Origin: Halopiger aswanensis
Lineage (GTDB): Archaea; Halobacteriota; Halobacteria; Halobacteriales; Natrialbaceae
Length of the DNA: 64,000 bases
Direction of reading: 5' to 3'
NCBI RefSeq assembly: GCF_003610195.1
Contig: NZ_RAPO01000004.1
Span: forward strand, 372,001-436,000
Shown: piece after piece, positions 1 through 64,000 of the stretch
Position numbering within the stretch: position 1 is the first letter of the stretch
Layout of the letters: each line of letters starts with the position of its first letter
Notes under the pieces: model-generated
What the model was told of the DNA's origin: nothing
What the model saw: only the letters and a program-made list of their open reading frames with translations
Databases searched by the model: none
Program-made: the position numbers and the translations under genes

Positions 1-1059
1 AAGATCGACATTCCCTGGATCAATACGGTCGTCCGCGACCGCATCAATCGGGGTAAGGACCCCGGGTTCGACGATCTGTTGGTCGACGGCTTGGTCCCCG
101 ACGAGGAGGCGAGCGGGACGCCCCTCCGCAAGCGCTTCTTCGGGAACTTCGAGACCGTCGCGAAGCTCGGCAGCGCGACAGCTCCTCTCTCGAACGTCGT
201 CGCCGCCACCGGCGTCGCCCGGAAGGCGATGGAGACGACGCTCGGGATCGACACCAGACGCGACCTGCCGACCTTCGAGCGGACGACGTTGCGCGAATGG
301 GCCATCGATCGGGATACGACCGTCGAGGACCCGGTCCGTCGCGTTGCTCTGTATCCGGACGTCTACACGAACTACGTCCGAACCGAGCGCGGCAAGGCCG
401 CCGTCCGCGTCCTCGAGGCGCTCGGCTGCGAAGTGGTCGTTCCGGACGTCGGTGGCTCCGGACGCGCGCCGCTCTCTCAGGGAATGGTCGCGACGGCGAC
501 GGAGAAAGCAGAGAACGTCGCATCGTCGCTTCTCGCGTACCTCGAGGCCGATTACGACGTCGTCGTCGTCGAGCCGAGCGACCTGGCGATGTTCCGCCGC
601 GAGTACGAGAAGTTACTCCCCGCCGAGCAGCAGGAACGGCTCGCCGACGGGAGTTACGAAATTCTCGAGTTCGTCTACGGACTGCTGGAAAACGGTGCGA
701 ACCCCGACGCTCTGACAGCAGGTGACGGCGAGGGGGTCGCATACCATAGCCACTGTCAGCAGCGAACGCTCGGTCTCGAATCGTACACGGAGGCGGTCCT
801 GAAGCGGCTCGGATACGACGTGCTCACCTCGGACGTGGAGTGCTGCGGCATGGCCGGCAGCTTCGGCTACAAGAGCGAGTACTACGAACTCAGTATGGAC
901 GTCGGCGAACACCTCGCCGAACAGTTCGAGGGAGCGGTAGACGAGCGAACGGTCGTCGCCAGCGGAACGTCTTGTACGGAGCAACTCGACGCGCTCCTGT
1001 CGCCGGGAACCCGCCATCCGATCGAACTCCTCGATCCGGTCAATCCGGCTGGGCGGTAA
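1..1059 (+). CDS. FAD/Fe-S (CCG-domain) dehydrogenase, C-terminal part
   Basis: The reading frame is open from the left edge, so this is the C-terminal 352 residues of a longer protein. It matches the Fe-S/CCG half of the large haloarchaeal FAD-plus-FeS oxidoreductases related to D-lactate, glycolate and D-2-hydroxyglutarate dehydrogenases. Visible hallmarks are a YHSHCQQRTLG segment (about residue 249) and a VECCGMAGSFGYK segment (about residue 279), the two cysteine motifs that bind a cluster in GlpC/HdrB-like proteins, plus a final conserved Cys in SGTSCTEQL. The FAD domain would lie outside the window. The likely role is oxidation of a 2-hydroxy acid with electrons passed to the respiratory chain; the substrate is not determinable. 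The next gene is on the same strand after a gap of about 100 nt. Confidence 0.8.
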   Translation, partial: KIDIPWINTVVRDRINRGKDPGFDDLLVDGLVPDEEASGTPLRKRFFGNFETVAKLGSATAPLSNVVAATGVARKAMETTLGIDTRRDLPTFERTTLREWAIDRDTTVEDPVRRVALYPDVYTNYVRTERGKAAVRVLEALGCEVVVPDVGGSGRAPLSQGMVATATEKAENVASSLLAYLEADYDVVVVEPSDLAMFRREYEKLLPAEQQERLADGSYEILEFVYGLLENGANPDALTAGDGEGVAYHSHCQQRTLGLESYTEAVLKRLGYDVLTSDVECCGMAGSFGYKSEYYELSMDVGEHLAEQFEGAVDERTVVASGTSCTEQLDALLSPGTRHPIELLDPVNPAGR

Positions 1060-1161
1060 TCGACAGACCCCTCGTGATTCGCGACCGTGCGGGATCGCTA
1101 CCGCGAATCCGCGCTCGAGCCCGAACTATTTTGTTGCAAGAAGTGGATCCCCGAACGAGAG

Positions 1162-2262
1162 ATGAGCGAGTCAGCAGCGAGTACTGGAACCATCCAGACC
1201 GTCGAGACGGCCCTCTATCGAGTTCCGAACGAACAGACGCTCGAGGATGCGACCCAGTCGTTCGATACGTTGGAGATCGTCGCGCTCACCGCTGAATCCG
1301 ACGACGGCCATCGGGGCCTCGGGTTCACGTACACGATCGGTCGCGGCGGTGCGGCGGTGAAGCGGTTCCTCGACGACGAACTCGTGCCGCTTGTGGAGGG
1401 GCAGCCGATCGCTCCGCGCACCGTTCGGTCATCCCTGCGGGGTGAGACGACGTTCATCGGACGCGAAGGGATCAGCGAGTTCGCCGTTGCCGCGGTTGAC
1501 ATCGCGATTTGGGACCTGCTCGGCAAGCACACCGGCTTGCCGCTGTGCGAACTGCTCGGCGGAACCAGAGAGCCGGTGCCGATGTACGAGACCGACGGCG
1601 GTTGGCTCCAGTACAACGCCGATACCCTCGTCGAAAATGCACGGAAGGTCGCCGACCGCGGGTTTGCCGGGATGAAGATGAAGGTCGGCTCGGCGATCGA
1701 CCGAGACGTCGAGCGGGTCCGTGCGGTCCGAGAGACGCTTCCCGAGGAACTGGATCTCATGCTCGACGGCAACTGCTCGTACACCGTCCCGGAAGCACGC
1801 CAGTTGGCGAACCGACTCGATGACACCGCGATCACCTGGTTCGAAGAACCGCTCCCCAAGGGCGATTACGCTTCGTACGCTGATCTCCGCCGTCGCGTTG
1901 ATGTGCCGATCGCCACGGGAGAAAACTTCTACAACGAGACGCAGTTCCGGCAGGTAATCGACCGCAATGCAGTCGACTATTTGCAGCCGGACGTCTGCCG
2001 TGTCGGCGGTATCACGCCGTGGATGACCGTCGCAGAGCAAGCGGTTGCGAACGGACTCTCCGTGTCGCCCCACTACATCGAACCGATCCACGCACACCTC
2101 GCCTGCGCGTGCGATACTGTTCCGGTCATCGAACACCACTCGACCGTTCTCGACGAACTTCTCGCGGAACCGGTTGCGGTCGACAACGGTCGGATCACGC
2201 CGCCGGACCGCCCGGGACACGGACTGTCGTTTGCGGACGTAGACCAGTATCGGACCGCGTGA
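1162..2262 (+). CDS. Enolase-superfamily (mandelate racemase/MLE) sugar-acid dehydratase
   Basis: A 366-residue cytoplasmic protein of the MR subgroup. Seen: the Lys-x-Lys base motif in GMKMKVGS (about residue 172), acidic metal ligands in LMLDGNCS (D about 201), WFEEPL (E about 229) and ATGENF (E about 254), and a late His in SPHYIEP (about 304) typical of MR-type enzymes. The N-terminal GFTYTIGRGG segment recalls talarate/galactarate and related aldarate dehydratases. The ATG at 1162 is preferred because residues encoded upstream in the same frame are not family-like. The expected reaction is Mg-dependent syn- or anti-dehydration of an aldonate or aldarate; the exact acid is unassigned. It is one of four divergent enolase-superfamily genes in the window and converges on the UxaA/GarD operon. 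Confidence 0.8.
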   Translation: MSESAASTGTIQTVETALYRVPNEQTLEDATQSFDTLEIVALTAESDDGHRGLGFTYTIGRGGAAVKRFLDDELVPLVEGQPIAPRTVRSSLRGETTFIGREGISEFAVAAVDIAIWDLLGKHTGLPLCELLGGTREPVPMYETDGGWLQYNADTLVENARKVADRGFAGMKMKVGSAIDRDVERVRAVRETLPEELDLMLDGNCSYTVPEARQLANRLDDTAITWFEEPLPKGDYASYADLRRRVDVPIATGENFYNETQFRQVIDRNAVDYLQPDVCRVGGITPWMTVAEQAVANGLSVSPHYIEPIHAHLACACDTVPVIEHHSTVLDELLAEPVAVDNGRITPPDRPGHGLSFADVDQYRTA

Positions 2263-2322
2263 GAGCTGCCGGATAGATCGACGACTCGAGAACCGTACCC
2301 GATCGTATCGAGGGTCCGTCCT

Positions 2323-3474
2323 CTACATCGACGGACCGACGCGGTTTATCGCGAACTTCGTGAGACCGTGTTGTTCTGCCGCCGTCGGTTTCCCGCCGGC
2401 CACCCGATGCAGTTCCGCGAGCAGTTCGTCCGGCGTCGCCGACCGTGCGTCGATATCGATGTCGTCTTCGAGCGCGTCGGCGGTCTCGCCGTCCCCCGTC
2501 ACTTTGCACACGGGAACGACCGGGTGTCCCGTGGGAACGCCTTCGGCGGTGACGTGGATGACGATCGAAGCGCCGGCCGCCGCGAGCGCCGTCGTCGCTT
2601 CTTCGAAACGCGACGGCGAGTCGACGACGACGAGTCCGTCGGTAACCGACGGCCGACAGCCGTAGGGAACGACCTCCGAGACGGTTCCGCTACCCCACGC
2701 GCCCACGACTGACCGGAACGGTAATTCGGTCGCTCGTCGGGCGATTCCCCGGACGTTTCCGGGTTGATCCGCCGTTCGTTCGATCGTGTCGCGGAGCTCG
2801 TCGCCGACCGTGTCGGTCTCGGCGCGATCGGCGGCCGCGTCCGCACTGCTTACGAGTCGCTCCGTCCCAGTTACGAGGACACGAGCGCCCGCCTCGAGCA
2901 GCGTATCGACCGCCTCGCCGACGAGCGGATCCGCGATCTCGCGGGTAGTCGGCGCGAGGTCCGAACTCACGACTCCGACGGTGAGATCGCTGAGCGTGGC
3001 GTCGGTACGGTCAGCCTCCGCCGCGTCGGCGGCGAGTTCGGTCGTCGCCTTCTTCCCCTCCTCGATGCAGGCGTCGGAACCACCCGCATTTTGAATAGCC
3101 GTTTCGCGAACCGGAACGCCGGCGTCGGCGATGCGCTCCGCGAACGGTCCGCTCTGCAGGTGTTCACAGCCGAGACCGACGACGGTTGCGCCGGCTATAT
3201 TCGGATTCTGCGCGAGATTGAGGAGCGTCCGCTCGGTCTGTTCGTGATCGGCGCCGATCTGAGCGCAACCGTGGTCGTGCGGGGTGCTGACGGCGTTGTC
3301 GGTCGCCTGTGCGATGCGGTCTGCGACGATGTGCGAACAGATGACCGACGGCACGACGAGTATCCGGTTCCGAACGCCGACCTCGGATGTCACCCGACGA
3401 AAGGCCTCAATGGATTCGTCGAGCGGCTCCGTACCGTCGTCGACAGTCCCGGCGTCGGTATCGGGCGCCGACAT
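2323..3474 (-). CDS. UxaA/GarD-family dehydratase large subunit, paralogue 2
   Basis: A 383-residue protein of the altronate/galactarate dehydratase (UxaA/GarD) C-terminal family. It shows the family N-terminus with RNRILVVPSVICSHIV, a CAQIGADHEQ segment (Cys/His near the Fe site), a NAGGSDA patch and a VVDSPS region near the end. It is the third gene of a minus-strand operon; its ATG overlaps the stop of the SAF subunit (ATGA at 3474-3476), so translation is probably coupled. It is clearly diverged from the first large-subunit gene in the operon: VPYGC and the N-rich loops differ, and the AHLMGVDFRGAQPSPGNQ-type loop of paralogue 1 has no equivalent. It may be a second specificity subunit or an inactive partner. 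Confidence 0.75.
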   Translation of the reverse strand: MSAPDTDAGTVDDGTEPLDESIEAFRRVTSEVGVRNRILVVPSVICSHIVADRIAQATDNAVSTPHDHGCAQIGADHEQTERTLLNLAQNPNIAGATVVGLGCEHLQSGPFAERIADAGVPVRETAIQNAGGSDACIEEGKKATTELAADAAEADRTDATLSDLTVGVVSSDLAPTTREIADPLVGEAVDTLLEAGARVLVTGTERLVSSADAAADRAETDTVGDELRDTIERTADQPGNVRGIARRATELPFRSVVGAWGSGTVSEVVPYGCRPSVTDGLVVVDSPSRFEEATTALAAAGASIVIHVTAEGVPTGHPVVPVCKVTGDGETADALEDDIDIDARSATPDELLAELHRVAGGKPTAAEQHGLTKFAINRVGPSM

Positions 3475-3788
3475 CAGACCACCTCCGCATCGGCTTCGAC
3501 GATGTCGCCGCGTCCGCGGGTACTCTCGCAATTGTGAGTATGCACCCATTCACCCGCTTCGACGGGTTCGGTCAGCCGACCGATGCTCTCGCCGTACTTC
3601 ACGACGGTATCTCCGGGTTCGCCCGCGACCAAGGCGATCTTATGCCCGAACGGGACGTCTTCGACGAGTCCGACCGTTCCGCCGTCGTAGGGGATCTCGG
3701 TTCCGGCCTCCAGATCGTCGATAGCCGTAACGACGGTATCGTCGGCGGTCATGTGCAGGGCGAGGTCCCCGAGTACTTCCCCTTTCAT
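3474..3788 (-). CDS. UxaA/GarD-family SAF-domain small subunit
   Basis: A 104-residue stand-alone SAF domain equivalent to the N-terminal domain of bacterial UxaA/GarD. Seen: MTADDTVVTAIDDL, PYDGGTVGLVEDVPFGHKIAL and the closing WVHTHNCES. The His-Asn/His-x-Asn ending is the family signature that contributes to the active site. In bacteria this domain is usually fused to the large domain; archaea and SuyAB-type sulfolyases keep it separate. Here it sits between two different large subunits, with 4-nt ATGA overlaps on both sides (3474-3476 and 3785-3788), so all three should be co-translated and form one hetero-oligomeric dehydratase. Confidence 0.8.
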   Translation of the reverse strand: MKGEVLGDLALHMTADDTVVTAIDDLEAGTEIPYDGGTVGLVEDVPFGHKIALVAGEPGDTVVKYGESIGRLTEPVEAGEWVHTHNCESTRGRGDIVEADAEVV

Positions 3789-4972
3789 GCTTCCCCCTCC
3801 AGATCCGCCAGTTCGTTCGGTTGGAGCTCGTTGATAGCGAATTCTTCGAGACGGCGCACCTCCGCGGCGGTCCGCTCCCCGCTTGCGACCGAACGTACTG
3901 TCTCGTAGATGCGTTTGCCGACTGAGCCGATCGACTCGCCTTCGATAACCGTGCTCGCGTCGACGTCCATATTGTTCGCGAGTCGATCTGCCGTCTTCGG
4001 GTTACCGGTCACCTTGATCACCGGCGCAATCGGGTTGCCGGTCGTTGAGCCCCGGCCGGTGGTGAACGCGATCACCTGCGCACCGCCAGCAACCTTCCCG
4101 ACGACGCTTTCGACATCGTAGCCGGGTGTGTCCATCAATACTAACCCGCCGCCAACGGGTAACTGCTCGGCGTAGTCGACAATTCCGCGGACGGGTGTCG
4201 TCCCACCTTTCGAAATGGCGCCCAGGCTTTTCTCCTCGATAGTCGTGAGTCCCCCCTCCTGATTTCCGGGCGAGGGCTGGGCTCCCCGAAAGTCGACACC
4301 CATCAAATGGGCATTCGCCTCCCTTCGGTCGACCCGGTCTAACAACTTCTCGCGAATGTCTTCGTTCACGCATCGGTCGGCGAGGATGTGCTCAGCACCG
4401 ATGAACTCCGGCGTCTCAGAGAACGTGGCCGTCCCGCCGTCCTCCACGAGCAGATCGCAAGCTGCGCCGACCGCTGGATTTGCGGCAATACCGCTGGTCG
4501 CGTCCGAACCGCCGCACTCGACGCCGAACCGAAGTTCGCTCACATCACACTCAATGCGGCGTTGATCCGTAATCTCGTCCCAGAGCTCCCTCGCACAGTC
4601 TGTGCCCGTCTCAAGGGCGGCCGTCGTTCCGCCGACATCTCGTATCGAGAGGGTCTCGACGGTGCGTTCCATCGCGGCGATTTCGTCGGCGATGTCATCT
4701 GCAGCGATCGATTCCGTTCCGAGTTCGACGACGAGCGCCGCACCAACATTCGGATTTTGTCCGATGCCGCTGAGGGTCCGCTCGATCTGTTCGCGCGCCT
4801 GTTTCGGCGGATCGGCGCCCATCTGGTGAGGGGTCGCCCGAACGTTCTCGCCCGCTCGAGAGGCTATTTCGTCAGCAACCGGCGATGCACCTACCGATAT
4901 CGGTAGGACTGCCACGAAGTTCCGCACGCCCGCTGGTCCAACCGGGCGTTCATATCCTTTGAACGTCTCCAT
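3785..4972 (-). CDS. UxaA/GarD-family dehydratase large subunit, paralogue 1 (altronate/galactarate dehydratase)
   Basis: A 395-residue large subunit, first gene of the minus-strand operon. Family features include HQMGADPPKQ near residue 50, GVECGGSDATSG near residue 160 (the Cys-containing motif typical of active UxaA/GarD), VDFRGAQPSPGN, and DTPGYDVESVVGKVAGGAQ followed by TTGRGSTTGNPIAPVIKVTGNP, the highly conserved C-terminal block. The start at 4972 is chosen because a TATA-like TTTTATC lies about 27 nt upstream (near 5000); an in-frame ATG at 4987 is possible. The likely reaction is Fe(II)-dependent dehydration of D-altronate to 2-keto-3-deoxygluconate or of galactarate to 5-keto-4-deoxyglucarate. 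The latter would suit the Udh/KdgD route found downstream. Confidence 0.82.
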   Translation of the reverse strand: METFKGYERPVGPAGVRNFVAVLPISVGASPVADEIASRAGENVRATPHQMGADPPKQAREQIERTLSGIGQNPNVGAALVVELGTESIAADDIADEIAAMERTVETLSIRDVGGTTAALETGTDCARELWDEITDQRRIECDVSELRFGVECGGSDATSGIAANPAVGAACDLLVEDGGTATFSETPEFIGAEHILADRCVNEDIREKLLDRVDRREANAHLMGVDFRGAQPSPGNQEGGLTTIEEKSLGAISKGGTTPVRGIVDYAEQLPVGGGLVLMDTPGYDVESVVGKVAGGAQVIAFTTGRGSTTGNPIAPVIKVTGNPKTADRLANNMDVDASTVIEGESIGSVGKRIYETVRSVASGERTAAEVRRLEEFAINELQPNELADLEGEA

Positions 4973-6063
4973 GGAAGATATTCTCACTCCCGCTCGATAA
5001 AAGATTTCTGCCGTGGCTGTTAGTCCCGTTTACTTTCTCGCAATAGACTGGCCGGTGATGCTCGGGTCCCTGATTCCGCTCTCGACGGCGGTGTGTTACT
5101 TCAACGGCTGGGAACAAAGTCAACGCTTGTGTTGGCGGCGTTTCGTCCAGAAATGATGAACGTAGTCAACCAAGGCTTCACATTCAGCTTAATTGGTCCA
5201 AGATGAAGTGATCCCTTCGTTGTGGACTCGAGCAGGCGCTAGAGAGCTCGGTCTCTATCCGCGTAATTATCGGAATTGAACCGCGTTATTTGTTAACAAC
5301 CACTTGGTAGTATGGTAGTTAAGATGCACATTTTATTTGGTGTCATACAGTGGGAACAAAGGCTGGTTCTGTACAGATATCCGTCTCTAGGTTGGTTTTA
5401 GTTAAGGATCGATATCGAAGTCGTTGATATTGATTCGTCAATCGTCCAGCTATATCGGACACTGCTTATAATTGCGTTCTAAACGCTAGTGGGCGTGGAT
5501 ACGGGCAGCTGATGGGCGACTATATCACCGTGGTAGTTTTGAGCGGTTTGACGAAGTACGGGCCTTGTACTAACGCTCTTGTATTCGCATCGCTTCCTTT
5601 CCGAATCCGTTGGTCCTATTCGACTAGTGAAGCTAATCCATTATCATTGTACGGGGGTCTGAATACGGGTTGGGTCGCTCCACACGATCACCTACGGAGT
5701 GTCGTTGGAGTATAATTACAAACGTACTATTGTATAAATTGGCTCCTCTTCAGTAGAACCTTCCGTTCTCTTCTTGACCGATACCTCTGATTGAATGCCC
5801 TCTCTTTGTCCCCTCTGATATCTGTTTATTCGACGTGTACATGACATATTATTGTCTCTATCGGATTGGTTTCGTCTCCCTATTTCAACCGCATGAGGGT
5901 AGAAGAAAAATATGATATTTGTGTTATATATCGACCATAGCCCCATACGGAACTAAACGCCGACAGACTGAATGTCGGTGGCTCATCTGCCGTCCACGTC
6001 ACATGGATAATCGTACCCCAATGTTACAAAAGACTGATTAGTTAGTACGCCAGTGATGCGGGC
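4973..6063. other. 1.1-kb intergenic gap with an AT-rich island
   Basis: This divergent gap lies between the UxaA/GarD operon and the TrmB gene. From about 5260 to 5960 the base composition is much lower in GC than the flanking genes. No open frame in it has the acidic composition of its neighbours, so no gene is called. It holds a 10-bp palindrome TTGTTAACAA (5290-5299), two GGGAACAAAG strings (5110 and 5352) that match one half of the GTTCCC palindrome, one copy of the 20-bp TTAC/GTAA motif (5716-5735) and a degenerate copy overlapping the TrmB promoter (6024-6043). Confidence 0.6.
5716..5735. promoter_or_regulatory. TTAC/GTAA 20-bp pseudo-palindrome, copy 1
   Basis: The site reads TTAC-AAA-CGTACT-ATT-GTAT. 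On the other strand it becomes ATAC-AAT-AGTACG-TTT-GTAA and aligns with four other intergenic sites in the window. It lies about 330 nt upstream of the TrmB-family gene and about 745 nt upstream of the UxaA/GarD operon. Confidence 0.5.
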
Positions 6064-7200
6064 ATGGACAGGGATCCGCTGCGAGACGCGCTGCAGGACG
6101 CGGGATTGACCGCGTACCAGGCCGACGCCTACATCACGCTTCTCGAGCAGGGGATGATGCCGGCCGTGGAGGTCGCCAAGCAGTGCTCCGTGCCGGTATC
6201 GCAGATCTACGACGTCCTCCGCGCACTCGAGGGTGAGGGGTACGTCGAGACGTTCGATCAGGACAAACTCCACGCCCGACCCAAGGAACCGATCGAGATT
6301 CTCAGCGAACTCCGCTCGCGCGGGAAGCTGATGAACAAGGCCGCGGACGCCATCGAGGATCGGTGGGAGCAACCGGCGATCAGCGAGCACACGGTCAGCG
6401 TCGTCAAACACGAGGAGACGGTCGTCGACCGCGCACGCGATCTGATCCGCGACGCGCAGAGTTTCATCGAACTGTCGGCGACCGTCGACCAGTTCCGGGC
6501 GCTGACGAACGCTCTGCAGGACGCCCGGGATCGCGGCGTCGTGATCCGGGTCGCCGTCTACGGGACGGATCTGGAGGCGCGACTCGAGGACGTCGACCTC
6601 GCGGCGACGGTGTCGGAACTGCGTGCCTGCCGGATTCCGGGGCCGTTTCTCCTCGTCGCGGACCGAACCCGAACGTGTTTCACGCCCAACGACTGGGCGA
6701 ACCGCCCCTTCGGCGTCCTGATCGACGACTACATCCTCTCGTTTATCTTCCACTGGTACTTCCAGACCGGCGTCTGGGAACTCTGGGAGACGGTCTACGA
6801 GGATACCGAGCCGCCTTTCCCCTACATGACCCTAGAGGAGTTCGTCCGCGACGTGGCGCCGCTGTGGCGCGACGGAGCGGATCTCGCGGTGACCATCGAG
6901 GGAACGTGGGTCGAGACGAACGAGCCCTGTCAGATTACGGGTATCGTCACCGATATCGGCTATCCGGGGATCTACCGCTCGGACGACTACCCCTCCTTCG
7001 AGGACGTCGCCGGCTTCCTGCAACTGGAGGTCGCCGCCGACGGCCAACTGTACAGCATCGGCGGCTGGGGGGCCGTCTACGAAGATATCGAGGCGGTCCG
7101 CATCACCCTCGAGGTGATCGAGTTCGAAGACCCCTCGAGCGGGACCGAAATCGACGTCGACGAGGTGCTCGAGGAAGACGCTGAGACGGACGTAGACTGA
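6064..7200 (+). CDS. TrmB-family sugar-sensing transcriptional regulator
   Basis: A 378-residue regulator. Residues 1-75 form a winged helix: LTAYQADAYITLL, then VSQIYDVLRALEGEGYV. This is followed by a linker helix and a phospholipase D-like core (about 110-260) with SFIELSATVDQF and FGVLIDDY, then a C-terminal beta-rich TrmB sugar-binding domain (about 265-350). The length is close to the usual 340-370. A TATA-like GATTAGTTAG lies about 26 nt before the ATG, so the gene is probably leaderless. TrmB proteins control transporter and central carbon genes in response to sugars. This one sits opposite the ABC transporter operon and next to the gap with the TTAC/GTAA motif, making it a candidate regulator of the island. 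The published Halobacterium TrmB site (TACT-N7/8-GAGTA) was not noticed near these genes. Confidence 0.88.
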   Translation: MDRDPLRDALQDAGLTAYQADAYITLLEQGMMPAVEVAKQCSVPVSQIYDVLRALEGEGYVETFDQDKLHARPKEPIEILSELRSRGKLMNKAADAIEDRWEQPAISEHTVSVVKHEETVVDRARDLIRDAQSFIELSATVDQFRALTNALQDARDRGVVIRVAVYGTDLEARLEDVDLAATVSELRACRIPGPFLLVADRTRTCFTPNDWANRPFGVLIDDYILSFIFHWYFQTGVWELWETVYEDTEPPFPYMTLEEFVRDVAPLWRDGADLAVTIEGTWVETNEPCQITGIVTDIGYPGIYRSDDYPSFEDVAGFLQLEVAADGQLYSIGGWGAVYEDIEAVRITLEVIEFEDPSSGTEIDVDEVLEEDAETDVD

Positions 7201-7285
7201 TCGAGCCGTCCGGTCCGGTCGGACTCGTCGAGTCCGACGTCCCGAACCGGTACCAAGAAGTACTCCCACTCGAGTGTGCGTACCA

Positions 7286-7525
7286 ATGGCAGACTCGATT
7301 ACCGAGCGATTCTGGAAGACGATGCGCGAGTACCGCTCCGCGGTCGTGTTGCTACTCGGCCTCGAGGCGGTCCTCCTGATGCTGTTGCTCGCGGCGTTGT
7401 GGCTCCAGCCGTCCGGGTCGGCAACGCGGACCGTTCTCGTCGCCGATTTCGTCCTCGTCGGTACGGGCTTTTTCGGCGCCGTCTACGTCCTGTATCGCTG
7501 TCGGCAGTATCGGCCGGTCGACTGA
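7286..7525 (+). CDS. Small two-helix membrane protein
   Basis: A 79-residue protein with two predicted membrane spans, about residues 17-40 (VVLLLGLEAVLLMLLLAALWL) and 50-68 (VLVADFVLVGTGFFGAVYVLY), and a short polar N-terminus. The ATG at 7286 follows TrmB by 85 nt. It is not recognised beyond being a haloarchaeal-type small membrane protein. Three other small membrane proteins occur in the window, each also near a transporter or catabolic cassette. The function is unknown. Confidence 0.6.
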   Translation: MADSITERFWKTMREYRSAVVLLLGLEAVLLMLLLAALWLQPSGSATRTVLVADFVLVGTGFFGAVYVLYRCRQYRPVD

Positions 7526-7591
7526 ATTTCACCGAGCGTTAGCCGGCAGCACAAACCGCGAACCGCGAGCGAGAAAATCGGGCGTCGATGA

Positions 7592-8674
7592 CTAGTCGTC
7601 CAGCCGAGCGCCCTCGAGCGGTTCGCTGCGCCAGTAGTCGCTGCCGTCCTCGAGGCGGAAACACGAGGCGCGGTGCGTGCGAGCGCCCCCGTCGACCGAG
7701 CGCACGTCCGGCGCCGTCCGCTTGCAGTGGTCGGTCGCGTGCGGACACCGGGTGTGGAACCGACAGCCCGACGGCGGATCGACCGGGTCGGGAATGTCGA
7801 TCTCTCGAACCGGCGGTTCCGTCGCCCCTTCCTCGAGGCTGAGTGACGGTGTCGCCCACTTTAACACCTTCGTGTAGGGGTGTTGTGGGTTCTGCAACAC
7901 CTCCTGTGCCTCGCCGAGTTCGACGAGTTCCCCGAGGTACATCACGCCGAGGCGTCCACCGGCGTGCTCGGCCAGATAGCGGGCGTTCGAGAGGTCGTGC
8001 GAGATGAACAGGAACGAGGTGTCGAACTGCTCCTGCAGGTCGAGCATCAGATCCATCACCTCGACGCGCAGGGAGACGTCCAGCGCCGACACCGCCTCGT
8101 CGGCCAGGATGAGGTCCGGATTCATCAACAGCGCCCGCACGAGGGCGACGCGCTGTTTCTCTCCACCGGAAAGCTGGTGTGGGTACCGCTGGGCGTAGTC
8201 GTGGGGCGGCGCCATGCCGACCCGCTCGAGCATTGCCAGGATCCGCGCCTCGCGGTCCTCCGGCCCGAGGTCGGTCTGGTACTTCTTCAGCGGCTCGGCG
8301 AGCGACGCCTCGACCGTCCGGTGCGGGTTCAGCGACGAGCCGGGGTCCTGGTGGATGATCTGGAGCGACCGCCGGATCTCCTCGTAGGGGATCGACGGAT
8401 TCGAGAAGCGCTTCTTGGCCTCCCAGACGTCCTGACCGCGGTAGCTGACGGTACCGCCGCTCGGTCGCTGGAGGCCGACGGCTGCCTTCCCGAGCGTTGT
8501 CTTGCCGCTGCCGGATTCGCCGACGATCGCGACGACGTCGTTCTCCGGAATCTCGAGGTCGACGCCGTCGACCGCTCGCACGGTCTCCGGGTTCTCGAAG
8601 GGGTTGAGTCCGCCCTCGGTCTCGAAGTGGACGTCGACGCCGTCCATCGAGACGACGGGTTCGTCGGCGCTCAT
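7592..8674 (-). CDS. ABC transporter ATPase, DppF/OppF type
   Basis: A 360-residue ATPase. Walker A GESGSGKTTLGK (about residue 51), Q-loop QIIHQDPGSSLNPH, signature LSGGEKQR, Walker B DLILADEAVSALD, and switch His in FISHDL. The C-terminal oligopeptide-transporter tail contains SGCRFHTRCP, the Cys motif that in DppD/DppF proteins can bind a 4Fe-4S cluster. It is the last gene of the SBP-B-C-D-F operon; its ATG overlaps the stop of the D gene (ATGA, 8671-8674). In Walker B the usual DEP is DEA; the catalytic Glu is kept. Given the setting, the cargo is probably oligosaccharide rather than peptide. Confidence 0.92.
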   Translation of the reverse strand: MSADEPVVSMDGVDVHFETEGGLNPFENPETVRAVDGVDLEIPENDVVAIVGESGSGKTTLGKAAVGLQRPSGGTVSYRGQDVWEAKKRFSNPSIPYEEIRRSLQIIHQDPGSSLNPHRTVEASLAEPLKKYQTDLGPEDREARILAMLERVGMAPPHDYAQRYPHQLSGGEKQRVALVRALLMNPDLILADEAVSALDVSLRVEVMDLMLDLQEQFDTSFLFISHDLSNARYLAEHAGGRLGVMYLGELVELGEAQEVLQNPQHPYTKVLKWATPSLSLEEGATEPPVREIDIPDPVDPPSGCRFHTRCPHATDHCKRTAPDVRSVDGGARTHRASCFRLEDGSDYWRSEPLEGARLDD

Positions 8675-9738
8675 CCGTCCACCTCCGCGGTGAGTTCGAT
8701 TTCGTCGACCCGATCGCGGTGGTGACAGGCGACGTCGTGGGTTTCGGTGACGGGTTCCATCGGCGGCTTCACCGTCGCGCAGTCCTCGCTCGCGATCGGA
8801 CACCGCTGGTGGTACGGACAGCCCGAGGGCACGTTGACCGGATCGGGCGCCGACCCCTCGATCGGTCGCATCTCCTCGAGCGGGGAGTCGATGTCGGGCG
8901 TCGAGTTCAACAGCGCCCGCGTGTAGGGGTGGGTCGGCGACCGGAGGATCTCCTCGGTCCGGCCCACCTCCGCGAGTTCGAACGCGTAGAGGACGCCGAT
9001 GCGGTCCGCCAGTTTCGTCACGAGCGGCAGGTCGTGCGTGATAAACACCATGGTGAGATCGTACTTGTCCCGCAGATCGCCGAGCAGGCTGACGATCGAC
9101 CGCTGCATCAGCAGGTCCAGCGCCGCCGTCGGCTCGTCCATGACCAACACTTCGGGCTCGAGAACGAGCGAGAGCGCGATCAGCGCGCGCTGTTTCATCC
9201 CGCCGGAGAGTTCGTGCGGGTACGAATCGAGCACCCGGTCGGGGTCGAGATAAAGGTCGGCGAGGAGTTCCCGCGTCCGCTCCATCCCGACCTCGACGTC
9301 GTACTCGTGGGCCTCGAGCGTCTCCACGAAGTGGCCCCGAAGCGTCAGCGTCGGGTTGAACGACGAGAGCGCGCCCTGGAACACCATCGAGATTTCCTCC
9401 CACCGGAGCTGCCGGAGTCGTTCGTCCGAGAGCTCGAGGACGTCGACCTCCCGACCGTCCGTCGGCCGGTAGGTGATCGATCCCGAGGTGACGCCGGGGT
9501 CGACGACGGCGTCCAGCAGCGCGGACGCGAACATCGACTTGCCGGAGCCGGACTCGCCGACGACGCCGATGATCTCGTTGCGCTCGACGTCGATATCGAG
9601 CCCGTTGAGCACCGTCGATGTCCCTCGATCCATGTGGAACTCGACGGTGAGGTCGCGACACGTGAGGACCGCATCAGACCGGGAATCGGTTGCGACGACG
9701 TCCGATTTCGATCCCGATTGACCGACGCGGCCGCTCAT
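8671..9738 (-). CDS. ABC transporter ATPase, DppD/OppD type
   Basis: A 355-residue ATPase. Walker [13 protein letters not shown] (about residue 61), MVFQGALSSFNPT Q-loop, signature LSGGMKQR, Walker [14 protein letters not shown], switch His in FITHDL, and a C-terminal SGCPYHQRCP Cys motif. Its start overlaps the stop of the upstream permease (ATGA, 9735-9738) and its stop overlaps the start of the DppF gene, so the operon is tightly coupled. The pair would energise the two permeases encoded upstream. Confidence 0.92.
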   Translation of the reverse strand: MSGRVGQSGSKSDVVATDSRSDAVLTCRDLTVEFHMDRGTSTVLNGLDIDVERNEIIGVVGESGSGKSMFASALLDAVVDPGVTSGSITYRPTDGREVDVLELSDERLRQLRWEEISMVFQGALSSFNPTLTLRGHFVETLEAHEYDVEVGMERTRELLADLYLDPDRVLDSYPHELSGGMKQRALIALSLVLEPEVLVMDEPTAALDLLMQRSIVSLLGDLRDKYDLTMVFITHDLPLVTKLADRIGVLYAFELAEVGRTEEILRSPTHPYTRALLNSTPDIDSPLEEMRPIEGSAPDPVNVPSGCPYHQRCPIASEDCATVKPPMEPVTETHDVACHHRDRVDEIELTAEVDG

Positions 9739-10799
9739 CGGACCCCACCTCCGGCTCCGGTCGTCGCGGCGCCGTCACCGGCACCGGTCGGATCGTCGTC
9801 GGATCCCGTGGTCGAGGCGTGTCGAGCGCGAACGCGCGGGTTGAACATGCGATCCGTCCCCTGCGAGAACAGGATCAGCCCGAACGACAGCAGCGTGATC
9901 GTCGCCAGCGGGGCGACCAACCAGTGGGCCATCGACGCGACGTGCATCGCCCCGCCGCTGACCGCCTGGTCGATCATGACGCCCCAGTTGACGACGCTGT
10001 CGTACGGCAGTACCCCCAGGAAGTACAGGCCGACCGATGCGAAGATGACCTGTCTCGCGGCGTTAACGAACGTGATCAGTACGTACGGCATGATGTTCGG
10101 AAGGATGTCTTTGACGATGATCGACGGCGTCGAGAGTCCCATCGCCTGGGACGCCTCGACGTAGGAGTGGCGGCTGATCGAGAGCACCTGCGATCGGATT
10201 TCGCGGGCCAGTCCCGCCCAAACGTTGACCGTCAGGATCAGCCCCGTGACGATCGGGTTCTGGGGCTCGAGCAGCGCGGCGAGGATGACGATCAGCGGGA
10301 GTCCCGGAATGGTCATCACGATGTCCGTGACGAGCGAGAGCGCCCGGTCGGTCCGGCCGCCGGAGTAGCCGGCGACCGTCCCGACGGTGACCCCCATGAC
10401 CGTTACGAACAGGCCGCCGGCCGCGATCATCTGCAGCATCGACGGCGTCGCGTGGACGATCTGAGCGAGGATGTCCCGACCGAGATTGTCGGTGCCGAGG
10501 GGGTAGGCTAGCCCCTCGGCGAGCGGTGCGATCGACCGCGGTCCCTGGTTGGTTCGCGGTTCCTTGTAGAGCGCCGGGCCGATCAGCCCGAGAATCACGT
10601 ACAGCAGGATGATTCCGGCGCCGATACGGGCGCGGCGCTCGCTCCAGACGATCCGTCCGGGGGCGAGCACCCACCGGTCGAGCAGTCGCTGATACCGTTC
10701 CTTTCGGGTGAGCGTGGTTTCGGAGACCGCCTCGAACGCGTCGCCGTCCTCGATCGCGTGCAGCGGTTCGGTTCCCGTCCGCTCGCTTCGTTCACTCAT
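9735..10799 (-). CDS. ABC transporter permease, DppC type
   Basis: A 354-residue permease. The N-terminal cytoplasmic segment (about 60 residues) is followed by a first membrane span (IGAGIILLYVILGLIGPAL), the YPLGTDNLGRDILAQ signature of DppC/OppC proteins, and four to five more spans. The EAA loop reads SYVEASQAMGLSTPSIIVKDILPN. The tail is Gly/Ala/Asp rich. Start and stop overlap the neighbouring operon genes by 4 nt each. Confidence 0.92.
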   Translation of the reverse strand: MSERSERTGTEPLHAIEDGDAFEAVSETTLTRKERYQRLLDRWVLAPGRIVWSERRARIGAGIILLYVILGLIGPALYKEPRTNQGPRSIAPLAEGLAYPLGTDNLGRDILAQIVHATPSMLQMIAAGGLFVTVMGVTVGTVAGYSGGRTDRALSLVTDIVMTIPGLPLIVILAALLEPQNPIVTGLILTVNVWAGLAREIRSQVLSISRHSYVEASQAMGLSTPSIIVKDILPNIMPYVLITFVNAARQVIFASVGLYFLGVLPYDSVVNWGVMIDQAVSGGAMHVASMAHWLVAPLATITLLSFGLILFSQGTDRMFNPRVRARHASTTGSDDDPTGAGDGAATTGAGGGVR

Positions 10800-11824
10800 C
10801 AGTGTTCACCTCCTCGGGTCTGCGCTCGCGGATCGATGATCCCGTACGTGAGGTCGGCGATGTAGACGCCGAGCACGACGGCGACGGTCATCACGAGGAA
10901 CACGCCCATCATGAGCGGATAGTCCCGCGCCTCGAGCCCCTCGATCATGTAGTAGCCCACGCCGGGGTAGGTAAACACCTGCTCGAGGATGACGCTGCCG
11001 CCCAGCGCGAAGCCGATCGCGATCAACAGCGCGGTGTAGAGCGGCAGTACCGCGTTCCGTCCGACGTACCGCGTCGCGATCCGCCGCTCGGAGAGGCCGC
11101 GGAGCCGCGCGACGCGCAGGTAGTCCTCGCCGAGTATCTGAATGCTGTTGCCTCGCATCCGCAGCGCCCAGCCGCCGGCCGCGACGACCGTGTAGGAGGC
11201 GATCAGCAACGCGGCGTGCCAGACCGCGTCCCCGAGGAACGCAAGGGTCTGGAGCGGCTCGAGCAGCGCGACCGTCGGCTCCATGTCGGTCGAGTACCGG
11301 CCGCCGGTCGGGAACAGCTCGAACCGGTAGCCGAGGAACCAGATCAGCACGATCCCGACGATGTAGTTCGGAATCGAGTTGAACAGGATCGAGCCGACGG
11401 AGAAGCCGTTGTCGAAGTAACTGCCCTCCTTGTAGGCCATCATGGCGCCGAGCGAGACGCCGATGGCGAAGGAGAGCAACAGCGCGGTCGCCATCGTGAA
11501 GATCGTCCACGGAAGCGCCTCCGCGATGATCTCGGCGACGGGAACGCCCTCGTTGATCGACTCGCCGAGGTCGCCCTGCAGCAGTCCCGTGACGTAGTTG
11601 ACGTACTGTTCGTGCAGCGGCGCGTCGGGAATCACGTTGAGTTTGCGCTCGACGCGGTGGTCGATCTCGGCCTGCGTCATCTGCGGATTGTTCTGGATGA
11701 GCTCGGCCCGGTAGGCGTCCGCGGGATTGCCGGGCATCAGCCGGAGCAGGAAAAACGCGAGGCTCATCACCGACACCACCGTGACGATCGCCTGTAGCGT
11801 GCGTTCGACGTAGTATCGTTGCAT
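10799..11824 (-). CDS. ABC transporter permease, DppB type
   Basis: A 341-residue permease with the DppB/OppB layout: first span IVTVVSVMSLAFFLLRLMPGNPAD, a long extracytoplasmic loop to about residue 95, then five spans. The EAA loop is DYLRVARLRGLSERRIATRYVGRN and the C-terminus has YPGVGYYMIEGLEARDYPLMMG, typical of the family. It starts 18 nt after the SBP stop and overlaps the next permease gene (ATGA at 10799). Confidence 0.92.
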   Translation of the reverse strand: MQRYYVERTLQAIVTVVSVMSLAFFLLRLMPGNPADAYRAELIQNNPQMTQAEIDHRVERKLNVIPDAPLHEQYVNYVTGLLQGDLGESINEGVPVAEIIAEALPWTIFTMATALLLSFAIGVSLGAMMAYKEGSYFDNGFSVGSILFNSIPNYIVGIVLIWFLGYRFELFPTGGRYSTDMEPTVALLEPLQTLAFLGDAVWHAALLIASYTVVAAGGWALRMRGNSIQILGEDYLRVARLRGLSERRIATRYVGRNAVLPLYTALLIAIGFALGGSVILEQVFTYPGVGYYMIEGLEARDYPLMMGVFLVMTVAVVLGVYIADLTYGIIDPRAQTRGGEH

Positions 11825-11842
11825 GTGTTCGACGTAGCCGCG

Positions 11843-13636
11843 CTACTCCTCCGTCGCGACGAGTTTCCCGACCCGGGGAAGGTACGTCGTCGGGTACTTG
11901 ACCGACGCGTCCGGATCGGAGTCGTCGACGACACTGAAGTCTTCGGTCGCGACGAAACACTGATCGACCTTCTCCTGGATCGGCAGCTGCGGCAGGTCGT
12001 AGTTGAAGGCCCACGCCAGCTCGTTGATCTTCCGTCGGGTCTCCTCGGCGTCCCGGTCCATTCCGACGAGTTCCTCGAACTCCGGACCGAACTCGAGGGT
12101 CTCGGTTTCGCCGTCCGGCTCGCCGATCGGCGGTAGCTCGATCGATTCGGGGTAGTTGTAGACGTTCTGTGCGTCGAAGCTGTTCAGGTTCCAGTTTAAG
12201 GTGTGGTACGGGTAGGTCCAGCCGTCGGACCACCAGAAACCGGCGATGTCGAAGCCGGTGTCGCCGTAGAGATCCTGCCCGAAGTAGACGCCGTCGTCCC
12301 GGGTGATGAGGTTCGTCTGGATGCCGAAGTCCTGCAGGTGCTGGTTGATCGTGATCGCGGCGTCGACCCACTCGTTCCAGGCGGCGGGCACCTTGAACTC
12401 GAAGGTCAGCGTTTCGCCGTCCTCGTCGACCCAGGTACCGTCCTCCCGCGAGAAGCCGGCCGACTCGAGCAGTTCGGCGGCTCGGTCGGTATTGTTCCCG
12501 GCGTAGTCTTCGAACGCGTCGGGATCGTCGAGCCAATCCTCCGCCGAGCCGTCGAAGTTCCCGACGATGCCGGTCGGCGTCCCCACGGGCGCCTTCGCGT
12601 CGCCACCCCCTGCGGAGTTCTCCGCGACGACTTCGCGATCGACGACGTGGGCGATCGCCTTCCGGACCTCGCGCTGGCCGAAGTGTTTGTGGTCGTGATC
12701 GAATGCGATCGACAGCCCCCAGTTGGCGGGCTGTTGGATCTCGACGACGTGGTCCGGGAACGACGCCATGATGTCCGGCGAAGTGAAGATGTTGTGCAGG
12801 GCGTCGACCGAGCCGCCGCGCAGCGCCTGCCAGGCCTGCTCGTTGCCGTCGATAAACCGGAACCGGTACTCGGCGAAGTTGACGTTATCCGCCCAGTGTG
12901 AGTCCTCGAACTTCGTGGTGACGAGTTCCTGTTCCCCGCTGCTATCGTACTGGAACGGCCCCGTCCCGATCGGCTCCTCGGGCGCGAAATCCGTCAGCGC
13001 CGTCGACTCGGGATCGTCCTCGAGTTCCGCGAGGATATCCTCGTACTGTTCGGCCGGCGTATCCAACTCCATGTTCTGGATGGAGTTGAGGAAGACCGGC
13101 TCGGAGACGTCGGCCTCGAGTCCGACCTCGACGGTCGTGTCGTCGACTGCTGCGACGTTCTCGACCGAAGTGAAGTTCCCGATCGGATGGTTGTCGTAGA
13201 GCGAGATGTGGAGCTTTCGAACGAGGTCCTCTGCCGTGGCATCCTCGCCGTTGTGCCACGTCAGGTCGTCCTGTAGCGTCAGCGTCGCCGCGTCGTCGCC
13301 GACCTCCCAGTCGGCGAGCGCCCCCTCGGCGAACTCGCCGGTCGTCGCCCGGAAGTACACGAGCTGGTCGAAGACCACGAACCCCGGCCGATCCGGATAG
13401 TTGCTGTCGTTCGCGGCGTTCCACTGCATGTCGTCAGGAAGAACCGACGTCGGCGCGGTGAAGGTCCGTTCGGTCATCGGCTCGTCACCGGTGATCTCCC
13501 CGCCGGTGTCGTCGGTCCCGTCGTCGCTACCGCCGGCACACCCTGCGAGCGCCGCTGCCCCCACTGTGCCGGTGAGTCGTAGGATCCGTCGCCGTGATGC
13601 CTCTGTGCCGGTGGATAGCACTCTCTCTGGTGCCAT
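11843..13636 (-). CDS. ABC transporter substrate-binding lipoprotein (SBP family 5), Tat-exported
   Basis: A 597-residue solute-binding protein of the peptide/nickel (SBP_bac_5) family. The N-terminus has a Tat motif SRRRIL and a lipobox LAGC (about residues 14-35), then a Gly/Asp-rich linker. The mature part contains the family signature around TWHNGEDATAEDLVRKL and a C-terminal lobe with LGPEFEELV-type acidic helices. The ATG at 13636 is chosen because the frame upstream is not signal-like and a TATA box (TATTTTAAAT, 13661-13670) lies about 28 nt before it. It is the first gene of the transporter operon and diverges from the GH3 gene. It probably captures pectic oligosaccharides; in halophiles this SBP family is often used for sugars. 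The ligand is not proven. Confidence 0.9.
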   Translation of the reverse strand: MAPERVLSTGTEASRRRILRLTGTVGAAALAGCAGGSDDGTDDTGGEITGDEPMTERTFTAPTSVLPDDMQWNAANDSNYPDRPGFVVFDQLVYFRATTGEFAEGALADWEVGDDAATLTLQDDLTWHNGEDATAEDLVRKLHISLYDNHPIGNFTSVENVAAVDDTTVEVGLEADVSEPVFLNSIQNMELDTPAEQYEDILAELEDDPESTALTDFAPEEPIGTGPFQYDSSGEQELVTTKFEDSHWADNVNFAEYRFRFIDGNEQAWQALRGGSVDALHNIFTSPDIMASFPDHVVEIQQPANWGLSIAFDHDHKHFGQREVRKAIAHVVDREVVAENSAGGGDAKAPVGTPTGIVGNFDGSAEDWLDDPDAFEDYAGNNTDRAAELLESAGFSREDGTWVDEDGETLTFEFKVPAAWNEWVDAAITINQHLQDFGIQTNLITRDDGVYFGQDLYGDTGFDIAGFWWSDGWTYPYHTLNWNLNSFDAQNVYNYPESIELPPIGEPDGETETLEFGPEFEELVGMDRDAEETRRKINELAWAFNYDLPQLPIQEKVDQCFVATEDFSVVDDSDPDASVKYPTTYLPRVGKLVATEE

Positions 13637-13660
13637 GGTACTCCTGCTGGTACCGTCCCG

Positions 13661-13670
13661 TATTTTAAAT
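13661..13670 (-). promoter_or_regulatory. TATA box of the first ABC transporter operon
   Basis: TATTTTAAAT is centred about 28 nt upstream of the SBP ATG at 13636, consistent with a leaderless transcript. It lies within the 180-nt divergent gap shared with the GH3 gene. Confidence 0.6.
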
Positions 13671-13784
13671 AATTTTCGGAAAACATAACGATTCTTGACA
13701 CCGTTATCGCGTTCGCGCGCTTCGCCCGGGCATATCGTCATTCCGACTTCTCGAGGCCTCAGACGTTCGTACACGAGGGATACA

Positions 13785-13792
13785 CTTATTAG
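13785..13792 (+). promoter_or_regulatory. TATA box of GH3 gene 1
   Basis: CTTATTAG is centred about 28 nt upstream of the GH3 ATG at 13817, so the transcript is probably leaderless. It is back to back with the transporter promoter 120 nt away. Confidence 0.5.
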
Positions 13793-13816
13793 CTTCCTGC
13801 GTGGATCCCTACATCC

Positions 13817-16042
13817 ATGACGAGCGAGGTTCGGTATCTAGATCCGTCGCTGTCGATCGACGAGCGCGTCGCCGACCTCCTCGAGCGGATGACCCTCGAG
13901 GAGAAGATCGGGCAACTGGCCGGGTCCTACGTCGGGGTCCTCGACGATGGACTCCACGACGTCGACGACGTTATCGAGGAGATCGACGAGTACCACATCG
14001 GGGCCGTCGCTCCCTTCGGCTGGGGCGGGTCGCCCAACGAGTCGGTCGACGAGGCCGTCGACGCGGCGCGCCGGCTCCAGCAACACGCCGTCGAAGAGAC
14101 CCGGCTCGGGATCCCGCTTTTGTTCGCCTCAGATGCGATCCACGGCCACGCTTACATCAAGGAGGCGACCGTCTTCCCGAACGCGCTCGGGGCGGCGGCG
14201 ACGTGGAGTCCCGATCTGATCGAGCGGACCGCCGAGATCACGGCGGCGGAACTGCGTGCGACCGGCGCCGCACAGAACTACAGCCCGACGTGCGACGTCG
14301 TTCGCGATCCCCGATGGGGCCGGACTGGCGAAACGTTCGGCGAGAGTCCGTACCTCGTCGGGCAGCTGGCCGCCAGTAAGGTACGGGGATATCAGGGCGA
14401 CGACCTCGAGGGGGATAGCGTGCTCGCGACGGCCAAACACTTCCCGGCCTACGGCGTCCCCGCACGCGGCGAGGACGCCGCCCCGGTCGACGTTTCCTCG
14501 CACACGCTTCGCAACGTGCTCTTGCCGCCCTTCGAGGCCGCGCTGGACGAAGACGTCGGCTCGGTGATGCCCTGTTACAACTCGGTCGACGGGGAGCCGG
14601 CACACGGCTCCGGACGCTACCTGACCGACCTCCTCCGCGAGGAACTCGAGTTCGACGGCGTCGTCGTCTCCGACTGGAACGGCATCACCCAGTTGCACGA
14701 GGACCACCGGACGGCGGGGACGCCGCTCGAGGCGGCCCGCCAGACCCATGCTGCGGGTCTCGATATCGGCTCGGTCGCCGGCGGCGAACACGCGGGACAC
14801 GTGCAGGAACTGGTCGAGCAGGAGGCCCTCTCCGAAGCGGTGATCGAAGCCAGCGCCGAGCGAGTACTGCGGGCGAAGTTCGAACTCGGCCTCTTCGAGG
14901 ATCCGTACCCGGACGACGACGCCGCGGACGCACTCGGCACGTCAGAGCACCTCGACGTGGCCCGCGAAACCGTTCGCAAGTCGCTGACGCTGCTGCAAAA
15001 CGAGGCCGACCTGCTCCCGCTCGAGGACGCCGACGAGGTGTTCGTCACCGGCCCGAACGCCGACGATATCGTCCACCAGAACGGCGGCTGGAGCTGTAAC
15101 GCCGACGAGGGCGTCCCCGGGACGACGATTCTCGAGGGGCTCGCCGACGTCGCCGACGGGGCGACCGTCACCTACGAACCCGGCAGCGAAATCAACGCGC
15201 CGGTCGATATCGACGCCGCCGCGGAACGGGCGGCCGAGGCCGACGTCGCCGTGGTCGCGCTCGGCGAGGACTGGTACCTCCACGAGTTCGGTCCTTCCGC
15301 GGAGACCGACGGCGAGACCGGCGAGTTCCCGACCCGCCGGAAACTCTCGTTGCCCGACGCCCAGCGCGACCTCGTCGAGGCGGTCTCGGCGACCGGAACG
15401 CCGGTCGTCGCGGTGCTGGTGACCGGCCGCCCGCTGGCTATCGAGGAAGTGACCGACGACGTCCCGGCGATTCTCATGGCGTACTATCCCGGCCGCGTCG
15501 GCGGCGAGATGATCGCGAAAGTTCTGTTCGGCGAGGCCGAGCCCGGCGGCCGGCTTCCGATTTCGATGCCGCGCTCGGCGGCCGACCTGCCGACGTACTT
15601 CAACTACCTGCCGCACCCGCATCCGATCGGTCCCGACGAGCATCCCTCCTCCTACGACCCGCTGTTCGAGTTCGGCCACGGACTGAGTTACACCACCCTC
15701 GAGTACGAAGCGATCGACCTATCTGACGACGCGATCAGCCCGGGTGAGGACGTTACGGTCAGCGTCACGGTGGCCAACACCGGCGACCGACACGGCAGCG
15801 AGGTCGTTCAGGTGTTCGGCCGCGACGAGTTCAGTTCGGTCGTCACGCCCGTTCGCGAACTGTGGGCCTTCGAGCGCGTCGAACTCGAGCCAGGTGAACG
15901 AACGACGGTCGACCTTCGCGTCGATCCGGACGAACTCGGGCTCTTCGACCGCTCGACCGATGGCCGTCGCGACGACGGACACCTGCAGCTCTCCGTTGCG
16001 GATCGAACGTTCGAACTCGCGGTCCGTCCGCAGCGCGACTAG
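13817..16042 (+). CDS. Glycoside hydrolase family 3 (beta-glycosidase), enzyme 1
   Basis: A 741-residue GH3 enzyme with the three usual modules. The (beta/alpha)8 domain (about 1-340) has SDAIHGHAYIKEATVFPN, TAKHFPAYGVPARGEDAAP and the nucleophile in VVVSDWNG (Asp about 286). An alpha/beta sandwich (about 380-600) has GGRLPISMPRS, and a C-terminal FnIII-like domain has EVVQVFGRDEFSSV. No signal peptide is present, so it should act in the cytoplasm on imported oligosaccharides, removing a beta-linked glucose, xylose or galactose. Specificity cannot be read from sequence. It stands alone on the plus strand, divergent from the transporter operon. Confidence 0.9.
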   Translation: MTSEVRYLDPSLSIDERVADLLERMTLEEKIGQLAGSYVGVLDDGLHDVDDVIEEIDEYHIGAVAPFGWGGSPNESVDEAVDAARRLQQHAVEETRLGIPLLFASDAIHGHAYIKEATVFPNALGAAATWSPDLIERTAEITAAELRATGAAQNYSPTCDVVRDPRWGRTGETFGESPYLVGQLAASKVRGYQGDDLEGDSVLATAKHFPAYGVPARGEDAAPVDVSSHTLRNVLLPPFEAALDEDVGSVMPCYNSVDGEPAHGSGRYLTDLLREELEFDGVVVSDWNGITQLHEDHRTAGTPLEAARQTHAAGLDIGSVAGGEHAGHVQELVEQEALSEAVIEASAERVLRAKFELGLFEDPYPDDDAADALGTSEHLDVARETVRKSLTLLQNEADLLPLEDADEVFVTGPNADDIVHQNGGWSCNADEGVPGTTILEGLADVADGATVTYEPGSEINAPVDIDAAAERAAEADVAVVALGEDWYLHEFGPSAETDGETGEFPTRRKLSLPDAQRDLVEAVSATGTPVVAVLVTGRPLAIEEVTDDVPAILMAYYPGRVGGEMIAKVLFGEAEPGGRLPISMPRSAADLPTYFNYLPHPHPIGPDEHPSSYDPLFEFGHGLSYTTLEYEAIDLSDDAISPGEDVTVSVTVANTGDRHGSEVVQVFGRDEFSSVVTPVRELWAFERVELEPGERTTVDLRVDPDELGLFDRSTDGRRDDGHLQLSVADRTFELAVRPQRD

Positions 16043-16472
16043 CTCCGTCTCGAGGCCGCTCGAATCGATCTAGTTTCTCTCGTTGGATCCTCGTTTTTCG
16101 TCCGAAGGCTGACTCCGAACTCTCGAGCGACGGCGCTATCGATAACCGGCCTCCAGAAGCGCTGTCGTTCGTCCTTCGACGTTTGATACGCATCCTTACA
16201 GGTTTTCGTTTCTCGACTCGTAATGGAGAATCGCCGTACGACGGAGTCGCGTATAGGTAAGATATCTGTTTAATCTACGTCCAGTAAACAAGTATCGGAT
16301 ACGTAATCTGCATCGACCGATGCCGGTTTCGGTAGATTACACCAGTATGTGTGTAAAACGAGGGCGAACGGAATCGGTACAAGACACTGGCTGCAAAACG
16401 CCAATCGTGTTGGGACCGGGTGTTCGGTCCGTGTGACGGGACAGAGAGCGTAATCTATCGGCCTAGGATCGG
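16043..16472. other. 430-nt gap between convergent genes
   Basis: No gene-like frame is seen. The only structure noticed is a nested inverted repeat at 16303-16340, described separately. The gap separates the 3-prime ends of GH3 gene 1 and the minus-strand 631-residue protein gene. Confidence 0.5.
16303..16340. repeat. Nested inverted repeat between convergent genes
   Basis: Outer arms GTAATCT (16303-16309) and AGATTAC (16334-16340) pair perfectly. Directly inside the left arm, GCATCG (16310-16315) and CGATGC (16318-16323) form a second 6-bp stem. The position between two convergent 3-prime ends suggests a bidirectional transcription-ending or mRNA-end structure, but no T-rich tract follows it. 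Confidence 0.35.
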
Positions 16473-18368
16473 TTACGACCGATCCCAGGGGAACGCGTAC
16501 GTCGGGTCGTTGACGAACCGTTCGAGATCGGCGGTCAGCGAGATCCGGGTGCCGCTGGGGAGGCTTACCCAAATCGTGTTCGATTCGGGGCGGTCCTCCT
16601 CGCCGTCGGTCTGCACGCCCGCGAACTCGTGCTCGCCGTAGGCGCCGGCCTGGACGATCAGTTCGCGGTCTCGACTCCCACCGTTGACGAGCGTCAGATC
16701 GACGCCCGCATCGGTCACGCTCTCGACGAGCGCACTGACGCCCTCGGGGAGCCCGGGCCGGCGGCGGTCGGCGTCGAAGTGGCGCACCTGTGCCATCACC
16801 AGCCCGCCGTAGTAGACCGGCTGCGGCGCACCCATCGTCAACTGGAGCAGTCCGCGGTGGAAGACGGGATTTCGATCCCGGAGGTAATCTTCGTCGACCT
16901 CCGCTGGGACGCCACCCTCCTCGCGCATGAGTTCGAGTTGTTGTTGCACCCGGCTGTGGCTCGCTTCAAGGATTCGCTCGGGATACTCGGGGAACTCGCC
17001 GTCGAGGTACGCGAGCCACGCGTACTCGCTGCCGGCGCCGTGCTTGTTCGAAGTCCGGGGATCGACCCGCGTCCAGTCGCGTTTGTTCCAATCGCGAAGC
17101 TGTCGGATGCGCTCGCGGTCGTCCTCGTCCATCGACATGTACCAGAGGTGGACGGCGTACGGATCGTCCCGGTGGGGCTTGAATTCGTACCAGCCGTCCC
17201 GCCAGAGGACCTCGCCGTCGTCCTCCGTGAGCACGCCCGAGGCGTCGTAGTGGTAGTCGCCGGGACCGCCGTACTTGTGCGGGATGTAGAGCGTATCGTG
17301 GACGGCGTCCGAACTCACTTCGATCCCGTTCTCGATCAGGGTCTCGAGTTGCGAGCGGGGGAACTCGAGGTGCTCGCGGTCGCCGGTCAGGAGGACGGCG
17401 TTCTCCGCGGCGACGGTCGGCCCGATCCCGATATAGTGCCAGCCGCCCCACGACCAGCCGTAGTAGCCGCCGTACCACTCGCCGTCGGTGTACTCGCCGA
17501 TCTCGCCCGAGCGACCGACGTTGTCCGGGATGATTCCGCCGTTCTCTGCGGTGCGCTCGCGCCACGCCTCGAGGTACTCCGTAACCCACTCCCGATACCG
17601 GTCGTCGCCGGTGTGGAGGTAGGCGTTGGTCATCAGACTCGTGATGTTGAGATTCAGCGGGATGTCGCCCTTCGCGCAGCGCTCGTTGAGCACCTCGAAC
17701 AGCCGTTCCTCGTTGTCGGGATCGAGCAGGTCGGCGGCCTCGTCGAACTCGAGGTCGCGCCAGGGGAGGCCGTGGCTGGCCCAGCGGTAGTCGGCGCCGT
17801 AGGGGTGGTGCTCGTAGGCCTCAAAGTCGCAGTAGTCCGGCCCCATGCTCCCGTTCATCGGCCCGCGGACGAGACGCTTCTCGCCGTCGTAGTTGTTCAC
17901 GTCGGCGTCGTCGAAGTAGAGGCCGGCGAACCGCTCGGCGCGCTCGACGACGCCCTCGTCGTCTGGCGCGGCCAGTCCCATGTTGTACGTGTAGAGGTTC
18001 CCCTCACCCATGTGGAACCAGTCGCGACACTGCTCGAACTCGTCGACGACCATCGGATGGCCGAAGGGGGTCTCGGTCTCGCTCCCGCGGCGCAGCGCAG
18101 CCTCGTAGGCCTCACGAGACTGCTCGAGCAGCCGTTCGTCACCGCCCATGGCGTACACCAGCGGCCAGTTGTAGAACCCCTCGATGATATCGTCGAAGCC
18201 GTCGACGCCGGTGTACCCCTCGGGCGGCCACAGCGGCTCGCCGTTCTCGTCGAAGTAGTCCTCGACGAACCGATCGACCGCGCTCTCGAGGACGTGAAAC
18301 AGCTCTCGCTGGCGAACCGCCCACGAGGGCGGGGTCGAGACTGCGGTGGTCGCGGTGATGTCGGTCAC
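16473..18368 (-). CDS. Unrecognised 631-residue protein, probable alpha/alpha-barrel carbohydrate enzyme
   Basis: The family is not recognised. The protein starts with GTG at 18368 (the next internal Met is at about residue 75), overlapping the TGA of the small ORF before it (GTGA). It has no signal peptide or membrane segment. Residues 20-480 are rich in long helices separated by aromatic and His/Asp-rich loops (YNWPLVYAMGGDERL, WFHMGEGNLYTYNMGL, GGYYGWSWGGWHYIG, HKYGGPGDYHYDASG). This is the look of six-hairpin (alpha/alpha)6 glycosidases or uronic-acid lyases, followed by a small beta-rich C-terminus. It is in an apparent operon with a Gfo/Idh/MocA dehydrogenase. No GH88/GH105 unsaturated-uronidase is otherwise present in the window, so this is a candidate for that or a related activity. 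That is inference only. Confidence 0.75.
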   Translation of the reverse strand: MTDITATTAVSTPPSWAVRQRELFHVLESAVDRFVEDYFDENGEPLWPPEGYTGVDGFDDIIEGFYNWPLVYAMGGDERLLEQSREAYEAALRRGSETETPFGHPMVVDEFEQCRDWFHMGEGNLYTYNMGLAAPDDEGVVERAERFAGLYFDDADVNNYDGEKRLVRGPMNGSMGPDYCDFEAYEHHPYGADYRWASHGLPWRDLEFDEAADLLDPDNEERLFEVLNERCAKGDIPLNLNITSLMTNAYLHTGDDRYREWVTEYLEAWRERTAENGGIIPDNVGRSGEIGEYTDGEWYGGYYGWSWGGWHYIGIGPTVAAENAVLLTGDREHLEFPRSQLETLIENGIEVSSDAVHDTLYIPHKYGGPGDYHYDASGVLTEDDGEVLWRDGWYEFKPHRDDPYAVHLWYMSMDEDDRERIRQLRDWNKRDWTRVDPRTSNKHGAGSEYAWLAYLDGEFPEYPERILEASHSRVQQQLELMREEGGVPAEVDEDYLRDRNPVFHRGLLQLTMGAPQPVYYGGLVMAQVRHFDADRRRPGLPEGVSALVESVTDAGVDLTLVNGGSRDRELIVQAGAYGEHEFAGVQTDGEEDRPESNTIWVSLPSGTRISLTADLERFVNDPTYAFPWDRS

Positions 18369-18517
18369 GATGCGCTCGCCTCCGTCCGTCGATAGTACTT
18401 CGAGCGCCGGCGTATCTCATAGCGGTTCCCGAGACGGGAACGAATCGACCGAGGCACGCCGGTCGCTTCGAGATACCGTGTGCTCGCCGTCGCGACGAAT
18501 CGAGTTGGTCCTTTCAT
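18365..18517 (-). CDS. Small basic 50-residue ORF, translationally coupled
   Basis: An ATG at 18517 begins 2 nt after the stop codon of the Gfo/Idh/MocA gene, and the ORF's TGA overlaps the GTG start of the 631-residue protein (GTGA at 18365-18368), filling the operon gap exactly. The product is very basic (about 14 Arg/Lys in 50; RRRSKYYRR near the end), unlike the acidic neighbours, with no membrane span. It could be a real small RNA- or protein-binding peptide, a coupling ORF, or chance. The function is unknown. Confidence 0.4.
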   Translation of the reverse strand: MKGPTRFVATASTRYLEATGVPRSIRSRLGNRYEIRRRSKYYRRTEASAS

Positions 18518-18519
18518 CG

Positions 18520-19527
18520 TTACTCTCGAGCGCCGTACTCGACGTCGACCCACTGGCCGGTTCTGGCCGCCTCTTCCGCGGCGAACGTGATATCCAGTGC
18601 CTTGCGTGCCTCCTCGGGCGGGATCATCGGCTCGCGGTCGTCGCGGATCGCCGCGACGAAGTCCCGAACCTGCCCGGCGATGCCCGTTCCCATGTGGAAC
18701 GGTTCGGGCGTCGCCTCGGCGCCGGCTTTCGTCTCGAACAGGTCGAGTTCGTCCTCGTGCCACTTGAACGAGCCCTCGGTTCCGTGGAGGTTCAGCGAGA
18801 GTCGTTCCTCGGGATACATCGCCGTCGTCCCCGTGATCTGGCCGTAGCCGCCGTTCGCGAACTCGACGCTCGCCACGGCGGTGTCCGGGACTTCGACGTC
18901 GTGGTGGACCGTATCGAGTTCGGCGGCGATCCGCTCGATCTCGCCGGCCGTCCACTGGAGGAGGTCGATGCCGTGGAGCGCCTGCGTGAGCAGCACTCCG
19001 CCGTCGAGGTCGGTCGTCCCGTGCCAGCCGATGTCCTCGTAGTAGGACGGGTCTCGGTGCCACTTGACCTCCACTTCGCCGAGGACGAGGTCGCCGAGTT
19101 GCCCGTCGGCGACGACCTCGCGGGCGAACTGCGGGCCGCCGTACAACCGCCGCTGGAAGATCCCGCCCAGCGTGATCCCCTCGCGCTCGCAGACGTCGAT
19201 CAGCTCGTCGACCCGCTCGCGCGTGATTTCGAGGGGCTTCTCGCAGAGGATGTCCACGCCCGCTTCGGCGAGAGCCGAGACGATCTCGAGGTGCGTTCCG
19301 TTCGGCGTACAGACGCTGACGATGTCGAGGTCGGCCTCGACCGCCATCTCGCCGGGATCCGTGTACCAGGCGACGTCGTACGCGTCCGCGAACGAGCGAG
19401 CGATCCCCTCGTCGATGTCGGCGCAGGCGACGAGCGTCGCGTCCTCGAGGTCTTCGACGGCGTCCGCGTGATTTTCTCCCATGCCGGCACAACCGACGAC
19501 TCCATACCGGAAGTCACTAGCTGCCAT
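18520..19527 (-). CDS. Gfo/Idh/MocA-family NAD(P)-dependent sugar dehydrogenase 1
   Basis: A 335-residue oxidoreductase. The N-terminal Rossmann fold has GVVGCAGMGENHADAV, then VSVCTPNGTHLEI and the family hallmark CEKPLEITRERV (catalytic Lys). The C-terminal half carries HGIDLLQW, in place of the more usual GxxH, and LNLHGTEGSFKW. The ATG at 19527 is supported by a TATA box (TTTATAG, centred near 19556). It probably oxidises or reduces a sugar, inositol or uronate derivative; the substrate is unassigned. It leads a minus-strand operon with the small basic ORF and the 631-residue protein. The two catabolic-type operators at 19721 and 19891 lie upstream. Confidence 0.85.
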   Translation of the reverse strand: MAASDFRYGVVGCAGMGENHADAVEDLEDATLVACADIDEGIARSFADAYDVAWYTDPGEMAVEADLDIVSVCTPNGTHLEIVSALAEAGVDILCEKPLEITRERVDELIDVCEREGITLGGIFQRRLYGGPQFAREVVADGQLGDLVLGEVEVKWHRDPSYYEDIGWHGTTDLDGGVLLTQALHGIDLLQWTAGEIERIAAELDTVHHDVEVPDTAVASVEFANGGYGQITGTTAMYPEERLSLNLHGTEGSFKWHEDELDLFETKAGAEATPEPFHMGTGIAGQVRDFVAAIRDDREPMIPPEEARKALDITFAAEEAARTGQWVDVEYGARE

Positions 19528-19600
19528 TGACGTGCACAAGCGAGTAGCAGGGATTTATAGATTGTGCTGCGTTCACATTGCGTACACGTTGCACCGGGGG

Positions 19601-19702
19601 TCGTTAGACGAACCCCGGAACGTATTCGCCGAACTCGTCGATATCGAGCGCGGCTATCCCCAGGAATACGATCTCGAGGGCGCCAGCGTCCTCGAGCCCT
19701 GA
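19601..19702 (+). pseudogene. Relic of an LplD-type GH4 alpha-galacturonidase C-terminus
   Basis: The last 33 codons of this frame (SLDEP, then NVFAELVDIERGYPQEYDL, ending ASVLEP-stop) match the C-terminus of the intact GH4 protein encoded at 60136-61575 (LNEP, then ELFAELVEIERDYFRDYDL, ending ADVLTDD). About eight residues are deleted between the DEP/NEP and the NVF/ELF blocks. Nothing upstream of 19601 continues the similarity. This is therefore the 3-prime stub of a lost GH4 gene, left immediately before the GTTCCC palindrome. Confidence 0.7.
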
Positions 19703-19720
19703 TTCGAGCAGCGATCAGGC

Positions 19721-19737
19721 GTTCCCCAGAGGGGAAC
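19721..19737. promoter_or_regulatory. GTTCCC-N5-GGGAAC palindrome, copy 1
   Basis: GTTCCC-CAGAG-GGGAAC is a perfect 6+5+6 palindrome, identical in architecture to the site at the iclR promoter (52882-52898). It lies about 165 nt upstream of the TATA box of the Gfo/Idh/MocA operon and 19 nt after the GH4 relic stop. Confidence 0.6.
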
Positions 19738-19890
19738 TATCTGTGACGGGTCGGGCAGTCATCGATACCCGACTCACCCGCGCTTGCCGCGGAACGACCT
19801 GACACTCGTAGATTTGAGGGCTGACTGTCGATACGGTCGTCCGGATCGGAGACGAGTGCGATCGATCCTCCCGGCGCTCCGCCGTTCCTA

Positions 19891-19910
19891 TTACGACCAT
19901 ACGATTGTAA
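19891..19910. promoter_or_regulatory. TTAC/GTAA 20-bp pseudo-palindrome, copy 2
   Basis: TTAC-GAC-CATACG-ATT-GTAA; on the reverse strand TTAC-AAT-CGTATG-GTC-GTAA. Both outer arms are exact. It lies in the same gap as a GTTCCC palindrome. Confidence 0.5.
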
Positions 19911-20296
19911 CCTCCCGCGTTCGTAATCGGGATATCAGTCGCACTACGACCGCCGCTCTTCGCCGATGAAGGCGGAATTCCGTCGGCACGGGCGGTTCGC
20001 TCGCCGATACTCGATGATAGCCGCTCGTTCTCGAGAGAGGAACGACGGTACCGATCGATGCAGCGATCGAACCGTCGCGACAGCCCCGAACCGGTTCGGG
20101 AGTCGAATTCGGAGCGGGGGTGGCCGGTTGGCAGCGGGGTTTTCGTTCCGCGGTCGGGAATGGCGCCGTCGGCTTCGGCTTCCCGGCGCGACGATCGCGA
20201 GCCACGAACTCCTGACGCACTACCCCTGTAGTACCGATACCGAGTTGTTTCCTCGACTCGAGCCGACGATACTGTTTGAGACGCGGCTCGACGCCG

Positions 20297-22624
20297 TTAC
20301 TCGACGCGCGTCTCGCCGAAGAAGCGTTTCTCGATCGTGGGAACGAGCCGCTTCTCCCCGCCGATCTCGACGGTGGCGGTTGCTCGGATGTCAGCAGCGG
20401 AGCGGCCGACTCGAAGCTCGTATTCGCCGGGGTGGACGGCCAGTTCTTCCGTTTCGTCGAGGAGGGCAAGTTGAGACGTGCCGAGTTCGACCGTGACGCG
20501 AGCCCGCTCGCCCGGCTCGAGGAAGACCCGCTCGAAGGCGCGCAGTTGCTGGACGGGCCGTACGAGCGGCGGGTTCCGAGCGTGGCTGTACCACTGGACG
20601 ACTTCGTGGCCGGCCCGATCGCCGACGTTTTCGATCGTCACGCTCGCCTCGATCGTCCCTGCAGGGCCCACCGCGTCGGCCGCGAGCTCGAGATCACCGT
20701 ACGCGAACGTCGTGTAGCTTTCGCCGTGGCCGAACGGAAACAACGCGTCTCCGGGCGTGTAGACGTAATCGCCGCTGACCGCGTTGGGATTGCGATTGTA
20801 GTTGATCGGCAACTGTCCGGCGTCGCGAGGGAGCGAGACCGGAAGCCGGCCGCTCGGATTGTGGTCGCCGACGAGCACGTCCGCGATTCCCGCGCCGCCC
20901 TCCTCGCCCGGCAGCCACGCGTGGGCGATCGTCGGCACGGCGTCGGCGACGTCGGTCAGCGCGTGGGGTTTCCCGCTCACGACGACGGCGACGGTCGGCG
21001 TGTCCGTCTCCGTGACGGCCTCGAGAAGTTGCTCCTGGACACCGGGGAGCCCGAGATCGGTGACGTCGCGGCCCTCGCCGCTGGTCGAGATCGTCGGCTG
21101 GTGGGCGCGGTCGTCGTCGGCGTCGCTGAAGTCGATCGTCGAATTTGCGCCGACTAACGCGACGGCCACGTCCGCCTCGTCGACCGCTGCGACCGCTTCG
21201 TCGATGCGGTCGGTGGACGGACCGGTGAGCGTACAGCCGGGTGTGTGCGTAACGGCGTCGGCACCGAAGCGATCCTCGAGCGCCGACAGCGGCGAGACGA
21301 TGTCGATGCCGGCGTCCGCATCGTCGAGTTCCGGGAAGTGTGCGAGGTAGGCGTAGTCGCCGAGCAATCCTTCCGTCGCGTCGGCCTTCGGGCCGATCGC
21401 GGCGACCGACTCGACGGCGTCGGGATCGAGCGGGAGGACGTCGGCCTCGTCCTGTAAGAGCGTCACCGACTCGCGGGCGGCCCGCCGCGCGAGCGCTCGC
21501 TGGCCGTCGGTTTCGAAGACGTCGTCGACTGCATCGGGATCGACGGGATCGGCCTCGAACAGTCCCTTTCGGAACTTCGACCGGAGGACACGGCGGACGG
21601 ACTCGTCGACCGTCTCCTCTGCGATTTCCCCGTCTTCGACGGCCGCGACGAGCTCCTCGTAGGCGTCGATGCTCGAGAGTTCGACGTCGATCCCCGCCTC
21701 GAGCGCCATGATCGCGGCCTCGCGGTCGTCGGCGGCGACCTCGTGCTCGCTGCGCAGTTTCGTGACCGTCCCGTAGTCGGCGACGACGACGCCGTCGAAG
21801 CCCCACTGCTTGCGTAGCAGTTCGGTGAGCAGATACCGGGAGCTGCCACAGGGAACGCCGTCGAGATCGTGATAGGCGTTCATCACGGATTCGGCGTCGC
21901 CCTCCTTCACGGCTGCCTCGAAGGGGAACAGGTGCTCACGGAGCGCTCGCGGGCCCAGCGAGACGGACGCGCGGTTCTTGCCGCCCGAGGGTGCGCCGTG
22001 ACCGACGAAATGTTTGAGCGTCGCCGAAATCCCTGCCTCGTGGTCGTCGCCTTGTAGTCCCGACACGTACACGCAGGCCATCCGAGCGACGAGGTACTGA
22101 TCCTCCCCGAAGGTCTCCTCGGTGCGCCCCCACCGGTGATCCCGCGCGAGGTCCAGTACCGGCGAGAGCGCGTGAACCGCGCCGATTGCTCGTAGCTGCT
22201 TGCGAATTTCGGTCGTGATCTCCTCGACTAGATCGGGCGACCACGTGCTCGCGAGCCCGATCGACTGCGGGAACGTCGTTCCGCCGGGGCCCATGTAGCC
22301 GCTGAGACACTCCTCGTGGGGCGTCGCCGGAATCCCGAGTCGGGTCTCGGCGAGGACCGCCTGGGCCGCGTTCGCGACTTCCGCAGCGTCGCGAGGCGAG
22401 AGGTTTCCCTCGCCGCCGATGCGGGTGATCTGGCCGGTGCCTTCGGCGAGGATCTCCTCTGCTTGTTTGTGATCGAACTCGCCATCGGAGAGCAGTTCCG
22501 AGGCGGGGATCGAGCCCAGTTGTGCAACTTTTTCCTCGAGGGTCATCCGCTCGAGCAGCTCTTCGGTGCGCCGTGCGGACGACAGCGACGGATCTCGATA
22601 CGCCGGTCTGGTATCGTCTGGCAT
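20297..22624 (-). CDS. Glycoside hydrolase family 3 (beta-glycosidase), enzyme 2
   Basis: A 775-residue GH3 enzyme only distantly like enzyme 1. The catalytic barrel has PATPHEECLSGYMGPGGTTFPQ, LKHFVGHGAPSGGKN and the nucleophile in VVVADYG (Asp about 283). A second domain has GGAGIADVLVGDHNPSGRLPVS, and the protein ends with a FnIII-like domain (GHEVVQWYSHAR). The HEECLSG and HGAPSGG variants are seen in xylosidase- or galactosidase-like GH3 subgroups. There is no signal peptide. The ATG at 22624 has a TATA-like TACTTTTC about 27 nt upstream. It diverges from the pectate lyase gene and probably acts on side-chain sugars released from pectin. Confidence 0.9.
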   Translation of the reverse strand: MPDDTRPAYRDPSLSSARRTEELLERMTLEEKVAQLGSIPASELLSDGEFDHKQAEEILAEGTGQITRIGGEGNLSPRDAAEVANAAQAVLAETRLGIPATPHEECLSGYMGPGGTTFPQSIGLASTWSPDLVEEITTEIRKQLRAIGAVHALSPVLDLARDHRWGRTEETFGEDQYLVARMACVYVSGLQGDDHEAGISATLKHFVGHGAPSGGKNRASVSLGPRALREHLFPFEAAVKEGDAESVMNAYHDLDGVPCGSSRYLLTELLRKQWGFDGVVVADYGTVTKLRSEHEVAADDREAAIMALEAGIDVELSSIDAYEELVAAVEDGEIAEETVDESVRRVLRSKFRKGLFEADPVDPDAVDDVFETDGQRALARRAARESVTLLQDEADVLPLDPDAVESVAAIGPKADATEGLLGDYAYLAHFPELDDADAGIDIVSPLSALEDRFGADAVTHTPGCTLTGPSTDRIDEAVAAVDEADVAVALVGANSTIDFSDADDDRAHQPTISTSGEGRDVTDLGLPGVQEQLLEAVTETDTPTVAVVVSGKPHALTDVADAVPTIAHAWLPGEEGGAGIADVLVGDHNPSGRLPVSLPRDAGQLPINYNRNPNAVSGDYVYTPGDALFPFGHGESYTTFAYGDLELAADAVGPAGTIEASVTIENVGDRAGHEVVQWYSHARNPPLVRPVQQLRAFERVFLEPGERARVTVELGTSQLALLDETEELAVHPGEYELRVGRSAADIRATATVEIGGEKRLVPTIEKRFFGETRVE

Positions 22625-22788
22625 ACCAATGGGCGTGTCATCCGTCGTGAAAAGTACTCCGGTCGTCACGATTCGAACGGACGACCGAGGGCGAGTCATT
22701 CTTGGGTACGACAGTCTCGTCGCGACTCGAGAAGCGGCTTGCGACGGGTCGACGACCGATAACCGTCCGTGATAACCATCGACAAAAG

Positions 22789-22803
22789 ATTTATCAAATA
22801 AAT
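22789..22803 (+). promoter_or_regulatory. TATA region of the pectate lyase gene
   Basis: An AT-only stretch (TTTATCAAATAAAT region) lies 29-43 nt before the ATG at 22832, the only such box in the 207-nt divergent gap with GH3 gene 2 on this strand. Confidence 0.45.
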
Positions 22804-22831
22804 CGTGATACTGTCGGCTCGGTGCGAGCCA

Positions 22832-24958
22832 ATGACACAGCACAGACGCGCGTTTCTGCGCACGATCGGAGCGGGGAGTCTCGGCATCGCCGCGGGCACG
22901 GCGATCAGTAACACGGCCGCGGCAGCGACGGTCATCACAATGGAGGGCGGCGGTGCGGACATCTGGAGCACCGAAGACGCCTTCCACTACTACTATCAGT
23001 CGCTCACCGGCGACTTCGACGTCGTCGTCCACAGCCTCGGCGTCGAGAACACGGATCCGTGGGCCAAAGCAGGGCTCATGGTCCGGAACTCGTTGACAGC
23101 CGACGCGGCCAACGCGATGGTACGGCACCGACCGAACGGCGAAGCGTCGGTCCAGTGGCGACCCGATGCCGGTGCCGATTCCGATAGCATGGACGCGATC
23201 CAGGCGGACTGGCTCCGCCTCCGGCGCAGCGGCGAGACGATCGAGGCCTACGGCTCTCCCGACGGCGAAAACTGGACGGACCTCGGACAGCTCGGCGCAG
23301 ACGACATCGCGCTCGCCGACGAGGTCTACGTCGGGCTGGCGGTCACGAGCCACAACGCCGGCACGCTCGCGACGGCGACGTTCAAGGACCTCGAGGGACT
23401 CTCGCTCGAGGCGATGACGAACCAGGATATCGGCGACGTCGAGGTCGCCGGAAGCGTCTCGACCGAGGAGGGCGTTCCCTTCGCCTCGACCGACGAGGCG
23501 ACCGACGTTACGGCGGACGGCGTCACGCTTCACGGAACGCTCGACGACCTCGGCGGCGCCGACGCCGCCGACTGCTACTTCGAGTACCGCGAGGTTCCCA
23601 GAGAGTCCTGGCAGCGAACCGACGCACGGACGCTCTCGGAGCCGGGATCGTTCAGCGCCGAGGTTTCGGGGCTCGACACCCGTCGCTACTACGAATTCCG
23701 CGCGGCCGTCGAGGCCGGCGACGGGGATTCGGCCGTCGGCTCGACTGCACAGTTCGCGACGCCGAGCAGGTCGAACGGCTCCGGCGGCGACGGCGGACCG
23801 GAGAGCAAGTCGCACTTCGATCCGGACGACGGATTCGCGACCGCCGCCGAGTGGCTCGACGACGAGACGCCAGTCGTCACGGTCCGCGAACCGACGCGGC
23901 GTCAACTGCAGTCCGCGCTCCACGTCGACGGCCCTCGTCTCGTCGTCTTCGAGACCAGCGGCACGATCGACCTCGGCGCACGCACGCTCGAGATTCCGAA
24001 CGACGAGTGTTACGTCGCTGGACAAACCGCGCCGTCGCCGGGGATCACGCTGATCCGCGGCGGGCTCTACGTGGAGGGCGACGACTGCGTCGTCCAGCAC
24101 ATCCGCGTTCGACCGGGCGACGCCGACCAGGACGTCGGCTGGGAACCCGACGCGCTTCACACCGGCGACGACACGGAAAACAACGTTATCGATCACTGCA
24201 CCGCGACGTGGGGCATCGACGAGAACCTCTCGGTCGGCTACGACACGACGGATACGACCCTCTCGAACTGCCTGATCGCCGAACCGCTCGACGACGCGAC
24301 CCACCCGAAGGGCCCCCACGGCTACGGGACCCTCGTCGGGGACGGCGCCGAGAACGTCGCCATCTTGGGCAGCGTGTACGCGTACAACGTCGACCGGAAT
24401 CCGCGGCTGAAGGAGGGAACCCAGACCGTCCTCGTCAACAACCTCATCCACCACTACAAGGACGGCGTCTGGATGGACCCGGACACGAACGCCAGCATCG
24501 AAGGCAACGTCTTCGAGCAACCCCAGAGCGACCAGCCCAACGTCTTCGGGGACGGCGAGGCCTTCGTCGACGACAACATCCCGTACTGGGACGCCGACCG
24601 CGAGATGGTCGGCGACGGTATCACCGAACTCGAGGAACGGCCTCTCTGGCCCGATGGGATCGAGGCGATGCCGGCCGCGAAGACCCGGTGGCACAACCTC
24701 GCGAACGTCGGCGCACGACCCGCCGACCGAACCGAGCACGACTGGCGGCTCATCAAAGACGTCTGGACCGGCGACGGCGAACGGATCGACAGCCAGGAGG
24801 AGGTCGGCGGTTATCCGGACCTGCCCGAGAACACGCACGACCTGCGCGTCCCCGAGAGCGGGACCCGCGCGTGGCTCCGCTCGTGGACCCGTCGCGTCGA
24901 AGCCGGTCGGTCGCACGGGGCTGGCCGGTCGCCGTCGAAACCCGGTCGTCACGAGTAG
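22832..24958 (+). CDS. Tat-exported modular pectate lyase (PL1)
   Basis: A 708-residue secreted enzyme. Residues 1-33 are a Tat signal (HRRAFLRTIGAGSLG, then ANTAAAA-type cleavage region) without a lipobox Cys. Residues about 35-195 form a concanavalin-like DUF1349/LamG-type domain (MEGGGADIW, WAKAGLMVR, HRPNGEASVQWR, YGSPDGENWTDLG). Residues about 225-310 are FnIII-like (GVTLHGTLDDLGG, SGLDTRRYYEFRAAV). A Gly/Ser linker follows, then the PL1 beta-helix from about 330, with DHCTATWGIDENLSVGY (about 454) and the catalytic Arg segment YNVDRNPRLKEGTQ (about 518). It should cleave de-esterified polygalacturonate by beta-elimination outside the cell. It is the only clearly exported depolymerase in the window. 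Confidence 0.88.
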   Translation: MTQHRRAFLRTIGAGSLGIAAGTAISNTAAAATVITMEGGGADIWSTEDAFHYYYQSLTGDFDVVVHSLGVENTDPWAKAGLMVRNSLTADAANAMVRHRPNGEASVQWRPDAGADSDSMDAIQADWLRLRRSGETIEAYGSPDGENWTDLGQLGADDIALADEVYVGLAVTSHNAGTLATATFKDLEGLSLEAMTNQDIGDVEVAGSVSTEEGVPFASTDEATDVTADGVTLHGTLDDLGGADAADCYFEYREVPRESWQRTDARTLSEPGSFSAEVSGLDTRRYYEFRAAVEAGDGDSAVGSTAQFATPSRSNGSGGDGGPESKSHFDPDDGFATAAEWLDDETPVVTVREPTRRQLQSALHVDGPRLVVFETSGTIDLGARTLEIPNDECYVAGQTAPSPGITLIRGGLYVEGDDCVVQHIRVRPGDADQDVGWEPDALHTGDDTENNVIDHCTATWGIDENLSVGYDTTDTTLSNCLIAEPLDDATHPKGPHGYGTLVGDGAENVAILGSVYAYNVDRNPRLKEGTQTVLVNNLIHHYKDGVWMDPDTNASIEGNVFEQPQSDQPNVFGDGEAFVDDNIPYWDADREMVGDGITELEERPLWPDGIEAMPAAKTRWHNLANVGARPADRTEHDWRLIKDVWTGDGERIDSQEEVGGYPDLPENTHDLRVPESGTRAWLRSWTRRVEAGRSHGAGRSPSKPGRHE

Positions 24959-25119
24959 CGGCCGCGGAACCGGAAGCAGCGTTAGATCGAACTCGAGACG
25001 CCCTATTCTTTCGCTCGTTGCGTTCGCGTACCGATCGCGATCGAAGCGCTCTACGCCGGAATCCGTTTGCAGGCGCATGCGCAGCGCGGACCGCGACAAC
25101 CGTTCATACCGGATAAACG

Positions 25120-25127
25120 TTTAATAT
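25120..25127 (+). promoter_or_regulatory. TATA box of a small membrane protein gene
   Basis: TTTAATAT is centred 25 nt before the ATG at 25149. It decides in favour of that start over an upstream in-frame GTG at 25131. Confidence 0.55.
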
Positions 25128-25148
25128 CCCGTGGCTGGATTCCCGACT

Positions 25149-25346
25149 ATGGGACTGCTGCAATCCGCCTCGAGACTCCTGTTCGGGATCGACGTTCTCT
25201 TCTTGCTCCTGCTCGGGTTCTCGTTTCTCTACATCGAACCCGGAACGGGACCGTTCGTCGTGGCAACGCTAACGCTCGTTCCCATCGGCTTGACGCTCGT
25301 CGGCAGTCTCGTCGTGCTGTATACCGGTTGGGAGCCGTTCGACTAA
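25149..25346 (+). CDS. Small two-helix membrane protein
   Basis: A 65-residue protein with two spans (about 12-30, LFGIDVLFLLLLGFSFLYI; 36-58, GPFVVATLTLVPIGLTLVGS) joined by a short EPGTG turn, and a GWEPFD tail. It lies between the pectate lyase and the second transporter operon, with its own promoter. It is not recognised. It has the same general size and topology as the protein at 7286-7525, which also neighbours a transporter operon, but no clear sequence identity was noticed. Confidence 0.65.
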   Translation: MGLLQSASRLLFGIDVLFLLLLGFSFLYIEPGTGPFVVATLTLVPIGLTLVGSLVVLYTGWEPFD

Positions 25347-25449
25347 CCGGTCGGCGCTCGGATCGAACAGTCCTGATTCTATTAGAATATCCGTTATAGA
25401 TGGGATACATTAATTAGGGTAGTCACATAACCATGTGTGCAACGATACC

Positions 25450-26454
25450 ATGCCAAATATAGGTTGGCGAATCCGCCGAATCGGACAATCAGTGTTCACG
25501 CTGTGGGCGGTGCTGACACTGACGTTCGTCCTCGTGCGGCTGTTACCCGGCAATCCGATGGGCGCGATGATCGAGCAACTGATCAGACAGGGGGTTAATC
25601 CGGCTCGCGCCCGCGAGCTCGTTTCGATGCGGTTGAGCGTCGATCCGAACAAACCGATTCCGCTCGCGTACGTCGACTACATGGCCAACATGCTCCAGGG
25701 CAATCTGGGGATGTCGATGTACTACTCGGAGCCGGTCGTCGATATCATCGCGCGGGCGCTCCCCTGGACGCTGTTCGTGTTGAGCTGGTCGCTGTTCATC
25801 AGTTTCTTCCTCGGCGTCGTCGTCGGCGCGCTGATGGCCTACTGGGAGGGCGGCAAGCTCGACGTCGGGCTCACGTCGTGGGCGATCATGATGGGATCGA
25901 TTCCCTACTACGTGCTCGCACTCCTGCTGTTGATCTTCTGTGCCTACCGATGGGGGATCTTCCCGACGAGCGGACGGCAGCCGACCGGCGTCCCGCCCGG
26001 GTTCAACTGGGCGTACATCTCGGGCATCGTGCACCACGCTGCGCTCCCGGTCCTGTCAATGTTGGTCGCCTCTGGGGTCGCCTCGCTCGGGATGCGCGGG
26101 AACAGCATCCGCGTCCTCGGCGAGGACTACCTCCGGGTCGCGCGGCTGCGCGGGCTCTCCGATCTGACGATCTCGACCCAGTACGTCGCCCGCAACGCCG
26201 TGCTTCCGATGTATACGGCGTTCCTGATCAGCATCGGCGAGATGTTCGGCGGCTCCGTGGTCTTAGAGCAGGTGTTCTCCTACCGCGGACTCGGCTGGTA
26301 CATGCTTTCGGCGACCTACCAGCGCGACTATCCGCTGATGATGGGCATGTTCACCGTCATCACGATCGCCGTCGTCATCGCCCTGTTAGTCGCCGACCTC
26401 ACGTACTCGTTCGTGGACCCGCGAGCGGGAGGGCAGGAGAGTGAATCGTACTGA
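25450..26454 (+). CDS. ABC transporter permease, DppB type (second system)
   Basis: A 334-residue DppB-like permease: first span VFTLWAVLTLTFVLVRLLPGNPMG, periplasmic-type loop, then five spans. The EAA loop is EDYLRVARLRGLSDLTISTQ and the end reads RGLGWYMLSATYQRDYPLMMG. The ATG at 25450 is chosen; a GTG at 25435 is an alternative. A TATA-like TTAATTAG sits about 35 nt upstream. It opens the second transporter operon (B-C-DF-SBP), in which the SBP gene comes last instead of first. Confidence 0.9.
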   Translation: MPNIGWRIRRIGQSVFTLWAVLTLTFVLVRLLPGNPMGAMIEQLIRQGVNPARARELVSMRLSVDPNKPIPLAYVDYMANMLQGNLGMSMYYSEPVVDIIARALPWTLFVLSWSLFISFFLGVVVGALMAYWEGGKLDVGLTSWAIMMGSIPYYVLALLLLIFCAYRWGIFPTSGRQPTGVPPGFNWAYISGIVHHAALPVLSMLVASGVASLGMRGNSIRVLGEDYLRVARLRGLSDLTISTQYVARNAVLPMYTAFLISIGEMFGGSVVLEQVFSYRGLGWYMLSATYQRDYPLMMGMFTVITIAVVIALLVADLTYSFVDPRAGGQESESY

Positions 26455-26548
26455 ACTGCGGGCGGCCGGACCGCCGGCCCCCGTCCGACGGCCCTCGAGG
26501 GCGATCGATCTCGAGGCTCGCTCGAAACGCCAGCAAAGGACGTCACAC

Positions 26549-26617
26549 ATGACTCAGGTTACGACTCGCACCCGGCCGCGTGACTCGAGCGCGGCCGAGA
26601 CGGAGGTGGACAGATGA
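26549..26617 (+). CDS. 22-codon leader ORF overlapping the second DppC gene
   Basis: An ATG at 26549, preceded at 8 nt by an AGGA Shine-Dalgarno-like string, opens a 22-residue frame whose TGA overlaps the ATG of the permease gene (ATGA at 26614-26617). It sits in an otherwise unusually long 160-nt gap between two permease genes. It may couple translation of the DppC gene to the upstream message. No similarity was recognised. Confidence 0.3.
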   Translation: MTQVTTRTRPRDSSAAETEVDR

Positions 26618-27735
26618 CGAACGAGAGCGACGAGCCGACGGCCCCAGGCGACGGTGCCGACCCGTTCGCCGACTGGGAGGATCCGGACCGGAACGCGGAC
26701 GCACGGACGGACGGCGGCAACGTGAGTTCCCCGTTCGAAGTCGTCTCGGAGTACGAGGAGTCCCGTGGCGACCGGCTCCGGAAACTGTACGATACCTACG
26801 TCTACGCGCCGATCGCCATCATCTGGCGCGACTGGCGGGCGCGGATCGGCTTCTCCATCGTGCTGTTTTACCTCCTGATGGGGATCGTCGGCCCGTACCT
26901 GATCGATCCGACGCAGGTGGCGGAGGGGCCGGCGCTGGTCGAACCGTTCCAGAACTGGGAGTACCCCCTCGGGACGGACAACATGGGTCGCGACCTGCTG
27001 TCCCAGACGGTTCACTCGACCTCGACGATCCTCAAGATGATCGCGTCGGGTGCGCTGGTTACCGTCGCCGTCGGCACGCTCATCGGCGGAGTCGCCGGGT
27101 ACAAGGGCGGCACGACCGACACTGTCTTGAGTTCGATCACCGACGTGTTCATCAACCTGCCCGGCTTCCCGCTGGTGATGATCCTGGCTGCGCTGCTGCC
27201 CGTCGGCGAGAACCCCTACATGGTCGGCGTCCTGCTGAGCGTCGGCGCGTGGGGCGGCCTCGCGCGGGCGATCCGATCGCAGGTGCTGACGATCCGCCAC
27301 GAGTCCTACGTCGAGGCGGCCCGCGGCATGGGCATTCCGACCCACCGCATCGTCTTCAAGGAGATCATCCCGCAGCTGATGCCGTACGTGGTGATCAACC
27401 TCACCAACGCTGCCCGGCGCGTCATCTTCGAGGCCGTTGCGCTGTACTACCTCGCAATCCTGCCGTTCTCGTCCTCGAGTCTGAACTGGGGGGTCATGCT
27501 GAACCAGGCCTACCAGGAGGGCGCCCACTACACGGCGGGCGCGCTCCACTGGTTCCTCGTTCCGATGGCGACGATCATCGGCATCTCGATCGGCCTCATC
27601 TTGCTCGGTCAGTCGCTCGACCGCGTCTTCAACCCGCGCGTCCGTGCCCGCCACGAGAAAACGACCGGCGAGGGCGGTGAGCCCGACGCCGACGAACCGA
27701 ACGAACAGAACACGAACGTCGTTGGTGGAATCTAA
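26614..27735 (+). CDS. ABC transporter permease, DppC type (second system)
   Basis: A 373-residue DppC-like permease with a long acidic N-terminal tail (about 85 residues). The first span is IGFSIVLFYLLMGIVGPYL, followed by the YPLGTDNMGRDLLSQ signature, four to five further spans and the EAA loop SYVEAARGMGIPTHRIVFKE. It ends with an acidic GEPDADEPNEQN tail. It lies 6 nt before the fused ATPase gene. Confidence 0.9.
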   Translation: MTNESDEPTAPGDGADPFADWEDPDRNADARTDGGNVSSPFEVVSEYEESRGDRLRKLYDTYVYAPIAIIWRDWRARIGFSIVLFYLLMGIVGPYLIDPTQVAEGPALVEPFQNWEYPLGTDNMGRDLLSQTVHSTSTILKMIASGALVTVAVGTLIGGVAGYKGGTTDTVLSSITDVFINLPGFPLVMILAALLPVGENPYMVGVLLSVGAWGGLARAIRSQVLTIRHESYVEAARGMGIPTHRIVFKEIIPQLMPYVVINLTNAARRVIFEAVALYYLAILPFSSSSLNWGVMLNQAYQEGAHYTAGALHWFLVPMATIIGISIGLILLGQSLDRVFNPRVRARHEKTTGEGGEPDADEPNEQNTNVVGGI

Positions 27736-27741
27736 CGAGCC

Positions 27742-29940
27742 ATGACCGTTTCACAAACCTCACAACCCGACCTCGACCGCAGTATCGAGACGACAGACCC
27801 GATTCTCCAAGTGCGGAACGCGTCCGTCACGTTCGACATGAACCGCGGCCAGTCGCGGGTCCTCGACGACGTCGACATCGACATCGAACGCAACGAGGTC
27901 CTCGGCATCGTCGGCGAGAGCGGTAGCGGCAAGTCGATGCTCGCGTCGGCGCTGCTCGACGCCGTCGTCGATCCGGGGCTGCTCAGCGGCGAGATCACGT
28001 ACCGTCCACCCGACGGCGACCCGATCGACGTCCTCGACCTCGACAAAGACGAACTCAAGGAGTTCCGCTGGGAGGAAGTGTCGATGGTCTTCCAGGGGGC
28101 GATGAGCTCGTTCAACCCCGTTCGGAAGATCCGCACCCACTTCGTCGAGACGCTGAGCGCGCACGATTACAACGTCGAGGAGGGGATGCGACGCACCCGC
28201 GGCATCCTCGAGGATCTCTACCTCGATCCCGATCGCGTCCTCGAGAGCTATCCGCACGAACTCTCCGGCGGGATGAAACAGCGCGCGCTGATCGCCCTCT
28301 CGCTCGTCCTCGAGCCGGAAGTGCTGGTGATGGACGAGCCGACCGCGGCGCTGGACCTGCTGATGCAGCGCTCTATCATCTCGCTGCTCGAGGAGATCAA
28401 GACGCAGTACGATCTGACGATCGTGTTCATTACGCACGACCTGCCGCTGGTCGCGGACATCGCCGACCGGGTCGGCGTCCTGTACGCCTTCGAATTCGTC
28501 GAACTCGGGCCGACGGACGAGATTCTCGAGGATCCGGCGCATCCGTACACGCGACTGCTCCTCAAGTCGACGCCGAACCTCGCCGCGCCGATCGAATCGA
28601 TGCGTCCGGTGGAGGGGAGCGCGCCGGATCCGGTGAGCGTTCCCACGGGCTGTTCGTTCCATCCCCGGTGTCCGATCGGCGACTCGGCGTGCGAGGCCGA
28701 CGCACCCGGGCCGTACGACGTCAACGACGACCATCACGTCCACTGTCACTACTGGGAGGAGGCCATCGAGACGATTTCGATGGAGACCGAGGTCCAGTCC
28801 GCGGACGACCGGATCGGGATGGCGGACTCGAGCGTCGCCGCGCGCTCGCGCTCGTCGCGAACCGGCGAGCCGGTCGTCTCGCTCGACGACGTCGAGGTCC
28901 ACTTCGAGACGGAAGGCGGCTTCCTCGACGTGTTCTCCGACCCCGATGTCGTCAAGGCCGTCGACGGCATTTCGTTCGACATCTACGAGAACGACGTGGT
29001 CGTCCTCGTCGGCGAATCCGGTTGCGGAAAGACGACGCTCGGGAAGACCGCCATCGGGCTCCAGGAGCCGACCGGCGGCAGCGTCCGCTACCGCGGTCAC
29101 GATATCTGGGACGTGAAGGCAAACGGTAGCGACGAGACCAGCTGGGCGGAGATCCGCCGGTCGCTACAGATCGTCCACCAGGATCCCGGCAGCGCGCTGA
29201 ACCCCAACCGTCGCGTCCGCCAGTCGCTCGAGGAACCGCTCAAGCGCTGGAACAAGGAACTCGACGGCAACGACCGAAAGCAGCGGATCCTGAGCCTGCT
29301 CGAGCACGTCGGGATGACGCCGCCGGAAGATTATATCGAACGCTACCCCCACCAACTGTCGGGTGGCGAGCAACAGCGCGTCGCCCTGATCCGCGCGATG
29401 TTGATGAATCCGGAGGTCATCCTCGCGGACGAACCGGTCTCGGCGCTGGACGTCTCCCTGCGCGTCGAGATGATGGACCTGATGATCAAGCTTCAGGACA
29501 CCTTCGACACCTCGTACCTGTTCGTCTCGCACGACCTCTCGAACGCCCGCTACATCACCGAGAAGACGGGCGGTCGGATCGGCGTCGTCTACCTGGGCGA
29601 ACTCGTCGAGATCGGGCCGCCGGAACAGATCATCCGCAACCCGCAACACCCCTACACGAAGGCGCTGCGGTGGGCGACGCCGGAACTCGATCCCGAGGAG
29701 GAGCGAGCCGAGGAAGCGCCGATCCGCGACATCGACATCCCCGACCCGACGAATCCGCCGAGCGGCTGTCGCTACCACACCCGTTGTCCGGAGGCTCGGG
29801 AAGTCTGCCGGACCGAACGACCGGACGCGTACAGCGGGTCCGACGACGAGCTCCACGAGGTGACGTGTTTCCGCGCGGTCGAGGACCACGAGTACTGGGA
29901 CAGCGAGCCGATCACTGACGACGGAGACGCGGCCGAGTAA
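27742..29940 (+). CDS. Fused DppD-DppF type ABC ATPase (second system)
   Basis: A 732-residue protein holding two complete ATPases in one chain. N-half: Walker [13 protein letters not shown], signature LSGGMKQR, Walker [20 protein letters not shown], and [10 protein letters not shown]-type Cys motif (here [10 protein letters not shown], about 295). C-half (from about 375): Walker [13 protein letters not shown], signature LSGGEQQR, Walker [19 protein letters not shown], and [10 protein letters not shown]. The linker (about residues 345-375) is Ser/Arg/Ala rich. In the first transporter operon the same two proteins are separate genes, so this is a gene fusion. Fusion fixes the D:F stoichiometry at 1:1. 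Confidence 0.92.
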
Positions 29941-30107
29941 CGAAGCCGGCCGTCGTTCGGTTTCCCGGCGCCCGTTCTCCGGTGACGGGCGGTAGCGAGG
30001 ACATCGAACCGTCTCGAGGGACTGCTCGAGTACCGCGAAGCGACGCGTCTCGCCGGTTCTGTGTGGCATTGTCGGCCTTCGATTCTCTCGCATTGTGACT
30101 GATGATT

Positions 30108-30118
30108 AATTATATATA
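30108..30118 (+). promoter_or_regulatory. TATA box of the second SBP gene
   Basis: TAATTATATAT is centred about 28 nt before the ATG at 30141. The SBP gene therefore has its own promoter at the end of the permease/ATPase operon, and the ATG at 30141 rather than one at 30102 is the probable start. Confidence 0.6.
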
Positions 30119-30140
30119 CCTCCATTATCAATTGGGTGGT

Positions 30141-31994
30141 ATGCCAGATCCTACCAATCGGTATAGCAGCGCACGGAGTCGGCGAGACGTCCTCAAGGCT
30201 GGTGCGGTCGGTGGCACTGCACTAATCGCGGGCTGTAGTGGCGGTGGCAACGGAAACACCACTGAAAACGGCGGTACCGGCGGCGGTGGTGGCGGCGACG
30301 ATTCGCGACTCACCTACTTCGATCCGGTCGGCGATCCGCCGGGGCAGCGCCACTTCAACCCGTGGAACCCCTCACAGACCGGCTGCTGGCATCCGGGCGC
30401 GAACGTCTTCGACCGGCTCGCGATCCACTCGCCGGCGACCAACGAGGCGTTCCCCATCATCGCCGATAGCTGGGAGATGACCGACGACACGACGCTCGAG
30501 ACGGAACTGAGCGACGAGTGGACGTGGCACAACGGCGATCCGGTCGTCGCACAGGACTGGGCGATGCAGTGGGAGATGGAGATCGCCATCTCGACGGCCG
30601 GCGACGGCGACAACCCGACGCCGATGGACGAAATCGAGGTCGTCGACGATCACTTCCTGCGGATCCACCTGAACACGGAATTGTCGGAAATCTTCGCCGT
30701 TCAGAACACGATCGGCTGGTACCACGGCGACATCGGTCGCGGCATTTACACTAAGCACGACGACGATCAGTGGAGCCAGTGGCACGAGCAACTGCTGAAC
30801 TCGGAGGGCGACGAACTGGACACGGTCATTGAGGAGATCACGACCTCGAGCTATCCCAGCGTCGAGGACGCGATCGGGCAGGGGCCGTTCCAGGTCTCGG
30901 AGGTCGGGGACGATATCATTCTCATGGAGAAGTACGAGGATCACCCCCGGGCTGACGACATCAACTTCGACGAGTTCGAGCTGTGGGTGTCCGGCGACGT
31001 CGGCGAGCGCGTCCAACCGTACGCCAACGGTATCGTCGACGCCGTTCCGGGTGGGTATCCGGTTCCGGAGAATCAACGGAACCAGCTTCCCGACACCCAC
31101 TCCCTGTACCGGGAGGCGCGGACCGCAAACTCCCTGATTTGCTTCAATTGTGGCCACGAGGTGGAGGGCTACGATTCCGCGGTCTCGAACGCGAACGTTC
31201 GAAAGGCGATCGCCCACATTTACGACAAGCAACAGACCGAAGGCCTCCTACAGGGCGTCAAGAAACTGTTCGACGGCCCGCCGTGTCGGATTCCGGGGCC
31301 GACGATCGAGGAGGGAAGCCACCCCTCCACGGAGTGGATCCAGGACTTCCCCCGGTACGGCCAGAACGACACCGAGCGCGCGGCGGAACTGCTCCGCCAG
31401 GAAGGGTACGAGCAGGACAGCGGCGAGTGGCTGACCCCCGACGGCGAACGCTTCGAGATCAACATCCTGAATCCGGCCGAGCAGGAGCACCTGCAGGTCC
31501 TCATCCAGAACCTGCAGGACTTCGGGATCGCGGTCGAAGCCGAGAACGTCGACGACGCGACGATGAACGAGCGGCGACAGAACGGCGAGTACGACATCAT
31601 CCCCGACGGCTCCTCGGCCAACGGCGTCTTCGCCATGTGGTCGCCCGGCCTGATCGTCGACTGGATCTCCCAGCTTACCAACTACGAACCCGAGGCCGAG
31701 ATCCCGATGCCCGTCGGCGATCCCGAGGGTTCCAGCGGGACGAAGACGATCAACATCGCCGACCACGTCCAGCAGTGGATGACCACCGACGACGAAGAGT
31801 ACCACAAGGAGCTGACGTGGTGGTGGAACCAGACGCTGCCCGAGTACGAGGCGCTGTACGAACCCGACGCCGCCGCGCTCAACACGGCGCACTTCGAGTT
31901 CGACGGCGTGCCGGACACGATCGTCGACGGCGTCGACGACGCGCTGTACATCGCGCCCAAGCTCGAGGAGGGAACGCTGCGATACAAGGAGTAA
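30141..31994 (+). CDS. ABC transporter substrate-binding lipoprotein (SBP family 5), Tat-exported, second system
   Basis: A 617-residue solute-binding lipoprotein. A Tat motif SRRDVLK (about residue 13) is followed by a hydrophobic stretch and lipobox IAGC (about 33), then a Gly/Asn/Thr spacer typical of haloarchaeal lipoproteins. The mature protein has the SBP_bac_5 layout with WTWHNGDPVVAQDW (about 130) and ANVRKAIAHIYDKQQTEGLL (about 350). It differs strongly from the first SBP, suggesting a different oligosaccharide size or composition. An independent promoter would let the binding protein be made in excess over the membrane parts. Confidence 0.9.
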   Translation: MPDPTNRYSSARSRRDVLKAGAVGGTALIAGCSGGGNGNTTENGGTGGGGGGDDSRLTYFDPVGDPPGQRHFNPWNPSQTGCWHPGANVFDRLAIHSPATNEAFPIIADSWEMTDDTTLETELSDEWTWHNGDPVVAQDWAMQWEMEIAISTAGDGDNPTPMDEIEVVDDHFLRIHLNTELSEIFAVQNTIGWYHGDIGRGIYTKHDDDQWSQWHEQLLNSEGDELDTVIEEITTSSYPSVEDAIGQGPFQVSEVGDDIILMEKYEDHPRADDINFDEFELWVSGDVGERVQPYANGIVDAVPGGYPVPENQRNQLPDTHSLYREARTANSLICFNCGHEVEGYDSAVSNANVRKAIAHIYDKQQTEGLLQGVKKLFDGPPCRIPGPTIEEGSHPSTEWIQDFPRYGQNDTERAAELLRQEGYEQDSGEWLTPDGERFEINILNPAEQEHLQVLIQNLQDFGIAVEAENVDDATMNERRQNGEYDIIPDGSSANGVFAMWSPGLIVDWISQLTNYEPEAEIPMPVGDPEGSSGTKTINIADHVQQWMTTDDEEYHKELTWWWNQTLPEYEALYEPDAAALNTAHFEFDGVPDTIVDGVDDALYIAPKLEEGTLRYKE

Positions 31995-32255
31995 CCGCCG
32001 ATCTGACGACCGCACGAACCGTCCCGTCCGACCGTAGCCCGCCTACTGCGAACGTCGCTCGATCGTGATGGCGTCGTAGAAGCGGGCAACTTGCGATTCA
32101 GCGAACTCCGTTTTTCGCGTCCGACTCCGAACGTCGCTCCGAGCCGCCGGTACGTCTCTCAGTTCGTCCCGGCTGCTGCGCGCTTGATCGATATCACCCC
32201 ACGTTCCGGTCAGACGGGTCCACTGTTCGATTGGGCTCCCTGCAGGTCGGTCCGA

Positions 32256-33059
32256 TCAGGACAGCGAGTCCCACTCGAGACCCTTGCCGACGGCCGCGAG
32301 TCCGCCGTCGACCTCGAGGTTCGTGCCGGTGATAAACGAGGCCTCGTCCGACGCTAGAAACCGAATGGCGTCGGCGACTTCTCGCGGCGCTGCGGCGCGT
32401 TTCAGGATCCCTGGGCCGTCGGCGTGGGGCGCTGTCTTCTCGTCGAAGAACGCTTCCGCCTCGTCTTCGTCGTCCGGCAGGTGGTAGTCGGTGATGACCC
32501 AGCCGGGCGAGACGGCGTTGACGCGGATTCCATCGGGTGCGTGGTCACAGGCCATGTCTTTCGTCATCGAGACGAGCGCACCTTTCGTGGCATCGTACTG
32601 GGACCAGTCGGGCCGCGCGACCTCGGCCCCGTTCGAAGCCACGTTAACGATCGCGCCGCCGTCCATGTACGGAATCAGGTGTTTCGCACAGAAGGCCGCG
32701 CCCTCGAGGTTCACGCCGAGGATCCGATCCCAGCTTTCCGCGTCGGCCTCGGTGACGGGCCCGGGATCGACGCGAATGCCGGCGTTGTTGACCAGTACGT
32801 CGACCCTATCGAAGCGGCCGACGACGGTTTCTGCCATTTCCTCGACGGCGGATTCGTCGGCGACGTCGGTTTCGATGCCGATCGCCGCCTGGCCGGTCCG
32901 CTCCGTTACGTCCGCGGCGGTCGCCTCGGCCGCATCGCCGTCCCAGTCGACAGCGGCGATCGACGCGCCCGCTTCGGCGAGTCGGAGACAGGTTGCTTCG
33001 CCGATTCCCGCACCGCCGCCAGTGATGACGGCGACCGTATCTGCCAGTGTCTCTGACAT
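32256..33059 (-). CDS. Short-chain dehydrogenase/reductase
   Basis: A 267-residue classical SDR. Cofactor motif TGGGAGIGEA (about residue 13), VLVNNAGIRVD (NNAG), the catalytic YDATK (Tyr about 157, Lys about 161) and VSPGWVITDY. The acidic residue after the second strand (AVDWDG) favours NAD(H). Candidates from context are KduD-like 2-keto-3-deoxygluconate 5-dehydrogenase, which would process the unsaturated product of pectate lyase, or a sugar/deoxy-aldonate dehydrogenase such as those in rhamnose catabolism. Sequence alone does not separate these. It stands alone with a TATA-like TATTATTG about 30 nt upstream. Confidence 0.85.
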   Translation of the reverse strand: MSETLADTVAVITGGGAGIGEATCLRLAEAGASIAAVDWDGDAAEATAADVTERTGQAAIGIETDVADESAVEEMAETVVGRFDRVDVLVNNAGIRVDPGPVTEADAESWDRILGVNLEGAAFCAKHLIPYMDGGAIVNVASNGAEVARPDWSQYDATKGALVSMTKDMACDHAPDGIRVNAVSPGWVITDYHLPDDEDEAEAFFDEKTAPHADGPGILKRAAAPREVADAIRFLASDEASFITGTNLEVDGGLAAVGKGLEWDSLS

Positions 33060-33257
33060 ACGATCTCACACATCGGTGCGTCCAATAATAGCTTCGGCGC
33101 TCGCGCCGACTATGGGACGAGCGTGAGCACTGCACAGCGATCCACGGCACCCGAACACCGACTGCGGGCGTTGCAACAGCGTGTCGACCTCGCTCGAGTT
33201 GCCACTGACGGGGTCACCGGTCCAGTTGGCGACTGCGAGGAACGGCTCCGTGGCAGT

Positions 33258-33482
33258 TCACTGGTACGACCACCAGACGATCGCGTACGCCGTCGCCCCG
33301 ACGATCGTCAACGCCGTTCCCCAGACCGCGAATATCGCTGCCCACACGCCTGTCTGGATGATAAACCCGGTGAGGAGTAACAGAACCCCCATTGCGAGGA
33401 TAACCAGCGATACCGAGTTCTGGATGAGTCCGAGCCCCTGCCGGACCGGTTCTGGGACGGGCGCTCGTTGGATCGTCGACAT
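33258..33482 (-). CDS. Small two-helix membrane protein
   Basis: A 74-residue protein with an N-terminal polar segment and two spans (about 28-47, VSLVILAMGVLLLLTGFII; 50-70, WAAIFAVWGTALTIVGATAY). The start at 33482 is supported by a TATA-like ATTTATATC near 33509. It is not recognised. It is a monocistronic gene between the SDR and the uronate dehydrogenase. Confidence 0.6.
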   Translation of the reverse strand: MSTIQRAPVPEPVRQGLGLIQNSVSLVILAMGVLLLLTGFIIQTGVWAAIFAVWGTALTIVGATAYAIVWWSYQ

Positions 33483-33599
33483 TGTATCCGTTACTACGTC
33501 ATTCCGATATAAATTGATTGGGGAACGATACCGATTACCGTGGCCCAGCCGTCGCAACTGAACGCTGAACCCGAACGCAGCGAGTAGACGAGCGGACGG

Positions 33600-34439
33600 T
33601 CACTCCGGCGGCGCGTCCCACTCCTCGCCGTCGTCCTGCGGGTCGTAGCCGATCCGTGCTCGGGCGTGCTCGAGGTCGAACCACCGCCGCCGGTTATCGC
33701 TGACCCCGTGGAAGATGTCGAACGATACGTCGTCGTCCTGCAGACAGCAGTCGATCTGGTGGGCGAAGTCCCGACGCGACTGCCACATCGCCTTCATCCG
33801 TGCGACCCAGCGCTCGTACTCGTCGCTGCCGCGCTCCCAGTTGCCCTCGTCGACGCCCTGCTCGGCGTCCCCGTAGGGGTGGTCGTACTCGCTCGAGTTG
33901 ACCGTACAGATCCGGAGCGCATAGAACTGCGTCGGGTACTCGTAGTCCTCGACGTAGTACCGGCCGAGGTCCTCGCCGAAGCTCTTCGAGGCGCCGTAGT
34001 AGGAGTCGGGCCGCACCGGATCGGTGTGATCGAGCACGAGGTCGAAGTCGGGCTCGTAGATCTCGGGGGCGAACTCCTCCTCGTACATCCCCATCACGTG
34101 GTTGGTCGAGCCGAAAATGATCGACTCGACTTCCGCCTCGCGTGCGGCCTCGAGGACGTTGTACATGCCGATAACGTTGGGCTCGAAGACGTCGTGCCAG
34201 TCGCCGTCCGTGCTGGGGAACGCGGCGAGGTGGACGATCGCGTCCTGTCCCTCGCAGGCGTCCCGAAGCGTCTCGTAGTCGCTGATATCGCCGACGACGG
34301 TGTCGTAGCCGCCGTAGGGATGATCGTCGGGACGGTCCGAACGGTTGTAGTAGGTGAAGTTGTACTCCTCGCGGTCGTGCAAGTGGTCGATGATCGCCGT
34401 GCCGCAGCGACCGTACGCGCCGGTCACAAGGACGTCCAT
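33600..34439 (-). CDS. udh: Uronate dehydrogenase-like NAD-dependent epimerase/dehydratase-fold enzyme
   Basis: A 279-residue extended-SDR protein resembling bacterial uronate dehydrogenase (Udh). Seen: nucleotide motif VTGAYGRCG at the N-terminus, IVHLAAFPS, NVIGMYNVLEAARE, the FGSTNHVMGMYEEE segment equivalent to the SSNH motif of Udh, PDSYYGASKSFGEDLGRYY (catalytic Tyr-x3-Lys at about 145-150) and ALRICTVNSS. Known Udh enzymes oxidise D-galacturonate or D-glucuronate with NAD to the aldarolactone. The C-terminal part (WFDLEHARARIGYDP) also matches the family ending. It lies 70 nt downstream of the Gci-like gene on the same strand but with its own TATA box (TATTAAAT, 34463-34470). The call rests on motif memory, not alignment. 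Confidence 0.75.
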   Translation of the reverse strand: MDVLVTGAYGRCGTAIIDHLHDREEYNFTYYNRSDRPDDHPYGGYDTVVGDISDYETLRDACEGQDAIVHLAAFPSTDGDWHDVFEPNVIGMYNVLEAAREAEVESIIFGSTNHVMGMYEEEFAPEIYEPDFDLVLDHTDPVRPDSYYGASKSFGEDLGRYYVEDYEYPTQFYALRICTVNSSEYDHPYGDAEQGVDEGNWERGSDEYERWVARMKAMWQSRRDFAHQIDCCLQDDDVSFDIFHGVSDNRRRWFDLEHARARIGYDPQDDGEEWDAPPE

Positions 34440-34462
34440 ACCAGTTATCCGACGGGTATGCC

Positions 34463-34470
34463 TATTAAAT
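34463..34470 (-). promoter_or_regulatory. TATA box of the udh-like gene
   Basis: TATTAAAT is centred 27 nt before the ATG at 34439, in the 70-nt gap after the Gci-like gene. It suggests the two genes can also be transcribed separately. Confidence 0.5.
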
Positions 34471-34509
34471 TGATGGGTTCAACGGAGTCGACAGCACCTC
34501 CTGAGTCCG

Positions 34510-35646
34510 CTATTCGTCGGCGCGGTACGTCGCCAGCGCGTCCTCGTCGATCGAGATTCCCAGTCCCGGCTCTTGGGGAACCTCGAGCGTGCCGCCGGCC
34601 GGGTCGAACGGTGCCTCGAGCAACTCGCTGCGCAGCGGGTTGGTGCTGCGGTCGAACTCGATCAGCATCGGCTCCGGCACGTTCCGGGTGTGGGGGTAGT
34701 CCGAGACGCTGGCGGCGAACTGGATCGCGGCGGCCATGCCGACGGCGCTGTTCCAGATGTGGGGTCTGACGGCGACGTTCTCCGTCGAGGCCATGTCGGC
34801 GATCAACCGGGCCTCGGAGAGCCCGCCGCAGCGCCCGAGGTTCGGCTGGACGATGTCGACCTGCCGGTCGTCGATCAGGCGCTTGAAATCGAACCGGCCG
34901 TAGTGGGCTTCCCCGGCCGCCAGCGGCACGTCGACCTTCGCCTTCACGTCGCGGTAGCCCGACGGGTTCTCCGGCGGCACCGGCTCCTCGATCCAGGCGA
35001 CGTCGTACTCGGCTATTCGCTTCGCCGTCTTGATCGCCTGATGGGGCCGGTAGTTCCCGTTCATGTCCACCATGAGCGTGCCGTCATCGCCGAGAATTTC
35101 GCGGGCGACACGGACCCGTTCGACGTCAGTCTCGGGATCCGCGCCGATCTTGATCTTGGCCGCGGTAAAGCCCTCTTCGACCGCCTCGCGGATCGGCTCC
35201 TCGAGCGGTCGGTCTTCGGCCGTGTAGTACATCGTCGAGGCGTAGGGGGTCAGCGTGTCCCGCTCGCGGCCGCCGAGCAGCCGGTGGATCGGCCGGCCGA
35301 CCGACTTTCCGATGATGTCCCAGCAGGCGACGTCGATCGCGCTCAGCGCGCTCTGGACGAAGACGTCGCCGCCGAAGTGGTACGGATCAGTGTAGGAGCC
35401 GTCGGCCAGCGACTCGACGTCGAACGGATCCATGCCGACTACGTCGTCCCGGAACAGTTCGTCGATCGTGGCGGCGGCGATCTGTCCGGGTGCGAACGCC
35501 TCGCCCCAGCCGACCAGTCCGTCGTCGGTCTCGAGGCGGACGAGCGTAGTTGCACGGGTGCGACCGAATCCGCGGGCGTCGCCGAGACCGCGGCCTTCGG
35601 GTAACTCGTGTTCGAGCGGAATCGTCTCGAGTGACGTGATTTCCAT
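34510..35646 (-). CDS. gci: Galactarolactone cycloisomerase-like enolase-superfamily enzyme
   Basis: A 378-residue enolase-superfamily protein, the same length as Agrobacterium Gci and similar in order and spacing of motifs. These are SALSAIDVACWDIIGKSVG, TPYAST, the base motif AKIKIG (about 165), ligands in LMVDMNGNY (D about 191), WIEEPV (E about 218) and AGEAHYG (E about 243), RPHIWNSAVGMAAAIQF (about 295) and the C-terminal MLIEFDRSTNPLR. Gci converts galactaro-1,4-lactone to 5-keto-4-deoxyglucarate lactone-derived acid, the step after Udh. The Udh-like gene follows directly on the same strand, which supports the call. An alternative is another aldonate dehydratase of the MR group. A TATA-like GCTATTTC lies about 28 nt upstream. 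Confidence 0.72.
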   Translation of the reverse strand: MEITSLETIPLEHELPEGRGLGDARGFGRTRATTLVRLETDDGLVGWGEAFAPGQIAAATIDELFRDDVVGMDPFDVESLADGSYTDPYHFGGDVFVQSALSAIDVACWDIIGKSVGRPIHRLLGGRERDTLTPYASTMYYTAEDRPLEEPIREAVEEGFTAAKIKIGADPETDVERVRVAREILGDDGTLMVDMNGNYRPHQAIKTAKRIAEYDVAWIEEPVPPENPSGYRDVKAKVDVPLAAGEAHYGRFDFKRLIDDRQVDIVQPNLGRCGGLSEARLIADMASTENVAVRPHIWNSAVGMAAAIQFAASVSDYPHTRNVPEPMLIEFDRSTNPLRSELLEAPFDPAGGTLEVPQEPGLGISIDEDALATYRADE

Positions 35647-36022
35647 GTGCTACCGAGTGGCGCCCGCCCCGAAATAGCTTGCGCTGAGGCGGCGCTCTCG
35701 TCGTCGATGTGTTCTGGACGGTCGCCTCCGAGACTGCGGGCTGAGAGTGGCCTGCTCCGGTTTGTCGAGGAAGCATTTCAGTTAGCGAAACGTAGTGTCG
35801 CTCGATACTCCTCGACGTTCTCGAAACGACGTTACACGCTTCATCAGCACACCGTTCTCCTGTGTCTCAACGTTCGGAAGAAGACGCCCTCTCGAACACT
35901 CCTCGACGAACTCCTTGAAATGCCCCACATCCGGAACGCAATCGATCCATTCAGTCGATTTCTGGTTAGCCGCTCACTATCTCTCGAACTCTCCCGTTAG
36001 CGAAACCGCCGTTTCTGTACCA
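35647..36022. other. 376-nt gap containing a transposase relic
   Basis: The gap lies between the divergently placed 5-prime end of the Gci-like gene and the 3-prime end of the MBL-like gene. Apart from the IS5-type relic (35743-35946) nothing gene-like is seen. No terminal inverted repeats or target duplication could be made out. Confidence 0.5.
35743..35946 (+). pseudogene. IS5-type haloarchaeal transposase relic, N-terminal part
   Basis: The frame encodes LLRFVEEAFQLAKRSVARYS, then YTLHQHTVLLCLNVRKK, then RTLLDELLEMPHIRNAID. These match from memory the N-terminus of a common haloarchaeal IS5-group transposase. The similarity stops at about 35946, where the next conserved block (a PSPSTLCKAF-like segment) is missing, and no start codon or downstream catalytic DDE region remains. 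It is a dead fragment marking a past insertion beside the udh/gci pair. Confidence 0.65.
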
Positions 36023-36733
36023 TCATCTTCTCAGTGTGGCGTATGCGATTCTAATACCAGTTCCGAAATTTTCGAAAAGCGCTCGTGGCATTCGACGCCG
36101 GCCGTTAACGATCGCATCTTGCAGTGCTGGTGTAGGGTCCTCAAATATGCCGCGACCATGGCCAACGCAAATACGCGCGGGATTCAACGAAAGAAGGGAG
36201 CGCGGAGGGTTCAGTCTTGCCAACAAGGGAGCCCCGAGACGCTCCTCACCGACGAGATAGTACGGAGCAGTTCCCAGCGTATCTGGAATGTAGAGCGTGC
36301 GACCGGAGTCGTGATAGAGGATCGCCTCCCCAAATCCTGGAACCAACTGGCGGTGAAAGATTCGTACGTCGGCATCGGGAAGATCATCTGCATATCGCTC
36401 GACCGTGCCGGTCACTTGCGCCCCAACGTTGGGCATTCCGGCTGGGATGTAAATCGGGACGTCGTACCGCTCAGCGAAGTGGTTGGCATCACGAGTATGC
36501 CAACTCGAACAGATTGCAACGCCGACGACCTCGCCGAGTTCTGCAATACGGTCGTGGATGCCCGGTGAGTCGAGTGGGTCAACGATCCATACACCATTGT
36601 CGAAAGCAAACGCGTGACTCGCGCGCATTGCGCTCTCGTCCGGATGTGCGAACCAGCCAAAGCCACTATCCCACGAATCGATGAGCTCGAAGCCCTTCGA
36701 TTCGCGGCGATCTATCACGCGATTGCCTCCCAT
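36023..36733 (-). CDS. Metallo-beta-lactamase-fold-like protein with degenerate metal motif
   Basis: A 236-residue protein. The layout resembles MBL-fold hydrolases: a DNGVWIVDPLDSPGIHDRI strand-loop, VGVAICSSWHTRDANHFAERY where the HxHxDH motif is expected, LYHDSGRTLYIPDTLG, and a closing ICVGHGRGIFEDP. Only His-x-Arg-Asp and isolated His/Asp residues are present at the metal site, so a di-zinc centre like that of active enzymes is doubtful. The function is unknown. It is a single gene between the IS5-type relic and the acetylesterase gene, with base use slightly less GC-rich than its neighbours. Confidence 0.65.
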   Translation of the reverse strand: MGGNRVIDRRESKGFELIDSWDSGFGWFAHPDESAMRASHAFAFDNGVWIVDPLDSPGIHDRIAELGEVVGVAICSSWHTRDANHFAERYDVPIYIPAGMPNVGAQVTGTVERYADDLPDADVRIFHRQLVPGFGEAILYHDSGRTLYIPDTLGTAPYYLVGEERLGAPLLARLNPPRSLLSLNPARICVGHGRGIFEDPTPALQDAIVNGRRRMPRALFENFGTGIRIAYATLRR

Positions 36734-36927
36734 AACGCCTCTTCTCGTATAATTCTCTTAAGAGTTTGCGCTTACGGTGGTTCGAGGAAGCGGATTTCGA
36801 CAGAGCCGTTTGTTCTTCACTCATCCGGGTCGGGGTGTACCCAGCGTCCGCCGTGGGCTCGACGACGCGAACTCGCGGCACCGATGCTTCTATAGGGCTG
36901 TCCGTTCTCGGTACCGCCCGTACTCAA

Positions 36928-37620
36928 ATGCCGTCAGCACCGATTACAGTCCACCTAATCGGAGACTCGACTGCCGCCGAGAAAGAGCCAGACGCCCGCC
37001 CCGAAACGGGCTGGGGAACCCCGTTCGCCGAACGATTCGAGGACTCGGTGACGGTCAAGAATCACGCCCGTAACGGGCGCAGCACCCGCACCTTCCTCGA
37101 GGAGGACCGCTGGCAGCCCGTGGTGCGCGACTTGACCGAGACGCACTACGTGTTCATTCAGTTCGGTCACAACGACGAGGTCCCATCCAAGGAACAGTAC
37201 ACACCCCCGGACGCGTTCGTCGCCAACCTCGAGAAGTTCGTCGACGAAACGCGTGATTGCGGGGCGAACCCGGTGTTACTCACGCCCATCGCGCGTCGCC
37301 ACTTCGACGAGGCGGGCGAGCTGGAAGATACCCATCGGGAGTATTCGGAACTGACGCGCACCGTCGCCCAGGAGCACAACGTCCCGCTCATCGACGCGGA
37401 CGAACGGAGTCGGTCGCTCCTGCGCGAACTGGGCCCCGACGAATCGAAATCGCTCTTCCTTCACCTGTCGCCGGACGAGCACCCGAACTATCCCGACGGC
37501 GTGACCGACGATACGCACTTCAGCGAGGAGGGCGCTCGACGGATGGCCGACCTGGTACTCGAGGGGGTCGATGACCTGGAGCTCGAGTTAGCCGCTCACG
37601 TCGTCCGGTACGATCGGTGA
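36928..37620 (+). CDS. Rhamnogalacturonan acetylesterase-like GDSL/SGNH hydrolase (CE12 type)
   Basis: A 230-residue SGNH hydrolase. Block I LIGDSTAAE (nucleophile Ser about 14), WGTPF, NHARNGRSTRTFLEE (block II Gly/Asn), VFIQFGHND (block III Asn about 81), LLTPIARR, and block V DDTHFSEEGA (Asp and His about 194-197). The DSTAA, GHND and DTHF versions are the CE12 rhamnogalacturonan acetylesterase pattern. It would remove acetyl groups from galacturonate in rhamnogalacturonan fragments. No signal peptide is present, so it acts inside the cell. The ATG at 36928 is preferred because block I begins at once. It is followed 52 nt later by the KdgD-like gene on the same strand. Confidence 0.85.
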   Translation: MPSAPITVHLIGDSTAAEKEPDARPETGWGTPFAERFEDSVTVKNHARNGRSTRTFLEEDRWQPVVRDLTETHYVFIQFGHNDEVPSKEQYTPPDAFVANLEKFVDETRDCGANPVLLTPIARRHFDEAGELEDTHREYSELTRTVAQEHNVPLIDADERSRSLLRELGPDESKSLFLHLSPDEHPNYPDGVTDDTHFSEEGARRMADLVLEGVDDLELELAAHVVRYDR

Positions 37621-37672
37621 CCGCCATCGGCAGTACGTTTAAGCGTGTGGTCGTCCGTAACACGGATGAGAA

Positions 37673-38599
37673 ATGCCAGCGACTAGCTTACACGATCGGT
37701 TTCGAGACGTCGCCTTCACGACGGCCGTCCCGTTCACCGAGGACCGGACGGCCGTTCGCGACGACGCGCTCGCGGACAACGTCTCGCGGCTGTACGAGGC
37801 GGGCGCACGGCTGTTCATCCCGTGCGGGAATACCGGCGAGTACTACGCACTGACCGACGACGAGCGGGTCGACGTCGTCGAGACCCACGTCGCGGCGACC
37901 GGCGATGAGGCGACGATCGTCGGCGGCGCTGCGGGGAACGTTCCCGAAGTGACCGCCCTCGCGAACGCCTACGAAGATGCCGGCGCCGACGCGGTCATGG
38001 TGATGCACCCCGATCACACGTACGCGCACGAGTCGGGGCTCCTCGAGTACTACGACCGGATCTGTGATGTAACCGATCTCGGGGTCGTTATCTACAAGCG
38101 TGGCCCCGAACTCACCCGAGACGTGCTCGTCGAACTGAGCGAGCGCGAGGAGGTCGTCGCGATTAAGTTCGCCGTCGACGATCTCAAGGAGTTCTCCCAG
38201 ACCGTCGACGACGCCGACGGCGACGTGACGTGGCTCAACGGCATCGCCGAACGGTACGCTCTCTCGTTCGCGATCGAGGGCGCCGAGGGGTATACGACCG
38301 GCGTCGGCAACTTCGTTCCCGAGGTGACGCTCGAACTCTACGACGCGATCGAAGCCGAGGAGTGGGACCGCGCCCGCGACCTCCAACAGCTGTTGCGCCC
38401 GCTCGAGGACATCCGGGAGGAATCCGGGACCGAAAACGACCTCGCGGCGGCGAACAACGTCCCCGTCGTCAAGTACGGGATGGACCTGGCGGGCTACGAG
38501 GGCGGCCCCGTTCGCCGCCCGCTCGTCGAACTCGCCGCCGACGACAAGGCTCGCGTCGAGGACCAGTACGCGACAATCGACGCGACTGAGCTGCACTAA
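37673..38599 (+). CDS. DHDPS-family lyase, KdgD-like 5-keto-4-deoxyglucarate dehydratase
   Basis: A 308-residue (beta/alpha)8 class I aldolase-type protein. Seen: PCGNTGEYYALTDDERV (the GxTGE motif, about 46-62), VVIYKRG (Tyr about 140) and the Schiff-base Lys in AIKFAVDD (about 165), then GYTTGVGNFVPE. Length and motifs suit KdgD, which decarboxylates and dehydrates 5-keto-4-deoxyglucarate to 2-oxoglutarate semialdehyde, the step after Gci or GarD. A 2-keto-3-deoxy-acid aldolase is the alternative. It lies just downstream of the acetylesterase gene. No 2-oxoglutarate semialdehyde dehydrogenase was seen in the window. Confidence 0.75.
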   Translation: MPATSLHDRFRDVAFTTAVPFTEDRTAVRDDALADNVSRLYEAGARLFIPCGNTGEYYALTDDERVDVVETHVAATGDEATIVGGAAGNVPEVTALANAYEDAGADAVMVMHPDHTYAHESGLLEYYDRICDVTDLGVVIYKRGPELTRDVLVELSEREEVVAIKFAVDDLKEFSQTVDDADGDVTWLNGIAERYALSFAIEGAEGYTTGVGNFVPEVTLELYDAIEAEEWDRARDLQQLLRPLEDIREESGTENDLAAANNVPVVKYGMDLAGYEGGPVRRPLVELAADDKARVEDQYATIDATELH

Positions 38600-38719
38600 T
38601 CGGCTCTCTCGGACGCAGCGTCCTCGCATAACCCGTCGTCCTCGAAACCCGTCGTGCTCGAGACGACGTCCTTCTCACGGGTCGAAATTCGCCTATTTCT
38701 TCCCACATCCCGACTAAAT

Positions 38720-38736
38720 ATTCCCCTGTAGGGAAC
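38720..38736. promoter_or_regulatory. GTTCCC-N5-GGGAAC palindrome, copy 2
   Basis: ATTCCC-CTGTA-GGGAAC matches 11 of the 12 defining bases. It directly follows and overlaps a TATA-like TAAATATT, a position expected for repression of a plus-strand promoter. Confidence 0.6.
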
Positions 38737-38848
38737 AAATTCGCCGGAGCAATGCGGGACGTCCATCGCTCGCGGTCACTCGATCCAACCGAAACGTCGC
38801 TCGAGCGCTCGCTTACTGGTCGTGATTGTCATTCATTCACACGCATTT

Positions 38849-38865
38849 GTTCCCGTACGGCGAAT
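38849..38865. promoter_or_regulatory. GTTCCC-N5-GGGAAC palindrome, diverged copy 3
   Basis: GTTCCC-GTACG-GCGAAT keeps the left half exactly and four of six bases on the right. It lies between the stronger copies 2 and 4. Confidence 0.35.
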
Positions 38866-38970
38866 CAATGCTGTGGGGGCTGGGAACGAGCAATTATGGC
38901 CATTTGGCGGATGGAATCGGTGAACGATCGCTCCAAACGGGTCGGTTCTATCGGTTTTTCCAGCAATATC

Positions 38971-38990
38971 TTACGTCCGTACGACTGTAA
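38971..38990. promoter_or_regulatory. TTAC/GTAA 20-bp pseudo-palindrome, copy 3
   Basis: TTAC-GTC-CGTACG-ACT-GTAA has exact outer arms and a perfect CGTACG centre. It ends one base before a diverged GTTCCC palindrome at 38992, so two regulators could compete or cooperate here, about 160 nt before the ThuA start. Confidence 0.55.
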
Positions 38991-38991
38991 C

Positions 38992-39008
38992 GTTCGCTGG
39001 TCGGGAAC
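38992..39008. promoter_or_regulatory. GTTCCC-N5-GGGAAC palindrome, copy 4
   Basis: GTTCGC-TGGTC-GGGAAC matches 11 of 12 defining bases. It lies about 140 nt upstream of the ThuA start and abuts a TTAC/GTAA motif. Confidence 0.5.
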
Positions 39009-39148
39009 AGTCGATCGACACCCGCGCTATCGTGGTGTTGTGATGGCGGTCTATCAGTAGCATCGCCGTCGACGAATGTCGTCAGCGGACCCGTCTCGGC
39101 AATCACAGAGCCGAATCTTTTTCACGATTACCGACGAGTCCACGTCGT

Positions 39149-39877
39149 ATGACGCTGCAGATCACGGTCTGGAACGAGAACGTCCACGAGCAGGAGAGCG
39201 AGGACGTCGCCGAACGGTACCCGAACGGTATCCACGGCGCCATCGCCGACGCCCTCGAGGCCGAGGGTCGAACCGTCCGAACGGCGACGCTGCAGGAACC
39301 GGAACACGGACTCACCGTAGACGTCCTCGCCGAAACCGACGTCCTCGTCTGGTGGTCCCACTGCGCGAACGACGAAGTCAGCGACGAGGTCGCCCAGCGC
39401 GTCGTCGACCGCGTCCACGAGGGTATGGGGTTCGTCCCCGTCCACTCCGGGAAGAACTCGAAGCCGTTCAAGCAACTGATGGGGACGACCTGTAACATCA
39501 AGTACCGCCACGGCGGCGAGACGGAGCGGCTCTGGGTCGCCGACCCCGGGCACCCGATCGCCGACGGGCTCCCCGAATCGTTCGAGGTGCCGTCGACGGA
39601 GATGTACGGCGAACCCTACGACGTTCCGGAGCCCGACAGAACCGTCTTCATTTCGTGGTTCGAGGGCGGCGAGGTGTTCCGCTCGGGCATCTGTTATCGA
39701 CGCGGCCGCGGGCGCATCTTCGCGTTTCGGCCCGGCCACGAGGAGTATCCGATCTTCTACCAGGACGAGATTCGGCAGGTACTCGACAACGCCGTCGACT
39801 GGGCTGCTCCGACCGAGGGAAGCGACGCAGTGTGGGGCGAGGTCGAACCGATCGAGGAACTCGACGGCGGGCACTGA
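39149..39877 (+). CDS. ThuA-domain protein
   Basis: A 242-residue cytoplasmic protein of the ThuA family (glutamine-amidotransferase-like fold). Seen: ITVWNENVHEQ at the start, DVLVWWSHCANDEV, GMGFVPVHSGKNSKPFKQL, FISWFEGGEVFRSG and the family-typical GRIFAFRPGHEEYPIFYQ near residue 195. ThuA proteins accompany disaccharide and sugar-dehydrogenase gene clusters, but the reaction is not firmly established. Three GTTCCC palindromes and one TTAC/GTAA motif lie upstream, so it is probably under catabolic control. A TATA-like AATCTTTTTC lies about 30 nt upstream. Confidence 0.85.
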   Translation: MTLQITVWNENVHEQESEDVAERYPNGIHGAIADALEAEGRTVRTATLQEPEHGLTVDVLAETDVLVWWSHCANDEVSDEVAQRVVDRVHEGMGFVPVHSGKNSKPFKQLMGTTCNIKYRHGGETERLWVADPGHPIADGLPESFEVPSTEMYGEPYDVPEPDRTVFISWFEGGEVFRSGICYRRGRGRIFAFRPGHEEYPIFYQDEIRQVLDNAVDWAAPTEGSDAVWGEVEPIEELDGGH

Positions 39878-40058
39878 CCCGCGTCGACCCACTCGCTGAA
39901 CGTCCCCAGTTCGGGCCTGCGCGACTGGATCGACCAGTGGGCCCTCGCTGTCGAGGACCCGAACGCCAGTCCGCCGTAGCGAATCGACGCGGAACGAACG
40001 ACCGCGGCTGCGGCGTAGCGACTACTGATTGGTCGCGGCGAGGGTGAGCGACTGCCGC

Positions 40059-41231
40059 TCACCGCTCGCCGACGCTGCCGTCCGCTCGGTGACCGGGCGA
40101 GCGATCGAAGCCGAGGTTCGTTCCGGCACGGTCGCGGACACGTTCCTCGTCGATTTCGACGCCGAGACCCGGTCCGTCGGGAAGCTCGAGATAGCCGTCG
40201 GTCGGCTCGAAAATCTCGTCGTTTTTGACGTACGCCAGCGCGTCCGCATCGTCGAGGATCACCTGCTCTTGGATCAACGCGTTCGGCGCAGCCGCGTCGA
40301 CGTGCAGCGACGCCGCCAGCGCCACCGGGCCGATCGGGCAGTGCGGCGCGATCGAGGCGTCGTACGTTTCGGCCGCGTCGGCGATCTTTTTCGTCTCGGT
40401 GATGCCGCCCGCGCTCGAGACGTCGGGCTGGACGATATCGACGGCGTCCGCCTCGAGGAGCGGCCGGAAGTCCCACCGCGTGTAGAGCCGTTCGCCCGTC
40501 GCGATCGGAACCGTCGTCGCCTCGGCGACCCGCTCGAGTTCTCGGTCCTGCTCCGGCGTCACCGGTTCCTCGATGAACATCGGATCGAACGCCTCGAGCG
40601 CCGTCGCTAGCCGGCGAGCCATCGCCTTCGAGGCGCGGCCGTGGAAATCGAGCGCGACGTCGACGTCGGGGCCGACCGCATCGCGAACCGCGCCGACGAT
40701 CTCGCGTGCTCGCTCGACGGTCGCAGGTGTGTCGACCGGCTCGAGGCCGTCCGTCGGCACGAGTTTGACGGCGTCGTAGCCGGCCTCGACGTGCTCTCGA
40801 GCCTCTTCGGCTGCGGCGGCCGCCGGGTCGGACACGTCCTCGCCGTGGGCCCTGACGTGGTGATAGAGCCGAATCCGGTCCCTGGCCGCGCCGCCGAGGA
40901 GGTCGTAGACCGGCATCCCGGCTGCTTTCCCCTTCAGGTCCCACAGCGCTTCGTCGATGCCGGCGATGGCGCTCATGTGGACCGGGCCGCCCCGGTAGAA
41001 GCTGCTCCGGTACATCGCCTGCCAGAGATACTCGATGCGGCTGGGATCCTCCCCGAGGACGTACTGGTACATCAGCTGGTCGACCGCGTTCCGCGTCGCC
41101 GGTTCGCTGTCGCCCGCGAAGTGCCACTTGGTGTAGACCTCGCCCCAGCCGACGCGACCGTCGCTCGTCTCGAGTTTGAGGAACTGCCACCGCGGCGGCA
41201 CCGCGAAGAGCTCGTAATCGGTTACGCGCAT
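40059..41231 (-). CDS. dgoD: D-galactonate dehydratase-like enolase-superfamily enzyme
   Basis: A 390-residue enolase-superfamily protein matching the DgoD subgroup in motif order: VHMSAIAGIDEALWDLKGKA, AVKLVP (about 172), LDFHGRASKAMAR (Asp/His about 206-208), FIEEPVTPEQ (Glu), ATGERLYTRWDFRPLLE (Glu/Arg), QPDVSSAGGITETKKIA and APHCPIGPVALAASLH (His about 310). The FHGR, GERL and HCPIGPVALAA blocks are the characteristic DgoD features. It should dehydrate D-galactonate to 2-keto-3-deoxygalactonate, giving an exit for galactose from pectin side chains by a De Ley-Doudoroff type route. The ATG at 41231 is chosen because family similarity begins at VTDYELFAVPPRW. It diverges from the luciferase-like gene. 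Confidence 0.82.
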   Translation of the reverse strand: MRVTDYELFAVPPRWQFLKLETSDGRVGWGEVYTKWHFAGDSEPATRNAVDQLMYQYVLGEDPSRIEYLWQAMYRSSFYRGGPVHMSAIAGIDEALWDLKGKAAGMPVYDLLGGAARDRIRLYHHVRAHGEDVSDPAAAAAEEAREHVEAGYDAVKLVPTDGLEPVDTPATVERAREIVGAVRDAVGPDVDVALDFHGRASKAMARRLATALEAFDPMFIEEPVTPEQDRELERVAEATTVPIATGERLYTRWDFRPLLEADAVDIVQPDVSSAGGITETKKIADAAETYDASIAPHCPIGPVALAASLHVDAAAPNALIQEQVILDDADALAYVKNDEIFEPTDGYLELPDGPGLGVEIDEERVRDRAGTNLGFDRSPGHRADGSVGER

Positions 41232-41343
41232 TCGACCGGTGATGGGACCGGTCGGCCCTTGAACGTACCGCCGTCGGTATGTCGGCCGTGAAACATAACC
41301 GAAAATGTAAGTACGTGCTGATCGCACTGTTTCATCGTAACAC

Positions 41344-42336
41344 ATGAGCATGAAGTTCGGAATTTTCCCCGTCGAGGGCGGACAGTCGTGGGACGGCGTC
41401 GTCGAGCACTGTCAGCTCGCCGAAGACGTCGGCTTCGAGTCCTGCTGGGTCAACGACCATCAGGCGACCGAAGGCGAGAACTACTGGCCCTCGCCGCTAA
41501 CGCGGCTGACCAGCATCGGTACCGGCACCGAAGAGCTCGAGCTGGTTACGTCGGTGTTGATCCTGCCGCTGTACCACCCGTTGCACGTGGCACAGCGAGC
41601 GGCGATGCTCGACAACATCTCCAACGGGCGACTCACGCTGGGCGTCGGTCTCGGTTACGTCGAGGAGGAGTTCGAGGCGTTCGACGTTCCAATGGACGAG
41701 CGTGCTGGGCGAATGATCGAGGGATTGCGCTTCCTCGATGAATTCCTCTCGTCGGACCAACCTATTACCTTCGAGTGTCCGTTCTTCTCGGTGGAGGACT
41801 GGCAGCCGCTCCCGCCGACGGTCCAGCAACCCCGTCCGGATCTCTGGGTCGGCGGCTGGGGCGACAAACAGATCGCCCGCTCGGTGAAGTTCAGCGACGC
41901 CTGGGTGCCAGGCGTCGTCGCCGACCTCGGCATCGTCGAAGATCGAAAGGAACAGCAGCGCGAGCACATCGCAGACACCGACCAGAGCTGGGAGGAAATC
42001 GAACACCCGCTGATGCGCGAGGCGGTCATCGCCGAAACCGAGGAAGAAGTGATGGAACGCAAGGAGTACGTCCACCGGACCTACATCGACGAGTACGGCG
42101 GCGAGTTCTCGCATCCGCTGATGACGGCCGATTCCGTCGAAGACTTCGAGGAACTTGCTGACGACCGGTTCATCTACGGGACGCCCGAACAGATCGTCGA
42201 GCAAATCACGTCGATCCAAGAGCGGTTCCCGCTGGACCACCTCGCGCTCCGCTTCCATCACTCGGGTATGCCGAAGGACCTCGTCGAGGATCAGATCCGG
42301 CTGTTCGGCGAGGAAGTTATCCCCGAGTTCGAGTAG
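41344..42336 (+). CDS. Luciferase-like (LLM) FMN/F420-dependent oxidoreductase
   Basis: A 330-residue TIM-barrel luciferase-like monooxygenase family protein. Seen: KFGIFPVEGGQSWDG at the N-terminus, FESCWVNDHQATEG, LELVTSVLILPLYHPLHVAQRAAMLDNISNGRLTLG-type core (quoted in parts: PLYHPLHVAQ, SNGRLTLGVGLG), and WVGGWGDKQIARSVKFSDAWVPG. In haloarchaea such proteins are usually F420-dependent. The substrate is unknown. An Fno gene for F420 reduction lies at 50045-50734 in the same island, which would close a cofactor loop. Confidence 0.82.
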   Translation: MSMKFGIFPVEGGQSWDGVVEHCQLAEDVGFESCWVNDHQATEGENYWPSPLTRLTSIGTGTEELELVTSVLILPLYHPLHVAQRAAMLDNISNGRLTLGVGLGYVEEEFEAFDVPMDERAGRMIEGLRFLDEFLSSDQPITFECPFFSVEDWQPLPPTVQQPRPDLWVGGWGDKQIARSVKFSDAWVPGVVADLGIVEDRKEQQREHIADTDQSWEEIEHPLMREAVIAETEEEVMERKEYVHRTYIDEYGGEFSHPLMTADSVEDFEELADDRFIYGTPEQIVEQITSIQERFPLDHLALRFHHSGMPKDLVEDQIRLFGEEVIPEFE

Positions 42337-42362
42337 CGACGAGGGCCTTTGCCGGTTATCAC

Positions 42363-43391
42363 TTACAGCCTGGCGTCGACGAACGGCCACACGGCATCCG
42401 GATAGAACCGGTGGACGCCCGAGGCGACGGTCAGGTCGCACGCATCGACCGCGTCGGCCGCCGCGTAGATCTCCGTCAGTTCGTCGAACGCCCGTCTCGT
42501 TCCCTCGACGGGAAAAATCGGATCCTCGTCGCCGGTGACGACCGCGAGCGGCCGCGGGGCGATCGCGCCCGCAACGTCCCACATCTCGCCGACGCGGCGG
42601 ATCCCGGGGACGTAGTTACACTCGCAGTGGTCGATGGCGACGATCGACGCGTCGAACGTACAGAAGTACGAGTTCAGCGCAACCGGTGCCAATCGATCGT
42701 CGAGCGCCGCGGCGAACATGGCGGCCGCGGCTCCGCCGGAGTGGCCGACGATACCGATCCGCTCGGCGTCCAGCACCGATCGGCGTTCGACGAACTCGAG
42801 CAACTGCAGGATATCCCAGACTCGTTCGCCGGCCAGCGTCCGCCCGAACAGTTGTGCGACCTTCTGCAGTCGGGTACACGATCGGTAGCCGTCGGCGTCG
42901 GGTTCCGGCCCGGCGAGGTCGCCGAACGCGCGCATATCCGGTGCAAGGGCCGCGTAGCCCCTGTCCACCGCTTGGCGTGCAAAATCCCGCCGCTCCTCGG
43001 CGATCTCGGGTCGATCCGCGGGGATCTCGCCGACGGTGAGCGCCCGCCCGTCCTCGCAGTGGCCGTGAATCGCGAGCACGACCGGATACGGCGGCTCGCT
43101 CGCCTCGGGAAGCAGAAGGTCAAATGGAACGCGAAAGTCGGGTTCCGTCCGGATCTGCCACGTCTGGCGCTCGTACCCGTCTTTCGTTTCGGTTGTGAGA
43201 CGTTCCGGAGCGGGGTCGGACGATCCGGTCGCCCGAATCGCGGGGAGGCCGAGTACCGACGCCAATTCTTTCTGGATAGCGTCTTGCCAGGCCGCAAACG
43301 CGACGCCGGTTTGCCCCTCGTAACCGTACTCGCGCGTCGTCCCTCCGTTGAGTCGCTCGAGGTACTGTTTCATCTCGTGGGACGCTGTCAT
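42363..43391 (-). CDS. Alpha/beta hydrolase, probable carbohydrate (acetyl) esterase
   Basis: A 342-residue alpha/beta hydrolase. Seen: PYPVVLAIHGHCEDGRAL (oxyanion region, about 100), YAALAPDMRAFGDLAG, the nucleophile elbow GIVGHSGGAAAAM (Ser about 213), a late acid in TGDEDPIFPVEGTR (Asp about 290) and His in SGVHRFYPD (about 330). The size and insertions resemble the acetyl-xylan/pectin acetylesterase-like group rather than small dienelactone hydrolases. It has no signal peptide, so it would act on imported oligosaccharides. It ends 26 nt from the end of the convergent luciferase-like gene. Confidence 0.8.
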   Translation of the reverse strand: MTASHEMKQYLERLNGGTTREYGYEGQTGVAFAAWQDAIQKELASVLGLPAIRATGSSDPAPERLTTETKDGYERQTWQIRTEPDFRVPFDLLLPEASEPPYPVVLAIHGHCEDGRALTVGEIPADRPEIAEERRDFARQAVDRGYAALAPDMRAFGDLAGPEPDADGYRSCTRLQKVAQLFGRTLAGERVWDILQLLEFVERRSVLDAERIGIVGHSGGAAAAMFAAALDDRLAPVALNSYFCTFDASIVAIDHCECNYVPGIRRVGEMWDVAGAIAPRPLAVVTGDEDPIFPVEGTRRAFDELTEIYAAADAVDACDLTVASGVHRFYPDAVWPFVDARL

Positions 43392-43540
43392 TCTGTGCCA
43401 CCACAATGATGCCGATTCACTTACCCGTTGTCCCAACGGCCGTCTACGGACGGTATCGTGCCGAAGCGATCGATTCAGCGACGACCGGAACGATCCACGG
43501 AGGCGATGGGTTTTTACCAGTTGCGCCATATTTACAGTTT

Positions 43541-44485
43541 ATGCCGTTGTCAGCCGACCAGGTACGGGACCGACTCCGCGGTGTAGCCGTTGGCCTGCTC
43601 ACACCCTTTGACGACGATCTCGAGATCGAACACGAGAAGCTGGCCGAGAACGCACGGACACTCTATGATGAAGGCGTTCAGACCTTCCTCGCGACTGCGA
43701 ACATCAGCGAGTATCACTCCCTCTCGACGAACGAACGCGTCGCCGTCGCGGAGACGAGCGTCGACGCACTCCCCGATGACGCCTGCGTCCTCGCCGGCGT
43801 CGGCGGGAGCACGAGCCACGCGCAGGAACTGATTCGCGCCTACGACGACGTCGGCGTCGACGCGATGATGATCATGCCGCCGGATCACACGTACATCCAC
43901 GAGCAGGGGCTGCTCGAGTACTATCGCGAACTCGATTCGGCGACGGACACGCCGCTGGTGCCGTACGTGCGGGGCTTCGATCCGTCCGTCGACTACCTCG
44001 CCGGACTGACGCGCGTCGACGGCGTCGTCGGGATCAAGTACGCGCTCGAGGATCCCGTCAAACTCGGCGCGGGCATCAACGCCGGCGCGGACGACGTGGT
44101 CTGGGTCGACGGGCTGGCGGAGCCGTTCGCCGTCTCGTTTTGGGCTGAAGGTGCCGAAGGGTTCTCCGCCGGTGTGAGCAACTTCCGGCCCGAAATCGGG
44201 CTCGAGTTGTACGAGGCGCTTTCGGACGGCGACTGGGAGCGCGCCCGAAAACTGCGAGATATCTGCCTTCCCTATCAGAACTTCCGCGGCGAAACCGGCC
44301 AGGACAACGAGATTCCGGGTGCGATCAGCGTCTCGGCGGTCAAGAAGGGGCTCGAGCTCGCCGGGCTCAACGCCGGCGGCGGCGCCGTCCGCGAACCGAT
44401 CCGTCCGCTTTCGGCCGAGGAAGAACGCCGTGCGGAGGACCTCTACCGGCAACTCGAGGACGACATCGAGTCGCTCATCGAGTGA
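43541..44485 (+). CDS. DHDPS-family lyase 2 with altered active-site loop
   Basis: A 314-residue class I aldolase-type protein. The Schiff-base Lys is present in VGIKYALED (about 166) and the Tyr in VPYVRG (about 142), but the usual GxTGE loop reads ATANISEYHSLSTNERV, so Thr-Gly-Glu is replaced by Ile-Ser-Glu. It may be a 2-keto-3-deoxygalactonate or 2-keto-3-deoxyrhamnonate aldolase, or a KdgD variant. It is one gene away from DgoD, which supports an aldolase for the galactonate branch, but this is inference. The ATG at 43541 has a TATA-like TTTTTA about 27 nt upstream. Confidence 0.78.
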   Translation: MPLSADQVRDRLRGVAVGLLTPFDDDLEIEHEKLAENARTLYDEGVQTFLATANISEYHSLSTNERVAVAETSVDALPDDACVLAGVGGSTSHAQELIRAYDDVGVDAMMIMPPDHTYIHEQGLLEYYRELDSATDTPLVPYVRGFDPSVDYLAGLTRVDGVVGIKYALEDPVKLGAGINAGADDVVWVDGLAEPFAVSFWAEGAEGFSAGVSNFRPEIGLELYEALSDGDWERARKLRDICLPYQNFRGETGQDNEIPGAISVSAVKKGLELAGLNAGGGAVREPIRPLSAEEERRAEDLYRQLEDDIESLIE

Positions 44486-44702
44486 TCCCGTAGACGCAGC
44501 GACGCAGTCGTCTCCCGACCCGGACTGCTGTCATGAGACGTGTGTCGCGGGTCCGACAGATTCGGTGCTATCGGATCAGAACCGGTGGGGTCGGACGCCG
44601 TCGGGTTGGTGTCGGGGTGGCGTCGGCACCGCTGCTCGACGGGCCCGGACGTCGATACCTACCAGTGAGTAGCTATTTGGTGATCCGTTGAAACCTGTTT
44701 CT

Positions 44703-44939
44703 ATGGAACTCACGAAACACGACGGCATTCTACTCGTGTACAATCTCGGCGTCACGATCACTACGGGCTACGTCGTCCAGCAGTTGGACGTTACATCGCG
44801 ACCCGAACTCATCCTCAGCGCCTTCGTTATCGCGCTTGTGTGGACAATCTACTTCAAGTTCGCCATGGTTGAGCGGATCGCGGACCACCCGCGATTCGCG
44901 GGCGAGGAGGACGACGCCGCGACGGGATCGTCGGGCTAA
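44703..44939 (+). CDS. Small membrane protein
   Basis: A 78-residue protein with two probable spans (about 9-27, ILLVYNLGVTITTGYVVQQL region; 38-56, LILSAFVIALVWTIYFKFAM) and an acidic C-terminal tail ending DDAATGSSG. It is not recognised. It lies in the gap between DHDPS-family lyase 2 and the ThDP enzyme. Confidence 0.6.
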   Translation: MELTKHDGILLVYNLGVTITTGYVVQQLDVTSRPELILSAFVIALVWTIYFKFAMVERIADHPRFAGEEDDAATGSSG

Positions 44940-45028
44940 CTGCCAATCCCAGCGACCGCTCCTCGAGACGGCTCGAGTCGACGGCCGACCAGCCATATTT
45001 AGTGGCTCCGTCGTTGTACTCGGACGCA

Positions 45029-46753
45029 ATGACCGACCAAGACGATCCCTCGGGGCGGGCCCGACCCGGCAGCGAACAGCTGTACGACGCGCTGGTCGAC
45101 GCCGGGATCGACCTGCTCGTGGGCTTGCCCGGAACGCAGACGCTCCCCCTGGATCGCACCGTCGAACGCCGCGACGACATCCGGTACGTGATGGCTCGCC
45201 ACGAGACCGCGATTCCGCACGTCGCGTGGGGGTACTACGAGGCCGGCGGCGGCGTCGCGGCGACGCTGACCGTGCCGGGTCCCGGCGACACGAACGCGAT
45301 GCACGGTCTGAAAAACGCGCTCGAGGATCGCGTCCCGCTGGTGCACGTCGCCGCGGACGCCGACCCCGAAGATCGCGGCAAGGGGCCGATCCACGAGATC
45401 GAACCAGACACGTTCGACAACGTCGTCAAGGAGAACATCTCGATCGAGCGGCCGCTCGAGTTCCACCGGGCGGTCCGCTCGGGGATCGAAACCGCGCTGA
45501 CGCCGCCGCGGGGCCCGGTTCGGCTCGGCGTCCCGAAGTCGCTGCTCAAGGGTGAGTTTCGCTCGCCACGAGTAACTGTCGACCCGCCCGTAAGCCGGTT
45601 CGAGGGCGATGCCGAGTATCGGACTGCAGCGCGGCTGCTCGCCGAGGCGGAGCGACCGGTCGTCTACCTCGGCGTCGGCGCTCGCCGCACGTGCGACCCG
45701 GTCGCGGTCCGCGACCTCGTCGAGCGGCTGAACGCGCCCGTCGTCGCCTCCTACAAGGGCAAAGGCGTCTTCCCGGAGGACGACCCGCGCTGGCTCGGCG
45801 TCACCGGCAGCCACCTCCCCGCGGGCGCGAGACGCACGCTCGAGGCGGCGGACGTCGTCCTCGCGCTCGGCGCCCGCTTCGACGGCGTGACGACCGACCA
45901 CTGGTCGATCTCCTTCGGCGAGACCCTCGTGCACGCCTCCGCCGATCCGGCGTGGATCGACAACGCTTACGAGGCTGACGTGGCGATAGTCGAGGACGCC
46001 GGGACTGCCGTCGAGCGGATTCGCGACGGGCTCGAGTCCAGGTCCGAGTCCGACTCCCCCGCTGCGGACGCGGACGACGGCTGGGATGGCCGGAAGATCG
46101 GTGACCGGGTCCAATCGGAGTACGAAGTGCACCTCCGCGATCGCAGCCTCCTCGCGGACGAAGAACCGGTCGCGACGGCGGGTGTGCTCCGAACCCTCCG
46201 GGAGGCGCTCCCTCGAGAGACCGTCGTGACGACCGATATCGGCGGCTTCCGGCTGTGGGCCAAGCAGAACTTCGCGGCCTACGAGCCGGAGGGCTACATT
46301 TCCGCCGGCTCGTGGGCGGGGATGGGCGTCGGGGTACCCGCCGCGATCGGTGCGAAGTTCGCCCAACCGGATCGGGCGGTCGTCGCGCTGACCGGCGACG
46401 GCGGCGCCATGATGTGTCTGCAGGAACTGCACACGGCGGCCGCCGACGATCTCGACGTGCTCGTGATCTGCTTCAACAACGCGGACTACGGCATCATCAG
46501 CAAATCCCCCGAGATCGATCAGTACACCGAGGGCCACCGGTTCGACTGGTCCTCGCCCGATTTCCCCGCGATCGCGGAAGGGTTCGGCTGTCGCGGCCGG
46601 ACCGTTCGGACGCTTGCTGGTCTCGAGGAGGCGGTCGACGACGCGTTGTCGCGGGACGGGCCGGAACTGATCGACGTCCGCGTCGATCAGGACGAGCCGA
46701 CGGCCGGGGCTGCCGCCGAATACGACTCCGAGCTGCCGATTCGAGACGGGTAG
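45029..46753 (+). CDS. Thiamine diphosphate-dependent (acetolactate synthase-like) enzyme
   Basis: A 574-residue ThDP enzyme with the three-domain POX/ALS layout. The PYR domain has the catalytic Glu in ARHETAIPHVAWGYYEA (about 52) and VPGPGDTNAMHGLKNAL. The central domain has GVGARRTCDPVAV and VVASYKGKGVFPEDDP. The PP domain has the ThDP motif GDGGAMMCLQELHTAA to CFNNADYG (about 452-482). It is probably a 2-oxo-acid decarboxylase or ligase of sugar-acid catabolism; the substrate is unassigned. No regulatory (IlvN-like) subunit is adjacent, arguing against biosynthetic acetolactate synthase. The TATA-like CATATTTA lies about 31 nt upstream of the ATG at 45029. The GH28 gene follows on the same strand. 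Confidence 0.82.
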   Translation: MTDQDDPSGRARPGSEQLYDALVDAGIDLLVGLPGTQTLPLDRTVERRDDIRYVMARHETAIPHVAWGYYEAGGGVAATLTVPGPGDTNAMHGLKNALEDRVPLVHVAADADPEDRGKGPIHEIEPDTFDNVVKENISIERPLEFHRAVRSGIETALTPPRGPVRLGVPKSLLKGEFRSPRVTVDPPVSRFEGDAEYRTAARLLAEAERPVVYLGVGARRTCDPVAVRDLVERLNAPVVASYKGKGVFPEDDPRWLGVTGSHLPAGARRTLEAADVVLALGARFDGVTTDHWSISFGETLVHASADPAWIDNAYEADVAIVEDAGTAVERIRDGLESRSESDSPAADADDGWDGRKIGDRVQSEYEVHLRDRSLLADEEPVATAGVLRTLREALPRETVVTTDIGGFRLWAKQNFAAYEPEGYISAGSWAGMGVGVPAAIGAKFAQPDRAVVALTGDGGAMMCLQELHTAAADDLDVLVICFNNADYGIISKSPEIDQYTEGHRFDWSSPDFPAIAEGFGCRGRTVRTLAGLEEAVDDALSRDGPELIDVRVDQDEPTAGAAAEYDSELPIRDG

Positions 46754-46782
46754 AACCTTTCCCGTCGCGCCGGCGACACAAC

Positions 46783-46790
46783 GTTTATGT
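46783..46790 (+). promoter_or_regulatory. TATA box of the GH28 gene
   Basis: GTTTATGT is centred about 28 nt before the ATG at 46814. Because it overlaps the alternative in-frame ATG at 46787, it favours the shorter protein. Confidence 0.5.
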
Positions 46791-46813
46791 CCGTACTCCG
46801 GGATATCCGGACG

Positions 46814-48364
46814 ATGGCAGTGCCTGACACGGATCGGTTCGATATCCGCGAGTACGGCGCGATCAGCGACTCGGACGATCCCAACACCGACGCGATTCAG
46901 ACGGCGCTCGACGAGTGCGCCGAGACTGGCGGGACCGTGTACGTTCCGGCCGGCACGTTCCGCACAGGTCCGCTTCGGATCGGCGACCGGACGACCCTCC
47001 ATTTGGATCCGGGAGCGACGCTGACGTTCGTCGGCGACTACGACGCGTTCCCCACGATCGAAAGCCGCTGGGAAGGGTGGAACCAGCACGGCTTCCACCC
47101 CTGCTTGTGGGTTACTGACGCCGAAAATGTCGAGGTCAGCGGTCGCGGAACGATCGACGGCAACGGCCAGTACTGGTGGCAGTTCTACGGTGCTGACGAC
47201 GACGAGCTCCCCGAGGGGCTGCGCGAGCGTCTCGCGGAGTTCAACGAGAAAAACGACAAGGCGGACGACGTCAGCTCCTTCACGCTCCGTCCGCCGCTGT
47301 TCCAGATTTCCGAGTCCGAGAACGTCACCGTCTCCGGCGTCACCCTCCAAAACTCGCCGTTCTGGAACACCCACGTCGTCTACTCCGAGAACGTCACGAT
47401 CACCGACGTCAACGTCCTCAATCCCGCGGAGGGCGCGCCCAACGGGGACGGGATCGACATCGACTCCTCGCGGTACGTCCGGATCAGCGACGCGTACATC
47501 AACGCCGGCGACGACGCGATCTGCATCAAGTCGGGCAAGAACGCCGAGGGCCGCGAGCTCGGCGAGCCGGCCTCGCAGATCACCGTCACGAACTGCACCG
47601 TCGAGGCCGGCCACGGCGGCGTCGTCATCGGCAGCGAGATGTCCGGCGACGTTCGCGACGTCGCGGTCACCAACTGCACCTTTACCGATACCGACCGCGG
47701 CGTCCGGATCAAGACCCAGCGCGACCGCGGCGGCGTCGTCGAGGACCTCCGGTTCGACAACATCGTCATGCGGCGGATCGCCTCCCCGTTCACCATCAAC
47801 GGCTACTACTTCACGCCGTTAGACAGCGAGCCCGAACCGGTCGACGAGGGGACGCCGATGGTCCGCAACGTGACATTCAGCAACATCACCGCCCGCAACG
47901 TCGAGACGGCCGGCTTCTTCGCCGGCCTCCCCGAGCAGTACTTCGAGGGCATCGAGTTCGATAACGTGCGGATCGACGCAACGCGGCCGCTCGACGCGAC
48001 CGATCTCGACCCCGCGATGGCGTCGGGCTACGAGCAGACCCACGGGCTGTTCTGCAAGTCCATCGCCGACATCTCGTTCAACGACGTTCGCATCCGGACC
48101 GCCGACGGCCCGGCGATGCGGTTCGTCGACACCGAGTCGGTCACCGTCGACGGCCTCCAAGTTCCGGACGACCAGGCGGCGCCGATCATCGATCTCGAGA
48201 ACGTCGATCGAACCCGCATTCGCGGCTGCGCGCCCGACGGCGAGTCGCCGTTCGTGCGGGCGACCCGCGAGACCGAGACGATCGAACTCGCGGGTAACTT
48301 CGGCGACCTGGCCGACGACGTCGAAATCGAAGCCGAGAGCGACGCGACGCTCGAGTCATTCTGA
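46814..48364 (+). CDS. GH28 polygalacturonase (intracellular exo-type)
   Basis: A 516-residue right-handed beta-helix enzyme with all four GH28 signatures: PNGDGIDIDSS (NxDG, about 209), AGDDAICIKSG (GDD, about 232), GHGGVVIGSE (GHG, about 266) and RGVRIKTQ (RIK, about 297). The three catalytic Asp lie in the first two. No signal peptide is present, so it should remove galacturonate from imported oligogalacturonides in the cytoplasm. A tail of about 40 acidic residues follows the helix. Monocistronic by its own TATA box, it lies downstream of the ThDP enzyme gene and converges on the second Gfo/Idh/MocA gene. Confidence 0.92.
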   Translation: MAVPDTDRFDIREYGAISDSDDPNTDAIQTALDECAETGGTVYVPAGTFRTGPLRIGDRTTLHLDPGATLTFVGDYDAFPTIESRWEGWNQHGFHPCLWVTDAENVEVSGRGTIDGNGQYWWQFYGADDDELPEGLRERLAEFNEKNDKADDVSSFTLRPPLFQISESENVTVSGVTLQNSPFWNTHVVYSENVTITDVNVLNPAEGAPNGDGIDIDSSRYVRISDAYINAGDDAICIKSGKNAEGRELGEPASQITVTNCTVEAGHGGVVIGSEMSGDVRDVAVTNCTFTDTDRGVRIKTQRDRGGVVEDLRFDNIVMRRIASPFTINGYYFTPLDSEPEPVDEGTPMVRNVTFSNITARNVETAGFFAGLPEQYFEGIEFDNVRIDATRPLDATDLDPAMASGYEQTHGLFCKSIADISFNDVRIRTADGPAMRFVDTESVTVDGLQVPDDQAAPIIDLENVDRTRIRGCAPDGESPFVRATRETETIELAGNFGDLADDVEIEAESDATLESF

Positions 48365-48436
48365 TCACGACGCTACGTTCGAAGAATCGGTCGGTCGCAC
48401 CGGGATACTCGCCGGTTGGATATCGAATGTCGCGTA

Positions 48437-49426
48437 TCAGGTGTGCTCCTGCAGCTCCCGCACCTCGTCGACGTCGACCGGTCGACCGAGATCGGCCGAC
48501 GCGTACGCTGCGAGGACAACTTCCACAGCCTTGCGGGCGTCCCGCCCGCTCACGATCGGCTCCCTGTCCTCTCTGATCGCCTCGAGGAAGTCTCGTACCT
48601 GCCCCTCGAGACCCGTTCCGGTCGGCGGCTCGATTAGATCCGGCTCGACTTCCTCGTCCTCGAGGACGAAGACACCGGAGTTGTACGACCCCTCGGTTCC
48701 GTTTAGTTCGACACGGTCCTCGCCGCCTTGGACGGCGGTCGTCGCCTCGATGACGCCGCGGGCGCCGTTTTCGAACTCGAGGGAGACGACCGCGAGGTCC
48801 TCGCACTCCATCTCGTGGGCGATCGTGTCCGTCTCGGCGGAGACGCGCTCGATGCCGCCGGTCAGCCAGTCGAGCAGGTCGACGAAGTGGATCGCCTGCT
48901 GGATGAGGACGCCGCCGTCGAGGTCCCGCTGCCCGTGCCAGTGGTCGTCGTAGTAGCTCTGGGGGCGGTGCCACTTGACGCTCGTATCGGCGAGGATCAG
49001 GTCGCCGAATCGTCCCTCCTCGACCCACCGGCGGGCGGTCCACCGCTCCGGCGTGAACCGCCGCTGGAAGATTCCGCCGAGCCGAACGTCGTTGCGATCG
49101 GCCGCTTCGATCATTCGATCGACGCGGTCGATGTACACGTCCAGCGGCTTCTCGCAGAGCACGTGGAGTCCGGCCTCGGCGGCGTCGACCCCCATCTCGG
49201 CGTGCGTTCCCGACGGCGTGCAGATGCTGACGGCGTCTAACTCCTCGGTTTCGAACATCTCTCGATGATCGGTGTAGCCGGTCGCGTCGAACTCGTCAGT
49301 GAACTCCGCGATCGATTCCTCGCTGCGCGCCGTGCCGGCGACGACTTCTGCCCCGTCGATCGACTCGACGGCCGCCGCGTGGTTGCTCCCGAATCCCGTC
49401 GCTCCGACGATACCGTACCTGAGCAT
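48437..49426 (-). CDS. Gfo/Idh/MocA-family NAD(P)-dependent sugar dehydrogenase 2
   Basis: A 329-residue protein. The Rossmann motif is RYGIVGATGFGSNHAAAV, followed by VSICTPSGTHAEM, LCEKPLDVYIDRVD (catalytic Lys), GGIFQRRFTPERW, GGVLIQQAIHFVDLLDW and LNGTEGSY. It is recognisably paralogous to the protein at 18520-19527: GIFQRR, VKWHR, SYY, GGVL and HGT/NGT blocks are shared. The substrate is unassigned. It starts back to back with the PPC-domain gene. Confidence 0.85.
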   Translation of the reverse strand: MLRYGIVGATGFGSNHAAAVESIDGAEVVAGTARSEESIAEFTDEFDATGYTDHREMFETEELDAVSICTPSGTHAEMGVDAAEAGLHVLCEKPLDVYIDRVDRMIEAADRNDVRLGGIFQRRFTPERWTARRWVEEGRFGDLILADTSVKWHRPQSYYDDHWHGQRDLDGGVLIQQAIHFVDLLDWLTGGIERVSAETDTIAHEMECEDLAVVSLEFENGARGVIEATTAVQGGEDRVELNGTEGSYNSGVFVLEDEEVEPDLIEPPTGTGLEGQVRDFLEAIREDREPIVSGRDARKAVEVVLAAYASADLGRPVDVDEVRELQEHT

Positions 49427-49587
49427 ACGAGAACCAACAGTTCGCTCGCACTTCAATTTTCGTCGGCGCGATCGGATTGCGGCGCTTGACTCGGACGGCG
49501 GTGCCTCGAGCGATGTGGCCTCGGGCGACAGCGGATCGCGGACACGCGAGGTCAAGTTTTATTCCGCCGGCCGTGCCATATGTCCGC

Positions 49588-50025
49588 ATGGAGTCGTTCG
49601 AGTCCGAGGACGGACACGTCATCGTCCGTCTCGACCGCGGCGATCTCGCACTGGAATCGATCGAACGTGCCTGCGACGAACACGACGTCGACACCGGCGC
49701 CGTCGTCACCGGCATCGGCACCTTCAGCACCCTGAACATCCACTACGTCGACCGCACGGATCTGCCCGACGACCAGGCCGACCGGAACGTCGACCTGCAA
49801 CTCGAGGGCGCTTGGGAGGTCACGGACATCAACGGGGTGATCGCTGACGGCGAGCCGCACCTCCACGTGACCGCGTTCGACGGCGAGCGCACGGTCGGCG
49901 GCCACCTCGAGGACGGCTGCGAGATCAACGTACTCGGCGAGGTGACGATCCGGAAGATCGACGGGCTCGAGTTGGAACGTCGACCCGGCGAGCGGAACGT
50001 TTCGCAGCTTCGGCGCCGGCAGTAA
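49588..50025 (+). CDS. PPC (PCC/DUF296)-domain protein
   Basis: A 145-residue single-domain protein. Seen: IVRLDRGDLALESIERAC, GAVVTGIGTFSTLNIHYVD, the PHLHVTAF His pair of the PPC fold (about 91-95), GGHLEDGCEINVLGEVTI. PPC domains form trimers and occur alone in archaea or joined to AT-hooks in plants; no AT-hook is present here. The function is unknown; a small-molecule or metal-binding regulatory role is possible. A TATA-like AGTTTTATT lies about 28 nt upstream. Confidence 0.82.
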   Translation: MESFESEDGHVIVRLDRGDLALESIERACDEHDVDTGAVVTGIGTFSTLNIHYVDRTDLPDDQADRNVDLQLEGAWEVTDINGVIADGEPHLHVTAFDGERTVGGHLEDGCEINVLGEVTIRKIDGLELERRPGERNVSQLRRRQ

Positions 50026-50044
50026 GGGACCGAAACGCGACCGC

Positions 50045-50734
50045 TTAGTGGAACGTCACGCAGACGTTCTCCATGTCGTCGTTGTACTGCGCGATGTTGA
50101 TCAGCAGCGGCGTCAGCGCCTCGACTTCGGTGGCGTTGGTGAGCGGTCCGACGTCGAGCGGGCGGAGGCCGCGGATCGAGTCCGCGACCGTCGCGACCGT
50201 CTCCTTGGCCCCCTCGTCGTCGCCGAGCAACAGCGTATCCGTGTCGATCTCCACGTCCAGATCGGCGAGTCGTTCGCCCGACAGATTCGTGAACGCGCCG
50301 ACGACGGGAACGTCGTCCGGCGCCGTTTCGTCGATCATTTCGATGACGCTCCCCACCGACGGCGGGTGGTAGTGGAGGCCGTCCTCGTCGCGTTGCATGC
50401 CGACCGCTGGACTGACGAGTATCGTTTCGTCGTCGAGCCCTGGTGCGATAGTTTCGATGGTCTCTTCGGCGTAGTAGGGCGGAACCGAGAGTACGACGAC
50501 GTCCGCGTCCGCCGCGGCGTCGACGTTTTCGGCCGCCCCGAGTTGCGGGTCGACGCCGCGGTCGCGCAACCGGGATCGGTACTGCTCGGCTGCCTCGCTG
50601 GCCTTCCGCTCGTCTCGCGACCCGATCGTCAGCGGGTAGTCCGCATCGCGTCCCAGCCGCAGCGCGAGCGCTTCGCCGATCTCGCCGGTACCGCCGAGCA
50701 GTGCGATCTCCGTCGTGGTAGCGTTGGTCGTCAT
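50045..50734 (-). CDS. npdG: F420H2:NADP oxidoreductase (Fno)-like protein
   Basis: A 229-residue protein of the F420-dependent NADP reductase family. Seen: the N-terminal IALLGGTGEIGEALALRLGR, the NADP-binding IGSRDERKASE (Ser-Arg after the second strand), DVVVLSVPPYYAEETI, VSPAVGMQRDEDG, and the C-terminal VGPLTNATEVEALTPLLINI. It exchanges hydride between F420 and NADP. It starts 10 nt after the end of the enolase-superfamily gene 50745-51995, so the two form an operon. It could feed the luciferase-like enzyme at 41344. Confidence 0.85.
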   Translation of the reverse strand: MTTNATTTEIALLGGTGEIGEALALRLGRDADYPLTIGSRDERKASEAAEQYRSRLRDRGVDPQLGAAENVDAAADADVVVLSVPPYYAEETIETIAPGLDDETILVSPAVGMQRDEDGLHYHPPSVGSVIEMIDETAPDDVPVVGAFTNLSGERLADLDVEIDTDTLLLGDDEGAKETVATVADSIRGLRPLDVGPLTNATEVEALTPLLINIAQYNDDMENVCVTFH

Positions 50735-50744
50735 CGGTGGATTG

Positions 50745-51995
50745 TCAGTCGTTATCGTAGTGGAATTCGGTCCAGGGACCGTCCGTGAGCGGGTACTGTT
50801 CGATCACGTCTTCGTTCAGTTCGACGCCGAGACCGGGCTCGTCGGACACCGACAGCACGCCGTCGGTGACGTCGGGCTGTCCCTCGATCAGGTCGAACGC
50901 GAGATCGAACGGATACATTCCGGGATCCACCTCGGTGTCGAACAGCGGGTCGTCCTCGAAGACGGGGTACTCCACGAGCGTGGCTTCGGGCGCGGCCGCG
51001 ACGAGGTGTGCGTTCGCGGCGAGGCCGATCCACGTCCCGAAGTTGTGCGGGACGAACTCGAGGTCGTCCCGGCCCGCGCAGAGCGCGACGGCCTCCCGGC
51101 AGCCGGTAAAGCCCTCGTGGTGGCGGACGTCGCCCTGAAGGAAGTCAACGGCGCCGGTTTCGCCGAGCGCGACCAGTCCCGCGGCCGACTCCTCGCTCTC
51201 GCCGCCCGCGAGCGGCGCATCTGTTGCAGCGAGGTCGACGTACCCCTCGTGGTCGTCCGGCTCGACGGGTTCCTCGATCCAGTAGGCGTCGTGGTCGGCA
51301 GCGTGGACGACCAGATCGCGGACCGTCTCGCGGTCGTAGCCCTCGCGGAGCTTCCACCAGGTGTGAACGTCGAGCATGAGTTCGATGTCGTCCACGCTCG
51401 CGGCGAGTTGCGCGACGGTTTCGCGGTCGCCCTCGGGACCGATCCCGGGGCGGTACTTGTAGCCGAAAAAGCCCAGCTCCTCGAGGACCTGTGCCTGCTC
51501 GACGTAGCCGTCCGGCTCCATGTACATCCCCGCGCTGGCGTACAGATCGAGTTCGGTCGTCGGCGCCGCGTCGGCGTCGAACTCGTCCGCGAGCAGTTCG
51601 TAGACCGGCGCGCCGCGCCGCTTCCCTTCGATGTCGTACAGCGCGACGTCGATCGCCGAGATCGCCTCGATCAGATCGCCGTCGGGAACGTTGCTCCCGC
51701 GGAGCAAGTCGTGGGCGTCGGGGATCGCGTCGATGGTTTCGCCCTCGAGGGCGTCGGCGACGGGCCCCTCGACGACGTCGGCGAACGTTCCCTGCGAGTC
51801 GCCCTCGAAGTACTCGGTCATGGCCGAACTGCTCGCGCCGGCCGTCGCGATTCCCCGGAGGCCGTCTCTCGTTTCGACGACGACTAACACGACGTCCCGC
51901 TTCCGGAGTCGTCGGACGCCGCCGTGGAACGGCCGCTCCTGTACCGGATCGATCGGCGACGAGAGGGCGTAGCCTCTCACTGCTGTAATCTCCAT
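50745..51995 (-). CDS. Enolase-superfamily sugar-acid dehydratase/cycloisomerase 4
   Basis: A 416-residue enolase-superfamily protein, the most divergent of the four in the window. Seen: LIEAISAIDVALYDIEGKRRG, base motif FFGYKYRPG (about 181), LMLDVHTWWKLREGYD (Asp about 206), YWIEEPVEPDD (Glu), LAGGESEES (Glu, last ligand) and FVPHNFGTWIGLAANAHLV (His about 317). The HTWWKLREG loop after the first ligand is unusual and may bind a distinctive substrate. A TATA box (52018-52027) precedes it. It is followed by the Fno gene and preceded by the IclR gene on the same strand, so an aldonate of the IclR regulon is likely. Confidence 0.8.
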   Translation of the reverse strand: MEITAVRGYALSSPIDPVQERPFHGGVRRLRKRDVVLVVVETRDGLRGIATAGASSSAMTEYFEGDSQGTFADVVEGPVADALEGETIDAIPDAHDLLRGSNVPDGDLIEAISAIDVALYDIEGKRRGAPVYELLADEFDADAAPTTELDLYASAGMYMEPDGYVEQAQVLEELGFFGYKYRPGIGPEGDRETVAQLAASVDDIELMLDVHTWWKLREGYDRETVRDLVVHAADHDAYWIEEPVEPDDHEGYVDLAATDAPLAGGESEESAAGLVALGETGAVDFLQGDVRHHEGFTGCREAVALCAGRDDLEFVPHNFGTWIGLAANAHLVAAAPEATLVEYPVFEDDPLFDTEVDPGMYPFDLAFDLIEGQPDVTDGVLSVSDEPGLGVELNEDVIEQYPLTDGPWTEFHYDND

Positions 51996-52017
51996 ACCGG
52001 AGCTAACTACATCTATC

Positions 52018-52027
52018 AGTATAAATC
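52018..52027 (-). promoter_or_regulatory. TATA box of the enolase-superfamily/Fno operon
   Basis: On the minus strand GATTTATACT is centred about 27 nt before the ATG at 51995, showing that this pair has a promoter separate from the iclR gene. Confidence 0.55.
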
Positions 52028-52081
52028 ATGCGAGCACCGTCAAGAATCGTCCTGATCTACGAGCGCAGCGGGCGGGACTGC

Positions 52082-52849
52082 CTACGAGAATTTGGTGTTG
52101 AGTTCGATGACGTTCGCAGCACGCTGGACGTAGTCCGAGAGTTCCCCATGGAGTCGCTCGTCGGTAAACCGGCTCGAGGGGCCGGAGACACTGATGGCAC
52201 CCAGGACCTTCTCGCCTTTCCTGACGGGCGCGGCGACGCAGCGCAGGCCGTTGATGTTCTCCTCGTCGTCGATGCCGTAGCCGCGGTCGCGAATCGCCTC
52301 GAGGTCCTCGAAGAACTCCTCCGGCGTCGTGATCGTGTTGCGCGTCTGCGCGACGAACTCGGTTTCTGCGACGATTTCTTCGACGCGTTCCCGGGGGAGG
52401 TACGCACAGATCGTCTTCCCGAGCGAGGTCGAGTAGATCGGTTGCTGGGTGCCGACGCTCGAGGCGGTTTCGACCGCGCTGTCGCCAGCCGCCTTACAGA
52501 GGTACGACACTCGGTTGTGTTCCTCGATACCGAACTGCGCGATCTCGCCGGTGTCCGCCGCGAGCGTCTCGACTTCGCTTCGAATGACCTCGTAGTTCCC
52601 GACCTGCTCGCGAACGTGCTGTGCCATCCCGAGGATCTGGAGACTGAGGCGATACTGGCCGTCTTCTCGGACGACGATCTCGAGTTCCTCGAGCGTTCCT
52701 AGGTGGCTGTGGACCGTACTCTTGGAGTGTCCGAGCTCGTTTGCGATCTCTGTGACGCCGGCGCCGTTCTTCCGCTGTAGCGTATCGATGATGCTGAACG
52801 CTATCTGCACCGAGCGGATCGTCCGACCTGTTTCCCGTTGTGATTCCAT
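52082..52849 (-). CDS. IclR-family transcriptional regulator
   Basis: A 255-residue IclR protein. Residues about 12-70 are the winged helix (VQIAFSIIDTLQRKNGAGVT, IANELGHSKSTVHSHLGTLE) and about 85-250 the GAF-like effector domain (HNRVSYLCKAAGDSAVET, YSTSLGKTICAYLP, INGLRCVAAPV, LGAISVSGPSSRF). IclR proteins control sugar and sugar-acid catabolic genes in haloarchaea and usually bind short palindromes. A perfect GTTCCC-N5-GGGAAC palindrome lies just upstream of its TATA box, making self-regulation likely. The same palindrome occurs at other gaps of this island. Confidence 0.9.
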   Translation of the reverse strand: MESQRETGRTIRSVQIAFSIIDTLQRKNGAGVTEIANELGHSKSTVHSHLGTLEELEIVVREDGQYRLSLQILGMAQHVREQVGNYEVIRSEVETLAADTGEIAQFGIEEHNRVSYLCKAAGDSAVETASSVGTQQPIYSTSLGKTICAYLPRERVEEIVAETEFVAQTRNTITTPEEFFEDLEAIRDRGYGIDDEENINGLRCVAAPVRKGEKVLGAISVSGPSSRFTDERLHGELSDYVQRAANVIELNTKFS

Positions 52850-52870
52850 ATCTTAATAATTGATTCTATC

Positions 52871-52880
52871 CTAATAAAAT
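52871..52880 (-). promoter_or_regulatory. TATA box of the iclR gene
   Basis: On the minus strand ATTTTATTAG is centred about 26 nt before the ATG at 52849. The GTTCCC palindrome begins at once upstream, over the expected BRE position. Confidence 0.55.
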
Positions 52881-52881
52881 T

Positions 52882-52898
52882 GTTCCCGCTACGGGAAC
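52882..52898. promoter_or_regulatory. GTTCCC-N5-GGGAAC palindrome at the iclR promoter, copy 5
   Basis: GTTCCC-GCTAC-GGGAAC is a perfect 6+5+6 palindrome immediately upstream of the iclR TATA box. The position over the BRE suits repression, or activation of a divergent promoter. It is the best evidence that IclR is the binding protein. Confidence 0.65.
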
Positions 52899-53166
52899 TA
52901 CGGCTACGAGTGAACATAACGGAGGTCCGGGAGCGGTGACGCGCTGCTGGGACGTACGCGCCGATATCGAATCAGGTGACGGCGATCCGGATGAGCCAGT
53001 ACGGTTCGCGAGAAAAGAATCCGTGAGTATTTGATCACCGTCGGCGCCTTCGAGCGCTACCCGACGACATTACACAGGGTGTCCCGGTTCTCGATACGGT
53101 TTCGTCTCCGAACGGGTGCTTCGATTTCATCCCAACGGGTAGTAGACCCTACTAGAGGCAGTTGGA

Positions 53167-53186
53167 TTACGGATGCATGATAGTAA
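53167..53186. promoter_or_regulatory. TTAC/GTAA motif, arms-only copy 4
   Basis: TTAC-GGA-TGCATG-ATA-GTAA keeps both outer arms at the standard 12-nt spacing but has TGCATG in place of the CGTACG-like centre. It is a weaker member. Confidence 0.3.
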
Positions 53187-53564
53187 AGTACCTGGGTCTA
53201 CACCGGCTATCGGGAACCGGTCCGTGATACAAGCGTCGGCGATTCCTTCCTGTCCCAATTCGTTCGTTGGTCCGGATAGCACCGGGAATTAATTCGGAAA
53301 ACCGGTGCGAATCCGCTGCGGCAGACCGATTCGATCGGACGTGCGTTCGGGAGGAACGAATGATACCCAGACGCTCGTAGGTGTGAAATGAACTTACTAT
53401 AACATTTCTTTCATTTGTGTCTCTAAAATTCCCCGAGATACGCAATTAGCACTGCGTGCATTCTTTTTCCTCCGTTTGATCGACGAACCCGTTTGTCCCT
53501 TGAGAATTCTCGTCATGTTCGTTATATGGTTGTGTTACGTTCTCTCGCGCTGTTTCACGCATCT

Positions 53565-53579
53565 CGGGGATAATCCCCG
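53565..53579. repeat. Perfect 15-bp palindrome CGGGGAT-A-ATCCCCG
   Basis: Seven-base arms around a single A. It differs from the GTTCCC motif. It may be a further operator or an RNA-level structure; it is found once. Confidence 0.35.
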
Positions 53580-53601
53580 CCGTTGCTAGCGACCAATTAT
53601 A

Positions 53602-53621
53602 TTATAATCGTACTACTGTAA
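53602..53621. promoter_or_regulatory. TTAC/GTAA 20-bp pseudo-palindrome, copy 5
   Basis: TTAT-AAT-CGTACT-ACT-GTAA; on the other strand TTAC-AGT-AGTACG-ATT-ATAA. It is paired with copy 6, centre to centre 26 bp apart, so both could be bound on nearly the same face of the DNA. Their facing halves make a 13-bp inverted repeat (53609-53621 with 53628-53640, 12 of 13 matched). Confidence 0.5.
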
Positions 53622-53627
53622 ATACAA

Positions 53628-53647
53628 TTACAGCAGTACGCTTGTAA
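53628..53647. promoter_or_regulatory. TTAC/GTAA 20-bp pseudo-palindrome, copy 6
   Basis: TTAC-AGC-AGTACG-CTT-GTAA has exact outer arms and is the second half of a tandem pair with copy 5. It lies about 690 nt upstream of GH106 and 780 nt upstream of iclR. Confidence 0.5.
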
Positions 53648-53900
53648 CGATTAGCGAAGGGGGAACAGACCGACAGTAAAATTTTCAGTTCGGATTCCGA
53701 TTCGAAACACGGTCGGTGAGACGGGGAACAGGAGAACAACCGGAGTTCCGCGACCGAACTGTGAATTACGACTTTAGTGTGGCCGTTCAGCGACGCTACC
53801 GCTTTGTCCGACCGACGATCAATGGGCTCGAGCGTTATCCGGTCGACTCGGGCGTCAACGCTCCGGGTTTGCCGAGCGTCTTGAGGGGGATCGTCGTCGA

Positions 53901-54058
53901 TCACTGGCGACGACGATCGACTGCCGATCGGGCGAGTTTCCGTGTCTCCAGTCCTACGGGTTCGCCGGCCTTGGCGGACTCGTTGATCGCCTCGACGAGT
54001 TCGACAGCTTCGCGCGCCTCGGTCCCCCCGTGAGGTACTCGGCGTCGACGACCGGACT
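53901..54058 (-). pseudogene. Relic of a third Gfo/Idh/MocA dehydrogenase, C-terminal part
   Basis: On the minus strand SPVVDAEYLTGG continues, after a one-base frameshift in a run of six G (about 54029-54034), as GTEAREAVELVEAINESAKA, then GEPVGLETRKLARS, and stops at 53901. This is a typical C-terminal helix and tail of the Gfo/Idh/MocA family. No similarity remains upstream of 54058, where an in-frame stop appears. It is a decayed 3-prime fragment. Confidence 0.55.
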
Positions 54059-54316
54059 ACAAGAACCGAGCCGTCAACCGGCGGTCGCGTAGCCTCTGGA
54101 TACGCGGTCGGCCGCTCCGTCCGCCGTCCCGCTTTTCTCGCTGAACCGACCCTCGGCTCTCCGCACCGTTGGACCGTTCCGCGCGGACTCCGACGCGACT
54201 AATTCGTCGTCGAGAACTTCGTCGTCGAGAACTTCGGCGGCGCCGGGCGTTCGGTCGGGACTGGAACGGGACACCGCTCGATTTCCGTCGCCACGTATTT
54301 CTAAGTAGTTGTAACA

Positions 54317-57300
54317 ATGATCACGGGTATGACGACGGACGACGATTTACCGGTAACACTCGACAGCTTTCGCGACCCCCCTGCGAGCGAGTACGGCAAC
54401 GTTCCGTTCTGGTGGTGGGACGGCGATCGACTGAGCGAGGAGCGGATAACCGATCAGCTCGAGACGCTAAAGGAGCGTGGGGTCGAGGCGGTCTGTTTCG
54501 AGCAGAAGTTCCCCCACGGACCGCCGCAGGGGCCGCAGACGCCGTACTTCACGGAGGAGTGGTGGGAGTACATGGAACACGCGGTCAGCGAGTGCGATCG
54601 CCTCGGGATGTCGCTGTGGATCCACGATCTGACCTACCACCACAGTCCGCCGAACTGGAAGCGGTACTGGCAGTCGTATCTCGAGGACGAAATCGACGAG
54701 CACCCCGAGTTCCAAGGACATGTCCTCGATCGTGCTGGCCAGGAGGTCGAACCCGGCGAGACTGCGACGCTCGAGCTCCCGGAAGAGTTCATGCCGGTTT
54801 CGGTCGCCGCGTATCCGGTTGCGGACGACGGGACGCTGTCGATCGACGAAGCCGTCGAACTCGACGTCGACGCGGCGCGCAAGTCGGACCGGGAGCGGAC
54901 CGTGGAGTGGACTGCACCCGACGGCGACGATCGAGAGTGGCACGTCGCTGCTGTCGGTTACCGGCCGGAGGGACTGTGTCGGACGACCCGGGATGTCGTC
55001 GATCGAATTATCGAACTCCACTATGAGGAGTACGTCGACCGGCTCGGCGACGCCCTAGGCGACCCGATCGTTGGGACGTTCCAGGACGAGCTGTACATCC
55101 TCCGGGGAACGATACCCTGCGACGCTCGACTCCTCGCTCGCTACCGAGCCGAGTGGGGCGAGGAACCGACGTCGCAGCTGATCGCGCTGTTCGAGGACTG
55201 CGGTCCCGAAACTCGGGCGATCCGCGCGCGGTACCACGACGTCGTCGTAACAATGCTTGAGGAGAACTGGTTCCAACCGCTCTACGAGTGGCACGAGCGC
55301 CGGGGACTTCGGTTCGCCCATGACAACTGGGGGCGCAACGATCTCACCGAGCACGCCTCCGAGTACGGCGATTACGTCCGGACGATGCGGTGGTTCCAGG
55401 AGCCCGGGTACGACGACGGCGGCGCCTTTGATGGCGTCGGCACGCGCAACTTCTTTGATGGCAAGCTGGCGGCGTCGATCGCGGCCTGTTACAACCGCGA
55501 TCGGGTCTGGGGCGAGTTGCTGCACACTACGGGCTGGGGCTTTCCGCTCGACCTCCACTTCGCGGCGATCGCAGAAAACGCCTGCTACGGGCTCAATCGG
55601 TACAACAAACACGGGCTCTACTACGCGACCCTCGGCGGCTGGTACGAGCATGCGCCGCCGGATACGCACTTCCGCCAGCCCTACTGGGAGCAGGCCGACG
55701 CGTTCAACGACGCCGTCACACGGCTCATGTACCTGTGCAGCCGGGGCGATCCCGTTGTCGATATCGCGATGCTGTACCCGATCACGTCCGTCCAGTCGCA
55801 TCGACTGGCTGGCGACGAGCCGGACGTCGACGGGCCAGGTGGACACCACCGGGTCGAGTTCGAATCCGAGGCGGACACGATCGACCAGCGGACGCGCGAA
55901 ATCGCCGAGCGGATCTACACCGACGTCGCGGACCTTCTCTTCGTCGATCCCGAGACGATCGACGACGGCGGCGTCTCTGACGGCCGGCTCACGTTCGCCG
56001 GTCAGGAGGCCGAGGCGTTCGTCATCGGTCCGACCACCACTGTCCGGCGAAGCGTCCTCGAGACGGCCGCGGAACTCGTCGAGGACGGCGGTGTCGTCGT
56101 CTCGATCGGCCGCCTTCCGACGGCGACCGTCGAGGGCGGGGCAGATGACCAACGCCTCGAGCCGCTGCTCGAGCGGATATTCGGCGACGGACTCCAGCGT
56201 TGGCGAGACGGCGCTGACGAGGCTCCAATCGTCGTGGAGCGCGAGGGTGGCGGCGTCGGGATCCTCGCTGCCGACGTCACGTTGGACGGTTCGAGTTCGA
56301 CCTACGAGGTCGCGGATGATCTCACCTCCGTTCTCGACCGGCACGTCGATCGGGACGTCCGCACGTCGGCGGACGTGTACCACACCCACCGTCGGGCCGG
56401 CGACCGAGATATCTACCTCCTGTTGAACACCCGCGACGAGTCACGGACCGAGCGGATCGATCTTCGAGCGACCGGACGGATCGAGCGGTGGGACGTGCAA
56501 TCCGGCGACGTCGAGCCGATCTTCCCCGTCGAACGGGCCGACGGGTACGCGTCGCTCGAGCTCGAGTTCGCCCCCCACGAGTTCCACCTGCTCGTCGTCG
56601 ACGACGAGCGGGATGTCGACGCGGTCGTCGCGGACACGTCGCTGACTACTGTCGAGCGGGTCGATACCGACGCAACGGACGACGACCGGGTCGTCGTCGA
56701 GGGACGGACCGCGAACTCGGGGCGCGACGACGCGACGCTCGTCGTGGACGGCCGGCGCTACGCCGGCGCGAGCGACCCCGCGACGGTTCCCGATACAATC
56801 CCGCTCGAGGAGGACTGGACGTTCGAAGTGGAGCCGACGCTGTCCAACGAGTGGGGCGATCACCGGTACCCCGCGAGCGACGAGACGATCGGCGTCGAAG
56901 TGCGCGAGTTCGAGCATCGGACCGAAGACAACGACGAAGACGGGCTCGAGGAGGGGTGGACCGATCCCGACCTCGAAACTGGAACGGCCGACTGGCGGAG
57001 GGTGCGCTGGTCGTACGGCCAGTACCTGTGGCGACGGATCGCCGACGCCGACGCGGCTGACGTGGCATCACCGGAAGCGGCCCCCGACGACTGGGAGCCG
57101 TACGAGTTCTCGACGCTGACCGGGAAGCCGGGTACGCACCCGGACGATCACGGCTTCGACGGGATCGTTTCCGACGATTTCCTCGTGGCGCCCGACGGCG
57201 CGGCACCGGTCCACTTCTGGACGACGGTCCGGGCGGCGGGCGAGGAGTCCGTCGTCTGCCACTACGGAACCGGAATCGAGGAGCTCCGTATCGACGGCGA

Positions 57301-58213
57301 ACCGATCGCGGAGCTCGAACCTGACGGCGACACGCTCGAACTCGAGGTGTCGGGCGGGACCGTTCCCGTCCACGTCGTCGTGCAGCCGGGTACGGAAACC
57401 CACGTCGCCTTCGAGTCGCCGCCCGCCGAGGCCGCCGAGCGCGACATGTCGTACGTGCCGCGGCTTCGGTGGTTCAACGACGGCTCTGCGTCGGACGATG
57501 GCATTATCATCGATGCGCCGACGTATACCGACGACGACGCGCTCCCGTTCGACGCGCGACCGTGGGCGGACGATCGGGTGGACTGGTTCCGGTTCGAGGC
57601 ACCAGTCGGAACGACCACGCTCACGCTACCGGTGTCAGGAGCCGTTCGCGTCTGGATCGACGGCGAGGAACAATCGATTCACGGCGATCGGGTCTCGCTC
57701 GAGACGCCGCTCTCGGCTCCGGCGGAGGTCGCCGTTCGCAGTGTCGATAATACGAACGCATACGGTGGCGCTCGGTGGACTGGCCCAGTTCGGGTCGACA
57801 TGGAGACTACCCGCGTCGATACCGGCGACTGGTGCGAACTCGGATTACGCGACTATTCGGGCGTCGGCGTCTACCGGAAGACCGTCTCGACCCCTGAATT
57901 CGATTCCGACGACCGCGTCGTGCTTGATCTCGGCGATGTGGGCGTGTCCGCTGCCGTCCGCGTCGACGGCGAACCTGTCGGGACGGCCTTCGCCGCACCC
58001 TACGAGATCGACGTGACCGACGCCGCGAGTCCCGGCGACGTCGAGATCGAGATTCGGGTCGCGAACACGGTCGCCAACCACTTCGCCACGGAGACGCCGA
58101 CGCGGTACGTGTACGAGGGACAGCGGCGTTCCGGCCTATTCGGTCCGGTCGAACTCCGCGTCGAACGCGGCGTCTCGATCGCTCTCGAGACGGGCGATTC
58201 GACGGATAGCTGA
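54317..58213 (+). CDS. GH106-type alpha-L-rhamnosidase
   Basis: A 1,298-residue protein. The N-terminal region has the GH106 pattern PFWWWDGDRLSEERITDQL and GVEAVCFEQKFPHGPPQ, then a TIM-barrel-like stretch (LGMSLWIHDLTYHH; VGTFQDELYI; GLRFAHDNWGRND; GWGFPLDLHFAAIAENACYG). Beta-rich domains follow. The C-terminal galactose-binding-like jelly roll has YSGVGVYRKTV, VRVDGEPVGTAFAAPYEI and GQRRSGLFGPV, which is typical of the family end. No signal peptide is present. It should release alpha-L-rhamnose from rhamnogalacturonan oligosaccharides in the cytoplasm. An ATG at 54332 is an alternative start and would suit a TATA box near 54297 better. Confidence 0.85.
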   Translation: MITGMTTDDDLPVTLDSFRDPPASEYGNVPFWWWDGDRLSEERITDQLETLKERGVEAVCFEQKFPHGPPQGPQTPYFTEEWWEYMEHAVSECDRLGMSLWIHDLTYHHSPPNWKRYWQSYLEDEIDEHPEFQGHVLDRAGQEVEPGETATLELPEEFMPVSVAAYPVADDGTLSIDEAVELDVDAARKSDRERTVEWTAPDGDDREWHVAAVGYRPEGLCRTTRDVVDRIIELHYEEYVDRLGDALGDPIVGTFQDELYILRGTIPCDARLLARYRAEWGEEPTSQLIALFEDCGPETRAIRARYHDVVVTMLEENWFQPLYEWHERRGLRFAHDNWGRNDLTEHASEYGDYVRTMRWFQEPGYDDGGAFDGVGTRNFFDGKLAASIAACYNRDRVWGELLHTTGWGFPLDLHFAAIAENACYGLNRYNKHGLYYATLGGWYEHAPPDTHFRQPYWEQADAFNDAVTRLMYLCSRGDPVVDIAMLYPITSVQSHRLAGDEPDVDGPGGHHRVEFESEADTIDQRTREIAERIYTDVADLLFVDPETIDDGGVSDGRLTFAGQEAEAFVIGPTTTVRRSVLETAAELVEDGGVVVSIGRLPTATVEGGADDQRLEPLLERIFGDGLQRWRDGADEAPIVVEREGGGVGILAADVTLDGSSSTYEVADDLTSVLDRHVDRDVRTSADVYHTHRRAGDRDIYLLLNTRDESRTERIDLRATGRIERWDVQSGDVEPIFPVERADGYASLELEFAPHEFHLLVVDDERDVDAVVADTSLTTVERVDTDATDDDRVVVEGRTANSGRDDATLVVDGRRYAGASDPATVPDTIPLEEDWTFEVEPTLSNEWGDHRYPASDETIGVEVREFEHRTEDNDEDGLEEGWTDPDLETGTADWRRVRWSYGQYLWRRIADADAADVASPEAAPDDWEPYEFSTLTGKPGTHPDDHGFDGIVSDDFLVAPDGAAPVHFWTTVRAAGEESVVCHYGTGIEELRIDGEPIAELEPDGDTLELEVSGGTVPVHVVVQPGTETHVAFESPPAEAAERDMSYVPRLRWFNDGSASDDGIIIDAPTYTDDDALPFDARPWADDRVDWFRFEAPVGTTTLTLPVSGAVRVWIDGEEQSIHGDRVSLETPLSAPAEVAVRSVDNTNAYGGARWTGPVRVDMETTRVDTGDWCELGLRDYSGVGVYRKTVSTPEFDSDDRVVLDLGDVGVSAAVRVDGEPVGTAFAAPYEIDVTDAASPGDVEIEIRVANTVANHFATETPTRYVYEGQRRSGLFGPVELRVERGVSIALETGDSTDS

Positions 58214-58251
58214 CAGCGACGGCTCGTCCAGTTTTTCGTCCCCACAAGGGT

Positions 58252-58531
58252 TTAGAGGCCCGTCGAGACCGGCTTCCCGTCCTCGGTTTCGAAGACTAGG
58301 CTCAACGGGTTCCTCTTCCTCGAGGGGGTCCTCGACGTCGGTTTCGATTTCATCTTCCGCGTCGTCCGTGTCGGTCGCGTTTGCTTCGTCGTCGGCTTTG
58401 GTCCGGTCTCCGTTCCCGTCTCCAGTCGAGTCCCTAGTCTCGCCATCGTCGAAACAGCCGGATAGGGAGAGACCGAGCGCGGTTGCGAGTCCGAAGCTCT
58501 ACCGGCGGCGTGAAAGCTCGAAATCCGTCAC
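58252..58531 (-). pseudogene. Relic of a Tat-exported lipoprotein
   Basis: On the minus strand a GTG-led frame reads VTDFELSRRR, then an amber stop (58499-58501), then SFGLATALGLSLSGCFDDGE. That is a Tat motif, hydrophobic stretch and lipobox LSGC, interrupted by one nonsense codon. An acidic linker follows (TDTDDAEDEIETDVEDPLEE). After a frame change near 58300 it ends LVFETEDGKPVSTGL-stop. The pattern is that of a haloarchaeal substrate-binding or secreted lipoprotein reduced to its N-terminus and last few codons. Confidence 0.55.
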
Positions 58532-58722
58532 ACCGGTTACGGCGGTCAGATCAATTATCAGTCCACCGGCTTCCAATCACCGCACACCGGAAGACGTGGC
58601 CGGTTCATCGTCGGTGCGATATGCATCCGGGCTCACGCCGTGGAACGGGTGCGCCGAGATCATCCCGTTCCCCTCGCGGACCGAATCTATATACTGCTGC
58701 GCACGTCATACAGCGCGTACGA
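58532..58722. other. Upstream region of the PL11-like gene
   Basis: A 191-nt stretch between the lipoprotein relic and the PL11-like gene. It holds a TATA-like ATCTATATACTG (58685-58696), about 33 nt before the ATG at 58723. A GTTCCC string near 58668 has no matching right half. Confidence 0.4.
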
Positions 58723-60084
58723 ATGTCTCCCGTGGATACGATCGAGCTCGATATACTCCTCGAGGCCGAACTCGCGAGTGAACTGAACCAGCTACGTGTT
58801 GCTCCCGTTCGATTGCGATCCGAGGACGCGCTGCTGTGCGTCCACAGCGGCCACTCGAACATCGATCCGGCGCCGGGTCACTTCACGTTCCCGACGGATA
58901 CGCTGACGCTGACGCTCGTCGACGGGAACGGCGACGTACGCTGGCAACACGATGCAGGAGAGGGTGTCGTCCCCGGAAAGTGGTTCTGTCCCGTCTATCC
59001 GTTTGACCTCGACGGAGACGGCGTCGAGGAGATCTGGTACGTCGGAAACGAGGATCCCGACCACCCGCTTGATGCCGGTCACTACCAGCTCGAACGGGTA
59101 GACGCCGAAACCGGTGAGACGACCGGGACCTGGGACTGGCCGGTGCCACCGTACGAGCCGATGAGCATGGCCTACAGGAACTTCATCTTCGGCGGCCACG
59201 TCGACGGCGAACCGGTGCTCGGAACCGCCCAGGGAACCTACCGGACGATGAAGCTGCAGGGCTGGAATCCGGACCTGTCGCGGCGGTGGGAGCTGATGAT
59301 CGACCGCGACGATCCCGGTGCTCGCGGCAGCCACATGTGTCCTGTGCTCGATCTAAACGACGACGGTGTCGACGAACTACTCTGGGGCGAACGCTGCGTC
59401 GAATTCGACGAAGGCCGGGAGCTGTGGTGTGCCGATCGGGACACCTGGTCGGGCCACTCTGACATCGTGCTTCCGACGCTCGATCACGAGGCTGACGAAT
59501 GGTACACGTACACCTGCCGGGAATCGAACACCGACGAGCCGCCCCGGGTCGTCACCTACAACGCCGACGGCGAGCGCGTTTGGGCGGACCTCGAGGCGGG
59601 CCACATGCACACCGGCTGGACGGCCCGCGTCGGCGACGACGAGCGCGATCGGCTCGCAGTTGCGGGTGCGAACAAACACGCCGGCTACGACGAAATGTCC
59701 GAGTACGGCTGGGACCCGTTCACCGGCGCGGAGCGTGAGCTCGACTACCCAGTCTACTCCGCGCTCCCGGTGGATCTCGACGGCGACGGCGTCCACGAAT
59801 TCGTCTACGAGATGTTCGACCGCGAGGGACGGGTCATCGACGCCGACGGGACCGAGCTGGATACCGTCGACGACACGGTCGTCCGGTGTTCGCCGTCGAA
59901 GCTTCTCGATCGGGCCGGCGAGCAGTTCGTGACGTACACCGATGACGGTCGCGTTCGTCTGTGGGGTGATCGAAACGCTGAGGACGGCGATGCGGCCCGG
60001 CGCCGCTACGAGCATCCCTACTACCGCAAAGCCCAGCGGCTCGGCGCGGTCGGCTACAACTGGCGGAACGTCGCCGGCCTGTAA
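58723..60084 (+). CDS. FG-GAP/PL11-like beta-propeller protein, possible rhamnogalacturonan lyase
   Basis: A 453-residue protein without signal peptide. It carries three Ca-loop motifs of the D-x-[DN]-x-D-G type (FDLDGDGVEEIW about 104, LDLNDDGVDELLW about 210, VDLDGDGVHEFVY about 350). It also has AGHMHTGWTARVGDD, GTAQGTYRTMKLQGWN and YEHPYYRKAQRLGAVGYNWRNVAGL. Propeller blades, Ca sites and the HMHTGW/GYNWR aromatic patches recall PL11 rhamnogalacturonan lyases, though it lacks their N-terminal beta domain and is shorter than typical members. It may be an intracellular lyase on rhamnogalacturonan oligosaccharides or a related uncharacterised family. It lies between the rhamnosidase and alpha-galacturonidase genes, which supports such a role. 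Confidence 0.65.
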   Translation: MSPVDTIELDILLEAELASELNQLRVAPVRLRSEDALLCVHSGHSNIDPAPGHFTFPTDTLTLTLVDGNGDVRWQHDAGEGVVPGKWFCPVYPFDLDGDGVEEIWYVGNEDPDHPLDAGHYQLERVDAETGETTGTWDWPVPPYEPMSMAYRNFIFGGHVDGEPVLGTAQGTYRTMKLQGWNPDLSRRWELMIDRDDPGARGSHMCPVLDLNDDGVDELLWGERCVEFDEGRELWCADRDTWSGHSDIVLPTLDHEADEWYTYTCRESNTDEPPRVVTYNADGERVWADLEAGHMHTGWTARVGDDERDRLAVAGANKHAGYDEMSEYGWDPFTGAERELDYPVYSALPVDLDGDGVHEFVYEMFDREGRVIDADGTELDTVDDTVVRCSPSKLLDRAGEQFVTYTDDGRVRLWGDRNAEDGDAARRRYEHPYYRKAQRLGAVGYNWRNVAGL

Positions 60085-60135
60085 GCCGTCCGCCGGTCCC
60101 CGTTGCGAAAATGTTCGGACGGGACCCGCGAGCGG

Positions 60136-61575
60136 TCAGTCGTCCGTGAGGACATCGGCACCCTCGAGGTCGTAGTCTCGGAAGTAGTCGCGTTCGATCT
60201 CGACCAGTTCGGCGAACAGCTCCCTGGCCTCGTCGCGCTGGATGGTCACGAGCGGCTCGTTGAGGAACGCCTGGAATGCCAGGTCCAGATCGCCGGCGTA
60301 GCCGGCTTCCACGAGCGTCTCCTGATTATCGACGGATTGCCTGACCATGCTGCGGACCTCGCGGGGGAAGTCGCCGGCGGTGATCGGTTTGACGCCGGCG
60401 CCGGTGATCATCGCGTTCGTCTCGACGACTGGGCCGGTCGGCAGATCGGAGATCTGGCCTTCGTTCGGGTAGTTGACGTGGGTCTTGATTGGTTCGATGC
60501 CGAGCAATGCGCGCATGATGTCGACGACCTCTTCGCCTGACTCCTGGAACTCGAAGGTGCCGTCCTCGTTGAGGTAGCGACTCATCTTCGCCGGACCCTC
60601 GCCGTCGGACCGCCGCGCGGAGCTGGGCGTCAGGCGGATTCCCCACCGTTGAATCTCCTCGGGTTCGTCGATGTCGAGGTACCACGGGACGAACTCCGCG
60701 AGGTGCCGGTCGCCCGCGGCACCGAACAGGCCGAACTTGTCGTACAGATCGAACGCGATCTGGTGATGGTTCGTCCAGTATCCTTCGTCGTCCAGGTCGC
60801 CGGGCTCGAAGCTCGGCAGGGGCTTTCGCTCCTCGAGTTCCTCGTCGAGGTACGGAAAGATGTCGCGGTCGTACCAGTAGGCCTCGTCGATCCAGGTGAA
60901 GTGATTGATCCCCTTGACGTTGACGTCGATCTCCTCGGCGTCGACGTCCTCGGCCTCGTCGACGTACTTCTCGACAATTCCGGCGAGGAACCGCTGAGTG
61001 CCGAAAACTTCGTGACAGAGACCGATGGCGTTGATATCGGGGTACTCCTCGTAGAGCGCTCGGGTGCAGACGGTCATCGGGTTCGTGTAGTTGACCACCC
61101 AGGCGTCGGGACACTGCTCGCGGACCGTCGCCGCGATCTCGCGGTACTGCGGGATCGCCCGCAGCGCCCGAACGGCCCCGCCCGGTCCGCAGGTGTCCGC
61201 GACCGTCTGGTAGATGCCGTACTCCTGGGGGACGTCGATGTCGTGGACGAACGTCTCCTCGGGCGGATCCTGAATCGAACAGATCACAAAATCTGCTCCC
61301 TTGAGCGCAGGTTCTATTTCCTGGTACGCTTCGAACGTCCAGTCGCCGGGTGCGTCGTCCCGCTCCACGAGGCGGTTGCCGAGTTCGGCATTTTTCGCGG
61401 CCGGTTCGTAGTTGACGTCGTAGAGCGCGACCGATCCCGAGACGTCCTCGCACTGCAGGAGGTCGTTGATAAGGGTGTGCGCCCATCCTTCGCTCCCGCC
61501 GCCGATGTAACCGATCTTCACGTTCGCGTTCGTCGCCGTTGACGACGGATCCGGTATCTCCTCGAGCGTATGCAT
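60136..61575 (-). CDS. lplD: GH4 alpha-galacturonidase (LplD type)
   Basis: A 479-residue NAD- and metal-dependent GH4 enzyme. NAD motif GYIGGGSEGWAHTL (about 22), VADTCGPGGAVRALRAIPQY, NYTNPMTVCTRALYEEYP, the metal Cys in IGLCHEVFGTQ (about 187) and metal His in GINHFTWIDEAYW (about 225), AAGDRHLAEFVPWYL, VETNAMITG and the end LAFQAFLNEPLV. Motif order and wording match the LplD alpha-galacturonidase of Bacillus closely, which hydrolyses alpha-galacturonides by a redox mechanism. It should cut galacturonate from oligogalacturonides inside the cell. The ATG at 61575 is supported by a TATA-like ACTATTTT about 27 nt upstream. A C-terminal relic of a second copy lies at 19601-19702. Confidence 0.88.
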   Translation of the reverse strand: MHTLEEIPDPSSTATNANVKIGYIGGGSEGWAHTLINDLLQCEDVSGSVALYDVNYEPAAKNAELGNRLVERDDAPGDWTFEAYQEIEPALKGADFVICSIQDPPEETFVHDIDVPQEYGIYQTVADTCGPGGAVRALRAIPQYREIAATVREQCPDAWVVNYTNPMTVCTRALYEEYPDINAIGLCHEVFGTQRFLAGIVEKYVDEAEDVDAEEIDVNVKGINHFTWIDEAYWYDRDIFPYLDEELEERKPLPSFEPGDLDDEGYWTNHHQIAFDLYDKFGLFGAAGDRHLAEFVPWYLDIDEPEEIQRWGIRLTPSSARRSDGEGPAKMSRYLNEDGTFEFQESGEEVVDIMRALLGIEPIKTHVNYPNEGQISDLPTGPVVETNAMITGAGVKPITAGDFPREVRSMVRQSVDNQETLVEAGYAGDLDLAFQAFLNEPLVTIQRDEARELFAELVEIERDYFRDYDLEGADVLTDD

Positions 61576-61763
61576 CGTCAGGACACATGGGAAACAGTCG
61601 CAAAATAGTTGTGATCGCAGCAGCACCGGACCGGGTCCCCCGCCGTCGGCTGGTCACCCGTGCGCCCCGTCCGCCATCGGCGGGCGTCGGGTGTGACCGA
61701 AGCCGGTCCGTTCGAGCGACCGACGGAACTAAACGCGTGGCTCTTTGTCTTTGTGGCACGCCT

Positions 61764-62774
61764 ATGACGAACGAAACGCCCTCGTGTTGTTCGCCCTCGA
61801 AGGGCGGATCGCGGACGACCCGCGACGCGACGACCGACCGCGACGGCGAGTCCGCTTCGGCGGCGAAGGACGCCGCGGCGGGGGAGGCGGCGTCGGCGAA
61901 CGCGAAACCGACCGGCAACGAAACCCGGATGCGCCGCCTTTTGGGCGGTACGTTCCGCATGGGAACCGATTCCGAGGTCGGCTTCGAGGACGACGGGGAG
62001 GGCCCGGCCCGCGAGGTCGTCGTAGATCCGTTCGCCGCCGGCATACACGCCGTGACGAACGCGGAGTTCTACGAGTTCGTCCGGGAGACGGGGTACACCA
62101 CCGACGCCGAGCGCCACGGCTGGTCGTTCGTCTTCGAGGAGTTCCTCACGCCCGACGCCCGCGAGCACGTTGTCGGCACGTCCGGTGCGGCGGACTGGTG
62201 GGTCGGCGTCGAGGGTGCCTGCTGGTACCGTCCCAAAGGTCCCGGCTCGTCGATCGAAGACCGGCTCGACCACCCCGTGGTGCACGTCTCGTGGAACGAC
62301 GCGGTCGCGTACTGCGACTGGGCGGACCGGCGCCTCCCGACGGAAGCCGAGTGGGAATACGCCGCCCGCGGCGGGCGCGAGGGCACCCGGTTTCCTTGGG
62401 GCGACGAACTCGAACCCCACGGCGAACACCGGTGTAACGTCTGGCAGGGGTCGTTCCCGGAGCACAATACCGCCTCGGACGGGTACCTGGGAACGGCGCC
62501 CGTGGACGCCTTCGAACCCAACGGATACGGGCTGTACAACGTCGTCGGCAACGTCTGGGAGTGGTGCGCCGACTGGTTCGATCCCGACTACCACGAAACG
62601 ACCGCCGCCGAGAACCCGACCGGACCGGACGACGGTCGGGTGCGGTCGATGCGCGGCGGCTCCCACCTCTGTCACGAGTCGTGGTGCAATCGGTACCGCC
62701 TCGCTGCGCGGAGCAAGAACACGCCGGCGAGCTCGACGGGGAACATCGGGTTCCGGTGTGTTGCGAACGTTTGA
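61764..62774 (+). CDS. Formylglycine-generating enzyme (SUMF1/FGE family)
   Basis: A 336-residue FGE-sulfatase-domain protein. The first 50 residues are a low-complexity Cys/Ala/Glu-rich tail (PSCCSPSKGGS). The core has GGTFRMGTDSEVGFEDDGE, VDPFAAGIHAVTNAEFYEFV, HPVVHVSWNDAVAYCDWADR, RLPTEAEWEYAARGG, NGYGLYNVVGNVWEWC and the active-site segment SHLCHESWCNRYRLAARS, with two Cys five residues apart as in copper-dependent FGE, then NIGFRC. It would convert the Cys of Cys-type sulfatases to formylglycine. The sulfatase gene begins 46 nt downstream on the same strand, so the two form a functional pair. Confidence 0.9.
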   Translation: MTNETPSCCSPSKGGSRTTRDATTDRDGESASAAKDAAAGEAASANAKPTGNETRMRRLLGGTFRMGTDSEVGFEDDGEGPAREVVVDPFAAGIHAVTNAEFYEFVRETGYTTDAERHGWSFVFEEFLTPDAREHVVGTSGAADWWVGVEGACWYRPKGPGSSIEDRLDHPVVHVSWNDAVAYCDWADRRLPTEAEWEYAARGGREGTRFPWGDELEPHGEHRCNVWQGSFPEHNTASDGYLGTAPVDAFEPNGYGLYNVVGNVWEWCADWFDPDYHETTAAENPTGPDDGRVRSMRGGSHLCHESWCNRYRLAARSKNTPASSTGNIGFRCVANV

Positions 62775-62820
62775 ATCTCTCTCCCCGTGACTTAATGCAG
62801 TGGCGGGCGTAGGCCCCGCC

Positions 62821-64000
62821 GTGACTTCGAGCCGAGACCATCCAAACGTAGTGGTCGTCTTCACTGACCAGCAGCGCTGGGACACGGCCGGCTGTTACGG
62901 GAACCCGATGGACGTTACGCCGACGCTCGACGCGATGGCGGACCGGGGAACCCGTCTCGAACAGTGCGTTTCGTCGAATCCCGTCTGCGGCCCGCAGCGG
63001 GCATCGCTGCAGACGGGACAGTATCCAACTGAGTGCGGCATCTACCGCAACCTCATGAGCGGCGAGGCCGACTCGCCGATCGAAGACACCACGACGCTCG
63101 CCGACGCGTTCAACGACGCCGGGTATCGGACCGGCTACGTCGGCAAGTGGCACATCGCGAACACCCGCCTCGAGCCGGTACCCGAGCGGCTTCGCGGCGG
63201 CTACGAGGACTACTGGCTCGCTGCCGACGCCCTAGAGCACACCTCGCAAGCCTACGAGGGAACCCTGTACGACGGAGACTGTGAACCAGTCGAGTTCGAG
63301 GATCGGTACCGCGTGGACTTCTTGACCGATCACGCCGAGGAATTCATTGCCGACGAGAGCGACTCGGACGATCCCTTCTTCCTCTTCCTGTCGTACCTCG
63401 AGCCCCACCATCAGAACGATCAGGACACTTACGTCGCGCCGGACGGCTACGCCGAGGAGTTCGCTAACCCATGGGTGCCGCCGGACCTCGAGGGGCGGCC
63501 GGGCGACTGGTTCGAGGAACTCCCTGATTACTACGGCTGTTGTCGGCGGATCGACGAGAACCTCGAGCGCCTGCTCGCGACGCTCGAGCGCGAAGGTATC
63601 GACGACGAAACGATCGTCCTCTTCACGTCCGATCACGGCTGCCACTTCCGCACGCGTAACCGCGAGTACAAGCGATCGTGCCACGAATCGTCTATCCGAG
63701 TCCCCGCCGTTTTGCAGGGTCCCGGCTTCGATGACGGCGGCACCGTCGAAGACGTAGTGAGTCTGCTCGACCTTCCCGCGACGCTGCTCGATGCCGCTGA
63801 CGTCGAGGTGCCGGATTCGTTCCAGGGCGAGAGTGTTAGTCCGCTCGTCGCCGGGAACGAAGACGGAGCAAGCGGTGCCGAACGCGAGCGACCGGCCGAT
63901 GCTTTCATTCAGGTCAGCGAATCGGCGGTTGAGCGGACCCTCCGCACCGATCGCTGGACCTACTCGGTGTACGACCCCGACGCCGACCCGATAGACGATC
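62821..64000 (+). CDS. Cys-type sulfatase, N-terminal part (runs off the right edge)
   Basis: The frame starts with GTG at 62821 and remains open to the window end (393 codons). N-terminal metal-binding VVVFTDQQRWDTAGCYGNP, the sulfatase signature NPVCGPQRASLQTGQYPT with the C-x-P-x-R core (Cys 56, codon at 62986-62988), VGKWHIANTR, FLFLSYLEPHHQND, and the second metal site FTSDHGCHF (about 265-273). There is no signal peptide, so it would desulfate imported sugars. The upstream FGE gene would activate Cys 56. The substrate is probably a sulfated sugar or sulfated oligosaccharide; the C-terminus lies outside. Confidence 0.9.
   Translation, partial: MTSSRDHPNVVVVFTDQQRWDTAGCYGNPMDVTPTLDAMADRGTRLEQCVSSNPVCGPQRASLQTGQYPTECGIYRNLMSGEADSPIEDTTTLADAFNDAGYRTGYVGKWHIANTRLEPVPERLRGGYEDYWLAADALEHTSQAYEGTLYDGDCEPVEFEDRYRVDFLTDHAEEFIADESDSDDPFFLFLSYLEPHHQNDQDTYVAPDGYAEEFANPWVPPDLEGRPGDWFEELPDYYGCCRRIDENLERLLATLEREGIDDETIVLFTSDHGCHFRTRNREYKRSCHESSIRVPAVLQGPGFDDGGTVEDVVSLLDLPATLLDAADVEVPDSFQGESVSPLVAGNEDGASGAERERPADAFIQVSESAVERTLRTDRWTYSVYDPDADPIDD

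Follow-up and report, generated by a model that had tools for sequence, protein, structure and literature searches.

A. tumefaciens breaks down galacturonate by an oxidative pathway comprising Udh, Gli, Gci, KdgD and KGSADH, which has a counterpart in Shinella (locus L079). Halopiger aswanensis encodes in one island a homologous SDR, an enolase-superfamily protein and a DHDPS-family enzyme; the proposed intermediates are the same as in the bacterial pathway, and the semialdehyde dehydrogenase likewise lies in the cluster or elsewhere in the genome. We found no archaeal uronate-oxidising pathway in the open literature searched. The trio probably supplies the central steps of an oxidative route for hexuronates in archaea, for which we infer every substrate and reaction; the homologies, residue states, conserved clustering and genome-encoded last enzyme were computed directly.

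The island lies within a 64,000-nucleotide stretch (the window), in which the Gci-like gene (P0002, 378 aa, 34510..35646, minus strand), encoding a putative aldarolactone cycloisomerase, stands upstream of the gene for a Udh-like extended SDR (P0001, 279 aa, 33600..34439, minus strand), a putative NAD-dependent uronate dehydrogenase. The two share one strand with a gap of 70 bp, bearing out the preliminary description, which had placed one directly after the other. On the opposite strand, the gene for the DHDPS-family protein P0003 (308 aa, 37673..38599, plus strand), a putative 5-keto-4-deoxyglucarate dehydratase/decarboxylase, starts 3.2 kb from the SDR gene; its distance from the Gci-like gene is 2.0 kb. 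All three open reading frames are intact, with boundaries as given earlier, and the proteins are acidic and the genes have GC3 values of 0.86-0.91, like haloarchaeal genes. A second DHDPS paralogue (P0005, 314 aa, 43541..44485, plus strand) is of the type that stands in for P0003 in most relatives. Another enolase-superfamily protein, MR507 (50745..51995, minus strand), is found together with the Gci-like gene in most relatives and lies beside the SDR and Gci-like genes in about 20 loci; its active-site motifs are different. The IclR-family regulator (52082..52849, minus strand; PF01614, E 1.8e-39) also recurs in many homologous clusters.

Several neighbours suggest a pectic substrate. The window encodes a GH28 polygalacturonase-type hydrolase (46787..48364, plus strand; PF00295, E 2.4e-48) and a GH4 alpha-galacturonidase of the LplD type (60136..61626, minus strand), a putative source of free galacturonate that matches the alpha-galacturonidase PDB 3fef at E 4.6e-113, the next match being at 2.6e-31. 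A GDSL esterase of the rhamnogalacturonan/pectin acetylesterase type (36766..37620, plus strand; PF13472, partial PaeY match) occupies the position at which Halopiger xanaduensis carries a gene annotated as rhamnogalacturonan acetylesterase. The oligopeptide/sugar-type ABC transporter genes at 26614..31994 (plus strand; permease, fused ATPases and binding protein, with SBP_bac_5 at 30102-31994) could serve to import oligogalacturonides, a substrate suggested by context, and H. xanaduensis, Haloprofundus and Natrinema have similar genes next to the cluster.

The nearest solved structures to P0001 are uronate dehydrogenases (EC 1.1.1.203), which take ranks 1-4 by sequence and 1-5 by predicted fold at 27-29% identity. 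Its clade, 28% identical to Udh, retains most Udh pocket residues: N113, H114, Y148, K152 and R214 align in P0001, and S111-T-N113-H114, Y148 and K152 are invariant or conservatively varied across the clade. The Ser-Asn-His motif was dropped as proof of uronate specificity, being common to Azf. R214 occupies the site of Udh Arg174, reportedly a substrate contact in the 3RFV structure; it is invariant in the clade and missing from the genome's own Azf. The position of Udh Ser165 is mostly Ser or Thr. The homology and most catalytic residues of the Udh-like gene reported earlier thus stand, but Udh Ser74/75, near the C2 hydroxyl, has no counterpart in the SDR, where the aligned stretch reads Y/F-P-Y/S with one residue inserted, and the alignment reveals a clade-specific insertion relative to Udh. 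The closest characterised archaeal relative is Azf, the haloarchaeal NAD-dependent glucose-6-phosphate dehydrogenase (group 1), at about 41-46% identity to the genome's Azf; Azf differs from P0001 in lacking both Arg214 and the YDHPYGDAE insertion. Identity of P0001 with Azf itself was rejected on two grounds: it scores 192 bits on the curated Azf model, whose cut-off is 400, and a separate true Azf, scoring 479, is encoded at C3:77 kb. P0001 appears to share the beta6-alpha10 loop insertion described for the uncharacterised group 2 of Azf relatives (PMC8506132). The SDR family is not restricted to uronates, since a nucleoside-hydrolase cluster contains close paralogues; in H. turkmenica a paralogue is grouped with UxaC, mannonate dehydratase, DHDPS and aldehyde dehydrogenase.

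Within the PDB, P0002 is closest to the galactarolactone cycloisomerase (EC 5.5.1.27) of A. tumefaciens, Gci (4ggb/4hpn; E 2.8e-72, TM 0.92, 38% identity), followed by DauB (5olc), likewise a cycloisomerase. In Gci, Lys166 acts as general base and His296 as general acid, with Trp298 and the metal ligands also listed (PMC5698469). K166, D194, E220, E246, H296 and W298 are all present in P0002, and the metal ligands, Lys166, His296 and Trp298 are invariant in an alignment of 14 haloarchaeal sequences. The earlier assignment as Gci-like therefore holds for homology and most catalytic residues, but two active-site changes, D87H and D269N (the Asp of the QPD motif), occur in every member of the clade. 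DauB agrees with both P0002 and Gci in its Lys, His, metal ligands and Trp298, whereas its substrate is a carrageenan-derived anhydro-sugar acid and it retains Asp87 and the QPD Asp. The motif EFDRxxNPxR was dropped as a Gci-only signature since DauB carries the near copy ELDRTENALR. In a tree of these proteins the haloarchaeal clade stands apart from Gci plus DauB, and its position at the deep branches, as sister of Gci or elsewhere, is tentative.

The DHDPS-family proteins fit their bacterial counterparts less closely. The preliminary description had placed a KdgD-like gene 3 kb away, and the distance was right, but P0003 belongs to a different DHDPS subfamily. Its best NCBIfam matches are two KdgD models, 24-60 bits above DapA yet far below cut-off (132 bits versus 374 for TIGR03249; 167 versus 278 for NF002958), while Shinella KdgD exceeds both cut-offs. 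P0003 and P0005 are each about 24% identical to true KdgD (EC 4.2.1.41) and stand at roughly the same distance from DapA; at 40% identity to one another, they represent two interchangeable subfamilies. Of the KdgD residues, P0003 retains the Schiff-base Lys, the catalytic Tyr and Thr54, with the barrel-end Ser replaced by Thr and Gly53 by Asn; P0005 retains the Lys and Tyr, with Thr54 replaced by Ile and the barrel-end Ser by Ala. KdaD of the arabinonate route (EC 4.2.1.43) has a catalytic Glu in place of the Tyr (PMC13398020), and assignment of either protein as KdaD was dropped because both have Tyr at that position.

The conserved neighbourhood carries much of the argument. Among 312 haloarchaeal genomes, 33 have the Gci-like gene, and the SDR gene occurs in all 33 of these versus 37 of the 279 others (kinship ignored); the two genes lie at most 1 kb apart in 19 of the 33. 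This grouping is not due to chance. GH28 is present in 22/33 genomes with the Gci-like gene versus 1/279 without it (p 1e-24, kinship ignored), and the GH78 association is weaker (p 2e-6, kinship ignored). Homologues of the window's GH4 immediately follow the SDR gene in three relatives (loci L011, L015 and L020). SDR, Gci-like, DHDPS and aldehyde dehydrogenase genes are clustered together in many haloarchaeal relatives, where a gene matching the 2,5-dioxovalerate dehydrogenase model NF052305 often adjoins the SDR gene; the P0005 type pairs with the SDR and this dehydrogenase in Haloferax and others. The preliminary description had proposed a search of the rest of the genome for a 2-oxoglutarate semialdehyde dehydrogenase, and two NF052305 copies were found outside the window, at 869 and 886 bits against a cut-off of 750. 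All 21 haloarchaeal dehydrogenases tested, including these two, match the model, so 2-oxoglutarate semialdehyde is the most likely intermediate, and routes for rhamnose, fucose or galactose fit less well.

In the pathway we propose, GH28 and GH4 of the island would release galacturonate from pectin, and P0001 would oxidise it to galactarolactone. P0002 may then open the lactone by beta-elimination to a 3-deoxy-2-keto-hexarate, which P0003, or its paralogue P0005, would dehydrate and decarboxylate to 2-oxoglutarate semialdehyde; the haloarchaeal 2,5-dioxovalerate dehydrogenase encoded outside the window would complete the conversion to 2-oxoglutarate. The earlier claim of an oxidative route from galacturonate to the semialdehyde is backed at the pathway level by the neighbourhoods, the dehydrogenases, the alpha-galacturonidase beside the SDR in relatives and the co-occurrence of GH28, and the gene-level enzyme names are weaker than this pathway reading. 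Galacturonate as the substrate is indicated by the LplD-type GH4, the adjacency of its homologues to the SDR in relatives and the GH28 co-occurrence. Several points count against the pathway: the distance of the DHDPS proteins from KdgD, the D87H and D269N changes and the tentative placing of the Gci-like clade next to Gci, the missing Ser75 and the insertion in the SDR, the SDR paralogues with nucleoside hydrolase genes, and a broad survey in which pectin supported the growth of none of the cultured haloarchaea, even those with GH28 and pectate lyases (PMC9726719).

The same end product would arise if the cluster degraded L-arabinose, from pectin side chains, or ribose, with the SDR as aldose dehydrogenase, P0002 as pentonate dehydratase and the DHDPS protein as 2-keto-3-deoxypentonate dehydratase. 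The L-arabinose dehydrogenase of H. volcanii, a novel type of enzyme and an extended SDR, would agree with this, as would SDR paralogues at 65-70% identity grouped with FAH and nucleoside hydrolase genes, and pentose routes do end in 2-oxoglutarate semialdehyde (PMC8551123). Haloarchaeal pentose clusters, however, use FAH-type dehydratases, and the genome has two such genes, each beside a 2,5-dioxovalerate dehydrogenase (C2:930-990 kb), in separate clusters consistent with the established pentose route. With the DHDPS proteins lacking the KdaD glutamate, the Gci-like gene tracking GH28 and the GH4 alpha-galacturonidase, and the nearest structures being Gci and Udh, we regard pentose breakdown as improbable. 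L-Rhamnose from the rhamnogalacturonan of pectin, handled by SDR, dehydratase, DHDPS aldolase and lactaldehyde dehydrogenase, is scarcely credible as the substrate: seven Haloferax loci and Natrinema zhouii have a gene for a RhaM-type mutarotase close to the SDR, GH106 is present in the window and GH78 co-occurs, more weakly, but the aldehyde dehydrogenases of the clusters fit the model for 2,5-dioxovalerate rather than those for lactaldehyde, and the GH28 link is far stronger than that of GH78. H. volcanii, moreover, reportedly degrades rhamnose by a diketo-hydrolase route; the work on this breakdown is that of Reinhardt (2019), as cited in PMC12186497.

Other alternatives keep the uronate and redistribute the enzymes. 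The lactone might be hydrolysed by a lactonase to galactarate, which P0002, MR507 or the split UxaA/GarD-like pair at 2323-4987 would dehydrate, so that P0002 would not be a cycloisomerase. D269N and D87H separate P0002 from Gci, the candidate dehydratase genes are present in the window, bacterial lactonase variants UxuL/UxuF are known (PMC6353982), and lactonase-family propellers occur in seven loci, while on pHG3 an SMP-30 lactonase is encoded in a cluster that has no Gci-like gene adjoining it. Yet no SMP-30 homologue or lactonase-family propeller was found within the window, clusters with an adjacent Gci-like gene yielded a single, distantly positioned SMP-30 match (L029), and the nearest structures to P0002 are cycloisomerases; we consider this variant unlikely, though worth weighing. 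Galacturonate could also flow mainly through an isomerase route (UxaC, a reductase and a UxaA-like enzyme) or a fungal-like reductive route (Gfo/Idh or aldo-keto reductase, the galactonate dehydratase P0004 and P0005 as DHDPS aldolase), leaving the trio accessory. The preliminary description had seen neither UxaB nor UxaC, which is true of the window, but UxaC is encoded at C2:960 kb and the window does hold the UxaA/GarD-like genes, as well as Gfo/Idh genes at 18520 and 48437 and a P0004 that scores above its curated cut-off. No UxaB-type reductase of the mannitol-dehydrogenase family (UxaB/UxuB, PF08125) was found in the genome, and P0005 is unlikely to be an aldolase because its type pairs with 2,5-dioxovalerate dehydrogenase in clusters without the P0003 type. 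Such a subordinate role for the trio therefore appears quite doubtful.

If true, the oxidative hexuronate pathway would explain how haloarchaeal pectin islands supply central metabolism, extend archaeal oxidative sugar breakdown to 2-oxoglutarate from pentoses to uronates, and assign roles to an SDR group so far uncharacterised and to two subfamilies of DHDPS that at present have family-level annotation only. The P0002 clade offers a natural Asp-to-Asn variant for studies of enolase-superfamily mechanism.

Compared with the A. tumefaciens and Shinella enzymes, identities are low (28% for the SDR, 38% for Gci and about 24% for the DHDPS proteins, which are of other subfamilies), the haloarchaeal Gci-like clade has active-site changes, unlike bacterial Gci, and no Gli homologue occurs in any of the loci compared. 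The haloarchaeal oxidative pentose pathway of Haloferax and Haloarcula ends in the same semialdehyde and uses the same dehydrogenase family, but differs in its FAH-type dehydratase, pentonolactonase and pentonate dehydratase, to which the clusters at C2:930-990 kb correspond. There is a distinct possibility, offered tentatively, that haloarchaea built their own oxidative uronate pathway from Azf-related SDRs, a cycloisomerase clade working with Asn and His in place of the two Asp of bacterial Gci, and two interchangeable non-KdgD DHDPS subfamilies whose product, 2-oxoglutarate semialdehyde, would pass to the dehydrogenase family that also serves the pentose route. Overall, the gene set would represent an archaeal variant, with archaeal versions of the enzymes, of a pathway so far known from bacteria.

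The preliminary description had marked out Udh-, Gci- and KdgD-like genes as a candidate oxidative galacturonate pathway, and all three prove correctly placed and intact in the window (G000:C4:372001-436000), which belongs to a haloarchaeal genome of 4.87 Mb. The Udh-like SDR P0001 (33600-34439, - strand) and the Gci-like enolase-superfamily protein P0002 (34510-35646, - strand) share a common direction with a spacing of 70 bp, while the DHDPS-family protein P0003 is encoded at 37673-38599 (+ strand) and its paralogue P0005 at 43541-44485. Between the Gci-like gene and an esterase, positions 36023-36733 encode a protein with no Pfam or NCBIfam match, which is missing from the corresponding place in Halopiger xanaduensis. 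Computed homologies, residues, clustering and a last enzyme make oxidative degradation of galacturonate to 2-oxoglutarate the most likely pathway, for which we infer all substrates and turnovers.

Uronate dehydrogenases are the nearest solved structures to P0001 by sequence and fill ranks 1-5 of the structural matches to its predicted model (mean pLDDT 81). When P0001 is aligned with three bacterial Udh and some 50 haloarchaeal relatives, the active-site Asn/His/Tyr/Lys are retained; the Arg matching Udh Arg174 never varies within the aligned clade and is absent from Azf, the haloarchaeal glucose-6-phosphate dehydrogenase, and Udh Ser75 is not retained. Assignment of P0001 as Azf was rejected, as its match to the NCBI model (192 bits) is far below the cut-off of 400, and the genome's own Azf is a separate gene (C3:77 kb, 479 bits).

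The top two PDB relatives of P0002, by sequence and by fold, are A. tumefaciens Gci (38% identity) and the anhydrogalactonate cycloisomerase DauB (36%). Metal ligands 194, 220 and 246, the predicted base Lys166 and the predicted acid His296 (roles from PMC5698469) are invariant in its haloarchaeal clade, as is Trp298. Every member of this clade has His for Asp87 and Asn for the Asp of the QPD motif; the exact sister group was not fixed by a tree of enolase-superfamily proteins. In the enolase superfamily, the QPD Asp pairs with the acid His. Asn would be compatible with a cycloisomerase because the lactone departs as a carboxylate, requiring less acid help than a hydroxyl, but this compatibility is no proof, and real Gci keeps the Asp. 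A further enolase-superfamily protein, MR507 (50745-51995), has the motifs GYKYRP, QGDVRHHEG and VPHNFGT and is encoded alongside SDR and Gci-like genes in some 20 clusters of haloarchaea.

P0003 and P0005 represent two DHDPS subfamilies (40% mutual identity), each about 24% identical to the true KdgD of the Shinella udh-kdgD-gci cluster. Their best curated families are KdgD models, ranked over DapA, yet both fall well below the cut-off that Shinella KdgD passes. The Schiff-base Lys is present in both, as is the Tyr by which KdgD differs from the L-KDA dehydratase KdaD (PMC13398020); P0003 retains Thr54 with the late Ser replaced by Thr, and P0005 retains neither. The two types swap places beside 2,5-dioxovalerate dehydrogenase in different genomes, and we therefore infer the same reaction for both. 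A thiamine-diphosphate enzyme (45002-46753), acetolactate-synthase-like and below all cut-offs shown, is kept next to the second DHDPS gene in Halopiger. The genome search for a 2-oxoglutarate semialdehyde dehydrogenase, proposed earlier, yielded two 2,5-dioxovalerate dehydrogenases within FAH-type pentose-like clusters (C2:930-990 kb); these and the other dehydrogenases tested, 21 in all, match NF052305 (E < 1e-230). The preliminary description saw no UxaB or UxaC; in the source genome as a whole, UxaC is present and no UxaB/UxuB-type reductase was found. A galactarate/altronate dehydratase type is encoded at 2323-4987 of the window in separate pieces (GarD/UxaA-like gene, small SAF-like ORF, large subunit), with altronate or galactarate as possible substrates. 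A galactonate dehydratase (40059-41228; 486 bits, curated cut-off 311), retained in several pectin islands, suggests breakdown of side-chain galactose via the De Ley-Doudoroff route.

Among 312 haloarchaeal genomes, 33 carry the Gci-like gene and 70 a close SDR, including all 33 Gci-bearing genomes; the two genes are <1 kb apart in 19 of these. GH28 occurs in 22 of the 33 versus 1 of 279 others (p 1e-24) and GH78 in 10 versus 9 (p 2e-6), a contrast that is informative despite relatedness inflating both p-values. A comparison of forty named loci with some fifteen annotated regions of plasmids shows SDR, Gci-like and aldehyde dehydrogenase genes grouped, usually alongside a DHDPS gene, in Natrialba, Haloterrigena, Halostagnicola, Natrinema, Natronococcus, Haloprofundus, Halogranum and others. 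In Haloferax, the SDR is grouped with DHDPS and dehydrogenase genes and the Gci-like gene lies at another place in the genome; the H. gibbonsii pHG3 cluster, with no adjacent Gci-like gene, includes an SMP-30 family lactonase. In Haladaptatus, Halogeometricum and Halobonum, the SDR is directly followed by a homologue of the window's GH4, an LplD-type alpha-galacturonidase. Seven Haloferax species (loci L016, L017, L018, L021, L022, L024 and L044, near 0.5 kb) encode a RhaM-type mutarotase close to the SDR, and such a gene adjoins the Gci-like gene in Natrinema zhouii (L085 10044-10349); the mutarotase may act on uronate or rhamnose. On Haloterrigena turkmenica pHTUR01, a paralogous SDR accompanies UxaC, mannonate dehydratase, DHDPS and dehydrogenase genes.

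Three main doubts attach to oxidative galacturonate degradation: the altered active site of the Gci-like protein, a third step based on family and context, and SDR paralogues (65-70% identity) within a nucleoside-hydrolase cluster. These paralogues (loci L032, L034, L035, L037, L038, L039, L041 and L069, about 7-16 kb) come from Haladaptatus, Halogranum, Halegenticoccus and Halocatena. Their neighbours are nucleoside hydrolases, a further SDR, an FAH gene and a gene of the enolase superfamily, together possibly an oxidative route from nucleoside to ribose. A broad cultivation survey recorded no haloarchaea growing on pectin and warned against inferring growth from genes of this kind (PMC9726719). 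Besides galacturonate, glucuronate is probably likewise degraded oxidatively to 2-oxoglutarate; the haloarchaeal glucuronate genes of PMC3102087 are of isomerase type, and the open literature searched describes none of another type. Finally, the conserved insertion YDHPYGDAE of the P0001 clade fits the uncharacterised group 2 beside Azf, described with an insertion in the beta6-alpha10 loop (PMC8506132).
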